From Phocaeicola intestinalis (GTDB lineage: Bacteria > Bacteroidota > Bacteroidia > Bacteroidales > Bacteroidaceae), in the NCBI RefSeq assembly GCF_014837065.1, contig NZ_JACSPP010000014.1, positions 1 to 64,000 on the forward strand: DNA of 64,000 nucleotides. The letters are read 5' to 3'. The notes under the pieces were generated by a model, which was given only the letters and a program-made list of their open reading frames with translations, searched no databases and was not told the DNA's origin. Each line of letters opens with the position of its first letter. The first letter of the stretch is position 1. Shown here piece by piece: positions 1 through 64,000 of the stretch. The translations under genes were made by a program, and so were the position numbers.

Positions 1-160
1 CTTTTTTACACATATAAACGCAAAATGCTGCCATACAACATATTACAGGACGAATATTCTTAAAACTGATGAAAAATAACTGAAACGGATACTCATTAAT
101 ATAATTATACGCGCGCGAGGGGCACACAGGACAAAAAAACATCCACACACATCCAGACGG

Positions 161-237
161 ACATAAGTGGTAAGGCAGGACCACTTATGTGAAACGGCAA
201 GGGTACTTATGTGAAACGGGCCACCCACTTATGTTCA
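161..237. repeat. 22-bp periodic repeats, possible insertion-sequence end
   Basis: The octamer ACTTATGT occurs at 183-190, 205-212 and 227-234, and its reverse complement at 161-168, all spaced exactly 22 bp. Two copies continue as GTGAAACGG. Read on the minus strand from 237 the sequence begins TGAACATAAGTGG. Multiple short binding sites near a terminus that starts with TG are typical of IS21-family ends. The body of the element would then lie left of the window. No transposase is visible, so this is an inference from the pattern. Confidence 0.4.
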
Positions 238-314
238 TCAAAAGGCATGCTTGAATGAGTGACAAGAATAATGTTTCTCATTTCATTTTTGATTGACTTT
301 AAATGCCAATGAAA

Positions 315-398
315 AGTAATATATACTGCATCCGCAGTTTCAGTGCATTGAAACTGCCAGAACAGATAACTGCATCGGCAAACGCAGTATATATTACT
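315..398. repeat. Nested inverted repeat
   Basis: A perfect 15-bp outer inverted repeat (AGTAATATATACTGC at 315-329, its complement at 384-398) encloses a second perfect pair (GCAGTTTCA at 334-342, TGAAACTGC at 349-357). The words CTGCATC and CGCAG also recur as direct copies inside. It lies between the 22-bp repeats and the tRNA genes. No coding potential is seen. It may be a small hairpin element or the remnant of a mobile element. Confidence 0.55.
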
Positions 399-444
399 CT
401 CAGATACTATTTCTTTTTGGCATCAAATACAGACAAACAGACAT

Positions 445-480
445 AAAAAAAAAGGCTACCCCGAACGAGTCAGCCTCTTT
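445..480 (-). terminator. Rho-independent terminator after the tRNA genes
   Basis: On the minus strand a 5-bp stem AGGCT/AGCCT with a 14-nt loop is followed by a run of nine T. It lies just downstream of the last tRNA gene. Confidence 0.6.
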
Positions 481-484
481 TCTG

Positions 485-558
485 TAGCGGGACCCGGGAT
501 TGAACCGGGGACCTCATGATTATGAATCATGCGCTCTAACCAGCTGAGCTATCCCGCC
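485..558 (-). tRNA. tRNA-Met (anticodon CAU)
   Basis: The minus strand folds as a complete cloverleaf: a 7-bp acceptor stem starting GGCGGGA and ending TCCCGCT with discriminator A, D arm GCTC/GAGC, anticodon stem CATGA/TCATG with loop TTCATAA (anticodon CAT), and T arm CCCGG/CCGGG with loop TTCAATC. The 3' CCA is not encoded. A CAU anticodon can also belong to tRNA-Ile2 (lysidine-modified) or to initiator tRNA. The elongator-Met assignment rests on overall resemblance to Bacteroidetes tRNA-Met. Confidence 0.9.
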
Positions 559-607
559 ATACAACCGCCAGGCGTGGAAGCCACCCAACGGTCAAATCAT
601 TACTTAG

Positions 608-681
608 TAGCGGGACCCGGGATTGAACCGGGGACCTCATGATTATGAATCATGCGCTCTAACCAGCTGAGCTATCCCGCC
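608..681 (-). tRNA. tRNA-Met (anticodon CAU), second identical copy
   Basis: This 74-nt copy is identical to the tRNA at 485-558, and 49 bp separate the two. Both appear to be transcribed leftward from one promoter at 701-732 and to end at the terminator near 445-480, so they form a two-gene tRNA operon made by tandem duplication. The reservation about Met versus Ile2 is the same. Confidence 0.9.
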
Positions 682-994
682 ATCTTTTCGATTGCGGGTG
701 CAAAGGTAAAACATCTTTTCGACATACGCAACATTTTCGCCCATTTTTCTTTTGTTTTCCTCCACATCTTTTTCACTTCTTTTTTACCTCCAAAAGCTAA
801 ATCCACGTACAATGCATTCATATCCAGCCATATGCGAAATCCATATTATCACGTATATCATCAAAACGGAAAATACGCAAAAGAGAAAAGCGAAAAATAA
901 TAGACGATTCATTATGTAGTGTACAAAAAATTAGTTTAATTTGCGCCCGTTATTTTAATTCATAACTTTAACAAAGAAAAGCCTGAAACTATCT
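682..994. promoter_or_regulatory. Intergenic region with divergent promoters
   Basis: A minus-strand promoter for the tRNA pair has -7 TACCTTTG at 701-708 and a -33-like GTTG at 729-732, with a 20-bp spacer. On the plus strand a weaker -7 TTAATTTG lies at 936-943, ahead of the START-like gene. Nothing else was recognised in this stretch. Confidence 0.55.
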
Positions 995-1375
995 ATGAAA
1001 AAGAAAATAAAGATAGAATATACGTTAGCTCCTGCATCAAGCACTATTTTATGGAACGCCATCAGCACTCCATCCGGATTAAGCCGTTGGTTTGCCGATA
1101 ACGTAACCAGACTTAACAAGACATTTATGTTCAAATGGGGAAAGACCGAAACCAGAGAAGCCGAAATAACCAATTTCCGGACCGAATCATTCATCCGTTT
1201 TCACTGGAAAGACGATGAGCCACGCACCTATTTCGAACTAAAAATTTATTACAATGAACTAACCACAGACCTTTCACTAGAAGTGACAGACTTTGCCGAA
1301 CCCGGTGAAGAAGATGACGTTATCAACCTATGGGACTCTCAAATTGAAGTGCTAAAACGGACGTGCGGTATATAA
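995..1375 (+). CDS. START-like (SRPBCC/AHSA1 fold) domain protein
   Basis: A 126-residue protein with no signal peptide or membrane segment. It resembles the short START-like proteins common in Bacteroidetes: an N-terminal strand (KIKIEYTLAPASSTILW), a helix around PSGLSRWFAD, a run of strands (FMFKWG, EAEITNF, FIRFHWKDD, YFELKIYY) and a long C-terminal helix containing LWDSQIEVLKR. Proteins of this fold bind hydrophobic ligands or assist other proteins, but no specific ligand can be read from the sequence. It is followed by the LptF/G permease gene 80 bp downstream, which has its own promoter. Confidence 0.75.
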   Translation: MKKKIKIEYTLAPASSTILWNAISTPSGLSRWFADNVTRLNKTFMFKWGKTETREAEITNFRTESFIRFHWKDDEPRTYFELKIYYNELTTDLSLEVTDFAEPGEEDDVINLWDSQIEVLKRTCGI

Positions 1376-1408
1376 TTTTCTAAAAATATACAAAACATCA
1401 TGCTCCGC

Positions 1409-1440
1409 GTTGTTTTTTATGCTACTTTTGCAAGCTGACA
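1409..1440 (+). promoter_or_regulatory. Promoter of the LptF/G-type permease gene
   Basis: GTTG at 1409-1412 (-33-like) and TACTTTTG at 1433-1440 (-7, matching TAnnTTTG) are separated by 20 bp. They stand just upstream of the ATG at 1456. Confidence 0.6.
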
Positions 1441-1455
1441 ACCATATATTAAGGA

Positions 1456-3357
1456 ATGCTACGCATAAAAAAACTAGATATATTCGTATTGAAGAGCTTT
1501 TTACTGCTCTTTTCTGGGACGTTTTTCATCTGTCTGTTTATCTTCATGATGCAATTTCTATGGAGGTACGTAGACGAGTTAGTAGGAAAAGGATTAGAGA
1601 TTAATGTTCTTGCCCAATTTTTCTTTTATTCAGGTCTGACATTGATTCCCCTGTCGCTTCCTCTGGCCATCCTACTGGCTGCACTCATGACATTCGGAAA
1701 CTTTGGTGAGCGGTACGAACTGTTATCCATGAAGGCAGCAGGCATCCCCCTACTCCGTATCATGCGGCCAGTCGTACTGTTCTGCATGTTTCTGGGAGGC
1801 ATGTCATTCTTTTTCCAGAACGAAATCGGTCCGCGTGCCCAAAAGCAACTATGGACACTCTTGGTTTCCATGAAGCAAAAATCTCCTGAAGTAGACATAC
1901 CGGAAGGAGTATTTTATAGTGATATCGACGGTTATAACATTTATGTCAAGCACAAAGACCGGGAGACAGGTATGCTGAAAGACGTGTTAATATACAACTT
2001 TTCCGATGGATTCGAAAATGCACATATCATTTGGGCGGAAGAAGGGAAGTTGGAACTGACCGCCGACAAGCAGCACCTTTTCCTTCATTTGTATAATGGT
2101 GAACAATTTGAGAACCTGAAATCCCAATCTGTCATTTCACGTAACGTCCCCTACCGCCGCGAATCATTCAAGGAAAAGCATACACTTATCCAATTCGATT
2201 CCGATTTCAATATGGTAGACGGAAGTTTCCTCGACCAACGCTCGGATATCAAGAATATGCGGGAAATCTCCCAGGCTATTGATTCGTTGGAATTACACGC
2301 CGACAGTGTAGGACGCGCTTACTTCAACGATGTCATTAACTCTACTTACAAGACACCGGTACTGACCAAAGCCGATTCTACCAAATTGGAGAAACTGAAC
2401 GTGGCATACCTGAATACTGACAGCATCTTCAATTCCATGACTTCGCAAGAAAAGTCTCAAACATTGAGCAAGACGGAAAACAGGATTTCCTCGTTGGCAT
2501 CCGACTGGGAGATGAAAAGTTTTATGAGCAAAAGTACGGACGGAAATATCCGTTCGCACCGTTCCGACTGGCACAAGAAAATCACTCTTTCGTTGGCTTG
2601 TATCATCTTTTTCTTTATCGGAGCGCCGCTGGGAGCCATTATCCGCAAGGGCGGACTGGGTATGCCGGTCGTGATATCCGTGCTGATTTTTGTGGTGTAT
2701 TACATTATCGACTCGGGCGCGACCCGTATCGGGAAAAGCGGCGAGATGAATGTGGCGCTGGGTACCTGGATGAGTACACTCGTGCTGGCACCCGTAGGAG
2801 CGTTCTTCACTTATAAGTCAAACAAAGATTCGGTGGTGTTCAATATTGACACGTATGCGGCGTTTTTCCGCAAGGTGTTTGGCATCCGCTTGTCGAGACA
2901 CCTGTTTAAGAAAGAAGTGATTATCCATACACCCGAATACCGGAAAGATGTCGAGGCGCTGGAACACATCAGCGCATTGTGTGAAGACTATATGCGTATG
3001 CATCGGTTGAAAGGATTGCCTAATTATATCAAGCTATTCATGAACAACAAGCCGGACGATGCCATCGCTGATATCAGCAGGCAAATGGAAGCGGTGATAG
3101 AGGAACTCTCGAATTCGAAAGATCCAATCTTGCTGAACGCGATGAACAATTATCCTTTCCTGGCGGTTAAGGCTCATAAGAGTCCGTTCGGGAACCGCTG
3201 GCTTAACTTGGCGTTAGGTATCGTGGTACCTGCAGGATTGTTGGTGTACCTTCATATCTGGCGGTTCAGGCTACGGCTGGAGAAAGATTTAAAAAACATT
3301 ATCCGGACCAACGGACAGGTTATACAACAAATAAAAGACCAACATTATTATTCATAA
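1456..3357 (+). CDS. LptF/LptG family permease (YjgP/YjgQ)
   Basis: A 633-residue inner-membrane protein of the family that, with the ATPase LptB, extracts lipopolysaccharide from the inner membrane and passes it to the periplasmic bridge. Hydrophobic segments lie near the N-terminus (SFLLLFSGTFFICLFIFMMQF; a second near residues 55-75; a third near 100-120). A soluble periplasmic domain follows, then a C-terminal membrane block (ITLSLACIIFFFIGAPLGAII and the next two segments). The family is about 360 residues in Proteobacteria; the extra C-terminal region here, ending with one more hydrophobic helix and a basic tail, is usual for Bacteroidetes homologues. The start at 1456 follows a good promoter. 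It cannot be assigned to LptF or LptG individually. It stands 12 bp upstream of ribBA, probably co-transcribed. An LptD-like protein is encoded at 37512-40265. Confidence 0.9.
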   Translation: MLRIKKLDIFVLKSFLLLFSGTFFICLFIFMMQFLWRYVDELVGKGLEINVLAQFFFYSGLTLIPLSLPLAILLAALMTFGNFGERYELLSMKAAGIPLLRIMRPVVLFCMFLGGMSFFFQNEIGPRAQKQLWTLLVSMKQKSPEVDIPEGVFYSDIDGYNIYVKHKDRETGMLKDVLIYNFSDGFENAHIIWAEEGKLELTADKQHLFLHLYNGEQFENLKSQSVISRNVPYRRESFKEKHTLIQFDSDFNMVDGSFLDQRSDIKNMREISQAIDSLELHADSVGRAYFNDVINSTYKTPVLTKADSTKLEKLNVAYLNTDSIFNSMTSQEKSQTLSKTENRISSLASDWEMKSFMSKSTDGNIRSHRSDWHKKITLSLACIIFFFIGAPLGAIIRKGGLGMPVVISVLIFVVYYIIDSGATRIGKSGEMNVALGTWMSTLVLAPVGAFFTYKSNKDSVVFNIDTYAAFFRKVFGIRLSRHLFKKEVIIHTPEYRKDVEALEHISALCEDYMRMHRLKGLPNYIKLFMNNKPDDAIADISRQMEAVIEELSNSKDPILLNAMNNYPFLAVKAHKSPFGNRWLNLALGIVVPAGLLVYLHIWRFRLRLEKDLKNIIRTNGQVIQQIKDQHYYS

Positions 3358-3369
3358 CAATAACGCATT

Positions 3370-4584
3370 ATGGACAAGATAAAGCTAAATACCGTAGAAG
3401 AAGCCATTGAGGACTTCCGTAAAGGAGAATTTGTAATCGTAGTAGATGATGAAGACCGCGAAAATGAAGGCGACCTTATCATTGCAGCCGAGCTGATTAC
3501 CCCTGAAAAAGTGAACTTTATGCTGAAACATGCCCGCGGGGTGCTTTGTGCGCCGATTACGATGTCCCGATGCAAGGAGCTCGACCTTCCGTGCCAGGTA
3601 ATCAATAACACATCGGTTTTAGGGACTCCGTTTACGGTGACTATCGATAAGCTGGAGGGATGTACTACAGGAGTTTCGGCTGCCGACCGTGCCGCTACCA
3701 TCCGTGCGCTTGCCGACCCGGCATCGGTTCCTGAAACTTTTGGCCGTCCCGGACATATAAACCCGCTTTATGCGCAAGACAAAGGGGTGCTCCGCCGTGC
3801 GGGACATACCGAAGCGAGTATCGACCTCGCCAAGCTGGCAGGGCTTTATCCCGCGGCTGCTTTGATGGAAGTGATGAACGAGGACGGTACGATGGCACGC
3901 CTTCCCGAACTGCGCCAGATGGCGGACCAATATGGGTTTAAGCTGATATCGATTGCCGACTTGATAGCCTATCGTTTGAAGCAAGAGTCGCTGGTAGAGC
4001 GGGGTGTGGAGGTAGACATGCCTACCGGATACGGACATTTCCGCCTGATACCTTTCCGCCAGAAAAGCAACGGCCTGGAACACGTGGCGTTGATAAAGGG
4101 ACACTTCGAGCCTGATGAACCCGTATTGGTGCGTGTACATTCGTCGTGTGCTACGGGCGACATTTTCGGTTCTTTGCGTTGCGATTGCGGAGAACAGCTT
4201 CATAAAGCCATGCAAATGATAGAAAGAGAAGGCAAAGGTGCCGTTATCTACCTTATTCAGGAAGGACGTGGCATCGGATTGATGGAAAAAATGAAAGCCT
4301 ACAAGCTCCAGGAAGAAGGCATGGACACCGTAGACGCCAACATCTGCCTCGGACACCAAGCCGATGAACGCGACTATGGAGTAGGCGCACAAATCCTGCG
4401 TGAGGTAGGCATTCACAAGATGCGTCTGCTTACCAATAATCCTGTAAAACGGGTGGGACTGGAAGCCTACGGATTGGAAATCGTGGAGAATGTGCCCATC
4501 GAGGTCACACCTAACGTTTACAACGAACGTTACCTGCATACGAAGAAAGACCGCATGGGACATACGTTGCATTTTAAGAATTAG
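3370..4584 (+). CDS. ribBA: Bifunctional 3,4-dihydroxy-2-butanone-4-phosphate synthase / GTP cyclohydrolase II
   Basis: A 404-residue cytosolic enzyme carrying out the two entry reactions of riboflavin synthesis: ribulose 5-phosphate to dihydroxybutanone phosphate (N-terminal half) and GTP to diaminopyrimidine phosphate (C-terminal half). The N-terminal domain shows the acidic metal/substrate loop [11 protein letters not shown] near residues 25-35. The C-terminal domain shows the zinc cysteines of GTP cyclohydrolase II in [14 protein letters not shown] (Cys260, Cys271, Cys273) and the QEGRGIGL loop. Length matches the fused family. No FMN riboswitch was seen upstream; the gene lies 12 bp behind the LptF/G-type permease gene and is probably read from its promoter. 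Confidence 0.97.
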
Positions 4585-4610
4585 AATTGAAAATCAAAAA
4601 TTAAAAATTG

Positions 4611-5324
4611 ATGATTATGGAAACAAATGATTTGGCAAAAGTGTACGCGTCTAAAGCAAAGGCCGTACAAGCTACACTGATGCGCAATGTCTACACATGG
4701 ATGACATTGGCGCTGGTCATTACCGGATTGGTATCTTTATACGTGGCAAAATCATACACGTTACTCTCGATGATTATTGAAAACCGGATGCTCTTCTGGG
4801 GGCTTCTGATAGCTGAAATAGGATTGGTCATCTACCTTTCCGCACGCATCCACCGGATTGCTTTCAGCACCGCTACCCTGCTTTTTATCGCCTACTCCAT
4901 TCTGAACGGAGTCACACTCGCCTTTATCTTTATGATATACACCATGAGTTCCATTGCCACCACATTCTTTGTTACGGCAGGTACCTTTGGCGTAATGGCA
5001 CTCTATGGCTATGTAACCAAGAAAGACTTGAGCCGTATCGGAAATATCTGCATCATGGCACTGATCGGACTTATCATTGCTTCACTGGTCAACTTGTTCC
5101 TGCATAACTCAATGATGGATTTAATCATTTCGGGTATCGGTGTGTTGATTTTCACGGGGCTTACGGCTTATGATTCACAAAAAATCAAGCAGCTATTAAC
5201 AGGAGAAGACATAGCGATAAATGATACCACCCAAAAGATTGCCCTGATGGGTGCCATGACACTCTATCTCGACTTTATCAATCTTTTCTTGTATTTACTT
5301 CGGTTCTTAGGCGACAGAAAGTAA
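4611..5324 (+). CDS. Bax inhibitor-1 / YccA family membrane protein
   Basis: A membrane protein of about 237 residues with seven predicted hydrophobic segments, a basic N-terminus and a short C-terminal tail. This is the layout of the BI-1/YccA (TMBIM) family, and the conserved acidic region near the C-terminus (TAYDSQKIKQL) is present. Family members are proposed pH-sensitive calcium leak channels or modulators of membrane proteases; the bacterial role is not settled. A TTG at 4608 could also start translation, but ATG at 4611 or 4617 is more likely. It follows ribBA by 26 bp, in an AT-rich spacer with repeated AAAATT words. Confidence 0.88.
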   Translation: MIMETNDLAKVYASKAKAVQATLMRNVYTWMTLALVITGLVSLYVAKSYTLLSMIIENRMLFWGLLIAEIGLVIYLSARIHRIAFSTATLLFIAYSILNGVTLAFIFMIYTMSSIATTFFVTAGTFGVMALYGYVTKKDLSRIGNICIMALIGLIIASLVNLFLHNSMMDLIISGIGVLIFTGLTAYDSQKIKQLLTGEDIAINDTTQKIALMGAMTLYLDFINLFLYLLRFLGDRK

Positions 5325-5395
5325 GAAATGTTTTTATATGTCATAAAAAATGCTTTATTTTGCACCGATTTTGAACTAAAATTAAAAAGAAGAAT

Positions 5396-6589
5396 ATGAA
5401 TCAACTTTCAGAACGTTTAAACAGTTTGTCACCCTCGGCCACGCTTGCCATGTCGCAAAAAAGCAGTGAGCTTAAGGCTCAGGGCGTAGATGTAATCAAC
5501 ATGAGTGTCGGCGAACCCGACTTCAACACTCCCGACCATATCAAGGAAGCCGCTAAAAAAGCGATTGACGAAAACTATTCGCGCTATTCTCCTGTAGCCG
5601 GTTATCCCGCATTGCGAAACGCCATTGTAGAAAAACTGAAAAAAGAAAACGGACTGGAATATACAGCAGCCCAAATCAGTTGTGCCAACGGTGCCAAGCA
5701 GTCGGTATGCAACACGATTATGGCTTTGGTAAACAAAGGAGATGAAGTCATTGTCCCTGCTCCTTATTGGGTAAGCTATCCCGAAATGGTGAAGCTGGCG
5801 GAAGGTACTCCCGTCATTGTGCGTGCGGGTATCGAGCAAGACTTCAAGATTACTCCCGAACAACTGGAAGCGGCTATCACTCCTAAGACGCGCGCCCTGA
5901 TTCTTTGCTCGCCTTCGAACCCTACCGGCTCGGTATACAGCAAGAAAGAACTGGCGGGACTGGCTTCGGTATTGGCTAAGCACGAGCGTGTCATTACCAT
6001 CGCCGATGAAATCTATGAGCACATCAACTACATCGGCAAACACGAAAGCATCGCCCAGTTCAGCGAAATCAAAGACCGTGTGGTTATTGTCAACGGCGTA
6101 TCGAAAGCGTATGCCATGACGGGCTGGCGTATCGGATTTATCGCCGCTCCCGAATGGATTGTGAAAGGTGTCAACAAGCTTCAGGGACAATATACTTCTG
6201 GTCCGTGCTCGGTATCACAGAAAGCAGCCGAAGCCGCTTACACTGGCACACAGGCTCCGGTAGAAGAAATGCGCCAGGCATTCCAACGCCGTCGTGACTT
6301 GATTGTCAAACTGGCGAAAGAAATTCCGGGATTTGAAGTAAACGTGCCCGAAGGTGCTTTCTACCTCTTCCCGAAATGCGACTTCTTCTTTGGCAAGAAA
6401 GACGGCGACCGTGTCATCAACAACGCCGATGACCTTGCCATGTACCTGCTCGAAGTAGGCCACGTAGCCTGCGTGGGCGGAACATCCTTCGGTGCCCCTG
6501 AATGTATCCGCATGAGTTACGCCACTTCCGATGAAAACATCATCGAAGCCATGCGCCGCATCAAGGAAACACTGGCAAAACTGAAATAA
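5396..6589 (+). CDS. aspC: Pyridoxal-phosphate aspartate aminotransferase (class I)
   Basis: A 397-residue cytosolic aminotransferase of the aspartate/prephenate type, moving the amino group between aspartate and 2-oxoglutarate. Visible hallmarks are an N-terminal SVGEPDFNTP substrate loop, ANGAKQ before the cofactor pocket, SPSNPTG, the IADEIYEHINY segment that holds the cofactor, and the Schiff-base lysine Lys237 in NGVSKAYAMTGWRIGF. The symbol is a functional guess, since several paralogues of this class exist in Bacteroidales. A -7-like TTATTTTG lies about 35 bp upstream. Downstream is a MITE-like element, then a strong bidirectional terminator. Confidence 0.92.
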   Translation: MNQLSERLNSLSPSATLAMSQKSSELKAQGVDVINMSVGEPDFNTPDHIKEAAKKAIDENYSRYSPVAGYPALRNAIVEKLKKENGLEYTAAQISCANGAKQSVCNTIMALVNKGDEVIVPAPYWVSYPEMVKLAEGTPVIVRAGIEQDFKITPEQLEAAITPKTRALILCSPSNPTGSVYSKKELAGLASVLAKHERVITIADEIYEHINYIGKHESIAQFSEIKDRVVIVNGVSKAYAMTGWRIGFIAAPEWIVKGVNKLQGQYTSGPCSVSQKAAEAAYTGTQAPVEEMRQAFQRRRDLIVKLAKEIPGFEVNVPEGAFYLFPKCDFFFGKKDGDRVINNADDLAMYLLEVGHVACVGGTSFGAPECIRMSYATSDENIIEAMRRIKETLAKLK

Positions 6590-6601
6590 AAAGTTTTCCA
6601 A

Positions 6602-6690
6602 GAAACTGTTTTGAATTACTACAAAAAGTTTTTCTTAGCTTAATGTGTTCGTCTTGTGCGTACTTTGGGCGATAAATTCAAAACGATTTC
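6602..6690. mobile_element. MITE-like element, short form (89 bp)
   Basis: The ends are imperfect inverted repeats: GAAACTGTTTTGAATT (6602-6617) and AATTCAAAACGATTTC (6675-6690). They match the ends of the 192-bp element at 37195-37386 and of the IS5-type element at 57610-58508. The interior matches the 37 kb copy with about 100 bp missing between two CGAT words. The flanks are CAA and TAA, so a TNA target duplication is only approximate. There is no open reading frame. Confidence 0.6.
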
Positions 6691-6696
6691 TAACTA

Positions 6697-6756
6697 AATA
6701 AAGAACCGGGAATAAAGAATAACGATTTGTTTATTCTTCATTCCCGGTTCTTTATT
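6697..6756. terminator. Bidirectional terminator between aspC and the GH36 gene
   Basis: Two 26-bp arms (6697-6722 and 6731-6756) are complementary with one mismatch and enclose an 8-nt loop. T runs on both strands follow. It separates the convergent aminotransferase and alpha-galactosidase genes. Confidence 0.85.
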
Positions 6757-6758
6757 TT

Positions 6759-8975
6759 TTACTGTTCTGCTACCAAATACAGCACCCGGCTGGCATAATC
6801 ATTCAGCTTGTGATAGTCTACCTTATGGGTATAAGGGATTTCCAGGCCGTTCTCCATTAAGAATTTACCAGAATACAATTTCCCCTCGAACGGCAACGGT
6901 TCGTTATCGATACGGTTCAACTCTTTGACCCGATACATCTTCGCCGGGTCAAGCCCTGCCATGCGCACACGAGGCAAATGCTGGTTATAAAACGTTTCCA
7001 TTTTCCACCAATAGAATACCGCCTTGTCTTTCTCGGGCGAGGTGTACATCAGAGACGCTACACCCAAACGGTCGTAGGGAGAAACCAGACGGTAGATATC
7101 CCCGAACTGCACTACGGGACGAATCATCTTGTAATCGGCTATTGCCTTCCGGCAAATCTCCTTCTCCTCCTCGGTCATGTTCTTTGGCTGGATTTCCATG
7201 CCCAGACGCCCGCTCATCGCCACATCGATGCGGTATTTGATAGGAACGGTACGGAAGACCTGATGATTGGGAGCCGAACTGATGTGGGACGCCATGGCAA
7301 TCGCCGGAAAGAAATACGAGGTGCCCCATTGCATGTAAATGCGCTGGAGGGCATCGGTATTGTCGCTCACCCAAAACTCGTCGAACCAAGGCAAGTACCC
7401 CCAGTTGGCACGTCCTCCGCCGCTGGCACAAGCCTGGATAGTAAGGTCAGGGTATTTGGCACGGATACGGTTGCATACACTCTCGAAGCCACGATGATAC
7501 TCGATGTACATGTGGCTTTGGTTGTCAGCGGTCAGGTAATTCGAACCGTGGTTCATAATCGCCATATTGGCGTCCCACTTGATATACTCGATTTCGGGAT
7601 ACTTGCTCATCAGGTCATCCACCACGCCGAACACGAAATCCTGCACTTCGGGATTGCCGAGGTCAAGCACCACCTGCGTTCCGCCACGTCCCAATACCGG
7701 GTCGCGCTGGGGAGCTTTCACTATCCATTCGGGATGCTTCTCGTAGAGTTCGCTCGTAGTATTCGACATTTCCGGTTCTATCCAGATACCGAATCCCACA
7801 TGATGTTTCTTCGCATCACGGAGCAATCCCTCAATGCCTTCAGGAAGCTTACGGGTATCTACCACCCAGTCGCCCAACGAAGAATTATCGGTATTGCGCT
7901 GGTACTTGCCTCCGAACCATCCGTCATCCATCACAAACAATTCGCCGCCCATTGATTCGATGTCCGCCATCATCTGTTCCATGCCTTGCTGGTTGATGTC
8001 GAAGTAAACGCCTTCCCAGCTATTGAGCAGGATTTTGCGAGGCTTGTCTCCATGCGCCAGCTTATAAGTGCGTCCCCAGCGGTGGAAGTTCCGACTGGCT
8101 CCGCTCAACCCTTCGTCCGAATAAGTAAGGGCAAGCACTGGAGTCTTGAACGTCTCGCCTTTCTGCAAATGATACATGGAATTATCTTCATTGATACCGG
8201 CAAAGAACTGGTGGTATTCGCTATCATCGGTGTCAATACGGAGCTTGTAATTTCCTGTATAGCAAAGTGCCGCACCAATGGTCCGCCCTACGTTTTCCTG
8301 TGGACGTCCGTCGAGCGAGAACATCACTTCGGCATGTGCCGTATGCGAATTGCGCACCCCGTCCTTGTTCTTTATCACTTTCATGCCCGGCTCCAACGGT
8401 TCCTGAACCAAACGCCCTTCGTTCGCCCACGAACCATACAGGCTGGAGAGCCATACATTGCCCCTGCGGATGGGCAGGTAAGCCGAAGCGAACTGGTTGA
8501 GCACTACGGGTTTCTTTTCTTCGTTCGTTATTTCGGTCCAGGTCTCAATGATGTCCACATCCTGATAAGCCCGGTAACATACGTTGATATAAAATGGATA
8601 CACTTTATCTTTCAAGCGGACAGAAACTTCCGTTGTCTTATCCCCATCGGTCGTAGCCACGCTTTCCACCACCAGCTGGGTTGACATGTTCCCGTCGGCA
8701 TGGCATACCGAGAGTGCCGTTTCTGCCGGAGTATTCATTCCATACACCGGATAAGCGGCATGATTGCACGTACGCACCGCATCAATCTGTTTCAGATCCG
8801 TATCGCCCAGCTTCGTACCATAATATACATATTTCAATTCTCCCCCTTGCGGTGCGTCAATCACCAGCGAGGTTTCGGGAGTAGAGAGTCGCACAAGTTG
8901 CTCTTGCGCCCATACACCGGAAGCGAAAAGCGAAGCTCCGGCAACTAATAAGACTTTAGCTTTCATGTTTTTCAT
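6759..8975 (-). CDS. Secreted GH36 alpha-galactosidase
   Basis: A 738-residue protein with a signal peptide (MKNMKAKVLLVAGASLFASG, cleavage near VWA-QE). It belongs to glycoside hydrolase family 36, which removes alpha-1,6-galactosyl side chains, here most likely from galactomannan or its fragments. Seen: an N-terminal beta-sandwich, the GIWIEPEMSN segment, IKWDAN with the expected nucleophile Asp467, ACASGGGRANWG, and SDNTDALQR with the expected acid/base Asp538, then the C-terminal beta domain. It is transcribed leftward from a promoter that carries the same GATAAAACAGTAT box as the GH5-SusC operon. That links it to the mannan regulon although the regulator gene is 4 kb away. Confidence 0.93.
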   Translation of the reverse strand: MKNMKAKVLLVAGASLFASGVWAQEQLVRLSTPETSLVIDAPQGGELKYVYYGTKLGDTDLKQIDAVRTCNHAAYPVYGMNTPAETALSVCHADGNMSTQLVVESVATTDGDKTTEVSVRLKDKVYPFYINVCYRAYQDVDIIETWTEITNEEKKPVVLNQFASAYLPIRRGNVWLSSLYGSWANEGRLVQEPLEPGMKVIKNKDGVRNSHTAHAEVMFSLDGRPQENVGRTIGAALCYTGNYKLRIDTDDSEYHQFFAGINEDNSMYHLQKGETFKTPVLALTYSDEGLSGASRNFHRWGRTYKLAHGDKPRKILLNSWEGVYFDINQQGMEQMMADIESMGGELFVMDDGWFGGKYQRNTDNSSLGDWVVDTRKLPEGIEGLLRDAKKHHVGFGIWIEPEMSNTTSELYEKHPEWIVKAPQRDPVLGRGGTQVVLDLGNPEVQDFVFGVVDDLMSKYPEIEYIKWDANMAIMNHGSNYLTADNQSHMYIEYHRGFESVCNRIRAKYPDLTIQACASGGGRANWGYLPWFDEFWVSDNTDALQRIYMQWGTSYFFPAIAMASHISSAPNHQVFRTVPIKYRIDVAMSGRLGMEIQPKNMTEEEKEICRKAIADYKMIRPVVQFGDIYRLVSPYDRLGVASLMYTSPEKDKAVFYWWKMETFYNQHLPRVRMAGLDPAKMYRVKELNRIDNEPLPFEGKLYSGKFLMENGLEIPYTHKVDYHKLNDYASRVLYLVAEQ

Positions 8976-9002
8976 GATGAGTTGTTTTAAATGATATCAA
9001 TG

Positions 9003-9046
9003 CAAAAGTAGGCATATTCCACCAATGCGAATGATACTGTTTTATC
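9003..9046 (-). promoter_or_regulatory. GH36 promoter with shared GATAAAACAGTAT operator
   Basis: On the minus strand GATAAAACAGTATCAT occupies 9046-9031 and the -7 element TACTTTTG occupies 9010-9003. The first G of the box is 36 nt from the first T of the -7 element, identical to the two copies before the GH5-SusC operon. The -33 position (TCAT) is poor, as expected for an activator-dependent promoter. Confidence 0.65.
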
Positions 9047-9123
9047 TTTTTCATTACAGATAGTGCGGATTATTACAGAAAATGCTATATATTTGCTGAA
9101 AGAAACCTTAAAACGAATTACGG

Positions 9124-9924
9124 ATGATGAAACAACTGCATTTCACCTTGCTCTTGCTTGCCGCTCTCCTGCTGGCAGGCTGCTCTACCGTCCCACTGAC
9201 CGGACGGAAGCAAATGCTTTTGGTATCGGATAGCGAAGTGCTGTCCTCCAGTCTTACCCAATACAACGACTATATCAAGTCGGCTAAGAAATCAGCCAAT
9301 GCCGCACAAACCGCCATGGTGGTACGGGTAGGGAAAAAGATAGCCTCCGCCACCGAAGCCTACCTGCGCGCGAACGGCATGGCATCGGAAATCCAGAACT
9401 TCGCGTGGGAATTCAATCTCATACAAGACCCGCAAGTGAACGCCTTCTGCATGCCGGGCGGCAAGATTGTAGTTTATGAAGGACTGATGAAGCTGGTCTC
9501 GTCCGATGACGAACTGGCGGTAGTGGTAGGACATGAAGTGGCACATGCCGTAGCAAAGCATAGCAATGAACGCCTGAGCCAACAAGTAATGGCGCAATAT
9601 GGTGCGAATATCCTCAATTCGCTGGTAAGCGACAAGAGTTCTGCGGTGCAAAAGGTTGCAGGCACGGTTTACGGCATCGGCGCACAATACGGCATGATGC
9701 TTCCCTTCTCGCGCAAACACGAATCGGAAGCAGACTATATGGGGCTGGTATTCATGACCATGGCTGGATACAATCCCGATGTAGCCGTCGGATTCTGGCA
9801 AAAGATGTCGGCAGGAAGCGGAGGGTCTGTACCCGAGTTTATGAGCACACACCCCAGCGATGCCACCCGTATCGCCGATATCCGGAAAGAACTGCCGGGC
9901 ATCAAGGCGAAATATGGCAAATGA
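9124..9924 (+). CDS. M48 family metalloprotease, lipoprotein
   Basis: A 266-residue zinc metalloprotease of the M48 (LoiP/YcaL/BepA-like) group. The N-terminus is a lipoprotein signal (LLLLAALLLAGC, lipid on the Cys of LAGC), so it should be anchored in a membrane facing the periplasm. The catalytic HEVAH motif lies at residues 137-141 and the third zinc ligand, Glu200, in ESEAD. Homologues degrade misfolded outer-membrane proteins. A -7 element TATATTTG at 9088-9095 stands 28 bp upstream. It sits inside the mannan region but need not take part in it. A hairpin-forming repeat fills the gap to the next gene. Confidence 0.9.
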   Translation: MMKQLHFTLLLLAALLLAGCSTVPLTGRKQMLLVSDSEVLSSSLTQYNDYIKSAKKSANAAQTAMVVRVGKKIASATEAYLRANGMASEIQNFAWEFNLIQDPQVNAFCMPGGKIVVYEGLMKLVSSDDELAVVVGHEVAHAVAKHSNERLSQQVMAQYGANILNSLVSDKSSAVQKVAGTVYGIGAQYGMMLPFSRKHESEADYMGLVFMTMAGYNPDVAVGFWQKMSAGSGGSVPEFMSTHPSDATRIADIRKELPGIKAKYGK

Positions 9925-9929
9925 TGAAC

Positions 9930-10042
9930 ATTTACTATTTGACAATTTACGATTTACGATTTACGATTTATCCCCTAATCCTATTTTGTACATTGCGAAT
10001 AGAAATGAAATAAATTGTAAATCGTAAATTGCTAAATTGTAA
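9930..10042. repeat. Word-like inverted repeat (TTTACGATT family)
   Basis: The left half repeats TTTACGATT three times after TTTACTATTTGACAA (9930-9970). The right half (10011-10042) reads TAAATTGTAAATCGTAAATT and runs up to the ATG of the next gene. It fills the gap from the M48 stop codon to the GH2 start codon. The same family recurs at 25849-25906 and 27375-27455. Confidence 0.7.
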
Positions 10043-12844
10043 ATGAAACAACTCTTTCTTTCACTCGCAACCATGCTTTGCGCTTTGTGCGCACAAGCAC
10101 AAGAGAGAGCCTTCCTTCCCCTGTCGGGCACCTGGGAAAGTTCGTTAGGCACTTGCCGGCTTCCGGGCACCACCGATGAAAACAAATTAGGCAATCCGGC
10201 ACAGGCACCTTACGTTACCACCCAACTGACCCGGCTCCATTCGTATAGCGGACAAGTCACCTACGAGCGCGACTTTACCTTGCCCGAAGGATTTGCCGGA
10301 AAAAAACTCCGCCTGATTATGGAACGCACCAAGCCCAGCACGCTTTGGATAGACGGAGACAGCATCGGAAGCTTCTCACACCTCTATGCCCCTCATTGTT
10401 ATGAACTTCCTTCCCTGAAACCAGGCAAGCACCATATTGTCCTGCGTATAGACAATTCTGAAACATCAGTACCGAAAGAAATACAAAGTTCACATGCTTG
10501 GACCGATGCCACACAAACCAACTGGAACGGTATCTTAGGCAAATTCGGGATAGAAGCCTACGATACACCTTATATAAATAAGGTACAAGTCTACCCATCT
10601 GTATCTGAAAAATGCGCCCGCATAACATTGGAGGTATGGTCCGACTATCCCTGTTCAGCAATTGTCAGTATCCAAGGAAAAGCATGGAATACCCCTACTA
10701 CACACGTGCTTCCCACCTTCGAGAAAAACATAACCTTGCAACAGGGTGCCAATTCGTTTACCTTTACACTTGGCATGGGAGAGTCTCCGCTGCTATGGAG
10801 CGAATTTCATCCTGCCTTGTATGGACTGGACATTGCACTTAACAACGGGCACTCACACGACCAGCAACACATAGATTTCGGAATGCGTGAATTCGGTACA
10901 GAAAACACGCAATTTGTTTTAAACGACAAGAAAATATTGCTTCGCGGCAAACATGATGCCTGCGTCTTTCCTCTTACCGGATATGCACCAATGGATGTGG
11001 AAACATGGCGCAACATATTTCGCATAGCCAAACGATATGGCATCAATCACTACCGGTGCCATTCGTACACTCCTCCCGAAGCAGCCTTGAAAGCAGCCGA
11101 TATAGAAGGTATCTATTTCCAAGTGGAACTTCCACTTTGGGGAGCCATACAGCGTAACAATATATCGTTGAACACATTCCTGAAACGAGAAGGCAACATG
11201 ATATTGGACTGGCTGGGCAATCATCCTTCGTTCATGATGCTGGGACTAGGCAATGAGCTGCACGGAGACATTGACGTAATGCGCGAGTGGCTTGACGAGT
11301 TCCGCTGGAAAGACCTACGGCACTTGTATTGTTTCGGTTCGAACAACAATCTGGGTTGGCAAGGTCCGCAAGATGGAGAAGACTTTTTCGTAACGTGCCG
11401 GGTAGGCGGAGGCGAAGGATATTCGACTCATGTACGCTCTTCCTTCGCATACGTGGATGCAGAAAAGGGAGGCATCCTGAACAACACCCGTCCCAATACA
11501 ACCGCCAATTATGCACAAGCCATTGCCCGGTGTCCCCGTCCCGTAGTGGGACACGAGACCTGCCAGTTCCAGATTTATCCCGACTTCCAGCAAATTGCGA
11601 AATACAAAGGCGTGCTGTATCCATACAATCTGGAAATATTCCGTAACCGGCTGAAAGAAAATCACCTATACGACCAAGCCGAAGCTTTCCATCGTGCTAC
11701 GGGACATTTCTCTGTGGCATGTTACAAAGCCGATATCGAATATGCCCTGCGCACACCCGGCTTCGGAGGTTTCCAAATGCTCGACCTGCAGGATTACCCC
11801 GGACAAGGCTCGGCACTGGTAGGCATACTTGACGCCTTTATGGAAAGCAAAGGCATTATAGACCCCGAAACCTTCTACGGATTCTGTGCACCGGTCGTAC
11901 CGCTTGCCCGGCTCACCGATTTCTGCTGGCTGAACACCCAACCTTTACACATTGGTATCTCCCTTTCCAACTACGAAGAAAATGATTGGTCGACTCCCAT
12001 TCATTGGCAACTGGTTTCTGATGACGGAGAATGGGAAAAACAAGGAACGATTACCTGTTCCGTTCCCCAAGGCGAACTAAAAGAAGCCGGTGACATCAAT
12101 TTATCACTAAACGGACTGAAAAAGCCTCAGCGCCTCACCTTAAACCTTCGGACAGGTACTTACCACAATTATTACCATCTTTGGGTTTACCCCGATGAGC
12201 AGGAAAGTACAGAAGGAATTTACATCGATTCCCTACTTAACAAGCAGGTGAAAGCCAAGCTGGCAAAGGGAGAAACCGTACTCTTGCTTCCCCGCCACAA
12301 GGACATCGGGAAACAAAGCGTAGGAGGCATGTTCACACCCGATTATTGGAACTATGCCATGTTCAAGACCATATCGGAAAATGCAGGCAAAGAGGTTTCG
12401 CCGGGTACGATGTCGATATTGACAAATCCCGCACATCCCTTATTCCGCCACTTCCCTACCGAAGAACATAGTGACTGGCAATGGTGGAGCATCACCCGGA
12501 ATTCGCGTCCGATGATACTGAACCACACAGACAAGGCATACCGCCCCGTAGTGCAAGTCATTGATAACATCGAACGGAACCACAAACTGGGTATCGTCTT
12601 CGAGTTCCGCATCGGAAAAGGAAAGCTTCTGGTATGCACCACCGACCTCAATGCCATTAAAGACACACCCGAAGGGAACCAGTTCCGCACTGCCCTGCTC
12701 CGCTATGCAAAATCGGCACAATTCCAGCCCGACACCGTATTGACATGGGAAGAACTGGTCCGACTTTTCACCGAGGACATCATCCAACGAGATATACAGG
12801 GAGTAAAGAATCAATCGGACTATAGTTCGAATGTGCTAATGTGA
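10043..12844 (+). CDS. Secreted GH2-type glycoside hydrolase, substrate unknown
   Basis: A 933-residue protein with a signal peptide ending near AQAQE. It has the glycoside hydrolase family 2 layout: a jelly-roll sugar-binding domain (about residues 25-170), an immunoglobulin-like domain, a TIM barrel with LGLGNEL (the expected acid/base Glu after Asn) and VVGHETCQF (expected nucleophile Glu), then a long C-terminal beta region. GH2 contains beta-galactosidases, beta-mannosidases and beta-glucuronidases, and the specificity cannot be read. Its position between the alpha-galactosidase and the mannan regulator makes a beta-mannosidase or galactomannan role plausible. The last codons (NVLM) are read from a 16-bp tandem repeat. 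Confidence 0.8.
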   Translation: MKQLFLSLATMLCALCAQAQERAFLPLSGTWESSLGTCRLPGTTDENKLGNPAQAPYVTTQLTRLHSYSGQVTYERDFTLPEGFAGKKLRLIMERTKPSTLWIDGDSIGSFSHLYAPHCYELPSLKPGKHHIVLRIDNSETSVPKEIQSSHAWTDATQTNWNGILGKFGIEAYDTPYINKVQVYPSVSEKCARITLEVWSDYPCSAIVSIQGKAWNTPTTHVLPTFEKNITLQQGANSFTFTLGMGESPLLWSEFHPALYGLDIALNNGHSHDQQHIDFGMREFGTENTQFVLNDKKILLRGKHDACVFPLTGYAPMDVETWRNIFRIAKRYGINHYRCHSYTPPEAALKAADIEGIYFQVELPLWGAIQRNNISLNTFLKREGNMILDWLGNHPSFMMLGLGNELHGDIDVMREWLDEFRWKDLRHLYCFGSNNNLGWQGPQDGEDFFVTCRVGGGEGYSTHVRSSFAYVDAEKGGILNNTRPNTTANYAQAIARCPRPVVGHETCQFQIYPDFQQIAKYKGVLYPYNLEIFRNRLKENHLYDQAEAFHRATGHFSVACYKADIEYALRTPGFGGFQMLDLQDYPGQGSALVGILDAFMESKGIIDPETFYGFCAPVVPLARLTDFCWLNTQPLHIGISLSNYEENDWSTPIHWQLVSDDGEWEKQGTITCSVPQGELKEAGDINLSLNGLKKPQRLTLNLRTGTYHNYYHLWVYPDEQESTEGIYIDSLLNKQVKAKLAKGETVLLLPRHKDIGKQSVGGMFTPDYWNYAMFKTISENAGKEVSPGTMSILTNPAHPLFRHFPTEEHSDWQWWSITRNSRPMILNHTDKAYRPVVQVIDNIERNHKLGIVFEFRIGKGKLLVCTTDLNAIKDTPEGNQFRTALLRYAKSAQFQPDTVLTWEELVRLFTEDIIQRDIQGVKNQSDYSSNVLM

Positions 12845-12960
12845 CAATGTGCTAATGTGAGAATGTGCCAATGTGAGAATGTGCTAATGCGACAATGTGC
12901 TAATGTGACAATGTGCCAATGTGAGAATGTGCTAATGTGAGAATGCATTGGCTCATTAGC
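12830..12960. repeat. 16-bp tandem repeat with inverted tail (AATGTGCTAATGTGAG family)
   Basis: Seven units of AATGTG(C/T)(T/C)AATGTGA(C/G) follow each other without spacers from 12830 to 12941. Then comes a short reverse-complement tail (CATTGGCTCATTAGC). The repeat overlaps the last codons of the GH2 gene. The same family occurs at 62130-62246, where it overlaps the end of trpB. Confidence 0.85.
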
Positions 12961-12980
12961 AAATTAATAAATTTAAGACC

Positions 12981-13868
12981 ATGATAGTAAAAGACAAAAA
13001 CGTTATCCGCGAAATTACTCCTCTTTCGGAAAAAGACTGCTTCTACATTGCCGACCGAAGGAAAAGCGAATTCACTTATCCGATGCATTGCCACAAGGAA
13101 TTCGAACTGAACTTCGTAATCAATGCCCCTGGAGTACAACGCATCGTAGGCGACTCTGCAGAAATCATCGGCGAATACGACCTGGTACTCATCACCAGTC
13201 CAGATTTGGAGCATGTATGGGAACAACATGATTGCAAAAGCAAGGACGTTCGGGAAATCACCATCCAGTTCTCACCCCAATTCATGAAAACTTTACTCAG
13301 CACCAATCAATTCGACCGCGTCATGAAAATGTTCGACAAGGCACAAAACGGACTGAGTTTCCCCATGCAAGCCATTATGAAAGTCTATGCCCTGATAGAC
13401 GAACTGCCCGACACGAAAGGTTTCTATGCCGTGACTCGCTTCCTTACCCTTTTATATGAACTTTCCATGTTCACCGAAGAAGCACGCGTGCTATCCAGTT
13501 CTTCGTTCGCGAAAATCCAACAACACTCAGACAGTCGCCGAGTGCAGAAAGTACAAGACTATATCAACCAGCATTACAAAGAAGAAATCCGGCTGAACCA
13601 ACTGGCAGATATGGTCGGAATGACCGAAGTATCGTTCAGCCGCTTCTTTAAACTCCGCACGGGCAAAAATCTGTCCGATTACATCATTGACATCCGTCTG
13701 GGACATGCCACACGCATGCTGGTAGACTCCACCATGAGCATCGCAGAAATCTGTTACGAATCAGGATTCAACAACCTTTCCAATTTCAACCGCATCTTCA
13801 AAAAGAAAAAACTGGCATCGCCAAAAGATTTCCGAGACAGTTATAAGAAAAAACGGATCCTGATTTAG
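12981..13868 (+). CDS. AraC family transcriptional regulator
   Basis: A 295-residue regulator. The N-terminal half (about residues 20-110) is a cupin-like sensor domain with the usual HCHKEFELNFV sequence. The C-terminal 100 residues are the double helix-turn-helix of the AraC family (IRLNQLADMVGMTEVSFSRFFK; SIAEICYESGFNNLSNFNRIFKKK). There is no membrane segment, so it senses a cytosolic sugar. It lies between the two arms of the mannan locus. The best candidate binding site is the GATAAAAYAGTAT box found just after this gene (twice) and before the GH36 gene. This assignment is inferred from position. Confidence 0.93.
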   Translation: MIVKDKNVIREITPLSEKDCFYIADRRKSEFTYPMHCHKEFELNFVINAPGVQRIVGDSAEIIGEYDLVLITSPDLEHVWEQHDCKSKDVREITIQFSPQFMKTLLSTNQFDRVMKMFDKAQNGLSFPMQAIMKVYALIDELPDTKGFYAVTRFLTLLYELSMFTEEARVLSSSSFAKIQQHSDSRRVQKVQDYINQHYKEEIRLNQLADMVGMTEVSFSRFFKLRTGKNLSDYIIDIRLGHATRMLVDSTMSIAEICYESGFNNLSNFNRIFKKKKLASPKDFRDSYKKKRILI

Positions 13869-13898
13869 CAAAACCTATATTCATTTTAGACAACATCA

Positions 13899-13942
13899 GA
13901 TAAAATAGTATCAATTCATATTTCAATCCCAGCTTTAATTTG
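13899..13942 (+). promoter_or_regulatory. First operator/promoter before the mannan operon
   Basis: GATAAAATAGTATCAA at 13899-13914 stands 36 nt upstream of TTAATTTG at 13935-13942 (7 of 8 matches to TAnnTTTG). It would transcribe a leader of nearly 400 nt before the GH5 gene. The leader contains a 29-codon ORF (13959-14048) and a hairpin (ATGTGGG 14151-14157 with CCCACAT 14172-14178). Confidence 0.5.
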
Positions 13943-13958
13943 CAAAAATCAAAATCTA

Positions 13959-14048
13959 ATGGCTTATGTGAAAACAAATAAATCTATCTGTCTTAATTTG
14001 CCAACATTCTTTCTCACACTTCAGTCTATTCAAATCAAGCATCCGTAA
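13959..14048 (+). CDS. Short ORF in the mannan operon leader, possibly a remnant
   Basis: This ORF begins 17 bp after the first operator-linked -7 element and encodes MAYVKTNKSICLNLPTFFL and 10 more residues, a basic start followed by a hydrophobic stretch. No family is recognised. It could be the truncated 5' end of a former first gene, a leader peptide, or chance. Confidence 0.2.
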   Translation: MAYVKTNKSICLNLPTFFLTLQSIQIKHP

Positions 14049-14258
14049 CAAACAACTTTATTATTATATAGCAACTAAATTTAGGTACAGAACACTCCTC
14101 CTTGCCAGCTTAATCCATTTACTGAAATAGAAAAACGTTACATGGCATGTATGTGGGAATTATGGCAATAACCCACATCGGCTAAGATATCAAACGGGGG
14201 AATAATGCACCGGTTCAAAATCATTTTGAAACAAGTATTACCAATATGCATCAGAATC

Positions 14259-14302
14259 GATAAAATAGTATTAGTTTATCTTATTTGTCTACGTTAATTT
14301 TG
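14259..14302 (+). promoter_or_regulatory. Second operator/promoter, directly before the GH5 gene
   Basis: GATAAAATAGTATTAG at 14259-14274 lies 36 nt upstream of a perfect -7 element TAATTTTG at 14295-14302. The ATG of the GH5 gene is at 14337. The -33 position holds TTAG, a weak match to TTTG. Confidence 0.65.
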
Positions 14303-14336
14303 TAATTGATAATTAACAATACTAAATAAAGTACCA

Positions 14337-15638
14337 ATGAGAAAACACTATTTATTTGTTCTTATTTCTATTTGGTTGTGCATTGCTTGCACTTCCAAAA
14401 TTTCAGAGCCTTCAAAGGTAACTTCTTTTGTAAATATCGAAAATGGTCAGTTTATAAAAAATGGGAAGCCCTATTATTATATAGGAGCGAATTTTTGGTA
14501 TGGGGCAATTTTGGCTTCTGAAGGAGAAGGAGGCAATCGGCAGAGGCTGATTGCGGAATTAGACTCAATGGCTGCTATTGGCATTGACAATCTGAGAATT
14601 CTGATTGGAGCGGATGGAGTAAACGGTGTCCCCGCAAAAGTAGAACCTACGTTACAAGTGGAAGCGGGCGTGTATAATGATACTATTTTGGCAGGTTTGG
14701 ATTATTTGCTTTATGAAATGGGAAAGCGGAATATGGTGGCTGTGCTTTACTTGAATAATTCTTGGGAATGGTCTGGCGGTTATGGACAATATTTAGAATG
14801 GGCAGGTTACGGGAAAGCACCTATTCCAGCCATAGATGGATGGGATAAGTATCAGACTTTCGTTAGCCAATATCAGAAGAGCGAAGAAGCCAAAAAACTA
14901 TTTGCCGATCATGTGAAGAATATCGTTACGCGTACCAATCGGTATACTAACCAAAAATACATAAATGATCCTACTATCATGTCGTGGCAGATTGGTAATG
15001 AACCGAGAGCTTTTGGTCAAGAGAATAAAGTGAGTTATGCTTTGTGGATTCATGATGTAGCTGCACAGATTAAGGCATTGGATCCGAATCATCTAGTTTC
15101 TACGGGCAATGAAGGATATCAAGGAACCGAAGGTGATATCCAGCTATGGGAACTGATTCATTCTTACTCCAATGTTGATTATATGACCATTCATATTTGG
15201 CCTTACAATTGGGGGTGGGCTCAAAAAGACAATTTGGATGGAACGGTCCAATATTCTATTGATCAGACAGCTTTATATATCAAAGAACATTTGGTTATTG
15301 CTGAAGAGCATCAAAAGCCTTTGGTCATAGAAGAATTCGGGTTTCCAAGAGATAATTTCCAATTCTCTAAAACTTCATCTACGGTAAACAGAGACCGTTA
15401 TTATGAATCTGTCTTTAATCAAGTCTTTGAAAACAGCAAATCTAATGGCCGCTTAGCTGGTTGCAATATTTGGGCATGGGGAGGATCCGCTCGTCAGAAT
15501 CCCGAACATGTATTTTGGGAGAAAGGAGATGACTATATGGGTGATCCTGCACAGGAGGAACAAGGGTTGAATTCTGTATTTAATTCAGATTTTTCAACTA
15601 TTAAACTTATTGTAGATATTACAGAGAAAATGCATTGA
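14337..15638 (+). CDS. GH5 endo-beta-1,4-mannanase, lipoprotein
   Basis: A 433-residue lipoprotein (signal IWLCIACTS, lipidated Cys of the IAC box), probably displayed on the outer membrane. The sequence fits glycoside hydrolase family 5, subfamily 7: YYYIGANFWYG at the barrel start, the acid/base Glu222 in SWQIGNEPR, HIWPYNWGW lining the cleft and the nucleophile Glu333 in VIEEFGFPRD. It should cut beta-mannan backbones into oligosaccharides for SusC/SusD. It is the first gene of the AT-rich core operon, under the GATAAAATAGTAT promoter. The subfamily call is from memory of motifs. Confidence 0.88.
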   Translation: MRKHYLFVLISIWLCIACTSKISEPSKVTSFVNIENGQFIKNGKPYYYIGANFWYGAILASEGEGGNRQRLIAELDSMAAIGIDNLRILIGADGVNGVPAKVEPTLQVEAGVYNDTILAGLDYLLYEMGKRNMVAVLYLNNSWEWSGGYGQYLEWAGYGKAPIPAIDGWDKYQTFVSQYQKSEEAKKLFADHVKNIVTRTNRYTNQKYINDPTIMSWQIGNEPRAFGQENKVSYALWIHDVAAQIKALDPNHLVSTGNEGYQGTEGDIQLWELIHSYSNVDYMTIHIWPYNWGWAQKDNLDGTVQYSIDQTALYIKEHLVIAEEHQKPLVIEEFGFPRDNFQFSKTSSTVNRDRYYESVFNQVFENSKSNGRLAGCNIWAWGGSARQNPEHVFWEKGDDYMGDPAQEEQGLNSVFNSDFSTIKLIVDITEKMH

Positions 15639-15668
15639 TGGTTGCTTATATATAAAATTACGATTGGT

Positions 15669-17162
15669 ATGAATAAGCGTTTATATGTTATCTCATTATT
15701 ATGTGTGTTGTACCTTTGTGCGTTTGCTTCAGGGAAAAAATACGTGATAACTAATTTTGGAGCAAAAGGGGATGGAATTACATTAAATACTCGATTTATT
15801 CAACACGCCATTGATGAAGTCAGTCTTGCAGGTGGTGGTTGCATAGTCTTTCCCAAAGGAGTATATCTATCAGGAAGTTTATTATTGAAAAATAATGTGG
15901 AAGTGCATTTAGAGAAAGGAGCAAAGATTCTTGGCAGCACAAATCCTTATGATTATGTAATGTTAGACATAGAAAAAAATTCTCCGTCTATTAATAGAAT
16001 GGACAATTCAAAATTAGCTCTGTTGCTAGCATATCGCTCAACTAATATTTCTATAACAGGAGGAGGCGTTATTGACGGACAGGGACGAGAGTTAGCATTG
16101 GCTATAGATAGTTTACATCATATAGGAGAAAGGATTGATTCTAATTATTCGGTTAGAGTAAACGAAAGACTCCGTCCTAAAATTATCAATTTTATGTATT
16201 GTTCTAATATATCCATAAAAGAGGTGACTATAAAGAATTCCGCTTGTTGGGTACAAAGTTATGAGATGTGTGAGAATTTAACAATTGATAATGTGGAAGT
16301 TTATAGTCGGGCTTATTGGAATAATGATGGAATAGATATAGTAGATTGCCAAAATGTGAAAGTTACAAACTGTATGATTAATTCAGCTGATGATGGTATT
16401 TGCCTCAAATCATATAATCCTCAAACGGGTAATGATTCCATTTATATTTCAAATTGCAATATAGTAACAAGTGCTAGTGCAATAAAATTGGGGACTGCTT
16501 CATATGGAATATTTAAAAATATACGTATAAATTCTATCCGAATGAAGGATACCTATCGATCAGCTATTGCCGTTGAAATGGTTGATGGTGGTATGATAGA
16601 CGGAGTTTATGTAAATGATGTAGTGGCATTGAATACTGGCAATGCATTTTTTATTCGTTTAGGGAATCGAAAAAATAAGAAAGGAACACTTAAGAATGTG
16701 GAAATTAAGAATATGAAAGTACAAGTTCCTTATGAAGATGCGGACATTATGTACGATATGAAAGGTCCTCGTCTAAGTTTTCCGCATAATCCTATCCCAG
16801 CATCTATAACAGGAATTTCAGGTAATTATGTAGAAAATGTTGTATTAAGAAATATTGAAATAGAGTATCCTGGAAGAGCTTCAAAAGGAGTTGCTTATAT
16901 TCCAACATGGAGAATTGACGCTGTCCCGGAAAAAGAAAATGATTACCCGGAGTATTCTATGTTTGGTGAATTACCTGCATGGGGAGTATATGTAAGGCAT
17001 GTAAAAAATCTAAAGATGGAGGATATAAAACTTTATCTTATAGAAAAGGATTTTAGACATGCGTTTGTGTTCGACGATGTAATAGGTCTGAAGTGTGAAA
17101 GAATTCGTTTGCCTAAAGGATTGAAAGAACAATATTATCATCATAATGTAAAAAATAATTAG
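15669..17162 (+). CDS. GH28-like right-handed beta-helix protein with altered active site
   Basis: A protein of about 497 residues with a signal peptide (LYVISLLCVLYLCAFASG). The ITNFGAKGDGITLNTRFIQHAID start is typical of polygalacturonase-type beta-helices. Of the GH28 active-site motifs, NNDGID (usually NTDG) and ADDGICLKS (the Asp-Asp pair) are present. The segment where GHGxSIGS is expected reads ASAIKLGTASYG, so the catalytic His-Gly motif is missing. It may therefore be a divergent hydrolase or a lyase-like enzyme. An upstream TTG at 15642 is in frame, but ATG at 15669 gives a proper signal peptide. A pectin-type fold is unexpected in a mannan locus. Confidence 0.78.
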   Translation: MNKRLYVISLLCVLYLCAFASGKKYVITNFGAKGDGITLNTRFIQHAIDEVSLAGGGCIVFPKGVYLSGSLLLKNNVEVHLEKGAKILGSTNPYDYVMLDIEKNSPSINRMDNSKLALLLAYRSTNISITGGGVIDGQGRELALAIDSLHHIGERIDSNYSVRVNERLRPKIINFMYCSNISIKEVTIKNSACWVQSYEMCENLTIDNVEVYSRAYWNNDGIDIVDCQNVKVTNCMINSADDGICLKSYNPQTGNDSIYISNCNIVTSASAIKLGTASYGIFKNIRINSIRMKDTYRSAIAVEMVDGGMIDGVYVNDVVALNTGNAFFIRLGNRKNKKGTLKNVEIKNMKVQVPYEDADIMYDMKGPRLSFPHNPIPASITGISGNYVENVVLRNIEIEYPGRASKGVAYIPTWRIDAVPEKENDYPEYSMFGELPAWGVYVRHVKNLKMEDIKLYLIEKDFRHAFVFDDVIGLKCERIRLPKGLKEQYYHHNVKNN

Positions 17163-17201
17163 TAATTAAAACAATATTTTATTAAAATAATAAATGTAGT
17201 T

Positions 17202-20200
17202 ATGAGAATCAATTTGAATCAAAAATTTTGGATTGCTGTAATATGCTTTCCTGTGGTGTTGTCTCATGCACCTGTAACCTTAGCATCATCTTTGGATGCT
17301 TTGGACTATCGCATTACAGATCTTAACAATGTTGGAGCTAATGTGATCAAAGGTGTTGTTATAGACAGTAATGGTTTACCTATTATTGGTGCGAATGTTG
17401 TGGAAAAAGGTACAACTAATGGAGTTATTACTGATTTGGGAGGTAATTTTGAACTTCAAGTATCTCTAGGCTCTGTTTTACAAATATCTTATATCGGCTA
17501 TATCTCTCAAGAAATAAAAATTAGTCAAGATATGAACCGCGAGAAATTGAAAGTAGTGTTAGAAGAAGATTCTAAGGCACTCGATGAAATAGTTGTGGTT
17601 GGGTATGGAGTTATGAAGAAATCAGACTTGACAGGAGCTGTTTCTTCTGTTGATAGTGAAAAATTGAATACGATGCCTGCTTCTAATGCGATTGAGGCCT
17701 TGCAAGGAAAAATCGCAGGAGTGGAAATTGGAGCTGCGACAGAACCCGGTGTTTCACCAAACATACTAATTCGAGGTAATAGATCCATTAATGCCAGTAA
17801 TACTCCATTGTATGTAGTTGATGGCATACCAAGAGATGAAATTAATGATATTCCCGTCTCTGATATTGAATCCATAGAAGTTTTAAAAGATGCTGCGTCT
17901 ACTGCTATTTATGGAAGCCGGGGAGCCAATGGAGTTATAATGGTATCTACTAAAAAAGGAAAAGTAGCTCAAAAAACAGAAGTATCATTTGGTATGCATA
18001 TTGGTGTTAATCAAGCTAAAATGCCGAAAATGATTAGTGGAGATGATTATGTGCAATATAGAAGAGATGTAGCAAGAATAACACAAAATGGTGGTTGGGA
18101 AGAAGGATACCCTTCAGATGATATTGTATTTGCACTTGATGGGGAGAATGCTTTAGACATCATCAAGAATAGACGGTATGCAGATTGGCAGGATTTAATC
18201 TATAGGGATGGAATCAATCAAGAATATAATTTGAACGTATCTTCCGGCACAGAAAAAACTCAATTTGCGGTATCTTTAGGCTATAGAAAAGAGGAAGGAT
18301 ATTATAAGACAAATGATTATGATAGAATAAATGGGAAAGTTTCAATTGACCATAAATTAAATAAGTATATTAGTTTTGGATTGAATTCAAGAATTACCAA
18401 TACGACGAATTCAGGAGCTACAAAAGTTGGAGGCATTAATTTGGTTTATGTGGATCCTATAGCCCAACCTTTTGATGAAGATGGTAATCTTGTGTATAAA
18501 GTAGGACAAAACAATACGTGGAATTTGTTAGCGAATTATTATGAGCCTTATAAAAATTCAACGAATACGTTCAGAAGTTTTAATATCGGATATATTGATA
18601 TAAATATCCTAAAGGGTTTAAAGTTGCGTTCTAATGTGGGCATTGACATTGCTAATACTGGTTATGAAAGATTTTATGGAAAAAATTCTTTCGATGGAAA
18701 TGGACAAAAAAATTATGGGGAAAGGAAGCATACTTTGGAGAAAAATTTTACTTGGGATAATATATTAACTTATTTGTTTGAGAAAAATAAGCATAGTTTA
18801 AATGCAACTTTAGTCTCTAGTATGCAAAAGAGCGTTACTTCATATGAAGATGCGTCAGGGGAATCTATTCCTATTGAGGATTTATTGGATTGGAATTTGC
18901 AAGCTGCAACGGAAAATATAAAAATTGCCAGCGGCTATGAAAAATGGTCTTTGCTTTCATTTTTGTGCCGATTCCAATATGGTTTCGATAGTCGCTATTT
19001 ATTCAATTTTGCCTTTAGAGCTGATGGGTCTTCTGTTTTAGCAGATGGAAATAAGTGGGGGTATTTCCCAACAGTGTCGACGGCTTGGGTTATAAGTAGA
19101 GAAAAATTCTTTAAAATAAGATGGATTAATAATTTGAAAGTTAGAGCTAGCTACGGCATTGTTGGTAATTCTGCAATAGACCCATATCAGACTTTTTCTG
19201 GGACCTCTCAGACCACATATAATTTTGGAGATGTTTACTATTATGGTTATAAATTAGGTTCGATAGCCAATAAAGATTTAGGATGGGAATATTCTTCTAA
19301 CTATAATATTGGAATTGATTTCGGCATATTAAATAATAGAATATCAGGGTCGGTAGAATATTATGTGACAAACACAAGAGATTTGTTATTGAAACGGAAT
19401 ATACCGATGATCAATGGTTCTGCAGAAATTTGGCAGAATATAGGAAAAACAAGAAATAGAGGAGTAGAAGTTGCTATCAATTCTGTGAACATTGACATGA
19501 AGAATTTTAGGTGGGAAACTGATTTTAATTTTTATAAAAATAAGGAAGAAATTACAAGCCTGATTGAAAAAGAGGATATGGTTGGCTCGAATTTGTTTAT
19601 CGGACATCCTGTCAATGTCATTTATGATTATGAGAAAATAGGAATATGGCAGGCGAATGAAAAAGAAGAAGCCTTAATTTATAATGCAAATGTCGGAGAT
19701 TTGAAATTTAAAGATCAGAATCCGGAGGACGGAAAAGCTATTGATGCTGATCATGACAAAATTATCTTAGGACAAAAAACACCGAAATGGTCTATGTTCA
19801 TGAGAAATAGCTTCAATTTTTACAATTTCAATTTATCTTTCGCTATTGAAGGAAAATTTGGTCATATGCTAGAATCGGAAGCTTTAGGAAAGAATATCTT
19901 TTTAAATGGAACTCGTTATATACCTCAAGCAGTATATGGGAACTATTGGACTCCTGATAATCCGACTAATGAATATCCTAGTATTCGTTTGGAAGGTCCT
20001 ATAGATAATATTGAAGTTATGGGATATAGGAAAGCCAGTTATTTAAATCTTCAAGAAATTACGTTGGGATATACGTTTGATAAACTATCTTTTATGCGGA
20101 ACTTTAATATTTATGTTAATGTGAAGAATCCATTTTACTTATGGCGTGCGGATAAAGACATAGATCCTCAAGCACCCAATTATGATATATCAGCTTATCG

Positions 20201-20234
20201 TACATATGTTGTCGGATTTAATATTAACTTTTAA
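17202..20234 (+). CDS. SusC/RagA family TonB-dependent outer-membrane transporter
   Basis: A 1010-residue outer-membrane porin-like transporter. After a signal segment there is a carboxypeptidase-like regulatory domain (VIKGVVIDSNGLPIIGANV to about residue 125), the TonB-box region (EIVVVGYGVMKKSDLTGAV), the plug (NTPLYVVDGIPRDEIND; IYGSRGANGVIMVSTKKGK) and a beta-barrel ending in the aromatic strand YVVGFNINF. With the SusD-like protein it should import mannan oligosaccharides into the periplasm. It lies 39 bp after the beta-helix gene and 11 bp before susD. Codons are strongly AT-biased compared with the flanking genes. Confidence 0.96.
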   Translation: MRINLNQKFWIAVICFPVVLSHAPVTLASSLDALDYRITDLNNVGANVIKGVVIDSNGLPIIGANVVEKGTTNGVITDLGGNFELQVSLGSVLQISYIGYISQEIKISQDMNREKLKVVLEEDSKALDEIVVVGYGVMKKSDLTGAVSSVDSEKLNTMPASNAIEALQGKIAGVEIGAATEPGVSPNILIRGNRSINASNTPLYVVDGIPRDEINDIPVSDIESIEVLKDAASTAIYGSRGANGVIMVSTKKGKVAQKTEVSFGMHIGVNQAKMPKMISGDDYVQYRRDVARITQNGGWEEGYPSDDIVFALDGENALDIIKNRRYADWQDLIYRDGINQEYNLNVSSGTEKTQFAVSLGYRKEEGYYKTNDYDRINGKVSIDHKLNKYISFGLNSRITNTTNSGATKVGGINLVYVDPIAQPFDEDGNLVYKVGQNNTWNLLANYYEPYKNSTNTFRSFNIGYIDINILKGLKLRSNVGIDIANTGYERFYGKNSFDGNGQKNYGERKHTLEKNFTWDNILTYLFEKNKHSLNATLVSSMQKSVTSYEDASGESIPIEDLLDWNLQAATENIKIASGYEKWSLLSFLCRFQYGFDSRYLFNFAFRADGSSVLADGNKWGYFPTVSTAWVISREKFFKIRWINNLKVRASYGIVGNSAIDPYQTFSGTSQTTYNFGDVYYYGYKLGSIANKDLGWEYSSNYNIGIDFGILNNRISGSVEYYVTNTRDLLLKRNIPMINGSAEIWQNIGKTRNRGVEVAINSVNIDMKNFRWETDFNFYKNKEEITSLIEKEDMVGSNLFIGHPVNVIYDYEKIGIWQANEKEEALIYNANVGDLKFKDQNPEDGKAIDADHDKIILGQKTPKWSMFMRNSFNFYNFNLSFAIEGKFGHMLESEALGKNIFLNGTRYIPQAVYGNYWTPDNPTNEYPSIRLEGPIDNIEVMGYRKASYLNLQEITLGYTFDKLSFMRNFNIYVNVKNPFYLWRADKDIDPQAPNYDISAYRTYVVGFNINF

Positions 20235-20245
20235 TATATAATGAT

Positions 20246-22024
20246 ATGAAGAAATATATTTGTTGCTTTCTTGTTTTAGTATCGTTAATTTCTTGTTCGG
20301 ACTTCTTAGAGGAAGATCCTAAAGGAAAAATAGGCATTAGTTATTTAACTACGGAACAAGGAATGAATGACCTAGTGAATTCGGTATATGGTAGTTCCAG
20401 ATCTGTAATTCAATATTTGTGTGACTTAGGTGAGATGGGTACAGATCTTTGGACTTATGCGGGTAGTGGTGAAAAAGATTTAACATGGTATAATACGAAT
20501 CAGCTCCCTAGTAAGGGATATATAAAAGATTTTTGGAGCTATCTTTATGAGAGCATTAATAACATTAATTTTGCATTGAGTAATATTAACTCTATCCCAT
20601 TTTCAAATGCTAATAAGCAGCGAGTAATGATAGGTGAGCTACATTTTTTTAGAGCATGGTATTACTATTATATAGTGGAGACTTGGGGTGAAGGTGCCCA
20701 TTATACAGTGGATGCTTTGCCCATTGGAACATATACTACGATTGGCGTACAAAAACATATATCAGATTTTTACAAATTGATATTGTCAGATATTGATGTT
20801 GCAATGGAGAATTTGCCGGAACCTGCTGAAGTGACGGAATATGGACGTGTACATATTGCTGCTGCAAAAGCATTGAAATCTAGAGTCCTATTGGCATTGG
20901 CGGGGTACGATGATTATGCAGGTCAAAGTGTATTGTCTGATTTAGCAGATAATAGATATGCAAGCGTTAAAGATGTTTATCAAGAAGTTTTAACTCTTTC
21001 GGAAGACTTAATAGAGAATTATAATTTCCGTCTACTGGAGAATCTTGATGATATTTTTGATGTATATAATGAACGTAATGATGAGATTATTTTTGCTGTT
21101 CAATTTACAACAAATACAGCGTTTAATACGGGATTATCCAGTGACAATCAGACTTATCCTCATAAATATTGGGTCTCTCCTCATACAAAATCTGCTGTTG
21201 ATTTATCTTTGGTTCCTGATTCAAGAGGTCATACTTGCATGTATGGAAGAGAGTGGATGCGTAACATGCCTACTCGATGGTATTTGTCTAGGTTCGGTAA
21301 ATATGATAAGCGATTTGCTAGTACTTTTGTATGGGCTTGGTGCAAATTAAAATCCGATGATGATGTGTCTATCAATTATTTGAATCCATCAAAGGTTACC
21401 GTGAAATGTGATACAATTTTAGTTCGTTTGCCATATAGCTATGAAGGTGATAGGAATCTTAAAACTTATGTTATTAATGATATAAATGATATGTATGATG
21501 AAGAGGGATTTCCTAAACCTAATGGGCGGTCGTGTTATAATACCCTTAAAAAGTTCTTAGATCCAACAAGATTAGCTCCTAAAGATGAAAAGTCTTATAA
21601 AGATGTTATAATGTTTAGATTAGGAGAGATTTATTTAAATGCGGCTGAAGCGGCATGGCGTATGGGAGACAATGGAACTTCCGCTTATTATATAAGGAGT
21701 TTACGAGAACGAGCTATTGTAGCAGGGTACGAAGATAAACTTGCTGTTAATGAATCGGATATAGATCTAGATTTTATATTGGATGAGCGTGCATTAGAAA
21801 TGGGTGGTGAGTTCATCAGATGGTTTGACCTTAAGCGTACACGAAAATTAGTGGAAAGGACATTGAAATATAATCCAGATGCCCGATCTGCTGCTGATGG
21901 TAATCTTTATGGGAATGGACAGTTATCAGATATTCATTATGTTAGACCTATACCTCAATATGAAATGGATAATATTATGAATAAAGATGAATTTGTACAA
22001 AATCCAGGATATCCATCGAAATAG
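20246..22024 (+). CDS. SusD/RagB family surface glycan-binding lipoprotein
   Basis: A 592-residue lipoprotein (VSLISCSDFLEED; lipidated Cys of ISC) of the SusD/RagB family, which caps the SusC barrel and captures oligosaccharides. Typical features are the N-terminal DFLEEDPKG start, helical tetratricopeptide-like repeats (HFFRAWYYYYIVETWGEGAHY), the RLGEIYLNAAEAAWRMG segment and the C-terminal RALEMGGEFIRWFDLKRT, YVRPIPQYEM and NPGY box. The ligand, inferred from neighbours, is beta-mannan or galactomannan. Confidence 0.96.
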   Translation: MKKYICCFLVLVSLISCSDFLEEDPKGKIGISYLTTEQGMNDLVNSVYGSSRSVIQYLCDLGEMGTDLWTYAGSGEKDLTWYNTNQLPSKGYIKDFWSYLYESINNINFALSNINSIPFSNANKQRVMIGELHFFRAWYYYYIVETWGEGAHYTVDALPIGTYTTIGVQKHISDFYKLILSDIDVAMENLPEPAEVTEYGRVHIAAAKALKSRVLLALAGYDDYAGQSVLSDLADNRYASVKDVYQEVLTLSEDLIENYNFRLLENLDDIFDVYNERNDEIIFAVQFTTNTAFNTGLSSDNQTYPHKYWVSPHTKSAVDLSLVPDSRGHTCMYGREWMRNMPTRWYLSRFGKYDKRFASTFVWAWCKLKSDDDVSINYLNPSKVTVKCDTILVRLPYSYEGDRNLKTYVINDINDMYDEEGFPKPNGRSCYNTLKKFLDPTRLAPKDEKSYKDVIMFRLGEIYLNAAEAAWRMGDNGTSAYYIRSLRERAIVAGYEDKLAVNESDIDLDFILDERALEMGGEFIRWFDLKRTRKLVERTLKYNPDARSAADGNLYGNGQLSDIHYVRPIPQYEMDNIMNKDEFVQNPGYPSK

Positions 22025-22035
22025 ATTAATGTAAA

Positions 22036-22107
22036 ATCCGCAATCATTTTTTAATATTCTGATCTTACATATTGTAGAATGCTTGCGGATCTTGAATGTT
22101 GTTTTTT
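22036..22107 (+). terminator. Hairpin between susD and the beta-propeller gene
   Basis: ATCCGCAA (22036-22043) pairs with TTGCGGAT (22083-22090), with an inner ATTCT/AGAAT pair, and a T-rich run follows. It may terminate part of the susD transcripts or stabilise them, with read-through into the next gene. Confidence 0.45.
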
Positions 22108-22120
22108 TTAATGATTATTT

Positions 22121-23089
22121 ATGAGAAAATTGATTACATTGATTATATATGCGTTATGCTTTATTGCAGGGCATTCTATTGGACGTTTTGATTTGGATAA
22201 AATTTCATCTCCAATTGTATTAAGAGGAAATGATTCTATTGCTTATAGAGATCCTGCGGTATTATTTTATAATGATACATTTTATTTATTTTATACAGTA
22301 ATGAAAATTGAAAAAGATTCAATTTATGGATATACAGCTCAATCTGAAAGTAAAGATTTAGTTACGTGGACATCGCCTAGATGCATAACGCCTCGTTCTC
22401 AGAATTTAAATTTTTCAAGTCCAGGAAATGTAATAAGGTTTGGTAACGAATGGATTATGTGCTTGCAGACATATCCACGTCCTAATTATACTGTAGATCA
22501 AATGCCTCGTTATGCAAATTCTGATGCTAGAATATATTCAATGAGAAGCAGAGATTTAGAGGAATGGTCATATCCTGAGATTTTAAAACTTAAAGGAGAT
22601 ATGCCTATCAATAAAATGGGTAGAATGATAGATCCCTATTTGGTTCAAGATAAAGATATTCAAGGTAAATGGTGGTGCTTTTATAAGCAAGATGGAGTCA
22701 GCATGTCTTATTCTTATGATTTAAAGAATTGGGTTTATTCGGGACGTGTTGAAGCTGGTGAGAATGCATGTGTAATGGTTATTAATGATGAATACATTTT
22801 GTTTCATTCTCCTAAAAATGGTATCGGCATGAAAAAATCTAGTGATTTAAAACATTGGACAGATTTTGGAACTCTGATAACACTTGGGCAAAAAAATTGG
22901 GACTGGGGTAAAGGAAGAGTAACAGCCGCAACAGTGTTAGATTTGACCCAAGTTAACGGAATAAATAAATATTTGATGTTTTTTCATGCGTCAGGTCCTT
23001 TGACAGAGGAAGAAGGAGATTTTGATAAAAACAGTTCGATAGGAATTGCTTGGAGTGATGATTTATTAAATTGGGAGTGGGCGAATTAA
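22121..23089 (+). CDS. Five-bladed beta-propeller glycosidase (GH43/GH130-like), exported
   Basis: A 322-residue protein with an N-terminal signal segment (MRKLITLIIYALCFIAG). The blade pattern is that of the GH43/32/130 superfamily: AYRDPAVLFYNDTFYLFYT (first conserved Asp), the sugar-site strands SKDLVTWTS, SRDLEEWSY, SYDLKNWVYSG and SSDLKHWTDFG, a central MIDPYLVQD and ENACVMV, where the acidic residue could act. The exact family is not clear. In a mannan locus a GH130 mannosidase-like or accessory glycosidase is possible, but no family-specific signature was recognised. It lies 96 bp after susD, in the same AT-rich block. Confidence 0.65.
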   Translation: MRKLITLIIYALCFIAGHSIGRFDLDKISSPIVLRGNDSIAYRDPAVLFYNDTFYLFYTVMKIEKDSIYGYTAQSESKDLVTWTSPRCITPRSQNLNFSSPGNVIRFGNEWIMCLQTYPRPNYTVDQMPRYANSDARIYSMRSRDLEEWSYPEILKLKGDMPINKMGRMIDPYLVQDKDIQGKWWCFYKQDGVSMSYSYDLKNWVYSGRVEAGENACVMVINDEYILFHSPKNGIGMKKSSDLKHWTDFGTLITLGQKNWDWGKGRVTAATVLDLTQVNGINKYLMFFHASGPLTEEEGDFDKNSSIGIAWSDDLLNWEWAN

Positions 23090-23143
23090 TCTTTCGTGGT
23101 AGATTTTTTCAAAATGAGTTAATTTATTTAGAATGGTTTATAG

Positions 23144-24250
23144 ATGAAAATAATAAATATTACTAGGGTGAGTATATGTATATGGGGAATGACATTGTGT
23201 TGTTCATGTTCTTATAAAACAGATGATATTTATCAAAGAAATGTGACAGAAGAAACTCAGAAAACATATGCGAAGTTGGTTGAATTATCAAGTCAGCACC
23301 AATTTATGTTCGGTCATCATGATGATACGCTTTATGGAATTGGCTGGGAAGGAGAGGAAGGACGCTCTGATGTAAAGGATGTATGCGGTGACTATCCTGC
23401 TGTGATAAGTTTTGATTTAGGGGAACTTGAATTGGGGAATACGCAAAATCTAGATAAAGTTCCTTTTAGTAGAATAAAAAAAGAAATCATGAATCAATAT
23501 CAACGAGGAGGAATTATTTCTTTGAGCTGGCATGTTCGTAATCCTTTAACAGGCGGAGATGCATGGGATGTATCAGATAGTACTACGGTACATTCCATAT
23601 TGCCAGGTAATGATAATCACAAGATGTTTATGGGATGGTTAGACTATGTTGCATCATTCATTAACTCTTTAAAAACTCCCGATGGAACCAAAATTCCGAT
23701 TTTGTTTCGCCCTTGGCATGAACATACCGGTAGTTGGTTCTGGTGGGGGAAAGAGTTGTGTTCTTCTAAAGATTATAAAACATTATGGCGTATGACTGTA
23801 GATTCTCTTCAAGCAAAAGGGGTTGATAATGCGTTGTATACTTATTCATCAAGTTCAGGTTTAAGTGACACAATTCAATATCTGGAGCGTTATCCGGGAG
23901 ATGATGTAATAGATGTGTTAGGATTTGATGTATACCAATCTGCCAAAAAGTCATTTGTAGCAGATTTGCGTCAGTCGTTATCGGTACTTGAGGAAGTAGG
24001 TAAGTCGCATAACAAACCTATTGCCATTACTGAGACGGGCTATGAAGGAATCCCCGATCCTACTTGGTGGACAGGTACGCTTTTGCCTGTGATTAAGGAT
24101 TATCCTATATCCTATGTTTTAGTATGGCGCAATGCTCGCGAAAAGGAAAATCACTTTTATGCCCCCTATCCGGGACATATGTCGGAACAAGACTTCGTAA
24201 AGTTCTACAACGACCCAAAGACACTCTTCGCGAAAGATATAAAAAAATAA
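23144..24250 (+). CDS. GH26 beta-mannanase/mannobiohydrolase, lipoprotein
   Basis: A 368-residue lipoprotein (MTLCCSCSYKT box). Family GH26 is shown by FGHHDDTLYG near the N-terminus, ISLSWHVRNPLTGG, the acid/base Glu193 in FRPWHEHTGSWFWWG and the nucleophile Glu297 in AITETGYEG, with VLVWRNA on the last strand. Close relatives in B. fragilis (ManA) release mannobiose from mannan, which would feed the epimerase and phosphorylase encoded next. Most of the gene is AT-rich like the PUL core, but the last ~120 bp shift to the GC-richer codon use of the downstream genes, suggesting a recombination junction. Confidence 0.93.
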   Translation: MKIINITRVSICIWGMTLCCSCSYKTDDIYQRNVTEETQKTYAKLVELSSQHQFMFGHHDDTLYGIGWEGEEGRSDVKDVCGDYPAVISFDLGELELGNTQNLDKVPFSRIKKEIMNQYQRGGIISLSWHVRNPLTGGDAWDVSDSTTVHSILPGNDNHKMFMGWLDYVASFINSLKTPDGTKIPILFRPWHEHTGSWFWWGKELCSSKDYKTLWRMTVDSLQAKGVDNALYTYSSSSGLSDTIQYLERYPGDDVIDVLGFDVYQSAKKSFVADLRQSLSVLEEVGKSHNKPIAITETGYEGIPDPTWWTGTLLPVIKDYPISYVLVWRNAREKENHFYAPYPGHMSEQDFVKFYNDPKTLFAKDIKK

Positions 24251-24257
24251 TAACAAA

Positions 24258-24345
24258 CCCATCCCCTCCAATCCTCCCCTAAGGGAAGATTTAAATACTT
24301 TTAAATATATAAAGTTAGGGAGGGGATTTAGGGGAGGCTCCATAA
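24258..24345. repeat. Word-like inverted repeat (CCCCTCC family)
   Basis: The left arm, CATCCCCTCCAATCCTCCCC and a few more bases, is matched by the right arm TTAGGGAGGGGATTTAGGGG. The pair fills most of the 108-bp gap between the GH26 stop codon and the phosphorylase start codon. Confidence 0.65.
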
Positions 24346-24358
24346 ACAACCATACACT

Positions 24359-25525
24359 ATGACCTCATTCGAAGAAAAAGTAAAAGACCTCATTGCCCGT
24401 CACGAGGCACTCATCACACGTAAAAACGAACCTGTAGCTGAAAGCAATGGCGTGTACACACGCTATAAATACCCCGTCTTGACCGCAGCGCATACCCCTA
24501 TCTTCTGGCGTTACGACCTTGACGAGAAAACCAATCCTTACCTGATGGAACGCATCGGCATGAACGCCGTGCTTAACTCGGGAGCGATTAAATGGAACGG
24601 GAAATACCTGCTCGTAGCCCGCGTGGAAGGTGCCGACCGCAAGTCGTTCTTCGCCGTAGCGGAAAGCCCCAACGGGGTAGACAACTTCCGCTTCTGGGAT
24701 TACCCTGTAACCATGCCCGATGACGTTATCCCCGCCACCAACATCTACGACATGCGACTCACGGCTCACGAAGACGGCTGGATATATGGTATCTTCTGTG
24801 CCGAACGCCATGACAACAATGCTCCGGCAGGCGACCTCTCTTCTGCTACAGCCACTGCAGGCATCGCCCGCACCAAAGACTTGAAAACATGGGAACGCCT
24901 GCCCGACCTGAAATCGAAGAGCCAGCAGCGTAACGTGGTGCTTCATCCCGAATTTGTAAACGGCAAATACGCCCTCTACACCCGTCCGCAAGACGGATTC
25001 ATCGATGCCGGAAGCGGCGGAGGAATCGGCTGGGCACTGATTGACGACATCACGCATGCCGAAGTGAAGGAAGAGAAAATCATCGACCTCCGCTACTACC
25101 ACACCATCAAGGAAGTGAAGAACGGCGAGGGTCCGCATCCTATCAAGACTCCGAAAGGCTGGCTGCATTTGGCTCACGGAGTACGCGGATGTGCTGCCGG
25201 GCTGCGCTACGTATTATATATGTATATGACTTCTTTGGAAGACCCGAGCGAACTTATCGCTTCGCCGGGCGGCTACTTCATGGCTCCCGAAGGTGAAGAA
25301 CGCATCGGCGATGTATCAAATGTATTGTTCACCAACGGCTGGATTGCCGATGACGACGGCACGGTGTACATCTATTATGCTTCTTCTGACACGCGGATGC
25401 ACGTTGCGGTATCTACCATCGACAAGTTGGTAGACTACTGCATGAACACGCCTCAAGACGGCTTGACTACTACCGCTTCGGTAGAAACGCTGAAACGGCT
25501 CATTGACAAGAACCTTGGGAAATGA
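24359..25525 (+). CDS. mgp: 4-O-beta-D-mannosyl-D-glucose phosphorylase (GH130)
   Basis: A 388-residue cytosolic enzyme without a signal peptide. It converts mannosyl-1,4-glucose plus phosphate to mannose 1-phosphate and glucose, the last step of the B. fragilis-type mannobiose pathway. It closely resembles the characterised B. fragilis enzyme along its length: [53 protein letters not shown], catalytic Asp131 in [40 protein letters not shown]. The substrate is produced by the 2-epimerase gene two positions downstream. GC content returns to the genomic level here. Confidence 0.95.
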
Positions 25526-25991
25526 ATAATTAAGAATGAGGAATGAAGAGTGGGGCATCTATTTTTCATTCCTCTTTCAGCTAAACAAATAAGTAAGTAT
25601 GCAAAATTAATGATATTATCAGAAACACAGATTTTCGCGGATTAGCGCAGATTATTGTAATTTATGCGAATCAGGAGTTAAACGTAGTTATGTTTCACAG
25701 GAGTTATCACTTCGTTCAGGAGTTAAAGGCCAATAGTCCTGCTTCTGAAAGCGGTGCAAGAGGTATTGGCATCTAACTCCCAGCCCGCACTGGCGGGCGA
25801 TAACTCCCTATAACTCTCTTTTAACTCCTGATTGGCATAATTTACGATTTGACAATTTACTATTTGAGCTTTAAATCGTACTTCGTAAATCGAAAAATAG
25901 TAAATTAAAAGAATCCGCGCTAATCCGCGTTAATCTGCGTTTCTGAGCCGACAGATTATATAAACTAATTCTCAACATCTACTTAATAACC
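25526..25991. repeat. Composite intergenic region of three nested palindromic repeat families
   Basis: After a small IR (GAATGAGGAATGAAGAG with TTTTTCATTCCTCTTTC), an outer pair 25620-25654 and 25912-25945 (CAGAAACACAGATTTTCGCG, complemented by CGCGTTAATCTGCGTTTCTG) encloses an AGGAGTTAAAGGCCAATAG ... TATTGGCATCTAACTCCC pair (about 25710-25840). It also encloses a TTTACGATT/AATCGTAAA pair (25849-25906). Each family also occurs alone elsewhere in the window. No gene is seen in these 466 bp. Confidence 0.8.
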
Positions 25992-27374
25992 ATGATTAAA
26001 CTCAAAGAAAAAATCGGATACGGGCTGGGCGACATGGCTTCCTCGATGTTCTGGAAGCTGTTCGGAGCCTACCTGATGATTTTCTATACCGATGTATTCG
26101 GACTTCCGGCAGCCATGGTGGGCACAATGTTCCTCGTCACCCGTGTGTGGGACTCGGTGTTCGACCCTGTCATCGGCATCATCGCCGACCGTACGTCGAG
26201 CCGTTGGGGGAAGTTCCGTCCCTACCTGCTCTTTCTTGCCGTCCCGTTCGGACTTATCGGCATACTGACTTTCTATACACCTCCTTTCGGCGAAGCGGGT
26301 AAATTAGTCTACGCCTACATCACCTATTCGCTGATGATGATGGTCTATTCGGGCATCAACGTGCCCTACGCTTCGCTCTTAGGCGTCATGAGCCCCAACC
26401 CGAAAGAACGCGGCACGCTTTCTACTTTCCGCATGATGTTCGCCTACATCGGCAGCTTCATCGCCCTGCTGCTGTTCATGCCCATGGCGAATGCTTTCAG
26501 CGGACACAGTTCGGACATTGCCGCCCAACAACATGGCTGGCTGATGGCTGTAATGGTCATTGCGGCAATGTGCGTCTTGCTTTTCTTCGGCTGCTTCTCG
26601 TGGACCAAAGAACGGGTAAAACCTATCAAGGAAGCGAAAAGCTCATTGAAGGATGACATACACGACCTCTTCCATAACCGCCCGTGGTGGATTCTGTTCG
26701 GAGCCGGCATCGCCTCGCTGGTGTTCAATTCCATCCGCGACGGAGCGGCGGTGTACTACTTCAAATATTACATCGTGGAATCAGACTTCCACGTCATCAC
26801 GCTTTTCGGGATGTCGTTCGTGCTGAGCGGACTCTTCCTCTCCGTAGGCCAGGCTGCCAATATCATCGGCGTAGTCTTGGCGGCTCCGGTCAGCAACAAG
26901 ATAGGCAAGAAAAACACCTTTGCCATCGCCATGCTCCTTGCCACCGCACTCAGCATCATCTTCTATTGGTTCGACCGCAGCGACCTGGTATGGATATTCA
27001 TCTTCCAATGCCTCATCAGCATCTGTGCCGGAAGCATCTTTCCGCTCCTGTGGTCGATGTATGCCGACTGTGCCGACTATTCGGAACTGCGCAGCGGAAA
27101 CCGCGCTACAGGACTTATCTTCAGTGCCTCGTCGATGAGCCAGAAGTTCGGCTGGGCAATCGGCACGGCAGTAACGGGCTGGCTGCTCTCCTACTTCGGA
27201 TTCCAAGCCAATGCCGAACAGAGTGCCGAGACCATCCACGGCATCAAACTGTTCCTCAGCTGGTTGCCCGGAGCTGCAGCATTCGTCTCGATGCTCTTCG
27301 TTATCGGCTATCCCTTGGGCGAACAGAAGATGAAGGAAATCATCGGCAAGCTGAACGAGAAACGGAAATCCTAA
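25992..27374 (+). CDS. GPH family sugar:cation symporter
   Basis: A 460-residue inner-membrane protein with 12 hydrophobic segments, of the glycoside-pentoside-hexuronide (MelB-like) branch of the major facilitator superfamily. Seen: KIGYGLGDMASSMFWKLFGAYLM, ARTSSRWGKFRPYLL-like loop (ADRTSSRWGKFRPYLL), and PISNKIGKKNTF-like loop (PVSNKIGKKNTF) in the second half. In B. fragilis the equivalent gene lies between the mannosylglucose phosphorylase and 2-epimerase genes and is thought to import mannobiose. Here the same order holds. Confidence 0.92.
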   Translation: MIKLKEKIGYGLGDMASSMFWKLFGAYLMIFYTDVFGLPAAMVGTMFLVTRVWDSVFDPVIGIIADRTSSRWGKFRPYLLFLAVPFGLIGILTFYTPPFGEAGKLVYAYITYSLMMMVYSGINVPYASLLGVMSPNPKERGTLSTFRMMFAYIGSFIALLLFMPMANAFSGHSSDIAAQQHGWLMAVMVIAAMCVLLFFGCFSWTKERVKPIKEAKSSLKDDIHDLFHNRPWWILFGAGIASLVFNSIRDGAAVYYFKYYIVESDFHVITLFGMSFVLSGLFLSVGQAANIIGVVLAAPVSNKIGKKNTFAIAMLLATALSIIFYWFDRSDLVWIFIFQCLISICAGSIFPLLWSMYADCADYSELRSGNRATGLIFSASSMSQKFGWAIGTAVTGWLLSYFGFQANAEQSAETIHGIKLFLSWLPGAAAFVSMLFVIGYPLGEQKMKEIIGKLNEKRKS

Positions 27375-27455
27375 CTTTATTTACGATTTGGCGATTTACA
27401 AGGTACTATTTATCGCCAAATCGTAAATAGTAAATAGTCAAATCGTAAATAATAA
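27375..27455. repeat. Word-like inverted repeat (TTTACGATT family)
   Basis: The left arm TTTACGATTTGGCGATTTAC and the right arm, which includes CGCCAAATCGTAAATAGTAA, are complementary. The 83-bp gap between the symporter stop and the epimerase start consists of little else. Confidence 0.75.
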
Positions 27456-27457
27456 AT

Positions 27458-28648
27458 ATGAATCAACTTATCAACCAGCTTCGGAACGAAATGCGCTCCG
27501 AGCTTGAAAACAACATCCTTCCGTTTTGGATGAACAAAATGGAAGATAACGAAGAAGGCGGCTTCTACGGACAAATCACCGGCGAAGACGAATTGAAACC
27601 TGAAGCATCGAAAGGCGCAATACTGAACGCACGCATCCTGTGGACGTTCTCGTCTGCCTACCGCCTGCTGAAGAAACCCGAATACTTAGAAACAGCTACC
27701 CGTGCCAAACGCTATCTGATAGACCGGTTCTACGACCCGCAGTACGGTGGCATTTACTGGGAACTGGATTACAAGGGCAACCCGCTTGATACGAAAAAAC
27801 AAATCTATGCCATCGGCTTCGCTATTTACGGACTGAGCGAATATGCCCGTGCTACAGGTGATGAAGAAGCCTTGGCGTATGCCCAACAATTATTTGATGT
27901 CATCGAACAACATAGCTTCGATTCCGAACAAAACGGATATGTGGAAGCATTGACCCGTGACTGGCAACCCATCGGGGACATGCGCCTGAGCGACAAGGAC
28001 GAGAACGAGAAGAAAACGATGAACACGCACCTGCACATCCTGGAACCTTACACCAACCTCTACCGCGTATGGAAGGACGAACAGCTGGAACGACAGCTAC
28101 GGAACCTGATTGAAGTATTCATCACCCGCATCCTCGACCCACAGACCGGACACCTCAACCTGTTCTTCGAAGAAGACTGGACCAACAAATACCGCATCTA
28201 TTCGTACGGTCACGACATCGAAGCCTCATGGCTTATCCACGAAGCGGCATTGGTACTGGGCGACCCGGCGTTGCTGAAACGGATAGAGCCCCTCATCATC
28301 CGGATAGCTCAAGCCGCCGATGAAGGACTAAATCCCGATGGAAGCATGATATACGAAAACTTCCTCGACAAACAAAAGATAGACCGTGAACTGCACTGGT
28401 GGGTACAGGCGGAAAACGTAGTAGGACACATCAACCTCTACCAACACTTCGGCAACACGGAAGCTCTCGACACCGCCGTCCGCTGCTGGGAGTTCATCAA
28501 GACGAAACTGATAGACCGCGAACACGGCGAATGGCACTGGAGCCTCCTGCCCGACGGCACCGTAAACCGCCGCGATGACAAGGCTGGATTCTGGAAATGT
28601 CCTTACCACAACGGCCGCATGTGCATGGAGGTCATCGAACGCTTCTGA
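27458..28648 (+). CDS. Cellobiose/mannobiose 2-epimerase (AGE family)
   Basis: A 396-residue cytosolic (alpha/alpha)6-barrel enzyme of the N-acylglucosamine 2-epimerase superfamily. It should convert beta-1,4-mannobiose to mannosyl-glucose (and cellobiose to glucosyl-mannose), giving the substrate of the adjacent phosphorylase. The three histidine-containing motifs of cellobiose 2-epimerases are present: MNTHLHILEPYTNLY, YGHDIEASWL and WKCPYHNGRMCMEV. Length (about 390-410) fits. The function is supported strongly by the mgp-symporter-epimerase gene order. Confidence 0.93.
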   Translation: MNQLINQLRNEMRSELENNILPFWMNKMEDNEEGGFYGQITGEDELKPEASKGAILNARILWTFSSAYRLLKKPEYLETATRAKRYLIDRFYDPQYGGIYWELDYKGNPLDTKKQIYAIGFAIYGLSEYARATGDEEALAYAQQLFDVIEQHSFDSEQNGYVEALTRDWQPIGDMRLSDKDENEKKTMNTHLHILEPYTNLYRVWKDEQLERQLRNLIEVFITRILDPQTGHLNLFFEEDWTNKYRIYSYGHDIEASWLIHEAALVLGDPALLKRIEPLIIRIAQAADEGLNPDGSMIYENFLDKQKIDRELHWWVQAENVVGHINLYQHFGNTEALDTAVRCWEFIKTKLIDREHGEWHWSLLPDGTVNRRDDKAGFWKCPYHNGRMCMEVIERF

Positions 28649-28663
28649 CTTTTTCACCACAGA

Positions 28664-28800
28664 TTACACAGATTTTCAATTTAGATTTTAAAGTTTATAC
28701 AAACAGTCAGTTCAGAAACGCAGATTAACACAGATTTTCGCAGATTATCATTTTAATTATCTGATAAATCTGCGTTAATCCGCGAAAATCTGCGTTTCTA
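28664..28800. repeat. Word-like inverted repeat (CAGATTTTCGC family)
   Basis: The arm at 28712-28749 (CAGAAACGCAGATTAACACA and on) is the complement of 28762-28800 (ending CGCGAAAATCTGCGTTTCTA). Extra CACAGATT words precede the hairpin. This is the same family as the outer layer at 25620-25945. It lies between the epimerase gene and an esterase remnant. Confidence 0.8.
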
Positions 28801-28831
28801 ATAATTCAACAAAAACCATGAAACGATTAAG

Positions 28832-29485
28832 TGTCCTGTTGTCGTATGGTTTCACGGAGGCGGACTGACACAAGGCAACAAGTCTTTCCCTTGGAAACTG
28901 AAAGAAAAGGGCATGGTGCTTGTCGCCGTCAACTACCGTTTGCTTCCCAAAGTGGAAATCAACGAATGCCTTGATGATGCAGCGGCAGCCGTGGCATGGG
29001 TATTCCTCGAAATCGGGAAATACGGAGGAGACAAACGGAAGATTTTCGTATCGGGACACTCGGCAGGAGGCTATCTGACCGCCATGATAGGCTTGGATAA
29101 GAAATGGCTCGCCAACTATCAGACCGATGCCAATGAGATAGCAGGACTCATCCCGTTCAGCGGACAGATGATCAGCCATTTCGCCTATCGGGACATGAAA
29201 GGCATCGGAAACCTGCAACCGACCATTGATGAGTATGCCCCACTCTTTCATGTCCGGAAAGACGCTCCTCCCTTGGTATTGATTACAGGAGACCGCAACA
29301 TCGAGCTTTTCGGACGATACGAAGAGAACGCCTACATGTGGCGGATGATGAAACTGACCGGACATGCCGAAACCTACCTCTACGAGATAGACGGACACGG
29401 GCACGGCTCTATGGCAGAACCGGCTTACCACATCTTAGAGCAACACATCCGGAAAATTTTAGGGAAACCGGTGGATAACAACTGA
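28832..29485 (+). pseudogene. 5'-truncated alpha/beta-hydrolase (esterase) remnant
   Basis: From 28832 the frame reads CPVVVWFHGGGLTQGN and continues into an open frame whose first ATG is at 28913. It keeps the oxyanion HGGG motif, nucleophile motif GHSAGG, an ITGDRN acid segment and the DGHGHGSM histidine. Members of this esterase family start with a signal peptide and about 40-60 more residues. Those are missing: an ATGAAACGATTA start at 28818 is out of frame with the rest, as if a deletion fused the first codons to the middle of the gene. Translation from 28913 would lack the oxyanion hole, so activity is doubtful. Confidence 0.7.
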
Positions 29486-29522
29486 CCAAGAATACCCCTA
29501 CCACAAATCCCTATAAATAGGT

Positions 29523-29554
29523 ATTGCCGGATTATTTCAAGCCTTGTATTTTTG
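29523..29554 (+). promoter_or_regulatory. Promoter of the TetR-family gene
   Basis: ATTG at 29523-29526 (-33-like) and TATTTTTG at 29547-29554 (-7) are 20 bp apart. The ATG is 25 bp downstream. Confidence 0.6.
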
Positions 29555-29579
29555 CAGAAAGAAAAAAACAGAAAACATC

Positions 29580-30191
29580 ATGCAAGTGCTGAAAGAAGAC
29601 ATACGCGACCGTATATTGGCTATTGCCAGGCAGCAATTCGCGCAGAATGGATATTCCAAAACTTCCATGCGTGAAATAGCCGGACTGGCAGGAGTTGGGG
29701 TCGGAAACATCTACAACTATTTTGCAAACAAAGACGAGCTGTTCCGTGAAGTGGTCCGTCCGGTCTTGTATGCCTTGGAAGCCATGTTGCAGGAGCATCA
29801 CGGCATACGGGGCGAGGATATTATGATGATGCGGTCGGAAAAGTATCTGAAGTCCTGCATCGATGAATATGTTTCGCTTATTAACACGCACCGCGGGCTG
29901 ATGGAAATTCTGTTGTTCCGCGCACAAGGCTCTTCATTGGAACATTTCCGCGAGAACTACACCGACCGTTCTACGGAACTGGTCAAGGCATGGTTCACGT
30001 CCATGCAGCAGAAGCATCCCGAAATCAATACGGCAGTGTCCGATTTTATCATCCACCTGCATACGGTATGGATGTTCACCCTGTTCGAGGAACTGCTGAT
30101 GCATTCGGTTCCCCAACAGGAAATGGAAACCATCTTGCACGACTATATTCTTTTTGAAATTCAAGGCTGGAGGGCAATCATCCAAATATGA
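29580..30191 (+). CDS. TetR/AcrR family transcriptional regulator
   Basis: A 203-residue repressor-type protein. The N-terminal DNA-binding domain is clear: IRDRILAIARQQFAQNGYSKTSMREIAGLAGVGVGNIYNYFANKDELF. The C-terminal helical domain is the ligand/dimer part. ATG at 29580 is chosen because the upstream in-frame region overlaps the promoter. A strong terminator follows at 30241-30278, so the next genes have their own promoter, which this protein may control. A candidate operator lies at 30326-30351. Confidence 0.9.
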   Translation: MQVLKEDIRDRILAIARQQFAQNGYSKTSMREIAGLAGVGVGNIYNYFANKDELFREVVRPVLYALEAMLQEHHGIRGEDIMMMRSEKYLKSCIDEYVSLINTHRGLMEILLFRAQGSSLEHFRENYTDRSTELVKAWFTSMQQKHPEINTAVSDFIIHLHTVWMFTLFEELLMHSVPQQEMETILHDYILFEIQGWRAIIQI

Positions 30192-30240
30192 GATACAGGC
30201 AACGTACATACGAACATTCAACCGTATTGGAACGGTTGGC

Positions 30241-30278
30241 AAGGAGGAAATCTTCACGGAGGTTTCCTCCTTTTTTTA
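30241..30278 (+). terminator. Rho-independent terminator after the TetR gene
   Basis: The stem AAGGAGGAAA / TTTCCTCCTT has a 12-nt loop and a T run (30263-30277). Confidence 0.88.
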
Positions 30279-30325
30279 TGAACATTTCTGAATATCGTTC
30301 GCTTTTGCGCACTTTTCTCACATTC

Positions 30326-30351
30326 AGCAAAGCAAGTAAACTCGCTTTGCT
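30326..30351. promoter_or_regulatory. Candidate TetR operator before the methyltransferase-ABC genes
   Basis: AGCAAAGC (30326-30333) and GCTTTGCT (30344-30351) form a perfect 8-bp inverted repeat with a 10-bp spacer, about 40 bp upstream of the methyltransferase ATG. The size suits a TetR dimer. Assignment is by position only. Confidence 0.35.
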
Positions 30352-30390
30352 CTCACTCAATCGAAACGTTCACTATTAAATTGCAATATA

Positions 30391-31212
30391 ATGAAACAGA
30401 AACACGAATTTAAGAGCATTGTGGCGGAGACGTTGCTCATTCCGCTATACATGAGAGCGAAAGAAAGCCGCCGTGTCAATCCTATTCTGGATGACAAGGC
30501 AGCGGAACGGTTGGCAGACAGCTTGGAATACGATTATTCCCAATTCGATGGGGCAAAGCTGAGCGAAGTGGGCTGCGTGGTGCGCGGCTGGTATTTCGAC
30601 CGTGCCGTAAAACGGTTTATCGATACGCATCCCCGTCCGGTAGTCGTAAATGTAGGGTGCGGATTGGATACCCGTTTCCAGCGTATCGGCAACCCAAAAA
30701 CTGTTTTTTATGACTTGGACTTGCCGGAAGTCATGGCACTACGTCGGGAATTGATACCCGAACAGACAGGTAATGTTTATATCGCAGCTTCCTTACTGGA
30801 AACCGACTGGATGGACGAGCTACGTCGGAAACATCCCGATGCGGAATTTATTTTCATTGTGGAAGGTGTGCTGATGTATTTTTACGAGAAGCAGGTAAAA
30901 AGTTTCCTGCATCACGTGGCAAGCCGTTTCGGAGGTGGAGAGTTGTGGTTTGACGTATGTGGCACCATGATGAGCCGGCATGGTGTAAAGCCCGATTCAC
31001 TCCGCCATCATGAGGCGCAAATCCGTTCGGGATTGAGCGATGGACATCTGGTGGAACAATGGGAACCGGCTTTGCAACTCATCGAACAAGCTAACTACAT
31101 GAAGTTTTTCCGCTCACGCTGGGGATTCTTCTTCGGACAAGTATTAGGGCGCATTCCTTGGCTATGTTATAAATTCAGTTCATTACTCGGATATAAAATC
31201 CTATCAAAATAA
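30391..31212 (+). CDS. LCMT-like SAM-dependent methyltransferase
   Basis: A 273-residue methyltransferase of the leucine-carboxymethyltransferase (LCM / PpmA-type) family. Seen: RRVNPILDDKAAERL and RGWYFDRAVKRFI near the N-terminus, the SAM-binding VVVNVGCGLDTRFQRI near residue 85, YDLDLPEVMALRREL and FIVEGVLMYF. Related bacterial enzymes methylate carboxyl or hydroxyl groups of small natural products or polyketides; the substrate here is unknown. It stands 6 bp upstream of the first ABC gene and is probably co-transcribed with both. Confidence 0.85.
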   Translation: MKQKHEFKSIVAETLLIPLYMRAKESRRVNPILDDKAAERLADSLEYDYSQFDGAKLSEVGCVVRGWYFDRAVKRFIDTHPRPVVVNVGCGLDTRFQRIGNPKTVFYDLDLPEVMALRRELIPEQTGNVYIAASLLETDWMDELRRKHPDAEFIFIVEGVLMYFYEKQVKSFLHHVASRFGGGELWFDVCGTMMSRHGVKPDSLRHHEAQIRSGLSDGHLVEQWEPALQLIEQANYMKFFRSRWGFFFGQVLGRIPWLCYKFSSLLGYKILSK

Positions 31213-31218
31213 TATACA

Positions 31219-33021
31219 ATGAATCAAACAAAAAAGAAAGAAGGTCTGTCCCGGCTGTTCGAGATAGCGGGACAGAAGAAAGGGCTGCTCATCATGGCAG
31301 GCGTGTTGTCTGCCGGCAGCGCGGTGTGTATGCTCGTGCCCTATTGGGCGGTTTATGAAGTTTTAAAAGAATTGCTGACACATGGAGGAAATCCCGCCGC
31401 TTCGGACGGAGCCAGCATGATACGCTGGGGATGGATAGCGTTTGGGGGACTTGTCGGCGGACTGGTATTGCTGTATGCCGCCTTGATGTCTTCCCACATT
31501 GCGGCTTTCCGCATACTCTATGGATTGCGTGTCCGCCTGTCCGAACACATCGGCAGGCTTCCATTAGGGTATCTGAACAACACGTCCACCGGAGCCATCA
31601 AGAAAACGATGGACCAGAACATCGAAAAGATAGAGGGGTTCATCGCCCATACCATTCCGGACTTAGTGAACGTGGTAGCCACGGTAGCGGTGATGCTTGC
31701 CATCTTCTTTTCGCTGGATGCGTGGCTGACGGCCGTATGCCTGACGGTCGTAGTGGTCAGTCTGTTTCTTCAATTCTCCAATTTCATGGGCAAAAGGGCA
31801 AGGGAGTTTATGGGCATCTACTACGATGCGCAGGAAAAGATGAGCGCGTCTGCCGTGCAATATGTGCGGGGGATGCCCGTGGTCAAGATATTCGGGCAAA
31901 GTGTCCGTTCGTTCCGTCAGTTCAATGCCGAAATCCAGGCATATAAGACCTTTGCCTTGAAGTGTTGCGACACCTACCAGAACGGGATGATTGCCTTTAC
32001 GGTTCTGCTCAATTCGATGGTGACGTTCATTCTCCCCATGGGCATCCTGCTGATGCAGGCCAGTCCGCAATCCTTGTCGCTGGCGGTGGTATGGCTGTTT
32101 TTCATCATCATGGGTCCGGGTATGGCTTCTCCCGTCTATAAACTGACATTCTTGGGAGGCAACACGCGCGACATCGATGAGGGTGTAAAACGCATCGACC
32201 GCATCTTGGGAAAAAAGCCTGTACCGGAAGCGGAGCACCCGCAGGTGCCTACATCCTATGATGTGGAGTTCCGCCATGTATCATTCTCCTACGAAAACAC
32301 GGAACAGGGCACGCGGACGGAAGCCTTGCGCGATGTCAGCTTCACGGCACCGCAAGGAGAGATAACCGCTCTTGTCGGTCCGTCGGGAAGCGGTAAGTCT
32401 ACGATAGCCAATCTGATTCCCCGCTTTTGGGATGTGGAACAGGGAGAGATACGCATAGGCGGCGTGGACATCCGCCAGATAGCCACGGAGAAGCTGATGG
32501 ACATGGTGTCTTTCGTATTTCAGGACACGTTCCTGTTTTATGACACGCTCTATGAGAACATTGCCGTCGGCTCTCCCACAGCCACGCAGGAAAAAGTGAT
32601 AGCCGCAGCCAAGGCTGCCCAATGCCATGACTTCATCGAACGGTTGCCGCAGGGATACGACACGCGGATAGGCGACAAAGGTGTGTATCTCTCCGGAGGC
32701 GAAGCGCAACGGATATGTGTGGCACGTGCTATCCTAAAGAATGCCCCGATACTGGTGCTGGACGAAGCCACGGCTTTCGCCGACCCGGAAAACGAGCATA
32801 AAATGCAAATGGCTTTGCAGTCGCTGATAAAGGACAAGACGGTCATCGTGATTGCCCACCGCCTCTCTTCCATCATCTCGGCACATCAGATTGTCGTCAT
32901 GAAAGAGGGACGGATCGCACAGTGCGGAAAACATGAAGTCTTGTCCGTAACAGAAGGTGTATATAAAAAGATGTGGGATGCCTATACAAGTGCTTACCAC
33001 TGGACGTTGAACAAAAATTGA
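31219..33021 (+). CDS. ABC half-transporter (membrane + ATPase), YbtP/IrtA-like
   Basis: A 600-residue protein with an N-terminal six-helix exporter-type membrane domain and a C-terminal ATPase. Walker A GPSGSGKST, signature LSGGEAQR, Walker B with catalytic Glu (LVLDEATAFADPENE) and the H-loop IAHRLSS are all present. The ATAFADPENE variant in place of ATASLDPE is what I associate with YbtP/IrtA-type half-transporters, which have an exporter fold but import siderophores. This is inference from a motif. It forms a pair with the next gene. Confidence 0.88.
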   Translation: MNQTKKKEGLSRLFEIAGQKKGLLIMAGVLSAGSAVCMLVPYWAVYEVLKELLTHGGNPAASDGASMIRWGWIAFGGLVGGLVLLYAALMSSHIAAFRILYGLRVRLSEHIGRLPLGYLNNTSTGAIKKTMDQNIEKIEGFIAHTIPDLVNVVATVAVMLAIFFSLDAWLTAVCLTVVVVSLFLQFSNFMGKRAREFMGIYYDAQEKMSASAVQYVRGMPVVKIFGQSVRSFRQFNAEIQAYKTFALKCCDTYQNGMIAFTVLLNSMVTFILPMGILLMQASPQSLSLAVVWLFFIIMGPGMASPVYKLTFLGGNTRDIDEGVKRIDRILGKKPVPEAEHPQVPTSYDVEFRHVSFSYENTEQGTRTEALRDVSFTAPQGEITALVGPSGSGKSTIANLIPRFWDVEQGEIRIGGVDIRQIATEKLMDMVSFVFQDTFLFYDTLYENIAVGSPTATQEKVIAAAKAAQCHDFIERLPQGYDTRIGDKGVYLSGGEAQRICVARAILKNAPILVLDEATAFADPENEHKMQMALQSLIKDKTVIVIAHRLSSIISAHQIVVMKEGRIAQCGKHEVLSVTEGVYKKMWDAYTSAYHWTLNKN

Positions 33022-33036
33022 AAAGGAGAACAAGAT

Positions 33037-34788
33037 ATGAACGCAATCAAAAACATTACCATCGGACATACCGAACGGCTTTACAAGCCAGTCGGATACA
33101 CCATGCTTGCCAACTTGGTCAATATCGTGCCGTTCTGCCTCTCTATTGAAGCGGTACGCATCATCTTCAGTGCTTTTGACGGGAGCGGACAGCCGCTTGA
33201 CACCACCCGCCTTTGGTGGATATTCGGCATGATGGCTGTTTATATGCTGGTCATGGCTTTGGCGGAACGGGCATCCTATCGTGCCAATTTCCGAGGAGCC
33301 TACGAAATGAGCGCATCGGGACGCTTATCGCTGGCTGAACATCTACGGAAACTTTCGCTGGGATTCCTGTCCAGACGCGACCCCGGCGATTTGTCTTCCA
33401 TGCTTATTACGGACTTCATGATGGCGGAAACCGGTATCTCGCACCACTTGCCCCAACTGATGGGTGCCGTGGTCATGCCCGTACTGGCTTTTGCTTCGCT
33501 GGTCTGGATAGACTGGAGGATGGCAGTCAGCATGTTTGCCGCGCTTCCGCTTGCCATGCTTGTCCTATGGGCAAGCACTGGCGTACAAAGGAAACTGAGC
33601 GGCAAGCAGATTCAAGCCAAAATAGATGCCGGAAACCGGTTGGAAGAATACCTGCAAGGCATCCGGGTGATGAAAGCCTACAACCTGCTGGGCGACCGTT
33701 TCGTCCGGTTGCGTGATGCCTTTGCCCAGCTTCGCCGTGCCTGCATCCGCCAGGAAGCTTTGTTAGGTCCGTTCGTTTTGCTAAGTATCACAGTGGTTCG
33801 TGCCGGACTGACGATGATGGTTCTGTGCGGAACTTATCTCCTGTTAGGGGGCAAGCTTTCCATACTCGTATTCGTACTGTTCCTCGTGGTCGGTTCCCGT
33901 GTGTTCGATCCGCTGACTTCCGCCCTGACCAATTTCACCGAGTTCCGTTATTTCTCCATTGCCGGAGGACGCATCCTTTCACTGATGAACGAGCCGGAAA
34001 TGAAAGGGGAACGGCAATCTCCGGTGGCTGGCGACATCCGCTTTGAACATGTATCGTTCGCTTATCAAGATAAAGAAGTGTTGCACGATGTAACCGTTAC
34101 TCTTCCCAATAATTCACTGACAGCTCTTGTCGGTCCTTCGGGAAGCGGGAAAAGTACAGTAATGAAGCTTTGTGCCCGTTTCTACGACCCACAGAAAGGG
34201 CGTATCTTCTTCAACGATGTTCCGATGGATGAAACAGATCCCGAAAGCCTGATGAGCCACATATCCATGGTATTTCAGGATGTTTATCTGTTCCAGGACA
34301 CCCTGCGCAACAACATCCGTTTCGGCAAAACCGATGCGACGGAGGAGGAAATCATCGCCGCAGCCAAGAAAGCCTGTTGCCACGACTTCATCATGCGCTT
34401 GCCTCAAGGCTATGACACGATGGTAGGCGAAGGAGGCTGCACCCTGTCGGGCGGTGAGAAGCAGCGCATATCCATAGCCCGTGCCATTCTGAAAGACGCG
34501 CCAATCATTCTGCTGGATGAAGCGACCGCCTCCCTCGATCCCGAAAACGAAGTGGAAGTGCAGAAAGCCATCGACACGCTCATCAAAGGACGTACCGTGA
34601 TAGCCATTGCCCACCGACTTAAAACCATTCAGAACGCCGACCGGATTATTGTCTTGGACAACGGAGAAATCAGGGAAGAAGGTACGCACGATGAACTTAT
34701 CCGGAAGGAAGGGCTTTACGCACATTTGTGGAATATCCAAGAAAACAGTTCCGGTTGGAAACTTGCCAATCAAATTGAAAACCATTGA
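33037..34788 (+). CDS. ABC half-transporter (membrane + ATPase), YbtQ/IrtB-like partner
   Basis: A 583-residue half-transporter, 15 bp after the previous one, likely its heterodimer partner. The membrane domain is followed by an ATPase with Walker A GPSGSGKST, signature LSGGEKQR, Walker B LLDEATASLDPENE and H-loop IAHRLKT. Both ATPase sites look complete, unlike many heterodimeric exporters with one degenerate site. With the methyltransferase and TetR gene it may form a small-molecule (metallophore or toxic compound) transport unit. Confidence 0.88.
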   Translation: MNAIKNITIGHTERLYKPVGYTMLANLVNIVPFCLSIEAVRIIFSAFDGSGQPLDTTRLWWIFGMMAVYMLVMALAERASYRANFRGAYEMSASGRLSLAEHLRKLSLGFLSRRDPGDLSSMLITDFMMAETGISHHLPQLMGAVVMPVLAFASLVWIDWRMAVSMFAALPLAMLVLWASTGVQRKLSGKQIQAKIDAGNRLEEYLQGIRVMKAYNLLGDRFVRLRDAFAQLRRACIRQEALLGPFVLLSITVVRAGLTMMVLCGTYLLLGGKLSILVFVLFLVVGSRVFDPLTSALTNFTEFRYFSIAGGRILSLMNEPEMKGERQSPVAGDIRFEHVSFAYQDKEVLHDVTVTLPNNSLTALVGPSGSGKSTVMKLCARFYDPQKGRIFFNDVPMDETDPESLMSHISMVFQDVYLFQDTLRNNIRFGKTDATEEEIIAAAKKACCHDFIMRLPQGYDTMVGEGGCTLSGGEKQRISIARAILKDAPIILLDEATASLDPENEVEVQKAIDTLIKGRTVIAIAHRLKTIQNADRIIVLDNGEIREEGTHDELIRKEGLYAHLWNIQENSSGWKLANQIENH

Positions 34789-34813
34789 TATACAAATTTG
34801 TACATTTCAAAAG

Positions 34814-34940
34814 AACACAGATATTGCAAAGGCACAGACGGACATACAGGTTATTTTATTTGGCTGATTGCGACATTCATATAAATTTATTTTCCTGTGC
34901 TTCTCTGTGCCATCTGTACCATCTGTACCATCTGTGTTCC
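34814..34940. repeat. Word-like inverted repeat (CACAGAT / ATCTGTG family)
   Basis: The left half (34814-34850) holds AACACAGAT, GGCACAGACGG and ACATACAGG. The right half (34894-34940) holds CCTGTGC, CTCTGTGCC and three CATCTGT words ending CATCTGTGTTCC. The two halves are approximate reverse complements around an AT-rich loop, between the ABC pair and the cyuA-like gene. Confidence 0.6.
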
Positions 34941-35049
34941 GTACCGGCATAGCTGTATCGAAAAGATTTTCCCTTCCAGCCTGCACATTCTCTGCAAAAA
35001 AAATGTACTTTTGCAACACGAATCAAAAACAAGACAAACAGACAAACAA

Positions 35050-36357
35050 ATGGAGAGCATCATCAGCAAATCTGAAAGAGAGCAAATCATCGCTCTGATG
35101 AAAAGAGAAGTGGTTCCTGCCATCGGCTGTACCGAGCCTATTGCAGTAGCACTCTGCACAGCAAAAGCTACTGAGGCTTTGGGCTGTACACCCGAACATA
35201 TCAACGTCTATCTGAGTGCAAACATCCTGAAAAACGCGATGGGCGTAGGCATACCGGGTACGGGAATGATAGGTCTTCCCATCGCCATTGCATTGGGCGC
35301 ACTCATCGGCAAGTCGGAATACGGACTGGAAGTCTTAAAAGACTGCACACCCGAAGTTGTAGAAAAAGGAAAGGAAATGATAGCACGTCCCCAGTGCATC
35401 AACATCGCCTTAAAAGACGACATCGAGGAAAAACTATACATTGAAGTGACCTGTACAAACGGGAACAATGTAGCGACTGCCATCATCAGCGGCGGACATA
35501 CCAACTTTGTCTACTTATGCCGTAATGGAGAAGTGCAGCTCGACAAACGTACCGGCACCACCTCGGCCGAAGACGAAGAAACGGTCGACCTCACTTTACG
35601 CAAGGTGTTTGATTTCGCCACCACTGCCCCCATCGATGAAATACGCTTCATCCTCGAAGCCAAAAATCTGAACAAGGCTGCCGCCGAACAATCACTCAAA
35701 GGCTGTTATGGACACGGATTGGGACGTATGTTGTGCACTAACAAGAATGAAGAAAAGATTATGGGAAACAATACCTTCACCCACATCCTCTCGTACACCT
35801 CTGCCGCATGCGATGCCCGTATGGCAGGTGCAATGATACCCGTAATGAGTAATTCAGGAAGCGGAAACCAAGGCATATCTGCCACCCTTCCCGTAGTCAT
35901 CTTTGCCGAAGACACCCACGCCACCGAAGAACAGCTCATTCGTGCGCTGACGCTAAGCCACCTCACCGCTATTTACATCAAACAGAGCCTGGGCAAGCTT
36001 TCGGCGCTCTGCGGATGTGTAGTGGCAGCTACCGGAAGCAGCTGCGGCATCACCTACCTGATGGGAGGCAGCTACGCACAGGTGATGTACGCCGTGCAGA
36101 ATATGATTGCCACCCTCACCGGAATGATATGCGACGGGGCAAAGCCCAGCTGTGCCCTGAAAGTAACCAGCGGCGTATCTACTGCCGTGATGTCTGCCAT
36201 TATGGCTATGGACCAGAAGTGCGTCACTGCCGTAGAGGGCATCATCGAAGAGAACGTGAACCGGAGCATCCGCAACCTGACCCTCATCGGTTCGAAAGGC
36301 ATGAACGAGACCGACAAGATGGTGCTCGACATCATGACCCACAAACATTGTGATTAA
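35050..36357 (+). CDS. L-cysteine desulfidase-like protein (UPF0597/CyuA family)
   Basis: A cytosolic protein of 435 residues from ATG 35050. This start is preferred to the in-frame 34897 because a -7 element TACTTTTG lies at 35006-35013, inside the longer reading frame. It belongs to the UPF0597 / serine dehydratase alpha-like family, members of which (CyuA/YhaM, archaeal CdsB) split L-cysteine to pyruvate, ammonia and sulfide using an iron-sulfur cluster. Seen: PAIGCTEPIAVAL at the start, NAMGVGIPGTGMIGLPIA, NSGSGNQGISATLPV, and Cys residues near LCGCVVAATGSSCG and GMICDGAKPSC that fit cluster binding. Confidence 0.88.
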   Translation: MESIISKSEREQIIALMKREVVPAIGCTEPIAVALCTAKATEALGCTPEHINVYLSANILKNAMGVGIPGTGMIGLPIAIALGALIGKSEYGLEVLKDCTPEVVEKGKEMIARPQCINIALKDDIEEKLYIEVTCTNGNNVATAIISGGHTNFVYLCRNGEVQLDKRTGTTSAEDEETVDLTLRKVFDFATTAPIDEIRFILEAKNLNKAAAEQSLKGCYGHGLGRMLCTNKNEEKIMGNNTFTHILSYTSAACDARMAGAMIPVMSNSGSGNQGISATLPVVIFAEDTHATEEQLIRALTLSHLTAIYIKQSLGKLSALCGCVVAATGSSCGITYLMGGSYAQVMYAVQNMIATLTGMICDGAKPSCALKVTSGVSTAVMSAIMAMDQKCVTAVEGIIEENVNRSIRNLTLIGSKGMNETDKMVLDIMTHKHCD

Positions 36358-36359
36358 TC

Positions 36360-36460
36360 AGGTACTAGGAACTAGTTGACTAGGTACTAGGTTTTCAGAT
36401 ACCAAACATGCTCAAAGGTATTTAAAACCTAGTCAACTAGTACCTGGTCAACTAGTCAAC
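36360..36460. repeat. Word-like inverted repeat (ACTAGTTGACTAGGTACTAG family)
   Basis: GGTACTAGGAACTAGTTGAC and following words on the left are mirrored by AACCTAGTCAACTAGTACCT and following words on the right. The repeat fills the 109-bp gap between the stop codon at 36357 and the ATG at 36467. Confidence 0.8.
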
Positions 36461-36466
36461 TAAAAA

Positions 36467-37105
36467 ATGACACATCCGGCAGACTACATACAGCGGCTTA
36501 TCAGCGAAGGCGAACACGTGCATCAGGACTTCAAGTTCGAAATCTCCGATGCCCGGAAGATAGCCAAAAGCATCTCCGCCTTTGCCAATACCGAAGGAGG
36601 ACGCCTGCTGGTAGGAGTAAAAGACAACGGAAAGATAGCCGGCGTGCGCTCCGAAGAAGAAATCTACATGATAGAAGCCGCCGCCCAACGTTATTGCACG
36701 CCGCCCGTCGACCTGCATACCTATATATATAAGGTAGAAGGAAAAGATGTGCTGGAAGTGGTAATCGATGAAAGCCCGCGAAAACCCGTCTACGCCCTCG
36801 ATGCCGAAGAACGGCGGTGGGCATACGTCCGCATCAAGGACGAAAACATTCTGGCAAGCCCTATCCACCTGAACATCTGGCAGCACAACCGGCACGAGGA
36901 AAAGGTCATCATCGCCTACACCCAACGCGAACAACAAGTACTGAACCTGCTGGCACAACATCCTTGCCTCACCCTCAACCAATGCCAACGCCTCACCCGG
37001 ATGAACCGCAAGCTAATCACCAACCTCCTTGCCGACTTTATCCGCTTCGGACTGGTAGAGCAGGTATTCCATGAACACACGTTCTATTTCCGGTTGAAAG
37101 AGTAA
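36467..37105 (+). CDS. AlbA_2 (Schlafen-like) domain protein with C-terminal winged helix
   Basis: A 212-residue protein. The N-terminal half is an AlbA_2 putative DNA-binding / ATP-interacting domain: HQDFKFEISDARKIAKSISAFANTEGGRLLVGVKDNGKIAGV is the diagnostic stretch. The C-terminal 70 residues look like a winged helix (REQQVLNLLAQHPCLTLNQCQRLTRMNRKLITNLLADFIRFGLVEQV). Such proteins are common in Bacteroidetes and presumed regulatory; the target is unknown. Confidence 0.85.
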   Translation: MTHPADYIQRLISEGEHVHQDFKFEISDARKIAKSISAFANTEGGRLLVGVKDNGKIAGVRSEEEIYMIEAAAQRYCTPPVDLHTYIYKVEGKDVLEVVIDESPRKPVYALDAEERRWAYVRIKDENILASPIHLNIWQHNRHEEKVIIAYTQREQQVLNLLAQHPCLTLNQCQRLTRMNRKLITNLLADFIRFGLVEQVFHEHTFYFRLKE

Positions 37106-37511
37106 TGCCGTTATACTTCTCGCGGCATTAATTGGTGCATTTTATCGCTTGTCACCTTAAATCCACATGACTGCCTTGCTTGTAAGATTATTAAGAAGCT
37201 GTTTTGAATTTCTCCAAAAAGTTTTTCTTGGCTTGATGTATCCGTTTTCGTGTGTGCTTTGGGCGATTTTTTGGTCCTTTCCGCTCCTGTTCTTCGTCAG
37301 ATAGCCCGCTATCTTCCTCATCACAGAAGCGGAAATGCCTCAAAAACTCATCCCAAATCATCGCACGATAAATTCAAAACAGCTTCTAATCTTCATGCCG
37401 AAAGATTATTAATCTTCACGCTGTAAGATTAATAATCTTACAAACAATGCTGCTTATGGCGGAGAAACCAAAGCTTGCTTGTCATGGCGGATATTCACTA
37501 CTATTAATTAT
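37106..37511. other. Intergenic region with a MITE in a palindromic array
   Basis: After a short hairpin (AATGCCG / CGGCATT near 37103-37130) comes the array TGTAAGATTATTAA, interrupted by the 192-bp MITE, and then AAAGATTATTAATCTTC and GTAAGATTAATAATCTTAC at 37401-37440. The region separates the convergent AlbA_2 and LptD-like genes. No gene is seen. Confidence 0.7.
37195..37386. mobile_element. MITE-like element, long form (192 bp)
   Basis: The terminal inverted repeats are perfect: GAAGCTGTTTTGAATTT (37195-37211) and its complement (37370-37386). TAA flanks both sides (37192-37194, 37387-37389) as a target duplication, matching the TNA preference of IS5-group elements. The ends match those of the transposase-bearing element at 57610-58508 (16 of 17 positions), so that enzyme or a relative may have moved it. 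There is no coding capacity. Confidence 0.75.
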
Positions 37512-40265
37512 TTAGTACCACGTCACCTGGCTACCCGTATTGCTTCGCTGGTCCCACTTCAAGGCATCGGTCAACATACTGGAGTTGGCACGGATAGAGA
37601 AGTTATACGATGTGAACGGACCGAACACCAGGCCACAACTCATATTGAAGCAGTGCAGGTCACGAGTGATATTTACCGTAGTCATAGACATTTCTTTCGA
37701 GGTAAAGTCGTAACCACTCGAATACGTGATATTCCAACGGCTTCCTATCTTCACATTTCCCGAAATGTTCAACGAATGGGTCAAGGCATACGGATAACGC
37801 ATTTTCTTGATATTGATTTTACCACTGGTATTCTCGCGGATGCTATAACTGTAACTCAGGCTCAGGCTCCACGGCATATTGAATGCCAGATAACCGTCAG
37901 GGTCAAGTTTGGCATCTTCCGTCTTCCGGTTGGCTGTATTGTTTGTCTGGTCTGTACTTTCGCTATCCTCTTCGTCGCTATCCTCCTCTTCATCTTTTTT
38001 GTCCTTGTCTTTCTTGTCCTCGTCATCTCCTTTACCGAACAGTTTCTTGAATGTGTCATTGTTCAGAGTATATGAGAACGAGCCACTGTATCCCTGAAAA
38101 CGTCCGAAACGTCCGTACGACCATTCCGTGCGGTCGCTGGTCACCACATTTCCGTTTTCGTCAAATTTATAAGCATACGTGGCAAAGGTAGCATTCATAT
38201 TAAAGGTATAACTCTTGGTCAGCTTCAGACGGGCACTCATCGTCAGGTTGCTCCAGCGCTTTTGGGCTATATCATACGACAGATTTGCCGTCAGGTCATC
38301 AATCAGACTGATTTTCTTGTACCCCGTCGTATCCTTATCCGATGCCATCTTCATTTCCAGATTGTTTTTCAATGAGAATGCAACGGTTTGTGAAACCCCT
38401 TGTCCCGGTACACCATACGGCATACCTTCGAAAGGAGAATATTCTGTAGTCCGCACTTCGCCGTTTTCGTCTGTATAGGTATAAGTTTCATAATAACCGA
38501 ATTTTGATCTTCCAAAATCAGGCGTATACGTATAGCTCACAGTTGGCGTCACCACGTGACGGATGGTAATGTCCTTGCTCTTCCAAAACAACGGTTTGTA
38601 CATACCATACAGTTTGGTGTTCATCGACAATGACATATTATAATCATACACACGATTAAAACCGTTGATGGTGTCACGCACCTCTTCACGCCGCTGTTCA
38701 TCATAGCTGCGCATGATTTTCTTGGTATACCAACGCTCTGTATAGTCGAACGAAGGAGTAATGTTTATATAATTAAATAAGGTAAAGTTCGCCTCAATCG
38801 GGATATTGTGGCGCATACCGGTCTCCCATTGCGAGAACGGAGTTTTAAACAGCAGGTTATCCTTGGTGTCCACACTATTGGTCAAGGCACCCGTATATTG
38901 GAACGAAATTTTTTCGTACCAACGCTCGTTGCCCGCCGCCTTCTTGCGCTTGAAGGGGTAAATACGGCTCAACGAAATGTTTACATCAGGCAGTGTCATA
39001 TTCAGCGAAGAGTCGCGAGTGTTCTGCGTAATGTTGAACGTACTCGAAATATTCAATCCGATTTCAGGGAAATTGCGTGAGTAACTGATACTGGACGCTT
39101 TCGTATTATTGCTATACGAAGAAGGGTCATACAACGTACTCAAGCTGGAACGGTCGTAACTGCTGGTCGCAAAGTTCACACTTGCCGAGAACGAACTGTT
39201 CGGGTTTGCCTTAGAGTCCTGCCGGTGGCTCCACTGAATACGGAAGTCTTTCGACACGGCATAGTCGGGCATATTCTTCTCGCCTGTCTTTGTCACCAGA
39301 TAACTGGCATTAAAGTAACCGCTGTACTTATACCGTTTGTTATAATTCGATGCCACCGAAAGCCCCCACGAACCTTTGGTATAAATTTCACCCAACAGTT
39401 TCAGGTCCATCTTGTCGCTGATGGCAAAATAATATCCTCCGTCACGCAGGTAGAAACCACGGTTCATTTCGTCACCATACGTCGGCATGATGAATCCCGA
39501 AGAATAGCTGCTGCTGAAAGGAAAGAAACCGAACGGGATGGCAAGCGGCAACGGTACATCTTCTACCACCAACTGTGCCGGACCGAATACCACGTCTTTC
39601 TTAGGGCGCACTTTCGCCATCGAAAGCTTCAGGTAGAAGTGCGGATGCTCGTGATTGTCGCACGTCGTATACTTGCCTTCCGTCATATAGATTTCATCAT
39701 CCGCCCCTTTTTTGGCATTCACGCTGGTCACATAGCCCTCGCCTTGTTGGGTGATGATATCGTTGATAAAACCTTTCTTGGTCTTGAAATTATAACGCAT
39801 CGTTTTCGATTCGTAAGGTGTCTCGCCATCCTTGAATATCGGAGTGCCCGAACTTACACCAGCCGTATCCACCACTCCTTCGGCAAATACCGTACTGCTA
39901 TCCATATTCATCGAAATCTTTGCCGAAGTCAGTTCGATGTTCTGATAATTCACCTTACCGTTACCATACAAATGGGCATACCCTCCCTTTGTAAAGACTA
40001 TAGAATCACTTGCTTCGTAAATTACCGGAGCGTCCAGCGGTTCTTTTTTCGAACTGTCGGCTGCCAGCGAATCGGCCATAAGGCTGTCTCTCATCAACGA
40101 ATCAAGCTGTAACGAATCCGCTTGCAAAGAATCTGTACGAAGCTCTGTATTGTTTTTTCGTGCGCGCTTTCCCTTGGCACGCTGAGCCTCAGCGTACAAT
40201 GAGAAAAAGCAGCTCACGAAAAACAGAAGCAAAAACGAGTATGTGGTTTTCTTAAATGACGTCAT
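37512..40265 (-). CDS. lptD: LptD-like LPS-assembly outer-membrane protein
   Basis: A 917-residue protein with a signal peptide (FLLLFFVSCFFSLYAEAQ). After a low-complexity linker of DSLxxDSLxxDSL repeats (about residues 45-70) comes an OstA/LptA-like beta-jelly-roll (APVIYEASDSIVFTKGGYAHLYGNGKVNYQNIELTSAKISM), then a large beta-barrel rich in aromatic strands that ends in SQVTWY. This is the Bacteroidetes form of LptD, which inserts lipopolysaccharide into the outer leaflet. A very acidic/basic segment (KDKDKKDEEEDSDEEDSES), probably a surface or periplasmic loop, interrupts the barrel. The symbol follows the family, not experiment. Confidence 0.85.
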   Translation of the reverse strand: MTSFKKTTYSFLLLFFVSCFFSLYAEAQRAKGKRARKNNTELRTDSLQADSLQLDSLMRDSLMADSLAADSSKKEPLDAPVIYEASDSIVFTKGGYAHLYGNGKVNYQNIELTSAKISMNMDSSTVFAEGVVDTAGVSSGTPIFKDGETPYESKTMRYNFKTKKGFINDIITQQGEGYVTSVNAKKGADDEIYMTEGKYTTCDNHEHPHFYLKLSMAKVRPKKDVVFGPAQLVVEDVPLPLAIPFGFFPFSSSYSSGFIMPTYGDEMNRGFYLRDGGYYFAISDKMDLKLLGEIYTKGSWGLSVASNYNKRYKYSGYFNASYLVTKTGEKNMPDYAVSKDFRIQWSHRQDSKANPNSSFSASVNFATSSYDRSSLSTLYDPSSYSNNTKASSISYSRNFPEIGLNISSTFNITQNTRDSSLNMTLPDVNISLSRIYPFKRKKAAGNERWYEKISFQYTGALTNSVDTKDNLLFKTPFSQWETGMRHNIPIEANFTLFNYINITPSFDYTERWYTKKIMRSYDEQRREEVRDTINGFNRVYDYNMSLSMNTKLYGMYKPLFWKSKDITIRHVVTPTVSYTYTPDFGRSKFGYYETYTYTDENGEVRTTEYSPFEGMPYGVPGQGVSQTVAFSLKNNLEMKMASDKDTTGYKKISLIDDLTANLSYDIAQKRWSNLTMSARLKLTKSYTFNMNATFATYAYKFDENGNVVTSDRTEWSYGRFGRFQGYSGSFSYTLNNDTFKKLFGKGDDEDKKDKDKKDEEEDSDEEDSESTDQTNNTANRKTEDAKLDPDGYLAFNMPWSLSLSYSYSIRENTSGKINIKKMRYPYALTHSLNISGNVKIGSRWNITYSSGYDFTSKEMSMTTVNITRDLHCFNMSCGLVFGPFTSYNFSIRANSSMLTDALKWDQRSNTGSQVTWY

Positions 40266-40353
40266 TCACTCTTTTTTTACACAATGCGCTGCAAAAGTAA
40301 GCATTATCCTGTAAATAAACACAGAAGCCTTTGTTTTTAATGTATTTTTAAGA

Positions 40354-40890
40354 CTATAAAAAAAGCTCGCACCAATGGTCGAAACGCACGGCACCTTCTT
40401 CTCCGTGCTTAGCAACACTCTTGCGTGCCTTATCAAGGCTCTTTTCCTTGTCTAGTTTGGTCTTCGAAAAAAACTTGTCTGCAAAACAGATTATCTGTTC
40501 TTCCATACTCACCGGCAACATGTCACGATGTGGCAAAGGTAAACCACGGTCGAGGATATTCTGCAGAGAAAGACCGGCACCGGTATGCCGTTCGCATACC
40601 AGAGCATGACGCGGAAAACCTTCCTTACGCACCAAATCTGCTCCCAAATATCCGTGGCAGATATACGGATAAGTACCAAAACACTGAATGTCAGGAGCAT
40701 CGGTCTGGAATATGCCAATATCGTGCAGCACCGCCGCCTCACCAATAAAAGCCAAGTCTAGATTCAGTTCAGGATGTTTCTGTGCCAAAGCCAGCGCCTT
40801 GTCGGCAACCGAACGGCTATGTACCAGCAGGATATGCTTCAATTCATTATCTTCCGGATAAAATTTATCAATCAATGCGAATGGATTCAT
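40354..40890 (-). CDS. HD-domain metal-dependent phosphohydrolase
   Basis: A 178-residue cytosolic protein. The HD motif is seen as LLVHSRSVADKALALAQ (first His) and AAVLHDIG (His-Asp), followed by CHGYLGADLVR, CERHTGAG and ICFADKFFSKT (last Asp). This is the pattern of short YqeK/HDIG-type hydrolases. The substrate is unknown. It is transcribed leftward, divergent from the NamZ-like gene, with 56 bp between their start codons. Confidence 0.88.
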   Translation of the reverse strand: MNPFALIDKFYPEDNELKHILLVHSRSVADKALALAQKHPELNLDLAFIGEAAVLHDIGIFQTDAPDIQCFGTYPYICHGYLGADLVRKEGFPRHALVCERHTGAGLSLQNILDRGLPLPHRDMLPVSMEEQIICFADKFFSKTKLDKEKSLDKARKSVAKHGEEGAVRFDHWCELFL

Positions 40891-40946
40891 ATACTTATTT
40901 TATTATATTTGTAACACGCGAAATTACAAAAAAATATTCATCCGTT

Positions 40947-42122
40947 ATGAAATATCGATTATTATTCCTGTTTTTCATCTGTTGGAGCGTGTCAACTGCT
41001 CTCACCTCACTCTATGCCCAAGTACGTACTGGAGCCGAACAGACCGGACTGTACCTGCACTTGCTCAGAGGGAAACATGTATCACTGGTAGTCAACCAGA
41101 CTTCTCTTATCGGAAAGACGCACTTGCTCGATTCCCTGTTATCGCAAAACATACAAGTAACATCCATCTTCGCTCCCGAACACGGAATACGGGGAGAAGC
41201 AGATGCCGGAGCCATCGTCAAAGATGGAAAAGACGCACGCAGCGGCATTCCGGTTCTCTCTCTTTATGGCAAGGACAAGAAACCCCGAAACGACCAATTA
41301 AAAGATACCGATATCATCGTATTCGATATTCAGGATGTAGGTGCACGCTTCTTTACCTACATCAGTACTTTATACTATGTGATGCAAGCTTGCGCCGAAA
41401 ACGGGAAAGAACTGATTGTATTGGACCGGCCGAATCCGTGCGACTATGTAGACGGACCTGTATTGCAACCGAAGTTCAAGAGCTTCGTAGGGATGCTTCC
41501 CATTCCGGTATTACACGGATGTACGGTAGGAGAAATCGCCCAAATGATCAACGGCGAAGGGTGGTTGGGGAATGGCTTGCATTGCAGACTGAGAATAATC
41601 CCTGTCGCAGGCTGGCATCACGGACAGCCCTATTCGCTTCCCGTCAAGCCCTCGCCTAACCTGCCCAACGATCAAGCCGTCGCACTTTATGCCTCCCTTT
41701 GTCCTTTCGAAGGTACATCGGTAAGTATAGGACGCGGTACCCCTTTCCCATTTCAAGTAATCGGGAATCCCACGCTCAAGACCTGCACATTCCGTTTTAT
41801 GCCTCGCCCGTTAAAAGGTTCGGATATGAACCCGTTGCATAAAAACACCTATTGTTACGGTTCAGACTTGCGGCACACAGAAGCACCTGAAGGCTTTTCT
41901 TTAAAATACATCCTTGAAATTTACCGGCTTTACCGGAATAATCCAAAAGGCTTCTTCACCCGTCCCCATTGGTTTGACCTGCTGATGGGCACCGACAGTG
42001 TGCGGATGGACATACTGAAAGGAAAATCTGAAGCTGAAATCCGTACAGCGTGGCAACCCGCCCTCCAGCAATATAAAACCATGCGGAAAAATTATCTTCT
42101 CTATCATGATTATACTAATTGA
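40947..42122 (+). CDS. NamZ-like exo-beta-N-acetylmuramidase (DUF1343, GH171)
   Basis: A protein of about 391 residues with a signal peptide (YRLLFLFFICWSVSTALTSLYAQ). The DUF1343 family (GH171) includes the exo-muramidase NamZ, which releases terminal N-acetylmuramic acid from peptidoglycan fragments. Seen: VSLVVNQTSLIG, SIFAPEHGIRGEADAG with the conserved Glu-His pair, FDIQDVGARFFTYISTL, VLDRPNPCDYVDGP, KPSPNLPNDQAVALY and FEGTSVSIGRGTPFPF. Start chosen at ATG 40947, after a -7 element TATATTTG at 40914-40921. Confidence 0.88.
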   Translation: MKYRLLFLFFICWSVSTALTSLYAQVRTGAEQTGLYLHLLRGKHVSLVVNQTSLIGKTHLLDSLLSQNIQVTSIFAPEHGIRGEADAGAIVKDGKDARSGIPVLSLYGKDKKPRNDQLKDTDIIVFDIQDVGARFFTYISTLYYVMQACAENGKELIVLDRPNPCDYVDGPVLQPKFKSFVGMLPIPVLHGCTVGEIAQMINGEGWLGNGLHCRLRIIPVAGWHHGQPYSLPVKPSPNLPNDQAVALYASLCPFEGTSVSIGRGTPFPFQVIGNPTLKTCTFRFMPRPLKGSDMNPLHKNTYCYGSDLRHTEAPEGFSLKYILEIYRLYRNNPKGFFTRPHWFDLLMGTDSVRMDILKGKSEAEIRTAWQPALQQYKTMRKNYLLYHDYTN

Positions 42123-42183
42123 ATCCGCAAACATCCCATACGATACGCCCCTACAGCCAATTGGGTAAAGTGCGGATATGCAT
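42121..42183. repeat. GAATCCGCA...TGCGGATAT element, copy 1
   Basis: GAATCCGCAAACATCCC, then CTACAGCCAATTGGGTAAAG, then TGCGGATATGCAT. The second copy at 49633-49682 has the same blocks without a 13-bp insert. The ends can pair (GAATCCGCA with TGCGGATAT). It is unrelated to the flanking genes. Confidence 0.65.
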
Positions 42184-42200
42184 AAATCTTTATTGCCCAT

Positions 42201-42233
42201 ATTGCCTGTTCGCCGGAGAAATGACTACCTTTG
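42201..42233 (+). promoter_or_regulatory. Promoter of the EamA transporter gene
   Basis: ATTG at 42201-42204 and TACCTTTG at 42226-42233 are 21 bp apart, 20 bp before the ATG. Confidence 0.55.
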
Positions 42234-42253
42234 CACCGGAAAACAGTTAAACG

Positions 42254-43135
42254 ATGAAAGAAGCTTTACTTAAACTCCACCTGTCGGTGCTGATAGCAGG
42301 TGGTACGGGAGTGTTCGGGCGTGTGATTACGTTGAACGAAGGACTGCTGGTGTGGTACCGGCTGCTGCTTGCCACACTGATGTTTTATGCCGTGTTGTTT
42401 GTTTTAGACAAATTACGCAAGGTGCAACGGCGGGATGCGGTACGGATTGCTGCGACGGGTGTGCTGCTTGCCTTGCACTGGCTGTTCTTCTACGGCAGCA
42501 TCAAGGCATCGAATGTGTCTATCGGAGTGGTCTGCCTCTCGCTAATGAGCTTCTTTACCGCCCTGTTCGACCCGCTTATCAACCGACACCGGGTATCGGC
42601 AAGCGAGGTGCTGTTCAGCCTGATAGGTGTGGCGGGCATCGTGCTGATATTCCATTTCGATACCCGTTACCGTGTGGGCATCCTAATGGGCATCCTCTCG
42701 TCGGCACTGGCTTCGCTCTTCACCATCTGCAACAAGCGGGTAGCGTCTGATTATCCGTCGGGCACTGTGCTGCTCTATGAAATGGGAGGAGGTTTCGCAG
42801 GGCTGAGCCTGCTGCTGCCCTTCTACCTGCATTTCTTTCCGGTTACGTCGCTCGTGCCTTCTGCCGCCGACTGGGGGAGCCTGCTGGCATTGGCTTCGCT
42901 CTGTACGGTATGCCTGTACATCCTGCAGATACAGGTTCTGAAGCGGATTTCGGCGTTCACGTTCAACCTGACCTACAACCTGGAGCCTATCTACAGCATC
43001 ATCCTTGCCATGATTATCTTCGGCGAAGCGAAAGACCTGAACGCAAGTTTTTATGCCGGGCTGGGGATGATATTCCTGTCGGTGGTGATGCAGACCCTGC
43101 GGATAATAACAAAAGTAAAAAAACAAAAGTGTTAA
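42254..43135 (+). CDS. EamA/DMT family transporter
   Basis: A 293-residue inner-membrane protein with ten hydrophobic segments in two EamA repeats, the drug/metabolite transporter layout. The first repeat has LSVLIAGGTGVFGRVI and ALHWLFFYGSIKASNVSIGVV; the second has SSALASLFTICNKRVA and FNLTYNLEPIYSIILAMIIFGEA, the usual EP(I/V)Y motif. The substrate is unknown. It is followed 56 bp later by the ravA-like gene. Confidence 0.88.
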   Translation: MKEALLKLHLSVLIAGGTGVFGRVITLNEGLLVWYRLLLATLMFYAVLFVLDKLRKVQRRDAVRIAATGVLLALHWLFFYGSIKASNVSIGVVCLSLMSFFTALFDPLINRHRVSASEVLFSLIGVAGIVLIFHFDTRYRVGILMGILSSALASLFTICNKRVASDYPSGTVLLYEMGGGFAGLSLLLPFYLHFFPVTSLVPSAADWGSLLALASLCTVCLYILQIQVLKRISAFTFNLTYNLEPIYSIILAMIIFGEAKDLNASFYAGLGMIFLSVVMQTLRIITKVKKQKC

Positions 43136-43191
43136 AGCCAACAGGCAAAATGCCGGTTTTACAGAAGCACCGGCTTAACTCCTTTACAAAT

Positions 43192-44811
43192 ATGGAAAAT
43201 CTGACACAACGCATCCGGCTATTGCTGGAAGCATTAAACGAACGAGTATTCGGCAAAGAGCATATCATAAGCCTGTCACTACTATCGGCAGTGGCAGGCG
43301 AAAGCATCTTCCTGCTCGGTCCTCCGGGAGTAGCAAAAAGTATGGTGGCGCGACGATTGAAGCTAGCATTCCGCAATGCGGGTTCATTTGATTACCTGAT
43401 GTCGCGCTTCAGTACCCCCGATGAAATCTTCGGTCCGGTTTCCATCTCGAAATTGAAAGACCGCGACACGTACGAACGGATGACAGAAGGCTATTTGCCT
43501 ACTGCTACCATTGCTTTTCTGGACGAAATCTGGAAGGCAGGACCAGCTATACAGAATGCCCTGCTGACCATTCTGAACGAGAAAATATATCGCAACGGCA
43601 ACCATACTTTCCGGGTACCGCTGAAAGGGCTGGTGGCTGCCTCTAACGAATTGCCTGCCTCAGGACAGGGACTGGACGCCTTGTGGGACCGCTTCCTGGT
43701 GCGGATGCTGGTGACAGGCATAACCGACCAGTCTGACTTCGACCGTATGATAGCTTCGCCAGACGAAAGCGAACCTTGTGTTAATACCGCCTTGCAAATA
43801 GAAGAACAAGAATATGAGACATGGCAAGGCAAAATCGGCTCAATCAGCATCCACTATTCCATTTTCGAAGTGATACATACGTTGAAAGAAAAAATAGAAG
43901 ACCACAACCACAAACTACAGAATGCCGAATCGACGGAGCAACCTCTGTATGTGTCCGACCGCAGGTGGAAAAAACTGGTGAAGCTGCTACGTACATCGGC
44001 TTTCCTGAACGGTTCGGACACCATACGCCTGACCGACTGCCTGTTGTTACGCCATTGCCTGTGGAACGAGGTATCACAGCTGGAGGAAATAAATGAGATG
44101 GTAACAGACGCCATTCGGATGAGCGCCGAAGGGTATCTGTTGAACCTGCAGGGCTTGCACAGGGAGATGGAAGCTCTGAAAGATGAGCTGTCATCGGCAG
44201 CAGCCGTGCACGAAAACCGAGATCCGGGACTGCTGTTGGTCGACTCGTATTATCACCAGATAGACAAAGTGCGGCTGGCAGGAAGATTGCTGATGTTTGC
44301 ATCCGACTATCAGTCGCTCGACACCATCGGGAAACTGTTCTACCTGCACAAAGACAAGTATAAGAGCCAGTGTTTTATCTTGAAGCGCTACGACCTGTCG
44401 ATGCGGAACAAGGTGCCGCAGCATAAAATCTATTCGCTGCGCAAGGGCAACCGCTCGGTCTTTATCAATGATTACGAATATCCATTGGTGTGTGTGCCCG
44501 GTTGTGAACCGCTGCCACCACAAGCCGCAGGGACGGACAAGGAAAAGCTGGAGGAACGCTTCTGCCAGCTGAACGACTTATTGCTACGGGTGGAAGGAGG
44601 ATGCAAAGACTTTTATACACAAGAATTGGCATATGCAGACCGGCACCTGTTCCTGAACGAGCAGGAACGAGACATCATACGGGGATTGCTGGAACATCAG
44701 CAGACATCGGTAGCAGATTATCGGAACGAACTAAACGAACTGGAACATGCATATCGGGAAGAGAACACGGAATATCCGTCTGAAAACATTGAAGGCAATC
44801 TATTTGGCTGA
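43192..44811 (+). CDS. ravA: RavA-like MoxR-group AAA+ ATPase
   Basis: A 539-residue ATPase from ATG 43192. RavA belongs to the MoxR branch of AAA+ chaperone-like ATPases and works with the VWA protein ViaA. Seen: VFGKEHIISLSLLSAVAGE, Walker A LLGPPGVAKSM, the RavA hallmark SRFSTPDEIFGPVSISKLKD, Walker B IAFLDEIWKAGPAIQNALLTILNE, and ALWDRFLVRM (arginine finger region). The rest is helical. The gene overlaps the following viaA-like frame by 65 bp, so the two are translationally linked. Confidence 0.9.
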   Translation: MENLTQRIRLLLEALNERVFGKEHIISLSLLSAVAGESIFLLGPPGVAKSMVARRLKLAFRNAGSFDYLMSRFSTPDEIFGPVSISKLKDRDTYERMTEGYLPTATIAFLDEIWKAGPAIQNALLTILNEKIYRNGNHTFRVPLKGLVAASNELPASGQGLDALWDRFLVRMLVTGITDQSDFDRMIASPDESEPCVNTALQIEEQEYETWQGKIGSISIHYSIFEVIHTLKEKIEDHNHKLQNAESTEQPLYVSDRRWKKLVKLLRTSAFLNGSDTIRLTDCLLLRHCLWNEVSQLEEINEMVTDAIRMSAEGYLLNLQGLHREMEALKDELSSAAAVHENRDPGLLLVDSYYHQIDKVRLAGRLLMFASDYQSLDTIGKLFYLHKDKYKSQCFILKRYDLSMRNKVPQHKIYSLRKGNRSVFINDYEYPLVCVPGCEPLPPQAAGTDKEKLEERFCQLNDLLLRVEGGCKDFYTQELAYADRHLFLNEQERDIIRGLLEHQQTSVADYRNELNELEHAYREENTEYPSENIEGNLFG

Positions 44812-45529
44812 GCTTCGTCAGCGTTGCTCCAAACATCTGCAGGAAGCGTTGCATAAACGTATCGTGTTCCCTGCCGAACTGGAGGACGCCATATGGCAGT
44901 ATTACCGCAAGACATCTCCATCGCTCCAGGAGTTTTACTCCCGCTATACGCCCGAATGGGAGATGTTCTACGATGCTGAGTCTTTGTCGCCCGGCGATTT
45001 CCTACTTTTTCTGAAGCGGATGCTCCCGGCTTTCCGTAAGCGCTATGCACTTACCGAACTGGATGTGCCGTATTACATCGGAAAACTGGAACAACCGGCC
45101 AGCACAGATGCCGGGCGGAAAAACTTACAGGAGTTTTTTCTAAACAAGTGGCACCGCCTGCTTACCGCCAAGGAATACGATTACCAGTATCATCACATCG
45201 CCTCTTTATGCAACAGTTTTGCACTGCTGAAGGCAAGTACAGGCATGAAGACCGAGACCAACCTGATAAGTTCGCGCATCCGCTGGCTATTGTACAACCA
45301 TCCGGAACTGTACCGGAAGGTGATGCATTACGAGAAAACAATGGAACAGAACCGGCACATACACGAACTGGTACGGGTACTGGGCAAAAGAAGCCAGGGA
45401 GAAAAGAAACGCTTCGACCCCTTATCGGGAGCACAAAAAGAGCAGTTGGTGCGTCATGCCACACAAAGCGACATCGAATGCATTACGCTGGGCAACGACC
45501 TGAATCACCTGTTACCCATAGAGTATTGA
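44747..45529 (+). CDS. ViaA-like protein, N-terminal part (ends at in-frame TGA)
   Basis: A 260-residue reading frame that overlaps the end of ravA and stops at TGA 45527-45529 in NDLNHLLPIEY. The helical content and the LRLLP-type segment before the stop match the N-terminal region of ViaA. The same frame continues directly after the stop as YFAEETLRPVFMQRY and then the VWA domain, so this is one gene cut by a single stop codon. Start options are ATG 44747 or a TTG near 44789. Alone this piece lacks the metal-binding VWA domain. Confidence 0.7.
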   Translation: MHIGKRTRNIRLKTLKAIYLAELRQRCSKHLQEALHKRIVFPAELEDAIWQYYRKTSPSLQEFYSRYTPEWEMFYDAESLSPGDFLLFLKRMLPAFRKRYALTELDVPYYIGKLEQPASTDAGRKNLQEFFLNKWHRLLTAKEYDYQYHHIASLCNSFALLKASTGMKTETNLISSRIRWLLYNHPELYRKVMHYEKTMEQNRHIHELVRVLGKRSQGEKKRFDPLSGAQKEQLVRHATQSDIECITLGNDLNHLLPIEY

Positions 45530-45562
45530 TATTTTGCCGAAGAAACACTACGTCCCGTCTTT

Positions 45563-46126
45563 ATGCAACGCTACACGGAAAAACGCTTGCAGATGTTCGA
45601 CAGCCGTTCGCAAGAAGACCGTTCGGCGGCACAGCCGGGTAAGAGGGAAGTAAGCGGACAAGGTCCCTTTGTCATTTGCCTGGATACATCCGGATCGATG
45701 GAAGGCAAGCGGGAGCAACTTGCCAAATCGGCCGTACTCGCCATTGCCCGTCTTACCGAAAGCACACACCGCAAGTGTTACATCATCAATTTTTCGGAAG
45801 AAACCGAACATCTGCTGGTAAAAGACCTGTATACCGACTTACCTGTGCTGGTGGAATTTCTGAACCATAGTTTCGGGGGAGGCACCAGCATGGAACAGGC
45901 CGTAGACGAAGCGGTGCGAATGATAAACAGCAACGGATGGCACCGTTCGGATGTAGTGATGATTTCCGATTTCGAAATGCCCCCCATATCTGAAACACTG
46001 ATGAAACAGATTTTGGGACTGAAACGTAAGGAAACGGCTTTCTATGCCCTGGTGTTCGGAACACGTCCCGAAATGGATTACCTGAACCTGTGCGACCGCT
46101 GCTGGAACATGGACATTCCGGGGTAA
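45563..46126 (+). CDS. ViaA-like protein, C-terminal VWA domain part
   Basis: A 187-residue open frame, in the same frame as the piece ending at 45529. It contains the VWA metal-site motif in FVICLDTSGSMEGKREQ, then KCYIINFSEE, HSFGGGTSMEQAVDEA (MIDAS Thr region) and VVMISDFEMP, as in ViaA. There is no clear ribosome-binding site before ATG 45563. It may be made only by read-through of the TGA or by reinitiation, or the gene may be dead. Confidence 0.75.
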   Translation: MQRYTEKRLQMFDSRSQEDRSAAQPGKREVSGQGPFVICLDTSGSMEGKREQLAKSAVLAIARLTESTHRKCYIINFSEETEHLLVKDLYTDLPVLVEFLNHSFGGGTSMEQAVDEAVRMINSNGWHRSDVVMISDFEMPPISETLMKQILGLKRKETAFYALVFGTRPEMDYLNLCDRCWNMDIPG

Positions 46127-46150
46127 CACGAACTGTCCTGCGCTTCGCTC

Positions 46151-46219
46151 ACAGGAGTTAAAAGACAATAGTTCTGTTAGGATTTCCATTAGTAAAAGTA
46201 TTGGTTTCTAACTCCCTGA
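46151..46219. repeat. Inverted repeat (AGGAGTTAAA...CAATA family)
   Basis: ACAGGAGTTAAAAGACAATA (46151-46170) pairs imperfectly with TATTGGTTTCTAACTCCCTG (46199-46218). It lies 25 bp after the viaA-like frame. Same family as 48672-48746 and the middle layer at 25710-25840. Confidence 0.7.
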
Positions 46220-46308
46220 AATAACTCCTTATGGGTGAAATGCGGGCATTCATATAATGTTATAAAAACGCAAAATCCACTTTTTCTGAAAATATAAGCG
46301 CAAAAATT

Positions 46309-46338
46309 TTTGAGTTTCTGAGCAATCCATTATATTTG
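46309..46338 (+). promoter_or_regulatory. Promoter of the coiled-coil / zapA / rny group
   Basis: TTTG at 46309-46312 (-33) and TATATTTG at 46331-46338 (-7) are 18 bp apart, 18 bp before ATG 46357. Confidence 0.65.
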
Positions 46339-46356
46339 TGTAGAATTTGGCAAAAA

Positions 46357-46650
46357 ATGACGGAAGAAGACAAAAGGCTACTGAATACGTTTGAAGGAAG
46401 ATTAAGAAACCTGCTGTTCCTGTTCGAAGAACAGAAAAAGGAAATAGCTTCACTCCGGCACCTCTTGGAAGAAAAGGAAGCTGCTATCGCACGTATGGAA
46501 AGTGACCGGAAAGAACTGGAGTCAAGATATGCCAATTTGAAAATGGCCCGTATAATCAGTATCAACGATACGGAACTCAATGATACGAAGAAAAGGTTGA
46601 CGAGGCTGGTGCGTGAAGTCGAAAAATGTATCGCTTTGCTGAATGAATAA
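46357..46650 (+). CDS. Small coiled-coil protein upstream of zapA
   Basis: A 97-residue protein starting MTEEDKRLLNTFEGRLRN. Almost the whole length is a predicted coiled coil (FLFEEQKKEIASLRHLLEEKEAAIARMESDRKELESRYANLK), then a short linker and a basic helix. No family is recognised with certainty. Its size, coiled coil and position directly before zapA suggest a divisome accessory protein with a ZapB-like role; this is inference. It ends 20 bp before the zapA ATG chosen here. Confidence 0.7.
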   Translation: MTEEDKRLLNTFEGRLRNLLFLFEEQKKEIASLRHLLEEKEAAIARMESDRKELESRYANLKMARIISINDTELNDTKKRLTRLVREVEKCIALLNE

Positions 46651-46669
46651 GCCAAAAGGTAAACGAGTC

Positions 46670-46972
46670 ATGAAAGACGACAAATTAAAAATACATCTGC
46701 GGATCGACAACGAACTATATCCCTTGGTCATTGACCGCGACAAGGAAGAACTATATAGGAAGGCGGCTAAGCAGATTGACTATAAACTAAACAAATATCG
46801 CAGTATGTATCCGGAGTTCAGCCTGGCCAAACACTGGGCTATGACTGCACTGGAACTCTCTTTTGAGAATGTATCCTTGAAAGACCGGAATGATACACAG
46901 CCGTATGCAGAAAAACTGAAACAGCTGGCTGATGATATAGATGAATGCATTCATCCTAAACCTGACGATTAG
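46670..46972 (+). CDS. zapA: Cell division protein ZapA
   Basis: A protein of about 100 residues starting MKDDKLKIHLRIDNELYPLVIDRDKEE, the typical N-terminus of Bacteroidetes ZapA, followed by the helical dimerisation part (YRKAAKQIDYKLNKYRSMYPE ... MTALELSFENVSL). ZapA cross-links FtsZ filaments. An upstream ATG at 46643 overlaps the previous gene and would add nine residues; 46670 fits the family better. Confidence 0.85.
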   Translation: MKDDKLKIHLRIDNELYPLVIDRDKEELYRKAAKQIDYKLNKYRSMYPEFSLAKHWAMTALELSFENVSLKDRNDTQPYAEKLKQLADDIDECIHPKPDD

Positions 46973-47009
46973 GAGACAGGAAAGTTTAGTATAGAACAAG
47001 GAAGATTTT

Positions 47010-47060
47010 ACGCACAACTGGAATGCCGGAACAAACCGACAGGAAAGTATGTGCGTTTTT
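47010..47060 (+). terminator. Possible terminator between zapA and rny
   Basis: ACGCACA (47010-47016) and TGTGCGT (47050-47056) form a 7-bp stem with a 33-nt loop, followed by T residues. It may attenuate read-through into rny. Confidence 0.45.
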
Positions 47061-47086
47061 TATTTATATTTTTAAACTAAATAGTA

Positions 47087-48625
47087 ATGTTTACAACAGT
47101 AGTAATATTCACGGTTGTTGCTTTCCTGGTAGGAGGAGCAATTTCGTACGCTTTTTTCAAGTTCGGCCTGAAATCGCGGTACGATAAAATTATAAAGGAG
47201 GCCGAAACAGAAGCAGAAGTAATCAAGAAAAACAAGTTGCTGGAGGTCAAAGAAAAATTTCTGAACAAGAAAGCCGAGCTGGAAAAAGAAGTAACAGCAC
47301 GCAACCAGAAAATCCAACAGGCTGAAAACAAACTGAAGCAGCGCGAAATGGTATTAAGCCAAAAGCACGAGGAACTGCAACGCAAACGGAACGAAACCGA
47401 AGCCATCCGCGAAAACCTTGATGCGCAGCTGGTGGTTATCGACAAGAAGAAAGAAGAACTGGATGCCCTCCAGGCACAAGAACGTAAAAAACTGGAAGCC
47501 TTGTCGGGACTGTCTGCTGAAGAGGCTAAAGAACGTCTCGTCGAATCGCTGAAAGAAGAAGCCAAAACGGAAGCACAATCGTACATCAACGACATCATGG
47601 ATGATGCCAAAATGTCGGCAAACCGCGAGGCAAAACGCATTGTCATACAAACCATCCAGCGCGTAGCAACCGAAACCGCCATTGAAAACTCTGTAACCGT
47701 ATTCCATATTGAATCGGACGAGATAAAAGGACGGATTATCGGACGGGAAGGAAGAAATATCCGTGCCTTGGAAGCCGCTACGGGAGTGGAAATTGTAGTT
47801 GACGATACGCCCGAAGCCATTGTCCTTTCGGCGTTCGACCCCGTACGCCGAGAAATAGCCCGTTTGGCATTACACCAACTGGTAACCGACGGACGTATCC
47901 ATCCGGCACGCATCGAAGAAGTGGTGGCTAAGGTGAAAAAACAGGTAGAAGATGAAATTATCGAAACCGGTAAGCGGACAACCATCGACCTGGGTATCCA
48001 CGGTTTGCATCCCGAACTGATCCGTATCATCGGTAAGATGAAATACCGCTCTTCGTATGGACAGAATCTGTTGCAACATGCACGTGAAACAGCCAACCTG
48101 TGTGCCATCATGGCATCCGAACTGGGACTGAATCCCAAAAAAGCCAAACGTGCCGGCCTGTTGCACGATATCGGCAAAGTGCCCGATGAAGAGCCCGAAC
48201 TGCCCCATGCACTGCTGGGTATGAAACTGGCTGAAAAATATAAGGAAAAACCAGACATCTGCAACGCCATCGGTGCCCACCACGATGAAGTGGAAATGAC
48301 CAGCCTTCTGGCTCCTATCGTACAGGTATGCGATGCCATCTCTGGAGCACGTCCGGGAGCACGACGCGAAATTGTAGAAGCTTATATCAAACGTCTCAAC
48401 GACCTGGAACAACTTGCCATGTCTTATCCGGGCGTAACCAAGACGTATGCCATCCAGGCAGGCCGAGAGCTTCGTGTCATCGTAGGCGCAGACAAGATAG
48501 ACGACAAGCAGACCGAAAGCCTGTCTACCGAAATCGCCAAAAAAATACAAGACGAAATGACATATCCGGGACAAGTCAAGATTACGGTTATCCGCGAAAC
48601 ACGCGCCGTAAGCTTCGCGAAATAG
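47087..48625 (+). CDS. rny: Ribonuclease Y
   Basis: A 512-residue membrane-anchored endoribonuclease that starts mRNA decay. The order of parts is standard: an N-terminal membrane helix ([21 protein letters not shown]), a long charged coiled coil (residues 30-190), a KH RNA-binding domain ([18 protein letters not shown]) and an HD domain with the His-Asp pair at about residues 360-361 ([14 protein letters not shown]). Length matches the family. Confidence 0.97.
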
Positions 48626-48671
48626 TCATTACTGCTCTCAAAACGCCAGTAATTAGAAAGAGTTAGAAGAA

Positions 48672-48746
48672 TTTAAAGGAGTTAGAGGGAGTTAAATGCC
48701 AATAGCACAGAAGTATTGGCTTTTAACTCCCTCTAACTCCTTTAAA
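48672..48746. terminator. Long hairpin between rny and the patatin gene
   Basis: A 33-nt arm (48672-48704) including AGGAGTTAGAGGGAGTTAAA is almost perfectly complementary to 48714-48746, with a 9-nt loop. It separates convergent genes and could stop transcription from both sides. It belongs to the AGGAGTTAAA...CAATA repeat family. Confidence 0.7.
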
Positions 48747-48779
48747 CAACTTCTTGTAGGCAAATGCGGAATCACCCCA

Positions 48780-49616
48780 TTAACCCACCACTTTTTCGGC
48801 ACAACGCAAACCTTCTTCATAAAGCGCGGTCAGTTTCTGGATGTCTTTATCTATCCGGTTTACTTTCACGGGCGCTTCGGGACGGATGGCTATGATACGC
48901 CCTTCATCTTCCAGCCTCTCTATCATTTCCAACTGCTCATTGTATGCCTGACACCGCCGGCTCAACGCTACACGCAAACGAGGATAGCGCGTATAGATGA
49001 TACGCGGTATGCGGATATCTTTTTCCGTCTTCCGATAGCCCCGGTTCCGGGTAAGCACAACCACATTCTTGGCATATCCTTGCGAAACAGCACGCATCAC
49101 CGGAATAGAATCGACAATACCTCCATCGAGCATGGGACTCCCGTCTACCCACGTTATCGGACACACATAGGGCAAGCTGCTCGATGCTTTGGCAATTGCC
49201 AGCAGGCGCCCGCGGTCGTGTTTCTCTTCCAGATAACAGGCCCTGCCGGTGACACAATTAGTGGTCACCATCTCAAAACGTGCAGGGTTAAGGAAATACG
49301 CTTCGTAATCGAAAGGCAATATCGTAGCAGGAAACTTTTCATACAGCAGATGCTGGTCAAGAATGCTGTGCTGGTGCCACAGATACTTCAACCCGATGTA
49401 ACGGTATTTAGCCAGCATCTCGATGTTGCTGTAACGTGCCCTGCCCGGCTGGTGCGACAAATAAGACAGACCGTTGCATGCACCAGCCGAAACGCCGACA
49501 ACATAAGGAAACTCTATGCCTTTCTGCATAAAATAGTCGAGCACACCGCAGGTGAACACCCCACGCATGCCTCCTCCTTCCAATACTAAACCCATTTTTG
49601 AATAATCCATAGCCAT
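48780..49616 (-). CDS. Patatin-like phospholipase
   Basis: A protein of about 278 residues of the patatin (RssA-type) acyl hydrolase family. Seen: the oxyanion motif LEGGGMRGVFTCGVLDYF at the N-terminus, the nucleophile motif GVSAGACNG (G-x-S-x-G) and the DGG motif in PMLDGGIVDSIP that supplies the catalytic Asp. There is no signal peptide. Start taken at MAMDYSK (49616) or MDYSK (49610), after a purine-rich RBS, rather than the upstream ATG at 49646. Its promoter -7 (TATCTTTG on the minus strand, 49705-49698) faces that of the aminopeptidase gene. Confidence 0.9.
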   Translation of the reverse strand: MAMDYSKMGLVLEGGGMRGVFTCGVLDYFMQKGIEFPYVVGVSAGACNGLSYLSHQPGRARYSNIEMLAKYRYIGLKYLWHQHSILDQHLLYEKFPATILPFDYEAYFLNPARFEMVTTNCVTGRACYLEEKHDRGRLLAIAKASSSLPYVCPITWVDGSPMLDGGIVDSIPVMRAVSQGYAKNVVVLTRNRGYRKTEKDIRIPRIIYTRYPRLRVALSRRCQAYNEQLEMIERLEDEGRIIAIRPEAPVKVNRIDKDIQKLTALYEEGLRCAEKVVG

Positions 49617-49632
49617 AACCTTTCTTTTATTT

Positions 49633-49682
49633 GAATCCGCAAACATCCCCTACAGCCAATTGAGCAAAATGCGGATATTCAT
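49633..49682. repeat. GAATCCGCA...TGCGGATAT element, copy 2
   Basis: GAATCCGCAAACATCCC, CTACAGCCAATTGAGCAAAA and TGCGGATATTCAT follow in order, as at 42121-42183 but without the 13-bp insert. The inverted ends pair (GAATCCGCA with TGCGGATATTC). Confidence 0.65.
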
Positions 49683-49697
49683 TTCTTTTATTTGCTA

Positions 49698-49754
49698 CAA
49701 AGATACATTTTTCAGAATATAGAGAGAACTTTTCAATTTAATTTTCTACTTTTG
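49698..49754. promoter_or_regulatory. Divergent promoters of the patatin and aminopeptidase genes
   Basis: Minus-strand -7 TATCTTTG at 49705-49698 and plus-strand -7 TACTTTTG at 49747-49754. The -33 elements are weak. Confidence 0.5.
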
Positions 49755-49794
49755 CAATACTTACTACAAAGGTATTACCAAAAACCATAACAAT

Positions 49795-51183
49795 ATGTTC
49801 GAATCTACCGTATATAGCAAACGCCGTCAGGCGTTAAGGGACAAGGTCGGCAACGGCCTAATCCTGATATTGGGAAACAATGAGGCACCAGCCAATTATC
49901 CCGACAATACCTATAAATTCCGTCAGGACAGTTCGTTTCTTTATTTTTTCGGACATGCCCATCCGGGATATGCAGGAATACTTGATGCAGATTCCGGCGA
50001 AGATTACTTTTTCGGCGATGACGTCACGATGGACGATATCATCTGGATGGGTCCCCAACCCAGCGTAAAAGAACTGGCTGCACGAGTAGGAATAGACAAA
50101 AGTTTCCCCTTCGGTAAGCTGAAAGAGGTGATAGGCAAAGCCATCGCCCAACGTCGGAAAATTCATTTCCTGCCTCCTTACCGCTACGACAACATGCTCT
50201 TGCTGGAAGACCTGACCGGCATCCGTGCCTCACTGGTCAGACAGCACAGCTCGCTTGAACTCATCAAGGCGGTAGTAGCCTTACGTTCGGTAAAAGAACC
50301 CTGCGAAATAGAAGAAATCGACAAAGCCTGCAACATCGGTTATGAAATGCATACCGCAGCAATGAAACTTTGCAAACCGGGTGTATCCGAACAATACATC
50401 ACCGGTGTACTGGACGGCATTGCCGCATCTTACGGCAATATGGTATCCTTTGCTACCATCCTAAGCCAGAACGGACAGACCTTGCACAACCATGACCATA
50501 GCCAGATACTTCAGGCGGGCAGACTGATGCTGACCGATGCAGGAGCCGAAAGTACGACCAACTATTGCTCGGACCATACACGTACCATCCCAGTAGGAGG
50601 CAAGTTCACCAGCCGCCAGCGTGACGTGTACAGCATCGTGCTGGCTTGTCACGACCGTGCCCTAGAACTGGCACGTCCGGGTATCACCTACAAATCGGTC
50701 CATCTGGAAGTGTGCCGTGTACTGGCACAAGGGCTGAAAGACCTGGGACTGATGAAAGGCAACGTAGAGGATGCCGTAGCAGCAGGAGCACATGCCCTGT
50801 TCATGCCCCACGGACTGGGACACATGATGGGTATCGATGTACACGACATGGAAGACCTGGGACAATGTTACGTTGGTTATGACGATGAAGTACGTCCTTC
50901 CAAACAGTTCGGCCTGGCATCCTTGCGTATGGGACGACGCTTACAGGAAGGCTTCGTCATCACCGACGAACCGGGTTGCTATTTTATCCCCGACCTGATA
51001 GATAAATGGCGTGCCGACAAAATGCATACCGACTTCCTCGACTTCAATGCCATTGATAAGTATAAGGATTTCGGGGGCATCCGACTGGAAGACGATATCC
51101 TGATTATCCCCGGCGGTTCGCGCTTCACCGGTGAAAAACATATCCCCATCACCATCGAGGAAGTGGAAGAAATCATGAAGTAA
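49795..51183 (+). CDS. pepP: M24 family aminopeptidase P (Xaa-Pro aminopeptidase)
   Basis: A 462-residue cytosolic metallopeptidase that removes the N-terminal residue before proline. The N-terminal domain (to about residue 165) resembles the aminopeptidase P N-domain (RQALRDKVGNGLILILGN; DSSFLYFFGHAHPG). The catalytic pita-bread domain shows the metal ligands: Asp in LTDAGAESTTNYCSDHTR (two Asp), His in HGLGHMMGIDVHD, Glu in ITDEPGCYF and Glu in GGIRLEDDILI. Confidence 0.93.
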   Translation: MFESTVYSKRRQALRDKVGNGLILILGNNEAPANYPDNTYKFRQDSSFLYFFGHAHPGYAGILDADSGEDYFFGDDVTMDDIIWMGPQPSVKELAARVGIDKSFPFGKLKEVIGKAIAQRRKIHFLPPYRYDNMLLLEDLTGIRASLVRQHSSLELIKAVVALRSVKEPCEIEEIDKACNIGYEMHTAAMKLCKPGVSEQYITGVLDGIAASYGNMVSFATILSQNGQTLHNHDHSQILQAGRLMLTDAGAESTTNYCSDHTRTIPVGGKFTSRQRDVYSIVLACHDRALELARPGITYKSVHLEVCRVLAQGLKDLGLMKGNVEDAVAAGAHALFMPHGLGHMMGIDVHDMEDLGQCYVGYDDEVRPSKQFGLASLRMGRRLQEGFVITDEPGCYFIPDLIDKWRADKMHTDFLDFNAIDKYKDFGGIRLEDDILIIPGGSRFTGEKHIPITIEEVEEIMK

Positions 51184-51285
51184 TTAATAATTAAATAATG
51201 AACAATTAATAATTAATGGTGAATAGCGGAAATCGAAAGCATCCGCCGTTATTAAGTATTAATTATTAACTATTAACTCTATAAA
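51184..51285. repeat. Word-like inverted repeat (TTAATAATTAA family)
   Basis: TTAATAATTAAATAATGAAC and further words are mirrored by TTAAGTATTAATTATTAACT on the right, around a GC-richer loop with GCGGA/TCCGC. It fills the 107-bp gap between the aminopeptidase stop and the C1 peptidase start. Confidence 0.7.
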
Positions 51286-51290
51286 TAACA

Positions 51291-52487
51291 ATGAATAAAC
51301 TTATCGCAATTTTAGCAATGGGCATCTGCTTTAGCAATGTATATGCCAAAGGTCCTAAGAAAGACAAGACAGAAGAAGAAGGATTTGTATTTACTACGGT
51401 AAAAGAAAACCCGATTACTTCCATCAAAGACCAAAACCAGTCGAGCACGTGCTGGTCGTTCTCTACCCTCGGTTTCTTCGAATCGGAACTGCTCCGGTTG
51501 GGAAAAGGAGAGTTCGACTTGTCGGAAATGTTCGTTGTACATCATACGATGGAAGACCGTGCCGTAAACTACGTGCGTTATCACGGCGATGCTTCCTTCT
51601 CGCCGGGCGGAAGTTTTGAAGATATCGTATACTGTTACGAAAACTATGGAATGGTGCCCCAAGAAGCCATGCCGGGCATCATGTACGGCGATTCACTCCC
51701 GAACCACAACGAACTGGATGCCGTAGCTTCAGGGTATGTAGATGCCATAGCCAAAGGCAAATTGAAAAAATTAAGTCCAGTCTGGAAAAACGGAGTATGT
51801 GCCATTTACGATACTTACCTGGGCAAATGTCCGGAACAATTCACCTATAAAGGCAAGACCTACACACCGCGAACCTTCGCCGATGAAGTATTGGGATTGA
51901 ATATGGATGACTATGTTTCGCTGACCTCGTACACACACCATCCGTTCTACAAACAGTTCAGCATCGAAGTGCAAGACAACTGGCGCAACGCTTTGTCGTA
52001 TAACCTTCCCATTGACGAACTGATGGCAGTAATGGAAAACGCCATCAACAATGGATACACATTCGCCTGGGGAGCTGATGTAAGCGAACAAGGCTTCACA
52101 CGCAATGGAGTTGCCGTATGCCCCGATGTGGAAAAAGGCGCCGAACTGACAGGCTCGGATATGGCACATTGGCTGGGTTTGAGCCCTGCAGACAAACGCA
52201 AAGAGCTTACTGCCAAACCACTTCCGGAAATCACCGTAACCCAAGAGATGCGCCAGGAAGCTTTCGACAATTGGGAAACGACCGACGACCACGGCATGGT
52301 CATCTACGGCATCGCCAAAGACCAGAACGGAAAAGAATACTTTATGGTAAAAAATTCATGGGGCACGGAAGGCAAGTACAAAGGCATCTGGTATGCATCG
52401 AAAACTTTCGTCGCTTATAAAACTATGAATATACTGGTACATAAAAAAGCAATCCCGGCAGATATAGCCAAAAAACTGGGGCTGTAA
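51291..52487 (+). CDS. C1 family cysteine peptidase (bleomycin hydrolase / PepC-like), exported
   Basis: A 398-residue protein with a signal peptide (KLIAILAMGICFSNVYAKG). The papain-fold catalytic residues are Cys54 in KDQNQSSTCWSFST, His in TTDDHGMVIYG and Asn in FMVKNSWGTEGKYKG. The layout follows aminopeptidase C / bleomycin hydrolase, which is usually cytosolic. The signal peptide here points to a periplasmic or secreted form, common in Bacteroides. Confidence 0.9.
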   Translation: MNKLIAILAMGICFSNVYAKGPKKDKTEEEGFVFTTVKENPITSIKDQNQSSTCWSFSTLGFFESELLRLGKGEFDLSEMFVVHHTMEDRAVNYVRYHGDASFSPGGSFEDIVYCYENYGMVPQEAMPGIMYGDSLPNHNELDAVASGYVDAIAKGKLKKLSPVWKNGVCAIYDTYLGKCPEQFTYKGKTYTPRTFADEVLGLNMDDYVSLTSYTHHPFYKQFSIEVQDNWRNALSYNLPIDELMAVMENAINNGYTFAWGADVSEQGFTRNGVAVCPDVEKGAELTGSDMAHWLGLSPADKRKELTAKPLPEITVTQEMRQEAFDNWETTDDHGMVIYGIAKDQNGKEYFMVKNSWGTEGKYKGIWYASKTFVAYKTMNILVHKKAIPADIAKKLGL

Positions 52488-52517
52488 ATCAATAATATAG
52501 AATATTTATAAATAATT

Positions 52518-52563
52518 AAACGGCTGGTTCCTGAAAATAATTCGGGAATTAGCCGTTTTTTTC
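52518..52563 (+). terminator. Rho-independent terminator after the C1 peptidase gene
   Basis: AAACGGCT / AGCCGTTT arms, with an inner TTCC/GGAA pair, are followed by a run of T. Confidence 0.88.
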
Positions 52564-52666
52564 TTGCTTTTTTCTTACTTTTACAAGTTGAAAGAGCAGG
52601 GCATATTTTCAAGTATTCATACCCCGCTCCTTTGAATGCAGAAAAAGAAAGAAAAAAAATATATAA

Positions 52667-54391
52667 ATGAACTACAAATGGAACTATCAACCTCCTACAC
52701 TCGAAGAACGGGAAGCAGCTAAGGCTCTGGCGAAAGAAATTGGCATCAGCCCAATTCTTTGCCGGCTGCTCTTACAAAGAGGTATTACCTCGGCTGGTGA
52801 AGCCAAACGCTTTTTCCGCCCGCAACTGAACGAACTGCACGACCCGTTTCTCATGAAAGACATGAGTCTAGCCGTGGAGCGCCTGAATAAAGCCATGGGA
52901 CGGAAAGAGCGCATCATGGTGTATGGAGACTATGACGTGGACGGCACAACCGCCGTTGCACTGGTATACAAATTCCTCCAGCAGTTCTATTCGAACATCG
53001 ACTATTACATCCCCGACCGTTATAACGAAGGGTATGGAGTATCGAAAAAAGGAGTGGATTATGCGTACGAAACCGGCGTAAAGCTGATTATTGTGTTGGA
53101 TTGTGGCATCAAAGCGGTAGAGGAAATCGCCTATGCCAAGGAAAAAGGTATCGATTTTATCATCTGCGACCATCATGTACCCGATGATACATTGCCGGTC
53201 GCGGTTGCCATCTTGAACCCGAAACGGTTTGACTCGACTTATCCTTACGATCACTTGTCGGGTTGTGGAGTGGGCTTCAAGTTTATGCAAGCCTTTGCAC
53301 TGAACAACGGGATAGAGTTTCATCAACTGACTCCTCTGTTAGACTTGGTAGCAGTAAGCATCGCATCTGATATTGTACCCATCATGGGAGAAAACCGGGT
53401 ACTGGCTTATCATGGCTTACGCCAACTGAATACCAACCCCAGCGTAGGACTGAAAGCCATCATCGATGTATGCGGCTTGTCCGACAGGGAACTCAGTATG
53501 AGTGACATTATCTTTAAGATAGGTCCCCGCATCAATGCGTCCGGCCGTATACAGAATGGAAAGGAAGCCGTAGACCTGCTCACGGAAAAAGATTTCCCTG
53601 CAGCATTGGAAAAAGCAAATCAGATCAACCGGTATAATGAAACACGGAAAGACCTGGATAAGAATATGACGGAAGAGGCAAACAAGATTGTCGACCATTT
53701 GGACAATTTGTCCGAACGGCGATCTATTGTCATTTACAACGAAGCCTGGCACAAAGGAGTAATCGGTATCGTTGCATCACGTCTGACGGAAATCTATTAC
53801 CGACCTGCTGTTGTATTGACACGAACCGATAATCTTGCCACCGGCTCTGCACGTTCGGTATCGGGATTTGATGTATATAAAGCCATCGAATATTGCCGGG
53901 ATTTGCTGGAAAACTTCGGCGGACATACATATGCCGCAGGGCTTTCGATGAAAATAGAAAACGTACCGGAGTTTACCCGGCGTTTCGAAGAGTATGTAAC
54001 CGACCATATCCTGCCTGAACAGACCAGTGCCACCATTGATATCGATGCCCAACTGGATTTCAGGGATATCACTCCGAAATTCTTCTTCGACTTGAAGAAG
54101 TTCAATCCTTTCGGACCTGAAAACCCGAAACCGGTATTCTCTACGCTGAACGTTTACGATTATGGCACGAGTAAAGTAGTAGGACGTGACCAGGAGCATA
54201 TCAAATTGGAATTGGTAGACAACAAGTCAAACAATGTGATGAACGGAATCGCATTCGGACAAAGTTCGCAGGCTCGTTATATCAAGACCAAACAATCGTT
54301 TAATATCTGCTATACCATTGAAGAAAACACTCATAAACGAGGAGACATTCAGTTACAAATAGAGGATATTAAACCGAGCAAACAGACATGA
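52667..54391 (+). CDS. recJ: Single-stranded-DNA exonuclease RecJ
   Basis: A 574-residue 5'-3' exonuclease acting in recombination and repair. DHH-family motifs are clear: VYGDYDVDGTTA (Asp88 and neighbours), VLDCGIKAVEE, FIICDHHVPDDTLP (Asp168-His169-His170), and the C-terminal GGHTYAAGLSM of the DHHA1 domain, then an OB-fold. Its stop codon overlaps the recQ start (ATGA), so the two are co-translated. Confidence 0.96.
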   Translation: MNYKWNYQPPTLEEREAAKALAKEIGISPILCRLLLQRGITSAGEAKRFFRPQLNELHDPFLMKDMSLAVERLNKAMGRKERIMVYGDYDVDGTTAVALVYKFLQQFYSNIDYYIPDRYNEGYGVSKKGVDYAYETGVKLIIVLDCGIKAVEEIAYAKEKGIDFIICDHHVPDDTLPVAVAILNPKRFDSTYPYDHLSGCGVGFKFMQAFALNNGIEFHQLTPLLDLVAVSIASDIVPIMGENRVLAYHGLRQLNTNPSVGLKAIIDVCGLSDRELSMSDIIFKIGPRINASGRIQNGKEAVDLLTEKDFPAALEKANQINRYNETRKDLDKNMTEEANKIVDHLDNLSERRSIVIYNEAWHKGVIGIVASRLTEIYYRPAVVLTRTDNLATGSARSVSGFDVYKAIEYCRDLLENFGGHTYAAGLSMKIENVPEFTRRFEEYVTDHILPEQTSATIDIDAQLDFRDITPKFFFDLKKFNPFGPENPKPVFSTLNVYDYGTSKVVGRDQEHIKLELVDNKSNNVMNGIAFGQSSQARYIKTKQSFNICYTIEENTHKRGDIQLQIEDIKPSKQT

Positions 54392-56292
54392 CCGATTATA
54401 AAAGCATATTGAAACACTACTGGGGATATGACAATTTCCGAGGCATACAGGAAGACATTATCTCCAGTATCGGTAGTGGACGTGACACGTTAGGGCTGAT
54501 GCCTACGGGCGGTGGAAAGTCCATTACCTTTCAAGTGCCTGCCCTGGCGAATCCCGGACTATGCCTGGTCATCACTCCGCTGATTGCCCTGATGAAAGAC
54601 CAAGTACAAAACCTGCGAAAACACGGTATCAAGGCACAGGCAGTCTACTCGGGTATGACGCGTGAGGAGATTGTCATTGCACTGGAAAACTGCATCTTCG
54701 GTGACTATAAGTTTCTATACATTTCACCCGAACGGCTCGGCACCGAAATCTTCCAGAACAAGTTGCGCAGTATGAAAGTAAGCATGATAACAGTAGACGA
54801 ATCACACTGCATTTCGCAATGGGGATATGATTTCCGTCCTGCCTACCTGAAAATAGCCGATGTGCGCAAACTCTTGCCCGATGTACCCGTACTGGCACTG
54901 ACAGCTACAGCTACCCCCGAAGTGGTAAAGGACATCCAAGTACGGCTTGCCTTCCGCGAAGAAAACGTATTCCGGATGAGTTTCGAGCGCAAAAACCTTG
55001 CCTATATTGTCCGCCGCACGGAAGACAAAAGCGGTGAATTGCTACATATCCTTAACCAAGTGCAAGGTTCTGCAATCGTCTATACACGAAACCGGAAACG
55101 CACCAAAGAAATATCACTATTCCTAAACCAGCACGATATCAGTGCCACTTTCTACCATGCCGGACTAGACAACAAAACCAAAGACTTGCGACAAAAAGGC
55201 TGGCAGGCAGGTACGTATCGTGTAATGGTGGCTACCAATGCCTTCGGGATGGGCATTGATAAACCGGACGTGCGGCTGGTTATTCATATCGATTTCCCAG
55301 ATTCACCGGAAGCCTATTTTCAAGAAGCCGGACGTGCGGGACGTGATGGACAAAAAGCATACGCGGTCTTACTGTATGCACAAAGTGACAAGACTATTTT
55401 GAAAAAACGGATAAGTGATACCTTTCCAGAAAAAGACTATATCCGCCAAGTATATGAACACATCAACTACTATTACCAGATGGCCATGGGTGATGGCAGA
55501 GGATGTACTTTCGCTTTCAACATCGATGAGTTCTGTCAGCGCTTCAAGCATTTTCCAGTTCGCGTAGACAGTGCCCTGAAAATACTGACCCGCGCAGGAT
55601 ACCTGGAATATACCGATGAACAAGACAATGCCTCCCGTCTTATTTTCACCCTGCGCCGCGATGAATTATACCGTATGGAAGAGCATAACCAGGATACAGA
55701 AAAACTGCTCCGCATTATCCTGCGCTCGTACACCGGCCTGTTCAGCGATTATGCATACATCAATGAAGAAACTTTAGCCCAAAGAAGCGGACTTTCACGC
55801 CAACAGGTATATGATACGCTCATCCTTTTGACCAAACGACATATCCTACACTATATACCGGGCAAAAAGACTCCTTATATTATATATACACGCGAGAGGC
55901 AAGACACGAACCGTATTGTATTAAACAAAGAAGTATACGAAGACCGGAAAAGAAGTTATGAAAAACGCATACAGGCAATGTTGGAATATGCCGAGAGCAA
56001 CGACCAGTGCCGAAGCCGGATGCTGCTGCATTATTTCGGTGAAAATAATGAACATAATTGCGGACAATGTGACGTATGCCTTGAGAAACATACATCCGGA
56101 TTAAAAAAAGGTGAATACGAAGACATTGCCTCCGATATAAAAAACTTGCTGAACAGACATCCCCACACCCCACAGGAAGTGATTCATGCCTTGTCTGTAC
56201 CCGAAGAAAAAATTCTGAACGTACTGACGTACCTGCTTTCGGAAGAACGCATCAAGCAAGAGAACGGAAAACTCTATCTGATGAAAACTTGA
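54388..56292 (+). CDS. recQ: ATP-dependent DNA helicase RecQ
   Basis: A 634-residue helicase. Seen: Walker A MPTGGGKSITFQVPA (Lys44), ITPLIALMKDQV, DESHCISQWGYDFRPAYL, VLALTATATPEV, NAFGMGIDKPDVRLVIH, QEAGRAGRDG, and the RecQ zinc cysteines in CRSRMLLHYFGENNEHNCGQCDVC. A winged-helix region follows. The last ~60 residues differ from the E. coli HRDC domain. It overlaps recJ by 4 bp, a direct pairing of a helicase with the exonuclease that digests the strand it unwinds. Confidence 0.96.
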   Translation: MTDYKSILKHYWGYDNFRGIQEDIISSIGSGRDTLGLMPTGGGKSITFQVPALANPGLCLVITPLIALMKDQVQNLRKHGIKAQAVYSGMTREEIVIALENCIFGDYKFLYISPERLGTEIFQNKLRSMKVSMITVDESHCISQWGYDFRPAYLKIADVRKLLPDVPVLALTATATPEVVKDIQVRLAFREENVFRMSFERKNLAYIVRRTEDKSGELLHILNQVQGSAIVYTRNRKRTKEISLFLNQHDISATFYHAGLDNKTKDLRQKGWQAGTYRVMVATNAFGMGIDKPDVRLVIHIDFPDSPEAYFQEAGRAGRDGQKAYAVLLYAQSDKTILKKRISDTFPEKDYIRQVYEHINYYYQMAMGDGRGCTFAFNIDEFCQRFKHFPVRVDSALKILTRAGYLEYTDEQDNASRLIFTLRRDELYRMEEHNQDTEKLLRIILRSYTGLFSDYAYINEETLAQRSGLSRQQVYDTLILLTKRHILHYIPGKKTPYIIYTRERQDTNRIVLNKEVYEDRKRSYEKRIQAMLEYAESNDQCRSRMLLHYFGENNEHNCGQCDVCLEKHTSGLKKGEYEDIASDIKNLLNRHPHTPQEVIHALSVPEEKILNVLTYLLSEERIKQENGKLYLMKT

Positions 56293-56340
56293 ACCATTTA
56301 ACCACATAGATTGTTAATAAGTTTATAAGTCGGGAAGCCC

Positions 56341-56405
56341 TTTAAGAACGCTCAAACTCAAAAACCCCAAAACTTAAAAACTCAAAAACTTAAAAACTCA
56401 AAAAC
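56341..56405. repeat. AAACTCAAAAACTTAAAAACTC repeat upstream of the BSH gene
   Basis: Repeated ACTCAAAA / ACTTAAAA words run up to the start codon at 56407. The same family, with a complementary left arm, is at 63678-63811. Confidence 0.65.
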
Positions 56406-56406
56406 C

Positions 56407-57489
56407 ATGAAAACACCATCCATCATTTCAATCTTAGCCTTCGCCGGCATGCTCAACGTATCGCTCCCGGCAAATGCCTGTACAGGAATCACCCTGATCA
56501 GCCAAGACAGTACCACCATCGTAGCCCGTACCATCGAATGGGGAGGCAGCGACCTGAACAGCCAGTATATCATTGTACCACGAGGCTATACAATGCATTC
56601 GCTTACTCCCGATGGAAACAAAGGCATGACATTTACTGCACGTTATGGTTATGTAGGGCTTGCAGTAGAACAAAAAGACTTCATTGCCGAAGGTATCAAT
56701 GAAGCCGGCTTATCTGCCGGACTATTTTATTTTCCCAATTATGGAGAATACGAAACTTACAACCCTGCCCAAAAAGATACCAGCATAGCCGACCTGCAAC
56801 TGGTTGCTTGGATATTGGGCGAATGTGCTACACTGGAAGAAGTGACAGAAAAAGTAAACGAAGCACACATCATCAGTATCGACCCGCGTGCTTCTACCGT
56901 TCATTGGCGGTTTACCGATGTCAGCGGACGACAAATTGTACTGGAACTCGTTCAAGGAAAAGCCCGGTTTTACGAAAACGACCTAGGCGTACTGACCAAT
57001 TCACCCGGATTCGAATGGCACCTGACCAACCTTAATAACTACGTGAACCTCTATCCCGGTTCAGCTCCTTCCCAATCATTGGGCGATACGCGACTGGCTT
57101 CTTTCGGGGCAGGAAGCGGATTCCTCGGTATCCCAGGTGATGTGACTCCTCCTTCACGTTTCGTAAGAGCTGCATTCTATCAAGCCACGGCACCCAAACA
57201 GGAAAACGCACTAAAAACGGTTCTCCAGTCATTCCAGATATTGAACAATTTCGACATTCCCGTAGGCATTGAATTTACCGGAGGAAAAATCCCCGCCGAC
57301 ATTCCCAGTGCGACCCAATGGACTTCGGCTACAGACATGAAACACCGTATTATTTATTACCGTACGATGTACAACAGCGAGATACGTAGTATCCGACTCA
57401 AAGATATTGATTTTTCAAAAGTCGCCTATCAAGCCGTCCCACTGGATGAAGTAAAACAACAACCTGTTCGAATCCTACAAATCAAATGA
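56407..57489 (+). CDS. Choloylglycine hydrolase family protein (bile salt hydrolase / penicillin V acylase type)
   Basis: A 360-residue Ntn-hydrolase. A signal peptide (IISILAFAGMLNVSLPANA) is followed directly by the nucleophile Cys25 in ANACTGITL, which becomes N-terminal after cleavage. Other family residues seen: VARTIEWG, FIAEGINEAGLSAGLFYFP, the LTNSPGFEWHLTNLNNYVNL block (Asn in NSP) and PSRFVRAAFY (Arg). Bacteroides members exported in this way deconjugate bile salts; penicillin V acylase-like enzymes share the fold, so the substrate is not certain. Confidence 0.9.
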   Translation: MKTPSIISILAFAGMLNVSLPANACTGITLISQDSTTIVARTIEWGGSDLNSQYIIVPRGYTMHSLTPDGNKGMTFTARYGYVGLAVEQKDFIAEGINEAGLSAGLFYFPNYGEYETYNPAQKDTSIADLQLVAWILGECATLEEVTEKVNEAHIISIDPRASTVHWRFTDVSGRQIVLELVQGKARFYENDLGVLTNSPGFEWHLTNLNNYVNLYPGSAPSQSLGDTRLASFGAGSGFLGIPGDVTPPSRFVRAAFYQATAPKQENALKTVLQSFQILNNFDIPVGIEFTGGKIPADIPSATQWTSATDMKHRIIYYRTMYNSEIRSIRLKDIDFSKVAYQAVPLDEVKQQPVRILQIK

Positions 57490-57566
57490 AACCTTGTGGG
57501 ATGCAAGAGGATTAAAAATACTCATATCAGGCATACATACAATGTAATTATCTGATACTGAATATG

Positions 57567-57597
57567 GGATTATCTTCTCCGCTAGAGAAGATAATCC
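57567..57597 (+). terminator. Hairpin after the choloylglycine hydrolase gene
   Basis: A perfect 13-bp stem (GGATTATCTTCTC with its complement) has a 5-nt loop. There is no long T run, so termination is probable but not certain. It ends 12 bp before the IS element. Confidence 0.6.
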
Positions 57598-57609
57598 TCT
57601 TCAATCTAA

Positions 57610-58508
57610 GAAACTGTTTTGAATTGATTCAAGAATAATGTTATAAGCATCTTCAGATCTCAAATCAGTCGGTCAATTGGAAAAATGTTATATCTTTAAA
57701 GGTACCAAACAATAAAGTTATGACACAGTATCCAACCGACCTGACTGAAAAACAGTCGCAAGTTATAAAAAATATTTTAGAGCCGCAAGCGAGGAACCGA
57801 AAACATTCACTTAAAGAGATAATGAATGCCATCCTTTATATCAACAAGACCGGCTGCCAGTGGCGTATGCTTCCTTCTGACTTCGCCCCTTGGCAAACCG
57901 TCTATTACTACTTCCGCAAGTGGAAGCTTGAAGGTGTGTTTGAAGAGGTGATGGATGCCTTGCACTCCCTTATCCGTAAACAGGCGGGACGGGAGGAAAG
58001 TCCCAGTCTTGGCATCATGGATTCCAGAAGCGTAAAGACCTCCCATCATGTTGATTCTGACCGTGGTATAGACGGGAACAAGAAAATCAAGGGACGGAAA
58101 GAGCACATCATAGTCGATACGCTCGGCCTTCCGTTAGCCGTCGCAATCCATGAAGCCAACCTGCATGACAGCAAGGGCGCCCCACAAGCCATAGAAAAAC
58201 TCGCTTATAAATTTCCGCGCTTGGTTAAAATATTGGCGGACAGAGGCTACAGGGGAGATTTGGCTGATTGGGTCAAGAAGAAATTCGGATGGATATTGGA
58301 GGTCGTACTCAGACCAGACGAATGTCCGTCCAAATTTCAGGTACTGCCCAAACGCTGGGTTGTGGAACGCTCTTTCTCATGGCTGGAAAACTTCAGAAGG
58401 CTGACCATCGATTACGAATTCCTTGCTGAAACCGCAGAAGCTATGGTACAGATTGCATTCATCCAAATCATGCTTAACAAATTTATCGAATGAAATCAAA
58501 ACAGCTTC
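57610..58508 (+). mobile_element. IS5-family insertion sequence (899 bp)
   Basis: The imperfect terminal repeats are GAAACTGTTTTGAATT (57610-57625) and AAATCAAAACAGCTTC (58493-58508), 14 of 16 positions matching. One transposase gene fills most of the element. The flanks are TAA and TGA: both fit a TNA target but are not identical, so a recent simple insertion is not proven. The ends match the two MITE-like elements. Confidence 0.85.
57720..58493 (+). CDS. IS5-family DDE transposase
   Basis: A 257-residue transposase in one continuous frame. The N-terminal part (LTEKQSQVIKNIL ... GCQWRMLPSDFAPWQTVYYYFRKWK) is the DUF4096-type DNA-binding domain. The catalytic acids are Asp101 in GIMDSRSVK, Asp174 in LADRGYRG and Glu216 in WVVERSFSWL. 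No frameshift or stop is seen, so the element may be active. The stop codon lies in the right terminal repeat. Confidence 0.94.
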   Translation: MTQYPTDLTEKQSQVIKNILEPQARNRKHSLKEIMNAILYINKTGCQWRMLPSDFAPWQTVYYYFRKWKLEGVFEEVMDALHSLIRKQAGREESPSLGIMDSRSVKTSHHVDSDRGIDGNKKIKGRKEHIIVDTLGLPLAVAIHEANLHDSKGAPQAIEKLAYKFPRLVKILADRGYRGDLADWVKKKFGWILEVVLRPDECPSKFQVLPKRWVVERSFSWLENFRRLTIDYEFLAETAEAMVQIAFIQIMLNKFIE

Positions 58509-58873
58509 TGAATCTCTATCGAAAATAATCTTTTGTTTCCTGATACACAAAATCATTTTCTTCAAAAAGACAATTAATAATCCACTCACAGCTATAAGTT
58601 TTATATTCCATGGGCTGGAACGTACATTCCACGCCGTGGAACGTATATTCCAGCCCATGGAATATACGTTCCGTCAGCTGGAATATAAAACTTAGATACC
58701 TGCAAAGAGAATATCACCCAGCTGCAAAGCCAAATGTACCAAGACTTTTCATGGAAATAAGTATGCCAACGGACGCTGGAATGCAGACTCTGCATCATTT
58801 TCGTGCAGTTTTCGAGGAATTCTGCATTTTTTTCATGCAAAAACCGTATCTTTGTTTTCTAAACCACACGATT
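58509..58873. other. Gap between the IS and the ATPase gene
   Basis: It contains the palindromic array at 58595-58694. Then follow about 150 bp without features and a -7 element TATCTTTG at 58847-58854, 20 bp before the ATPase start codon. No gene was found. Confidence 0.6.
58595..58694. repeat. Palindromic array of TGGAACGTATATTCCA units
   Basis: The outer arms TAAGTTTTATATTCCA (58595-58610) and its complement (58679-58694) are perfect. Inside, 58611-58657 is a 47-bp near-palindrome (TGGGCTGGAACGTACATTCC and complement). It is followed by a further GGAATATACGTTCC unit. The words TGGAA and TTCCA alternate throughout. Confidence 0.8.
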
Positions 58874-60040
58874 ATGGAACAACTATATGAGTTTTTCAAC
58901 CGGAAACTAAAACATACGCCTACCGAGTTCTTTCGTTACCAGTACAACCAAATCAAATGGAACGGACGTGCTTTCGGGATTGTCGGACCGCGGGGAGTGG
59001 GCAAGTCTACGATGCTTTTGCAGTATATTAAATTCAATCTCAATCCGGCAGATACACTCTATGTATCTGCTGACCATCTGTATTTTGCCGAACATAAGCT
59101 TGTGGAACTGGCGGACCGTTTTGTGAAAATGGGAGGGAAACATTTGTTTATTGACGAGATTCATAAGTATGAAGGTTGGTCGAGAGAGCTTAAGCAGATT
59201 TACGATAGTTACGATGACTTGCAACTGGTTATCTCCGGTTCGTCTATCCTTGATATATACAAAGGGCTTGCCGACCTAAGCCGAAGGATGCCTATTTACA
59301 CCATGCAGGGGCTTTCATTCCGCGAATACCTGCATTTGTTCCATCAGATAGAAACCCCCGTTTATAGCCTCAACGAAATATTGGCGCACAAAGCCGTGCT
59401 TCCTGTTGAGCATCCGCTGCCTCTTTTCAAAGATTATCTACGCAGAGGCTATTACCCTTTCGCCAAAGATGAAGAATATGAAATGGAACTGATGCAGGTC
59501 ATCAATCAAACGATGGAAGTGGACATTCCGCAACACATACAGGCCAACATTGCCTTAGGGAGAAAACTGAAAAGCCTCTTGATGGTAATAGCTAAAAGTG
59601 TGCCTTTCAAGCCCGTCATGCAAAAATTGGCGGAAGCTACGGGAATTAGCCGGAACGACATTCCGAATTACTTGATTTACATGGAAAAGGCAGGCATGAT
59701 AGCCCAACTTCATGATACAACAGGCGGACTGCGAGGATTGGGAAAAGTGGAAAAGCTTTATCTTGACAACTCCAACCTGATTTACACATTAGCGCCCGAA
59801 CATGCGGAAATCGGCAATGTAAGGGAAACTTTCTTCATGAACCAGACAAGGGTGCTAAACAATGTGACCAGTTCCAGCGTCTCCGACTTCGAAATAGACG
59901 GCAAAGTATTTGAAATCGGAGGACGCAAAAAAGGGCAAAAACAAATAGAAAGCGTACAAGAAGGGTATATCGTAAAGGACGACATCGAGAACGGCTACGC
60001 CAACATCGTCCCACTATGGGCGTTCGGACTGAACTATTAG
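58874..60040 (+). CDS. AAA ATPase with DUF4143-type C-terminus
   Basis: A 388-residue protein. Walker A is GIVGPRGVGKSTMLLQYI near residue 38, Walker B HLFIDEIHKYEGWSRELKQIYD, sensor QLVISGSSILDIYKG, and RRMPIYTMQGLSFREYLHLF follows, the order typical of the AAA_14/DUF4143 group. The C-terminal half carries a winged-helix-like segment (LAEATGISRNDIPNYLIYMEKAGMI) and a nuclease-like end. The function of this abundant family is unknown. It has its own promoter and ends overlapping by 4 bp with the convergent DUF308 gene. Confidence 0.88.
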   Translation: MEQLYEFFNRKLKHTPTEFFRYQYNQIKWNGRAFGIVGPRGVGKSTMLLQYIKFNLNPADTLYVSADHLYFAEHKLVELADRFVKMGGKHLFIDEIHKYEGWSRELKQIYDSYDDLQLVISGSSILDIYKGLADLSRRMPIYTMQGLSFREYLHLFHQIETPVYSLNEILAHKAVLPVEHPLPLFKDYLRRGYYPFAKDEEYEMELMQVINQTMEVDIPQHIQANIALGRKLKSLLMVIAKSVPFKPVMQKLAEATGISRNDIPNYLIYMEKAGMIAQLHDTTGGLRGLGKVEKLYLDNSNLIYTLAPEHAEIGNVRETFFMNQTRVLNNVTSSSVSDFEIDGKVFEIGGRKKGQKQIESVQEGYIVKDDIENGYANIVPLWAFGLNY

Positions 60041-60591
60041 CCTTCTCTCCGCTCGTCTATCACTTCCACATCCGTTATCCCCGCCTCTTTCTTTTGGCGG
60101 TAGCGGATGATGCGGAAGAGGTCGGTCAAGCCGTAAACGATAGAAGACACGCCCAGAACGATGAAAGGCACTTTTGCCGCTTCGAAAGGATTCACCAGAA
60201 TCAGGATGCCTGCCAGCAGGAGCAAGACCGGAATCACATAAAAGATGCCTGGGACACTACCTGCGAGCTTGCGTGCCGAAATGAAACCCATCAGCTGGCT
60301 GACGCCTCCGAACACCAGCAACGCGCCCAGCACATACATCAGAATACTGACAAAAAAGCCCGGCATTACAATCAACCATATCCCCAACAAGGCACTGCCC
60401 AGTGCTACAACAGGAAAAACATTGCCACGTGAAGAAAAATAAGCCAATATCCCGTACAAACCCGGAAGCAAAAACAATACCCCTACCGTTATTACCAAAT
60501 AAATCACGGCTGCCTCGGGCCACACTACCAGCAGAATACCCATTATCAGGGCACACAGGCTGCTCACTACTGAATAACCGAATAGTTTCAT
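60037..60591 (-). CDS. DUF308 (HdeD-like) membrane protein
   Basis: A 184-residue protein with six hydrophobic helices in three repeated pairs (SSLCALIMGILLVVWPEAAV; VALGSALLGIWLIVMPGFF; YVIPVLLLLAGILILVNPFEA). This is the DUF308/HdeD layout, linked in E. coli to acid resistance. The C-terminus is basic and soluble. Its stop codon overlaps that of the ATPase gene on the opposite strand. Confidence 0.88.
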   Translation of the reverse strand: MKLFGYSVVSSLCALIMGILLVVWPEAAVIYLVITVGVLFLLPGLYGILAYFSSRGNVFPVVALGSALLGIWLIVMPGFFVSILMYVLGALLVFGGVSQLMGFISARKLAGSVPGIFYVIPVLLLLAGILILVNPFEAAKVPFIVLGVSSIVYGLTDLFRIIRYRQKKEAGITDVEVIDERREG

Positions 60592-60690
60592 AATTTTCTC
60601 CTTATTATATATGTACTACGAAGATAGTTGTTTTTTCTTGTTTATACAAATAAACTTCTATGGATATAGAACAAAAAAAATTCCATTTTG

Positions 60691-60721
60691 TTTGCATCTT
60701 CAAAAATTATCGCTATATTTG
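60691..60721 (+). promoter_or_regulatory. trp operon promoter
   Basis: TTTG at 60691-60694 (-33) and TATATTTG at 60714-60721 (-7) are separated by 19 bp. Transcription should start near 60728, ahead of the leader peptide. Confidence 0.75.
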
Positions 60722-60755
60722 CTCCCGAATTAAACAGAAACATAACAAAAAACTC

Positions 60756-60818
60756 ATGAACTCAGTAATGACAAATACATATCGTTGGTGGCGTTACTTA
60801 CTACTCCCAAAGTCGTAA
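60756..60818 (+). CDS. trpL: trp leader peptide with tandem Trp codons
   Basis: A 20-residue ORF, MNSVMTNTYRWWRYLLLPKS, with two adjacent TGG codons at 60786-60791. It lies about 30 nt after the predicted transcript start and 60 nt before a terminator hairpin that precedes trpB. This is the classic layout of Trp attenuation: ribosome stalling on the Trp codons prevents terminator formation. Confidence 0.85.
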   Translation: MNSVMTNTYRWWRYLLLPKS

Positions 60819-60914
60819 GCTAACCCAGTCCGTGTGTATCTGTCTGTTCTCATAACCAACAATCATTTATCAAGGCATACAAAAAAGGCTGTCGTTCTTA
60901 CGACAGCCTTTTTT
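60812..60914 (+). promoter_or_regulatory. trp attenuator: antiterminator and terminator
   Basis: The terminator is GGCTGTCGT (60887-60895) paired with ACGACAGCC (60900-60908), loop TCTT, flanked by A6 and T6. The end of the leader ORF holds GTCGTAAG (60812-60819), complementary over 8 bp to CTTACGAC (60897-60904) in the terminator loop and 3' arm. A ribosome stalled at the Trp codons leaves 60812-60819 free to form this antiterminator. A ribosome at the stop codon covers it and lets the terminator form. Confidence 0.8.
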
Positions 60915-60953
60915 GTTTTTATCCCCATTGGCAATAACTTAAACAATCAAAAT

Positions 60954-62168
60954 ATGAATCGGAAAAAGTATCAAGTAGACTCAAACGGGTATTATGGAAA
61001 TTTCGGCGGAGCATACATCCCCGAAATTCTTCACCAGTGCGTGACCGAACTGAAAGATGCATACCTACGGGTATTGGATAGCGATGATTTCAAGCAAGAG
61101 TTCGCCCAATTGTTGCGCGACTACGTGGGACGTCCCTCTCCCCTGTATCTTGCCAACCGGCTTTCGGAGAAATACGGATGCAAGATTTACCTGAAGCGGG
61201 AGGACCTGAACCATACAGGCGCACACAAGATAAACAACGCCATCGGGCAAGTGCTGCTGGCACGGCGAATGGGAAAGAAACGCATCATCGCCGAAACCGG
61301 AGCCGGGCAGCACGGAGTAGCGACCGCTACGGTCTGCGCACTGATGAACATGGAATGCGTGGTGTATATGGGCGAAACCGACGTGGCACGTCAGCACATC
61401 AACGTGGAAAAAATGAAGATGCTGGGAGCCGAAGTGCGCCCGGTCACCTCGGGAAACAAAACCCTGAAGGATGCCACCAATGAAGCCATACGCGACTGGT
61501 GCTGCCACCCCGAAGACACATACTACGTAATAGGTTCTACCGTAGGGCCTCATCCTTACCCCGACATGGTGGCACGCCTGCAATCGGTCATCAGCGAAGA
61601 AATCAAAAAACAACTGATGGAGCACGAGGGACGTGATTATCCCGACTATCTGATAGCGTGCGTAGGCGGAGGAAGCAATGCCGCCGGTACCATCTATCAT
61701 TACCTGGACAATGACAAGGTGAAAATCGTACTCGCCGAAGCGGGAGGAAAAGGCATCCATTCGGGATATTCTGCCGCCACCATCCAACTGGGACGGCTGG
61801 GCATCATACACGGAGCGAAAACCCTCGTGATGCAAGACGAAGACGGACAAATCCTGGAACCCTACTCGGTATCGGCAGGGCTGGACTATCCGGGTATCGG
61901 TCCCCTGCATGCCAACCTTGCCACACAACACCGTGCCACGGTGCTCGCCATCAACGATGACGAAGCCATCCGTGCCGCCTACGAACTGACCCGTCTGGAA
62001 GGCATCATCCCCGCACTGGAATCGGCACACGCATTGGGCGCACTGGAGAAGGTCAGTTTCCGCCCCGAAGACATCGTGGTGCTCACCGTATCGGGACGAG
62101 GGGACAAGGACATGGAAACGTATTTGAATAATGTGCTAATGTGCAAATGTGAGAATGTGCAAATGTGA
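60954..62168 (+). CDS. trpB: Tryptophan synthase beta subunit
   Basis: A protein of about 404 residues condensing indole with serine. Seen: [12 protein letters not shown], the cofactor lysine in [29 protein letters not shown], the phosphate-binding [10 protein letters not shown] and [13 protein letters not shown]. The ATG at 60954 lies just after the attenuator. The C-terminal tail after DMETYLN ([12 protein letters not shown]) is read from a tandem repeat and is probably an extension added by that repeat. It is the first structural gene here; trpE follows 111 bp later. Confidence 0.96.
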
Positions 62169-62275
62169 GAATGTGCTAATGTGAGAATGTGCATTGTTTA
62201 TTAGCACATTGCCTATTAGCACATTGCCACATTGTTTATTAGCACATTAAACTATTAACTATTAATTATTAACTA
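62130..62275. repeat. AATGTGCTAATGTGAG repeat plus TTAATTATTAAC words between trpB and trpE
   Basis: Direct AATGTGCTAATGTG-type words (62130-62190), with AATGTGCA variants, are followed by three complementary TATTAGCACATTG words (to 62246) and then ACTATTAACTATTAATTATT (to 62275). The first copies encode the end of TrpB, and the last words touch the trpE start region. Confidence 0.8.
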
Positions 62276-62279
62276 AAAA

Positions 62280-63677
62280 ATGACCTACCATTACCATACC
62301 AATCATAAAGTGCTGCTGGGCGACCTGCATACACCGGTCAGCACCTACCTGAAGGTGCGCGACCTCTTTCCGCAAAGCGCCTTGATGGAAAGCTCCGACT
62401 ATCACGGGAGCGAAAACAACCGTTCGTTCATCGGGCTGAACCCGATAGCCAGTATCAGCGTAAGCCACGATGTAGCTACCGCTATCTATCCCGACCACTC
62501 GCGCGAAGAAACTCCTATCAGCGAAGCATGTACGGTGGAGGATGTGATGAACCGCTTCCTTGCCCGCTTCCGGGTAGAAGGAGAATATGCCGACTATTGC
62601 GGCGTGTATGGATATACCTCGTTCAACGCCGTGCGCTATTTCGAACCAGTGGAGGTGAAAGACAGCACCGAAGCCAAGAACGATGCACCCGATATCCTCT
62701 ACATCCTGTATAAGTACATCATCGTATTCAACGATTTCAAGAGCGAAATGGTACTCATCGAGATGAACGACGGAAGCGAGCCGAGCCATATTGGCGAGAT
62801 AGAACGTGCCATCCACGACCGTAATTATACCACCTACGGTTTCCACCCCATAGGGGAAACCACCAGTACCCTGACCGATGAAGCGCACAAGGCAAACATC
62901 CGCAAGGGAATCGCCCATTGCCTGCGGGGCGATGTGTTCCAAATCGTACTCTCACGCCGTTTCATCCAGCATTTCCAGGGAGACGACTTCAAGCTCTACC
63001 GCGCCCTGCGCAGCATCAATCCCTCGCCTTACCTGTTCTACTTCGATTTCGGAGGATTCCGCATCTTCGGTTCTTCGCCCGAGACCCATTGCAGGATAGA
63101 AGACGGGCAAGCCACCATCGACCCCATTGCCGGCACCACCCGAAGGAGCGGAAACAAGGAAACCGACCGAAAGCTGACCGAAGCCCTGCTTGCCGACCCG
63201 AAAGAGAACGCCGAACACGTGATGCTGGTAGACCTGGCACGCAACGACCTAAGCCGGAACTGCACGGGCACGCACGTAGCTTTCTACAAAGAACCGCAAT
63301 ATTATAGCCACGTTATCCACCTCGTGAGCCGGGTAAGCGGCACGCTGAACGCCGACGCCAATCCCATCCGCACGTTCTTCGACACCTTTCCGGCAGGTAC
63401 ATTGAGCGGTGCTCCCAAAGTACGTGCCATGCAACTCATCAGCGAGATAGAGCCACACAACCGCGGTGCATACGGAGGCTGCATCGGCTTCATCGGGCTG
63501 AACGGAACCCTGAACCAGGCCATCACCATCCGCACCTTCGTAAGCCGCAACCACGAACTTTGGTTCCAGGCAGGCGGAGGCATCACCGCCCTGAGCAACG
63601 AAGAGAACGAACTGCAAGAAGTGAACAACAAACTGGGAGCCTTGAAAAAAGCCATCCTGATTGCTGAGAGTTTATAA
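62280..63677 (+). CDS. trpE: Anthranilate synthase component I
   Basis: A 465-residue enzyme making anthranilate from chorismate with the glutaminase TrpG. The N-terminal ALMESSDY resembles the LLES motif involved in feedback inhibition by tryptophan. The chorismate-binding domain shows DVFQIVLSRRF, FGSSPETH, IAGTTRRSG, LVDLARNDLSR, VSGTL and FPAGTLSGAPKVRAM. Length matches the trpE family of Bacteroidetes. Confidence 0.96.
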   Translation: MTYHYHTNHKVLLGDLHTPVSTYLKVRDLFPQSALMESSDYHGSENNRSFIGLNPIASISVSHDVATAIYPDHSREETPISEACTVEDVMNRFLARFRVEGEYADYCGVYGYTSFNAVRYFEPVEVKDSTEAKNDAPDILYILYKYIIVFNDFKSEMVLIEMNDGSEPSHIGEIERAIHDRNYTTYGFHPIGETTSTLTDEAHKANIRKGIAHCLRGDVFQIVLSRRFIQHFQGDDFKLYRALRSINPSPYLFYFDFGGFRIFGSSPETHCRIEDGQATIDPIAGTTRRSGNKETDRKLTEALLADPKENAEHVMLVDLARNDLSRNCTGTHVAFYKEPQYYSHVIHLVSRVSGTLNADANPIRTFFDTFPAGTLSGAPKVRAMQLISEIEPHNRGAYGGCIGFIGLNGTLNQAITIRTFVSRNHELWFQAGGGITALSNEENELQEVNNKLGALKKAILIAESL

Positions 63678-63811
63678 GTTCTTTAGTTTTTAAGTTTTTG
63701 AGTTTTTGAGTTTGTAAGTTATTATCTTACACCAACTCAAGAACTAAAAAACTTAAGAACTAAAAAACTCAAGCAAGAACTTAAAAACTCAAAAACTTAA
63801 GAACTCAAAAA
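63678..63811. repeat. Word-like inverted repeat (TTTTTGAGTTTTTAAG family)
   Basis: A T-rich left half (AGTTTTTAAGTTTTTGAGTT and on) is the complement of an A-rich right half (ACTCAAGAACTAAAAAACTT and on). The repeat fills the 134-bp gap between the trpE stop and the trpG start. Confidence 0.8.
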
Positions 63812-64000
63812 ATGAAAACCGTTATTATAGACAACTACGACTCGTTCACCTACAACCTGAGCCAGATACTGCAAGAATTGGGAGCTGAAGTGACCGTGCT
63901 CCGCAACGACAAATTCCTGTTGGAAGACTTGGAAGCATACGACAAGATAGTCCTCTCGCCCGGACCGGGCATCCCCGAAGAAGCCGGATTATTGCTTGAC
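63812..64000 (+). CDS. trpG: Anthranilate synthase component II (glutamine amidotransferase), 5' part
   Basis: The first 63 codons before the window edge: MKTVIIDNYDSFTYNLSQIL, then VLRNDKF and IVLSPGPGIPEEAG, the N-terminus of class I glutamine amidotransferases (TrpG/PabA). It supplies ammonia to TrpE. The catalytic Cys and His lie beyond the window. The trp operon position makes TrpG the natural call; it could also serve PabB. Confidence 0.93.
   Translation, partial: MKTVIIDNYDSFTYNLSQILQELGAEVTVLRNDKFLLEDLEAYDKIVLSPGPGIPEEAGLLLD

Follow-up and report, generated by a model that had tools for sequence, protein, structure and literature searches.

The window, as we call the whole 64,000-nucleotide stretch analysed here, is part of contig C55 of its source genome, G000, a draft assembly of 4.07 Mb in 162 contigs. 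At 25526-25991 it contains a gap between a GH130 gene and the gene for an MFS sugar transporter, the latter being followed by a GlcNAc 2-epimerase-like gene. Two relatives recur below: Phocaeicola salanitronis (G017; chromosome-level, 4,242,803 bp), which is the nearest of 40 relatives searched when judged by the MFS protein (99% identical), and Bacteroides sp. An322 (G001). The GH130-MFS gap is 30-50 bp long in 18 of the 29 loci in which both neighbours were placed. It measures 466 bp in the window, 449 bp in An322 (L048 2552-3000), where it holds a tandem array with a unit of about 37 bp (GGGATTCCGTCCCCACAGCGTGGGC..), and 359 bp in G017, where a CACAGAG palindrome is split by another element. 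Near relatives have thus come to carry different sequence in this gap.

Layers of the GH130-MFS gap

The initial annotation described this gap as a set of nested inverted repeats. The nesting is real, with a best inverted-arm score of 28 where 200 dinucleotide shuffles reach 13 at most, although the outermost layer had been missed. RNA folding of 25591-25985 gives -146.9 kcal/mol (z -11.3), a value equalled by none of 100 shuffles. No match to an intrinsic terminator was found in the gap, promoter-like sites occur there at chance level only, and a search of the whole window with Rfam returned two tRNAs and nothing else.

Repeats are named here by letters of our own (O, R, C, B, E, F, H, I and K). 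The outermost layer, O, which carries all the inner ones, occupies 25590-25985 (396 bp including both copies of a TA target) and runs from TAAGTAAGTATGC to CATCTACTTA. Its copies elsewhere, an IS630-like right end and the TA target mark it as a miniature inverted-repeat element (MITE), that is, a short element without a transposase. The left TA (25590-25591) was placed by comparison with G017 and of locus L017 with L236, and the right TA (25984-25985) by flank comparison. Inside O lies the R layer, whose left arm (25619-25658, plus strand) is built of 10-bp units around CRCAGATT and whose right arm occupies 25907-25946 (minus strand). Next comes AATTT at 25659-25663, at once the left edge of the C layer and the left copy of a target duplication; the right copy stands at 25839-25843. 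Between the two copies is B, an IS982-like MITE of 175 bp (25664-25838, plus strand) with ends ATGCGAATCAGGAGTTAAA and TTTAACTCCTGATTGGCAT. The C layer, with a TTTACGATT-type core (25839-25906, plus strand), is severed by B from its first 5 bp.

Three arm pairs correspond to these layers. The 46-nt pair 25619-25664/25901-25946 (87% complementary) is the R layer plus a bit of its neighbours, 25654-25682/25820-25848 (90% complementary) comprises the ends of B plus neighbours, and 25854-25865/25895-25906 is C. B is enclosed within the outer arms, as had been proposed; rather than lying symmetrically inside C, it sits between the R left arm and C, 5 bp inside the left edge of the latter. Just outside O, the arm search also found a small separate hairpin, GAATGAGGAATGAA..TTCATTCCTC, at 25534-25578 (arms 25534-25547/25565-25578).

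Evidence for transposition of O and B

Used as a query against G000, the gap returned at least 81 matching pieces (40 of the 222 first-look candidates were scored). One set consists of the inner part only (query ~161-349), at unrelated places; the other consists of the outer parts only (query ~91-165 and ~339-486), which adjoin each other elsewhere. Inner pieces standing alone and outer pieces adjoining are together the signature of insertion.

Aligned copies of B have the ends ATGCSAATCAGGAGTTAAA in common, often with five bases repeated on both sides. Both ends were found for 45 insertions (19 in G000 and 26 in G017), a tally that omits copies with a lost end. An exact 5-bp duplication flanks 25 of the 45 and is inexact in the other 20, with at least four of the five bases agreeing in 34; when right flanks were re-dealt in 10,000 trials, exact duplications averaged 2.1 and never exceeded 9. 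Precise empty sites are present in G017 at two places (L009/L225, TATTT; L012/L231, TAGTT). At a third (L010/L245, AAATA) the G017 site lacks B, yet also differs by about 15 bases of repeat. Five of the 19 G000 sites are apparently common to the two genomes: two match in both flanks (L011/L271, L035/L274), two by one flank plus alignment (L022/L232, L030/L235) and one by a 1-kb alignment (L044/L210), one-sided flank matches at L003, L016 and L047 having been left out.

The window's own copy gives the same picture. Once B and one AATTT are removed, the remaining O is 86-94% identical to nine copies of O that contain R and C without B; these represent seven sites, as L015/L239 and L024/L233 are counterpart pairs. 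AATTT is kept at the junction in eight of the nine, the ninth (L027) having TATTT. Judged by these duplications and empty sites, B has transposed as a unit, with a 5-bp target duplication. TTTACGATT-type motifs flank 11 of the 45 B copies, a raw count in which two copies look like one duplicated region.

A number of B-related sequences were considered and set aside, or are recorded here as observations. Solo B ends are, by eye, decayed or interrupted B copies. A further element, F, lies inside B at L232 in G017 and is absent from B at L022. At L204 (~1023-2964) a gene of unknown role stands between two halves of B, and both halves terminate in F-like sequence. An322 has a solo B end (L324 ~2243) immediately upstream of the start of a gene whose product, from its motif, looks like a DUF368 membrane protein.

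A candidate parent of B was sought with its 19-bp end in 61 genomes of the genus, 18 of which gave matches. In three of these 18, neither of them G000 nor G017, ends ATGCGAATCAG[GTC]AGTTG bound a total of five full insertion sequences, 1,075-1,081 bp long (L328, L343 and L351 in G269; L342 in G281; L337 in G023). The ends of B (ATGCGAATCAGGAGTT..) and those of the full elements (ATGCGAATCAGTAGTT..) have terminal inverted repeats in common, and four of the five full elements, L351 being the exception, are flanked by exact 5-bp duplications, the same length as those of B. The 302-residue transposase of L351 scores 102.7 bits against the NCBIfam IS982 model (NF033520), under the cut-off of 130, and the parent family is therefore named only IS982-like; the match of this protein to Pfam DDE_Tnp_1 is weak (21.5 bits, under the cut-off of 23). 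From its common ends and equal duplication length, then, B appears firmly placed as a MITE of IS982-like type. A search by ends with up to two mismatches found no full-length parent in G000 or G017, and hence no present-day helper for B there. Regions between distant B-type ends on contigs C66 and C95 of G000 proved to hold ordinary genes, and G017 1504170-1507292 holds a B interrupted by a small element together with an element whose genes look IS66-like by eye; none of these is the parent of B.

The ends of O (TAAGTAAGTATGCAAAA...CAACATCTACTTA) enclose the CAGATTTTCGCGGATTA arms that the initial annotation had taken as outermost. Among the 24 O loci examined (15 in G000, 9 in G017), both ends are present in 20, the exceptions being L028, L259, L261 and L228. 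The 20 complete copies represent 16 sites in the two genomes, four pairs being counterparts (L015/L239, L024/L233, L260/L266, L026/L247), and they form a ladder of sizes. The shortest measure 90 bp (L262) and 97 bp (L263). Copies of 151-161 bp contain R only (L046, L260, L265-L268) and those of 217-225 bp contain R and C (L015, L017, L020, L024, L025, L027, L233, L239, L269). One of 282 bp (L026) has element H in addition to R and C, one of 298 bp (L247) has element I in the R loop, and the window's, at 396 bp, has B. The predicted forms with fewer layers thus exist.

The target of O was examined at two sites. L017 and its O-less counterpart L236 in G017 fit a TA target, with some flanking base differences; so does the window (...ACAAATA / TAATAACCATG) when set against G017 (...TAAATAATAACCATG), again with further base differences in the flanks. 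In the search for a parent of O, 25 of 399 genomes of the family gave matches. Complete elements at L290, L295, L296 and L299 start with TAAGTAGATGTT and end with TACTTA; the two frames of L290 match HTH_32 and DDE_3 as well as an IS630 model, whose cut-off the second frame exceeds. The right end of O closely matches this IS630-family end, the left end being no more than similar. These comparisons support the assignment of O as a MITE of IS630 type, inserted at a duplicated TA. In G013 (L278) there is a solo O-type end only. Contigs C82 and C151 of G000 start with an identical 76 nt, an end piece of an IS630-type element, that closes with the right terminus of O; used as a query, these 76 nt retrieved no full element in G000.

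Taken together, these data make it very probable that the nest arose by two transposition events, O first and B later. In the first step, an O in which an R palindrome already surrounded a C core would have inserted at a TA in the GH130-MFS gap; in the second, B would have entered the AATTT that forms the left edge of this core, duplicating those five bases. Transposases of matching IS630 and IS982-like elements may have moved O and B in trans. As O with R, and O with R and C, exist without B, both in the size ladder and at empty sites, R and C would have come inside O, and B landed subsequently; in keeping with this order, only the window's copy among the eight complete R-and-C copies of O in G000 has B. 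R and C appear, on this evidence, to have reached the locus pre-assembled within O. Transposition is inferred here from the termini, the duplicated targets, the empty sites and the forms with fewer layers; insertion does not account for the construction of R and C or for the changes in their cores.

Two other origins for the nest have been weighed against this order of events. Slippage with hairpin-templated repair might have made the whole nest in place, given that an R arm has about three units of 10 bp and that differences between matching copies come in whole units. Such local growth is incompatible with the discrete sizes of O, with exact duplications and with close copies at unrelated sites; empty sites refute it for O and B, leaving the arms of R and C as the only parts it might have shaped, and as an origin of the nest we consider it highly improbable. 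Joining of repeats during assembly deserves mention as well, given that G000 is a draft in which some of the 162 contigs end in repeats. A chimeric join would not yield an exact AATTT duplication with O continuing on both sides, and the chromosome-level G017 has the same kinds of nest; an artefact is hardly credible.

The two-step account bears on the proposal that the repeat families were inserted as units into one another. Insertion as a unit is borne out for B by 5-bp duplications and empty sites and is supported for O by the TA and the empty counterparts, and is not borne out for R and C at this locus. Target duplications were seen at the boundaries of B (AATTT) and O (TA), and not at those of R and C. 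Likewise, the statement that the repeats are not just products of slippage is upheld for O and B and not for R and C, whose matching arms differ by whole 10-bp units.

The R and C palindromes

R and C are abundant. With three mismatches allowed, G000 contains 200 matches to the R pattern and G017 contains 278 (reversed control 0), and matches to the C pattern number 45 and 38 (reversed control 1 and 0); R arms have mostly two or three 10-bp units per side. No target duplication was seen around R or C at the matching sites compared, where no clean pair of empty and filled sites turned up for R alone. Nor did the loci examined include any R copy with C at a TA within a perfect palindromic R loop.

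Intergenic palindromes in high copy number are typical of REPIN/RAYT systems, in which REP-like sequences are spread as hairpins by a RAYT (Y1) transposase with no target duplication. R and C, as intergenic hairpins without duplications at the sites compared, resemble these in kind, and G017 has one Y1 gene. Y1_Tnp is absent, however, from both G000 and An322, despite the abundance of R in G000, and O and B differ from REPINs in duplicating their targets. A RAYT origin was therefore rejected for G000 and is very unlikely in general.

Single copies in the window had been listed for each family. The one at 28664-28800 includes a genuine R palindrome with a short loop at 28714-28799 (it scores 15, and 100 shuffles reach no more than 13); its G017 copy holds a C-type core. 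Those at 9930-10042 and 27375-27455 proved to be TTTACGATT-type palindromes as described (20 against 10 and 18 against 11, 100 shuffles each), the latter a single C-type palindrome at 27378-27429 whose place is taken in G017 by a CACCACAGATTACACAGATTTT palindrome. The two assigned to the B family fared less well. The sequence at 48672-48746 is a GGAGTTA palindrome (30 against 10, 100 shuffles) without the end sequence of B, while that at 46151-46219, scored as a palindrome without gaps, stays below its shuffles (8 against 9) and by eye looks like a decayed piece of B. The near-perfect GGAGTTA palindrome possibly represents a separate unit-armed family related to the interior of B. The gene that follows the R palindrome (window 28749-28850) seemingly misses about 160 bp near its start when compared with G017.

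Between genomes, palindromes at matching sites often differ. Both R arms are kept around a different core at window 28700 versus L129 in G017 and at L029/L229. By eye, different palindromes occupy one and the same site at window 9929, 24246, 25530 and 27378, and matching R arms differ by whole 10-bp units at L048 versus L049 and at L038 versus L224. The MFS-epimerase gap, which is 4-28 bp long in 23 of 27 loci (some genomes counted twice), extends to 102-150 bp at L129 in G017, L048 and L130 in An322, and L049; four relatives, the window included, have four different palindromes there. In a census of window 6765-13868 and 24340-37104 against G017, five palindromes were comparable, of which three differ in family, one differs in core and one is the same. 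Three G017 palindromes (23722, 24737 and 48186 in coordinates of the joined stretch) lack a scored window partner. Contig C107 and G017 are syntenic over about 10 kb only, and matching gaps were few and found partly because they differ, so that this sample is small and partly selected.

One way to explain such differences is that copies trade the cores of R and C, as distinct from O and B, not through transposition but through recombination or template switching in the arms they share. The kept arms, the different families at one site, the four families of the MFS-epimerase gap and the census all fit this, and we regard it as quite possible, though as somewhat short of an even chance. The sites are few, and independent insertions into a favoured gap would look alike. 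The partnerless G017 palindromes also count against it, as do L037/L230, where just the left R arm is in common, and L026/L247, whose difference includes ordinary MITE insertions. One of these is element I in the R loop at L247, with TA on both sides; the other is element H (ends TTTRAATATCCGCA), present in O at L026 (600-700) with an 8-bp TAGTTTAT duplication and absent at L247.

A broader scheme, which we put forward as doubtful and for discussion, is that intergenic palindromes with 7-10-bp units (families CAGATTA, TTTACGATT, CACAGAG, CACCACAGATTACACAG and others) may keep their place while differing in family or core from one sister species to the next. A new core would be copied in by way of the shared arms, without a transposase, and O-like shells of IS630 type would then spread whichever core they held. 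An IS630-like shell, I (AGTAAAACAAAATTGG..CTGATTGACT), was observed at L247 and at L355 4737-4957, the G017 counterpart of window 13869, and encloses a different palindrome at each, of the TCATCCTGAACG type at one and of the CACAGAG type at the other.

Relation to known elements

Cardinium is a member of the Bacteroidota, and Porphyromonas gingivalis is an oral relative from the same order as Phocaeicola. The Cardinium element MITECca01 is an IS982-derived MITE of about 240 bp with the ends of an IS982-family element and an intact parent present (PMC9769881). It resembles B in its IS982-type ends and differs in that a full-length parent of B was not found in G000 or G017; the word 'nested' is absent from the text of that paper. 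BrickBuilt of P. gingivalis is a MITE that holds a minisatellite, with duplications of varying length (PMC4596501); repeated units inside a MITE are common to both systems, the inner repeats here being palindromic arms. In Streptococcus pneumoniae, RUP, BOX and SPRITE are short intergenic repeats, and the ends of RUP resemble IS630-Spn1 (PMC3049150). The likeness extends to intergenic location and to the IS630-like ends of RUP and O, whereas the present case concerns other sequences in another phylum, includes an IS982-like family and can be resolved into layers through empty sites and the ladder of sizes. Against the published background (PMC10969869, PMC9769881), the nest belongs to a known kind, of which it is a well-resolved case. 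Our literature search found no description of these two MITE families, nor of five of the repeat sequences.

The value of the nest is that it naturally records the order of insertions, intermediate forms of it being present in two genomes. For this Phocaeicola group it also yields two MITE families, each with a candidate parent. If replacement of palindromes in place is confirmed, their turnover would point to a means of renewing intergenic hairpins without a transposase.

Some other repeats were also recorded. Element E, which has ends GAAGCTGTTTTGAATTT, measures about 190 bp and includes a short open frame, occurs in several copies, at window 37194-37387, in the L129 gap and at L206 ~735-935, with 3-bp duplications seen by eye in L206 (TTA) and L129 (TAA). 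Further palindromes of other families lie in the window at 36371-36456, 58602-58666, 63677-63769 and 6696-6757 (GTTGACTAGGTAC, TATATTCCATGGG, AGTTTTTAAG, AATAAAGAACCGGG).
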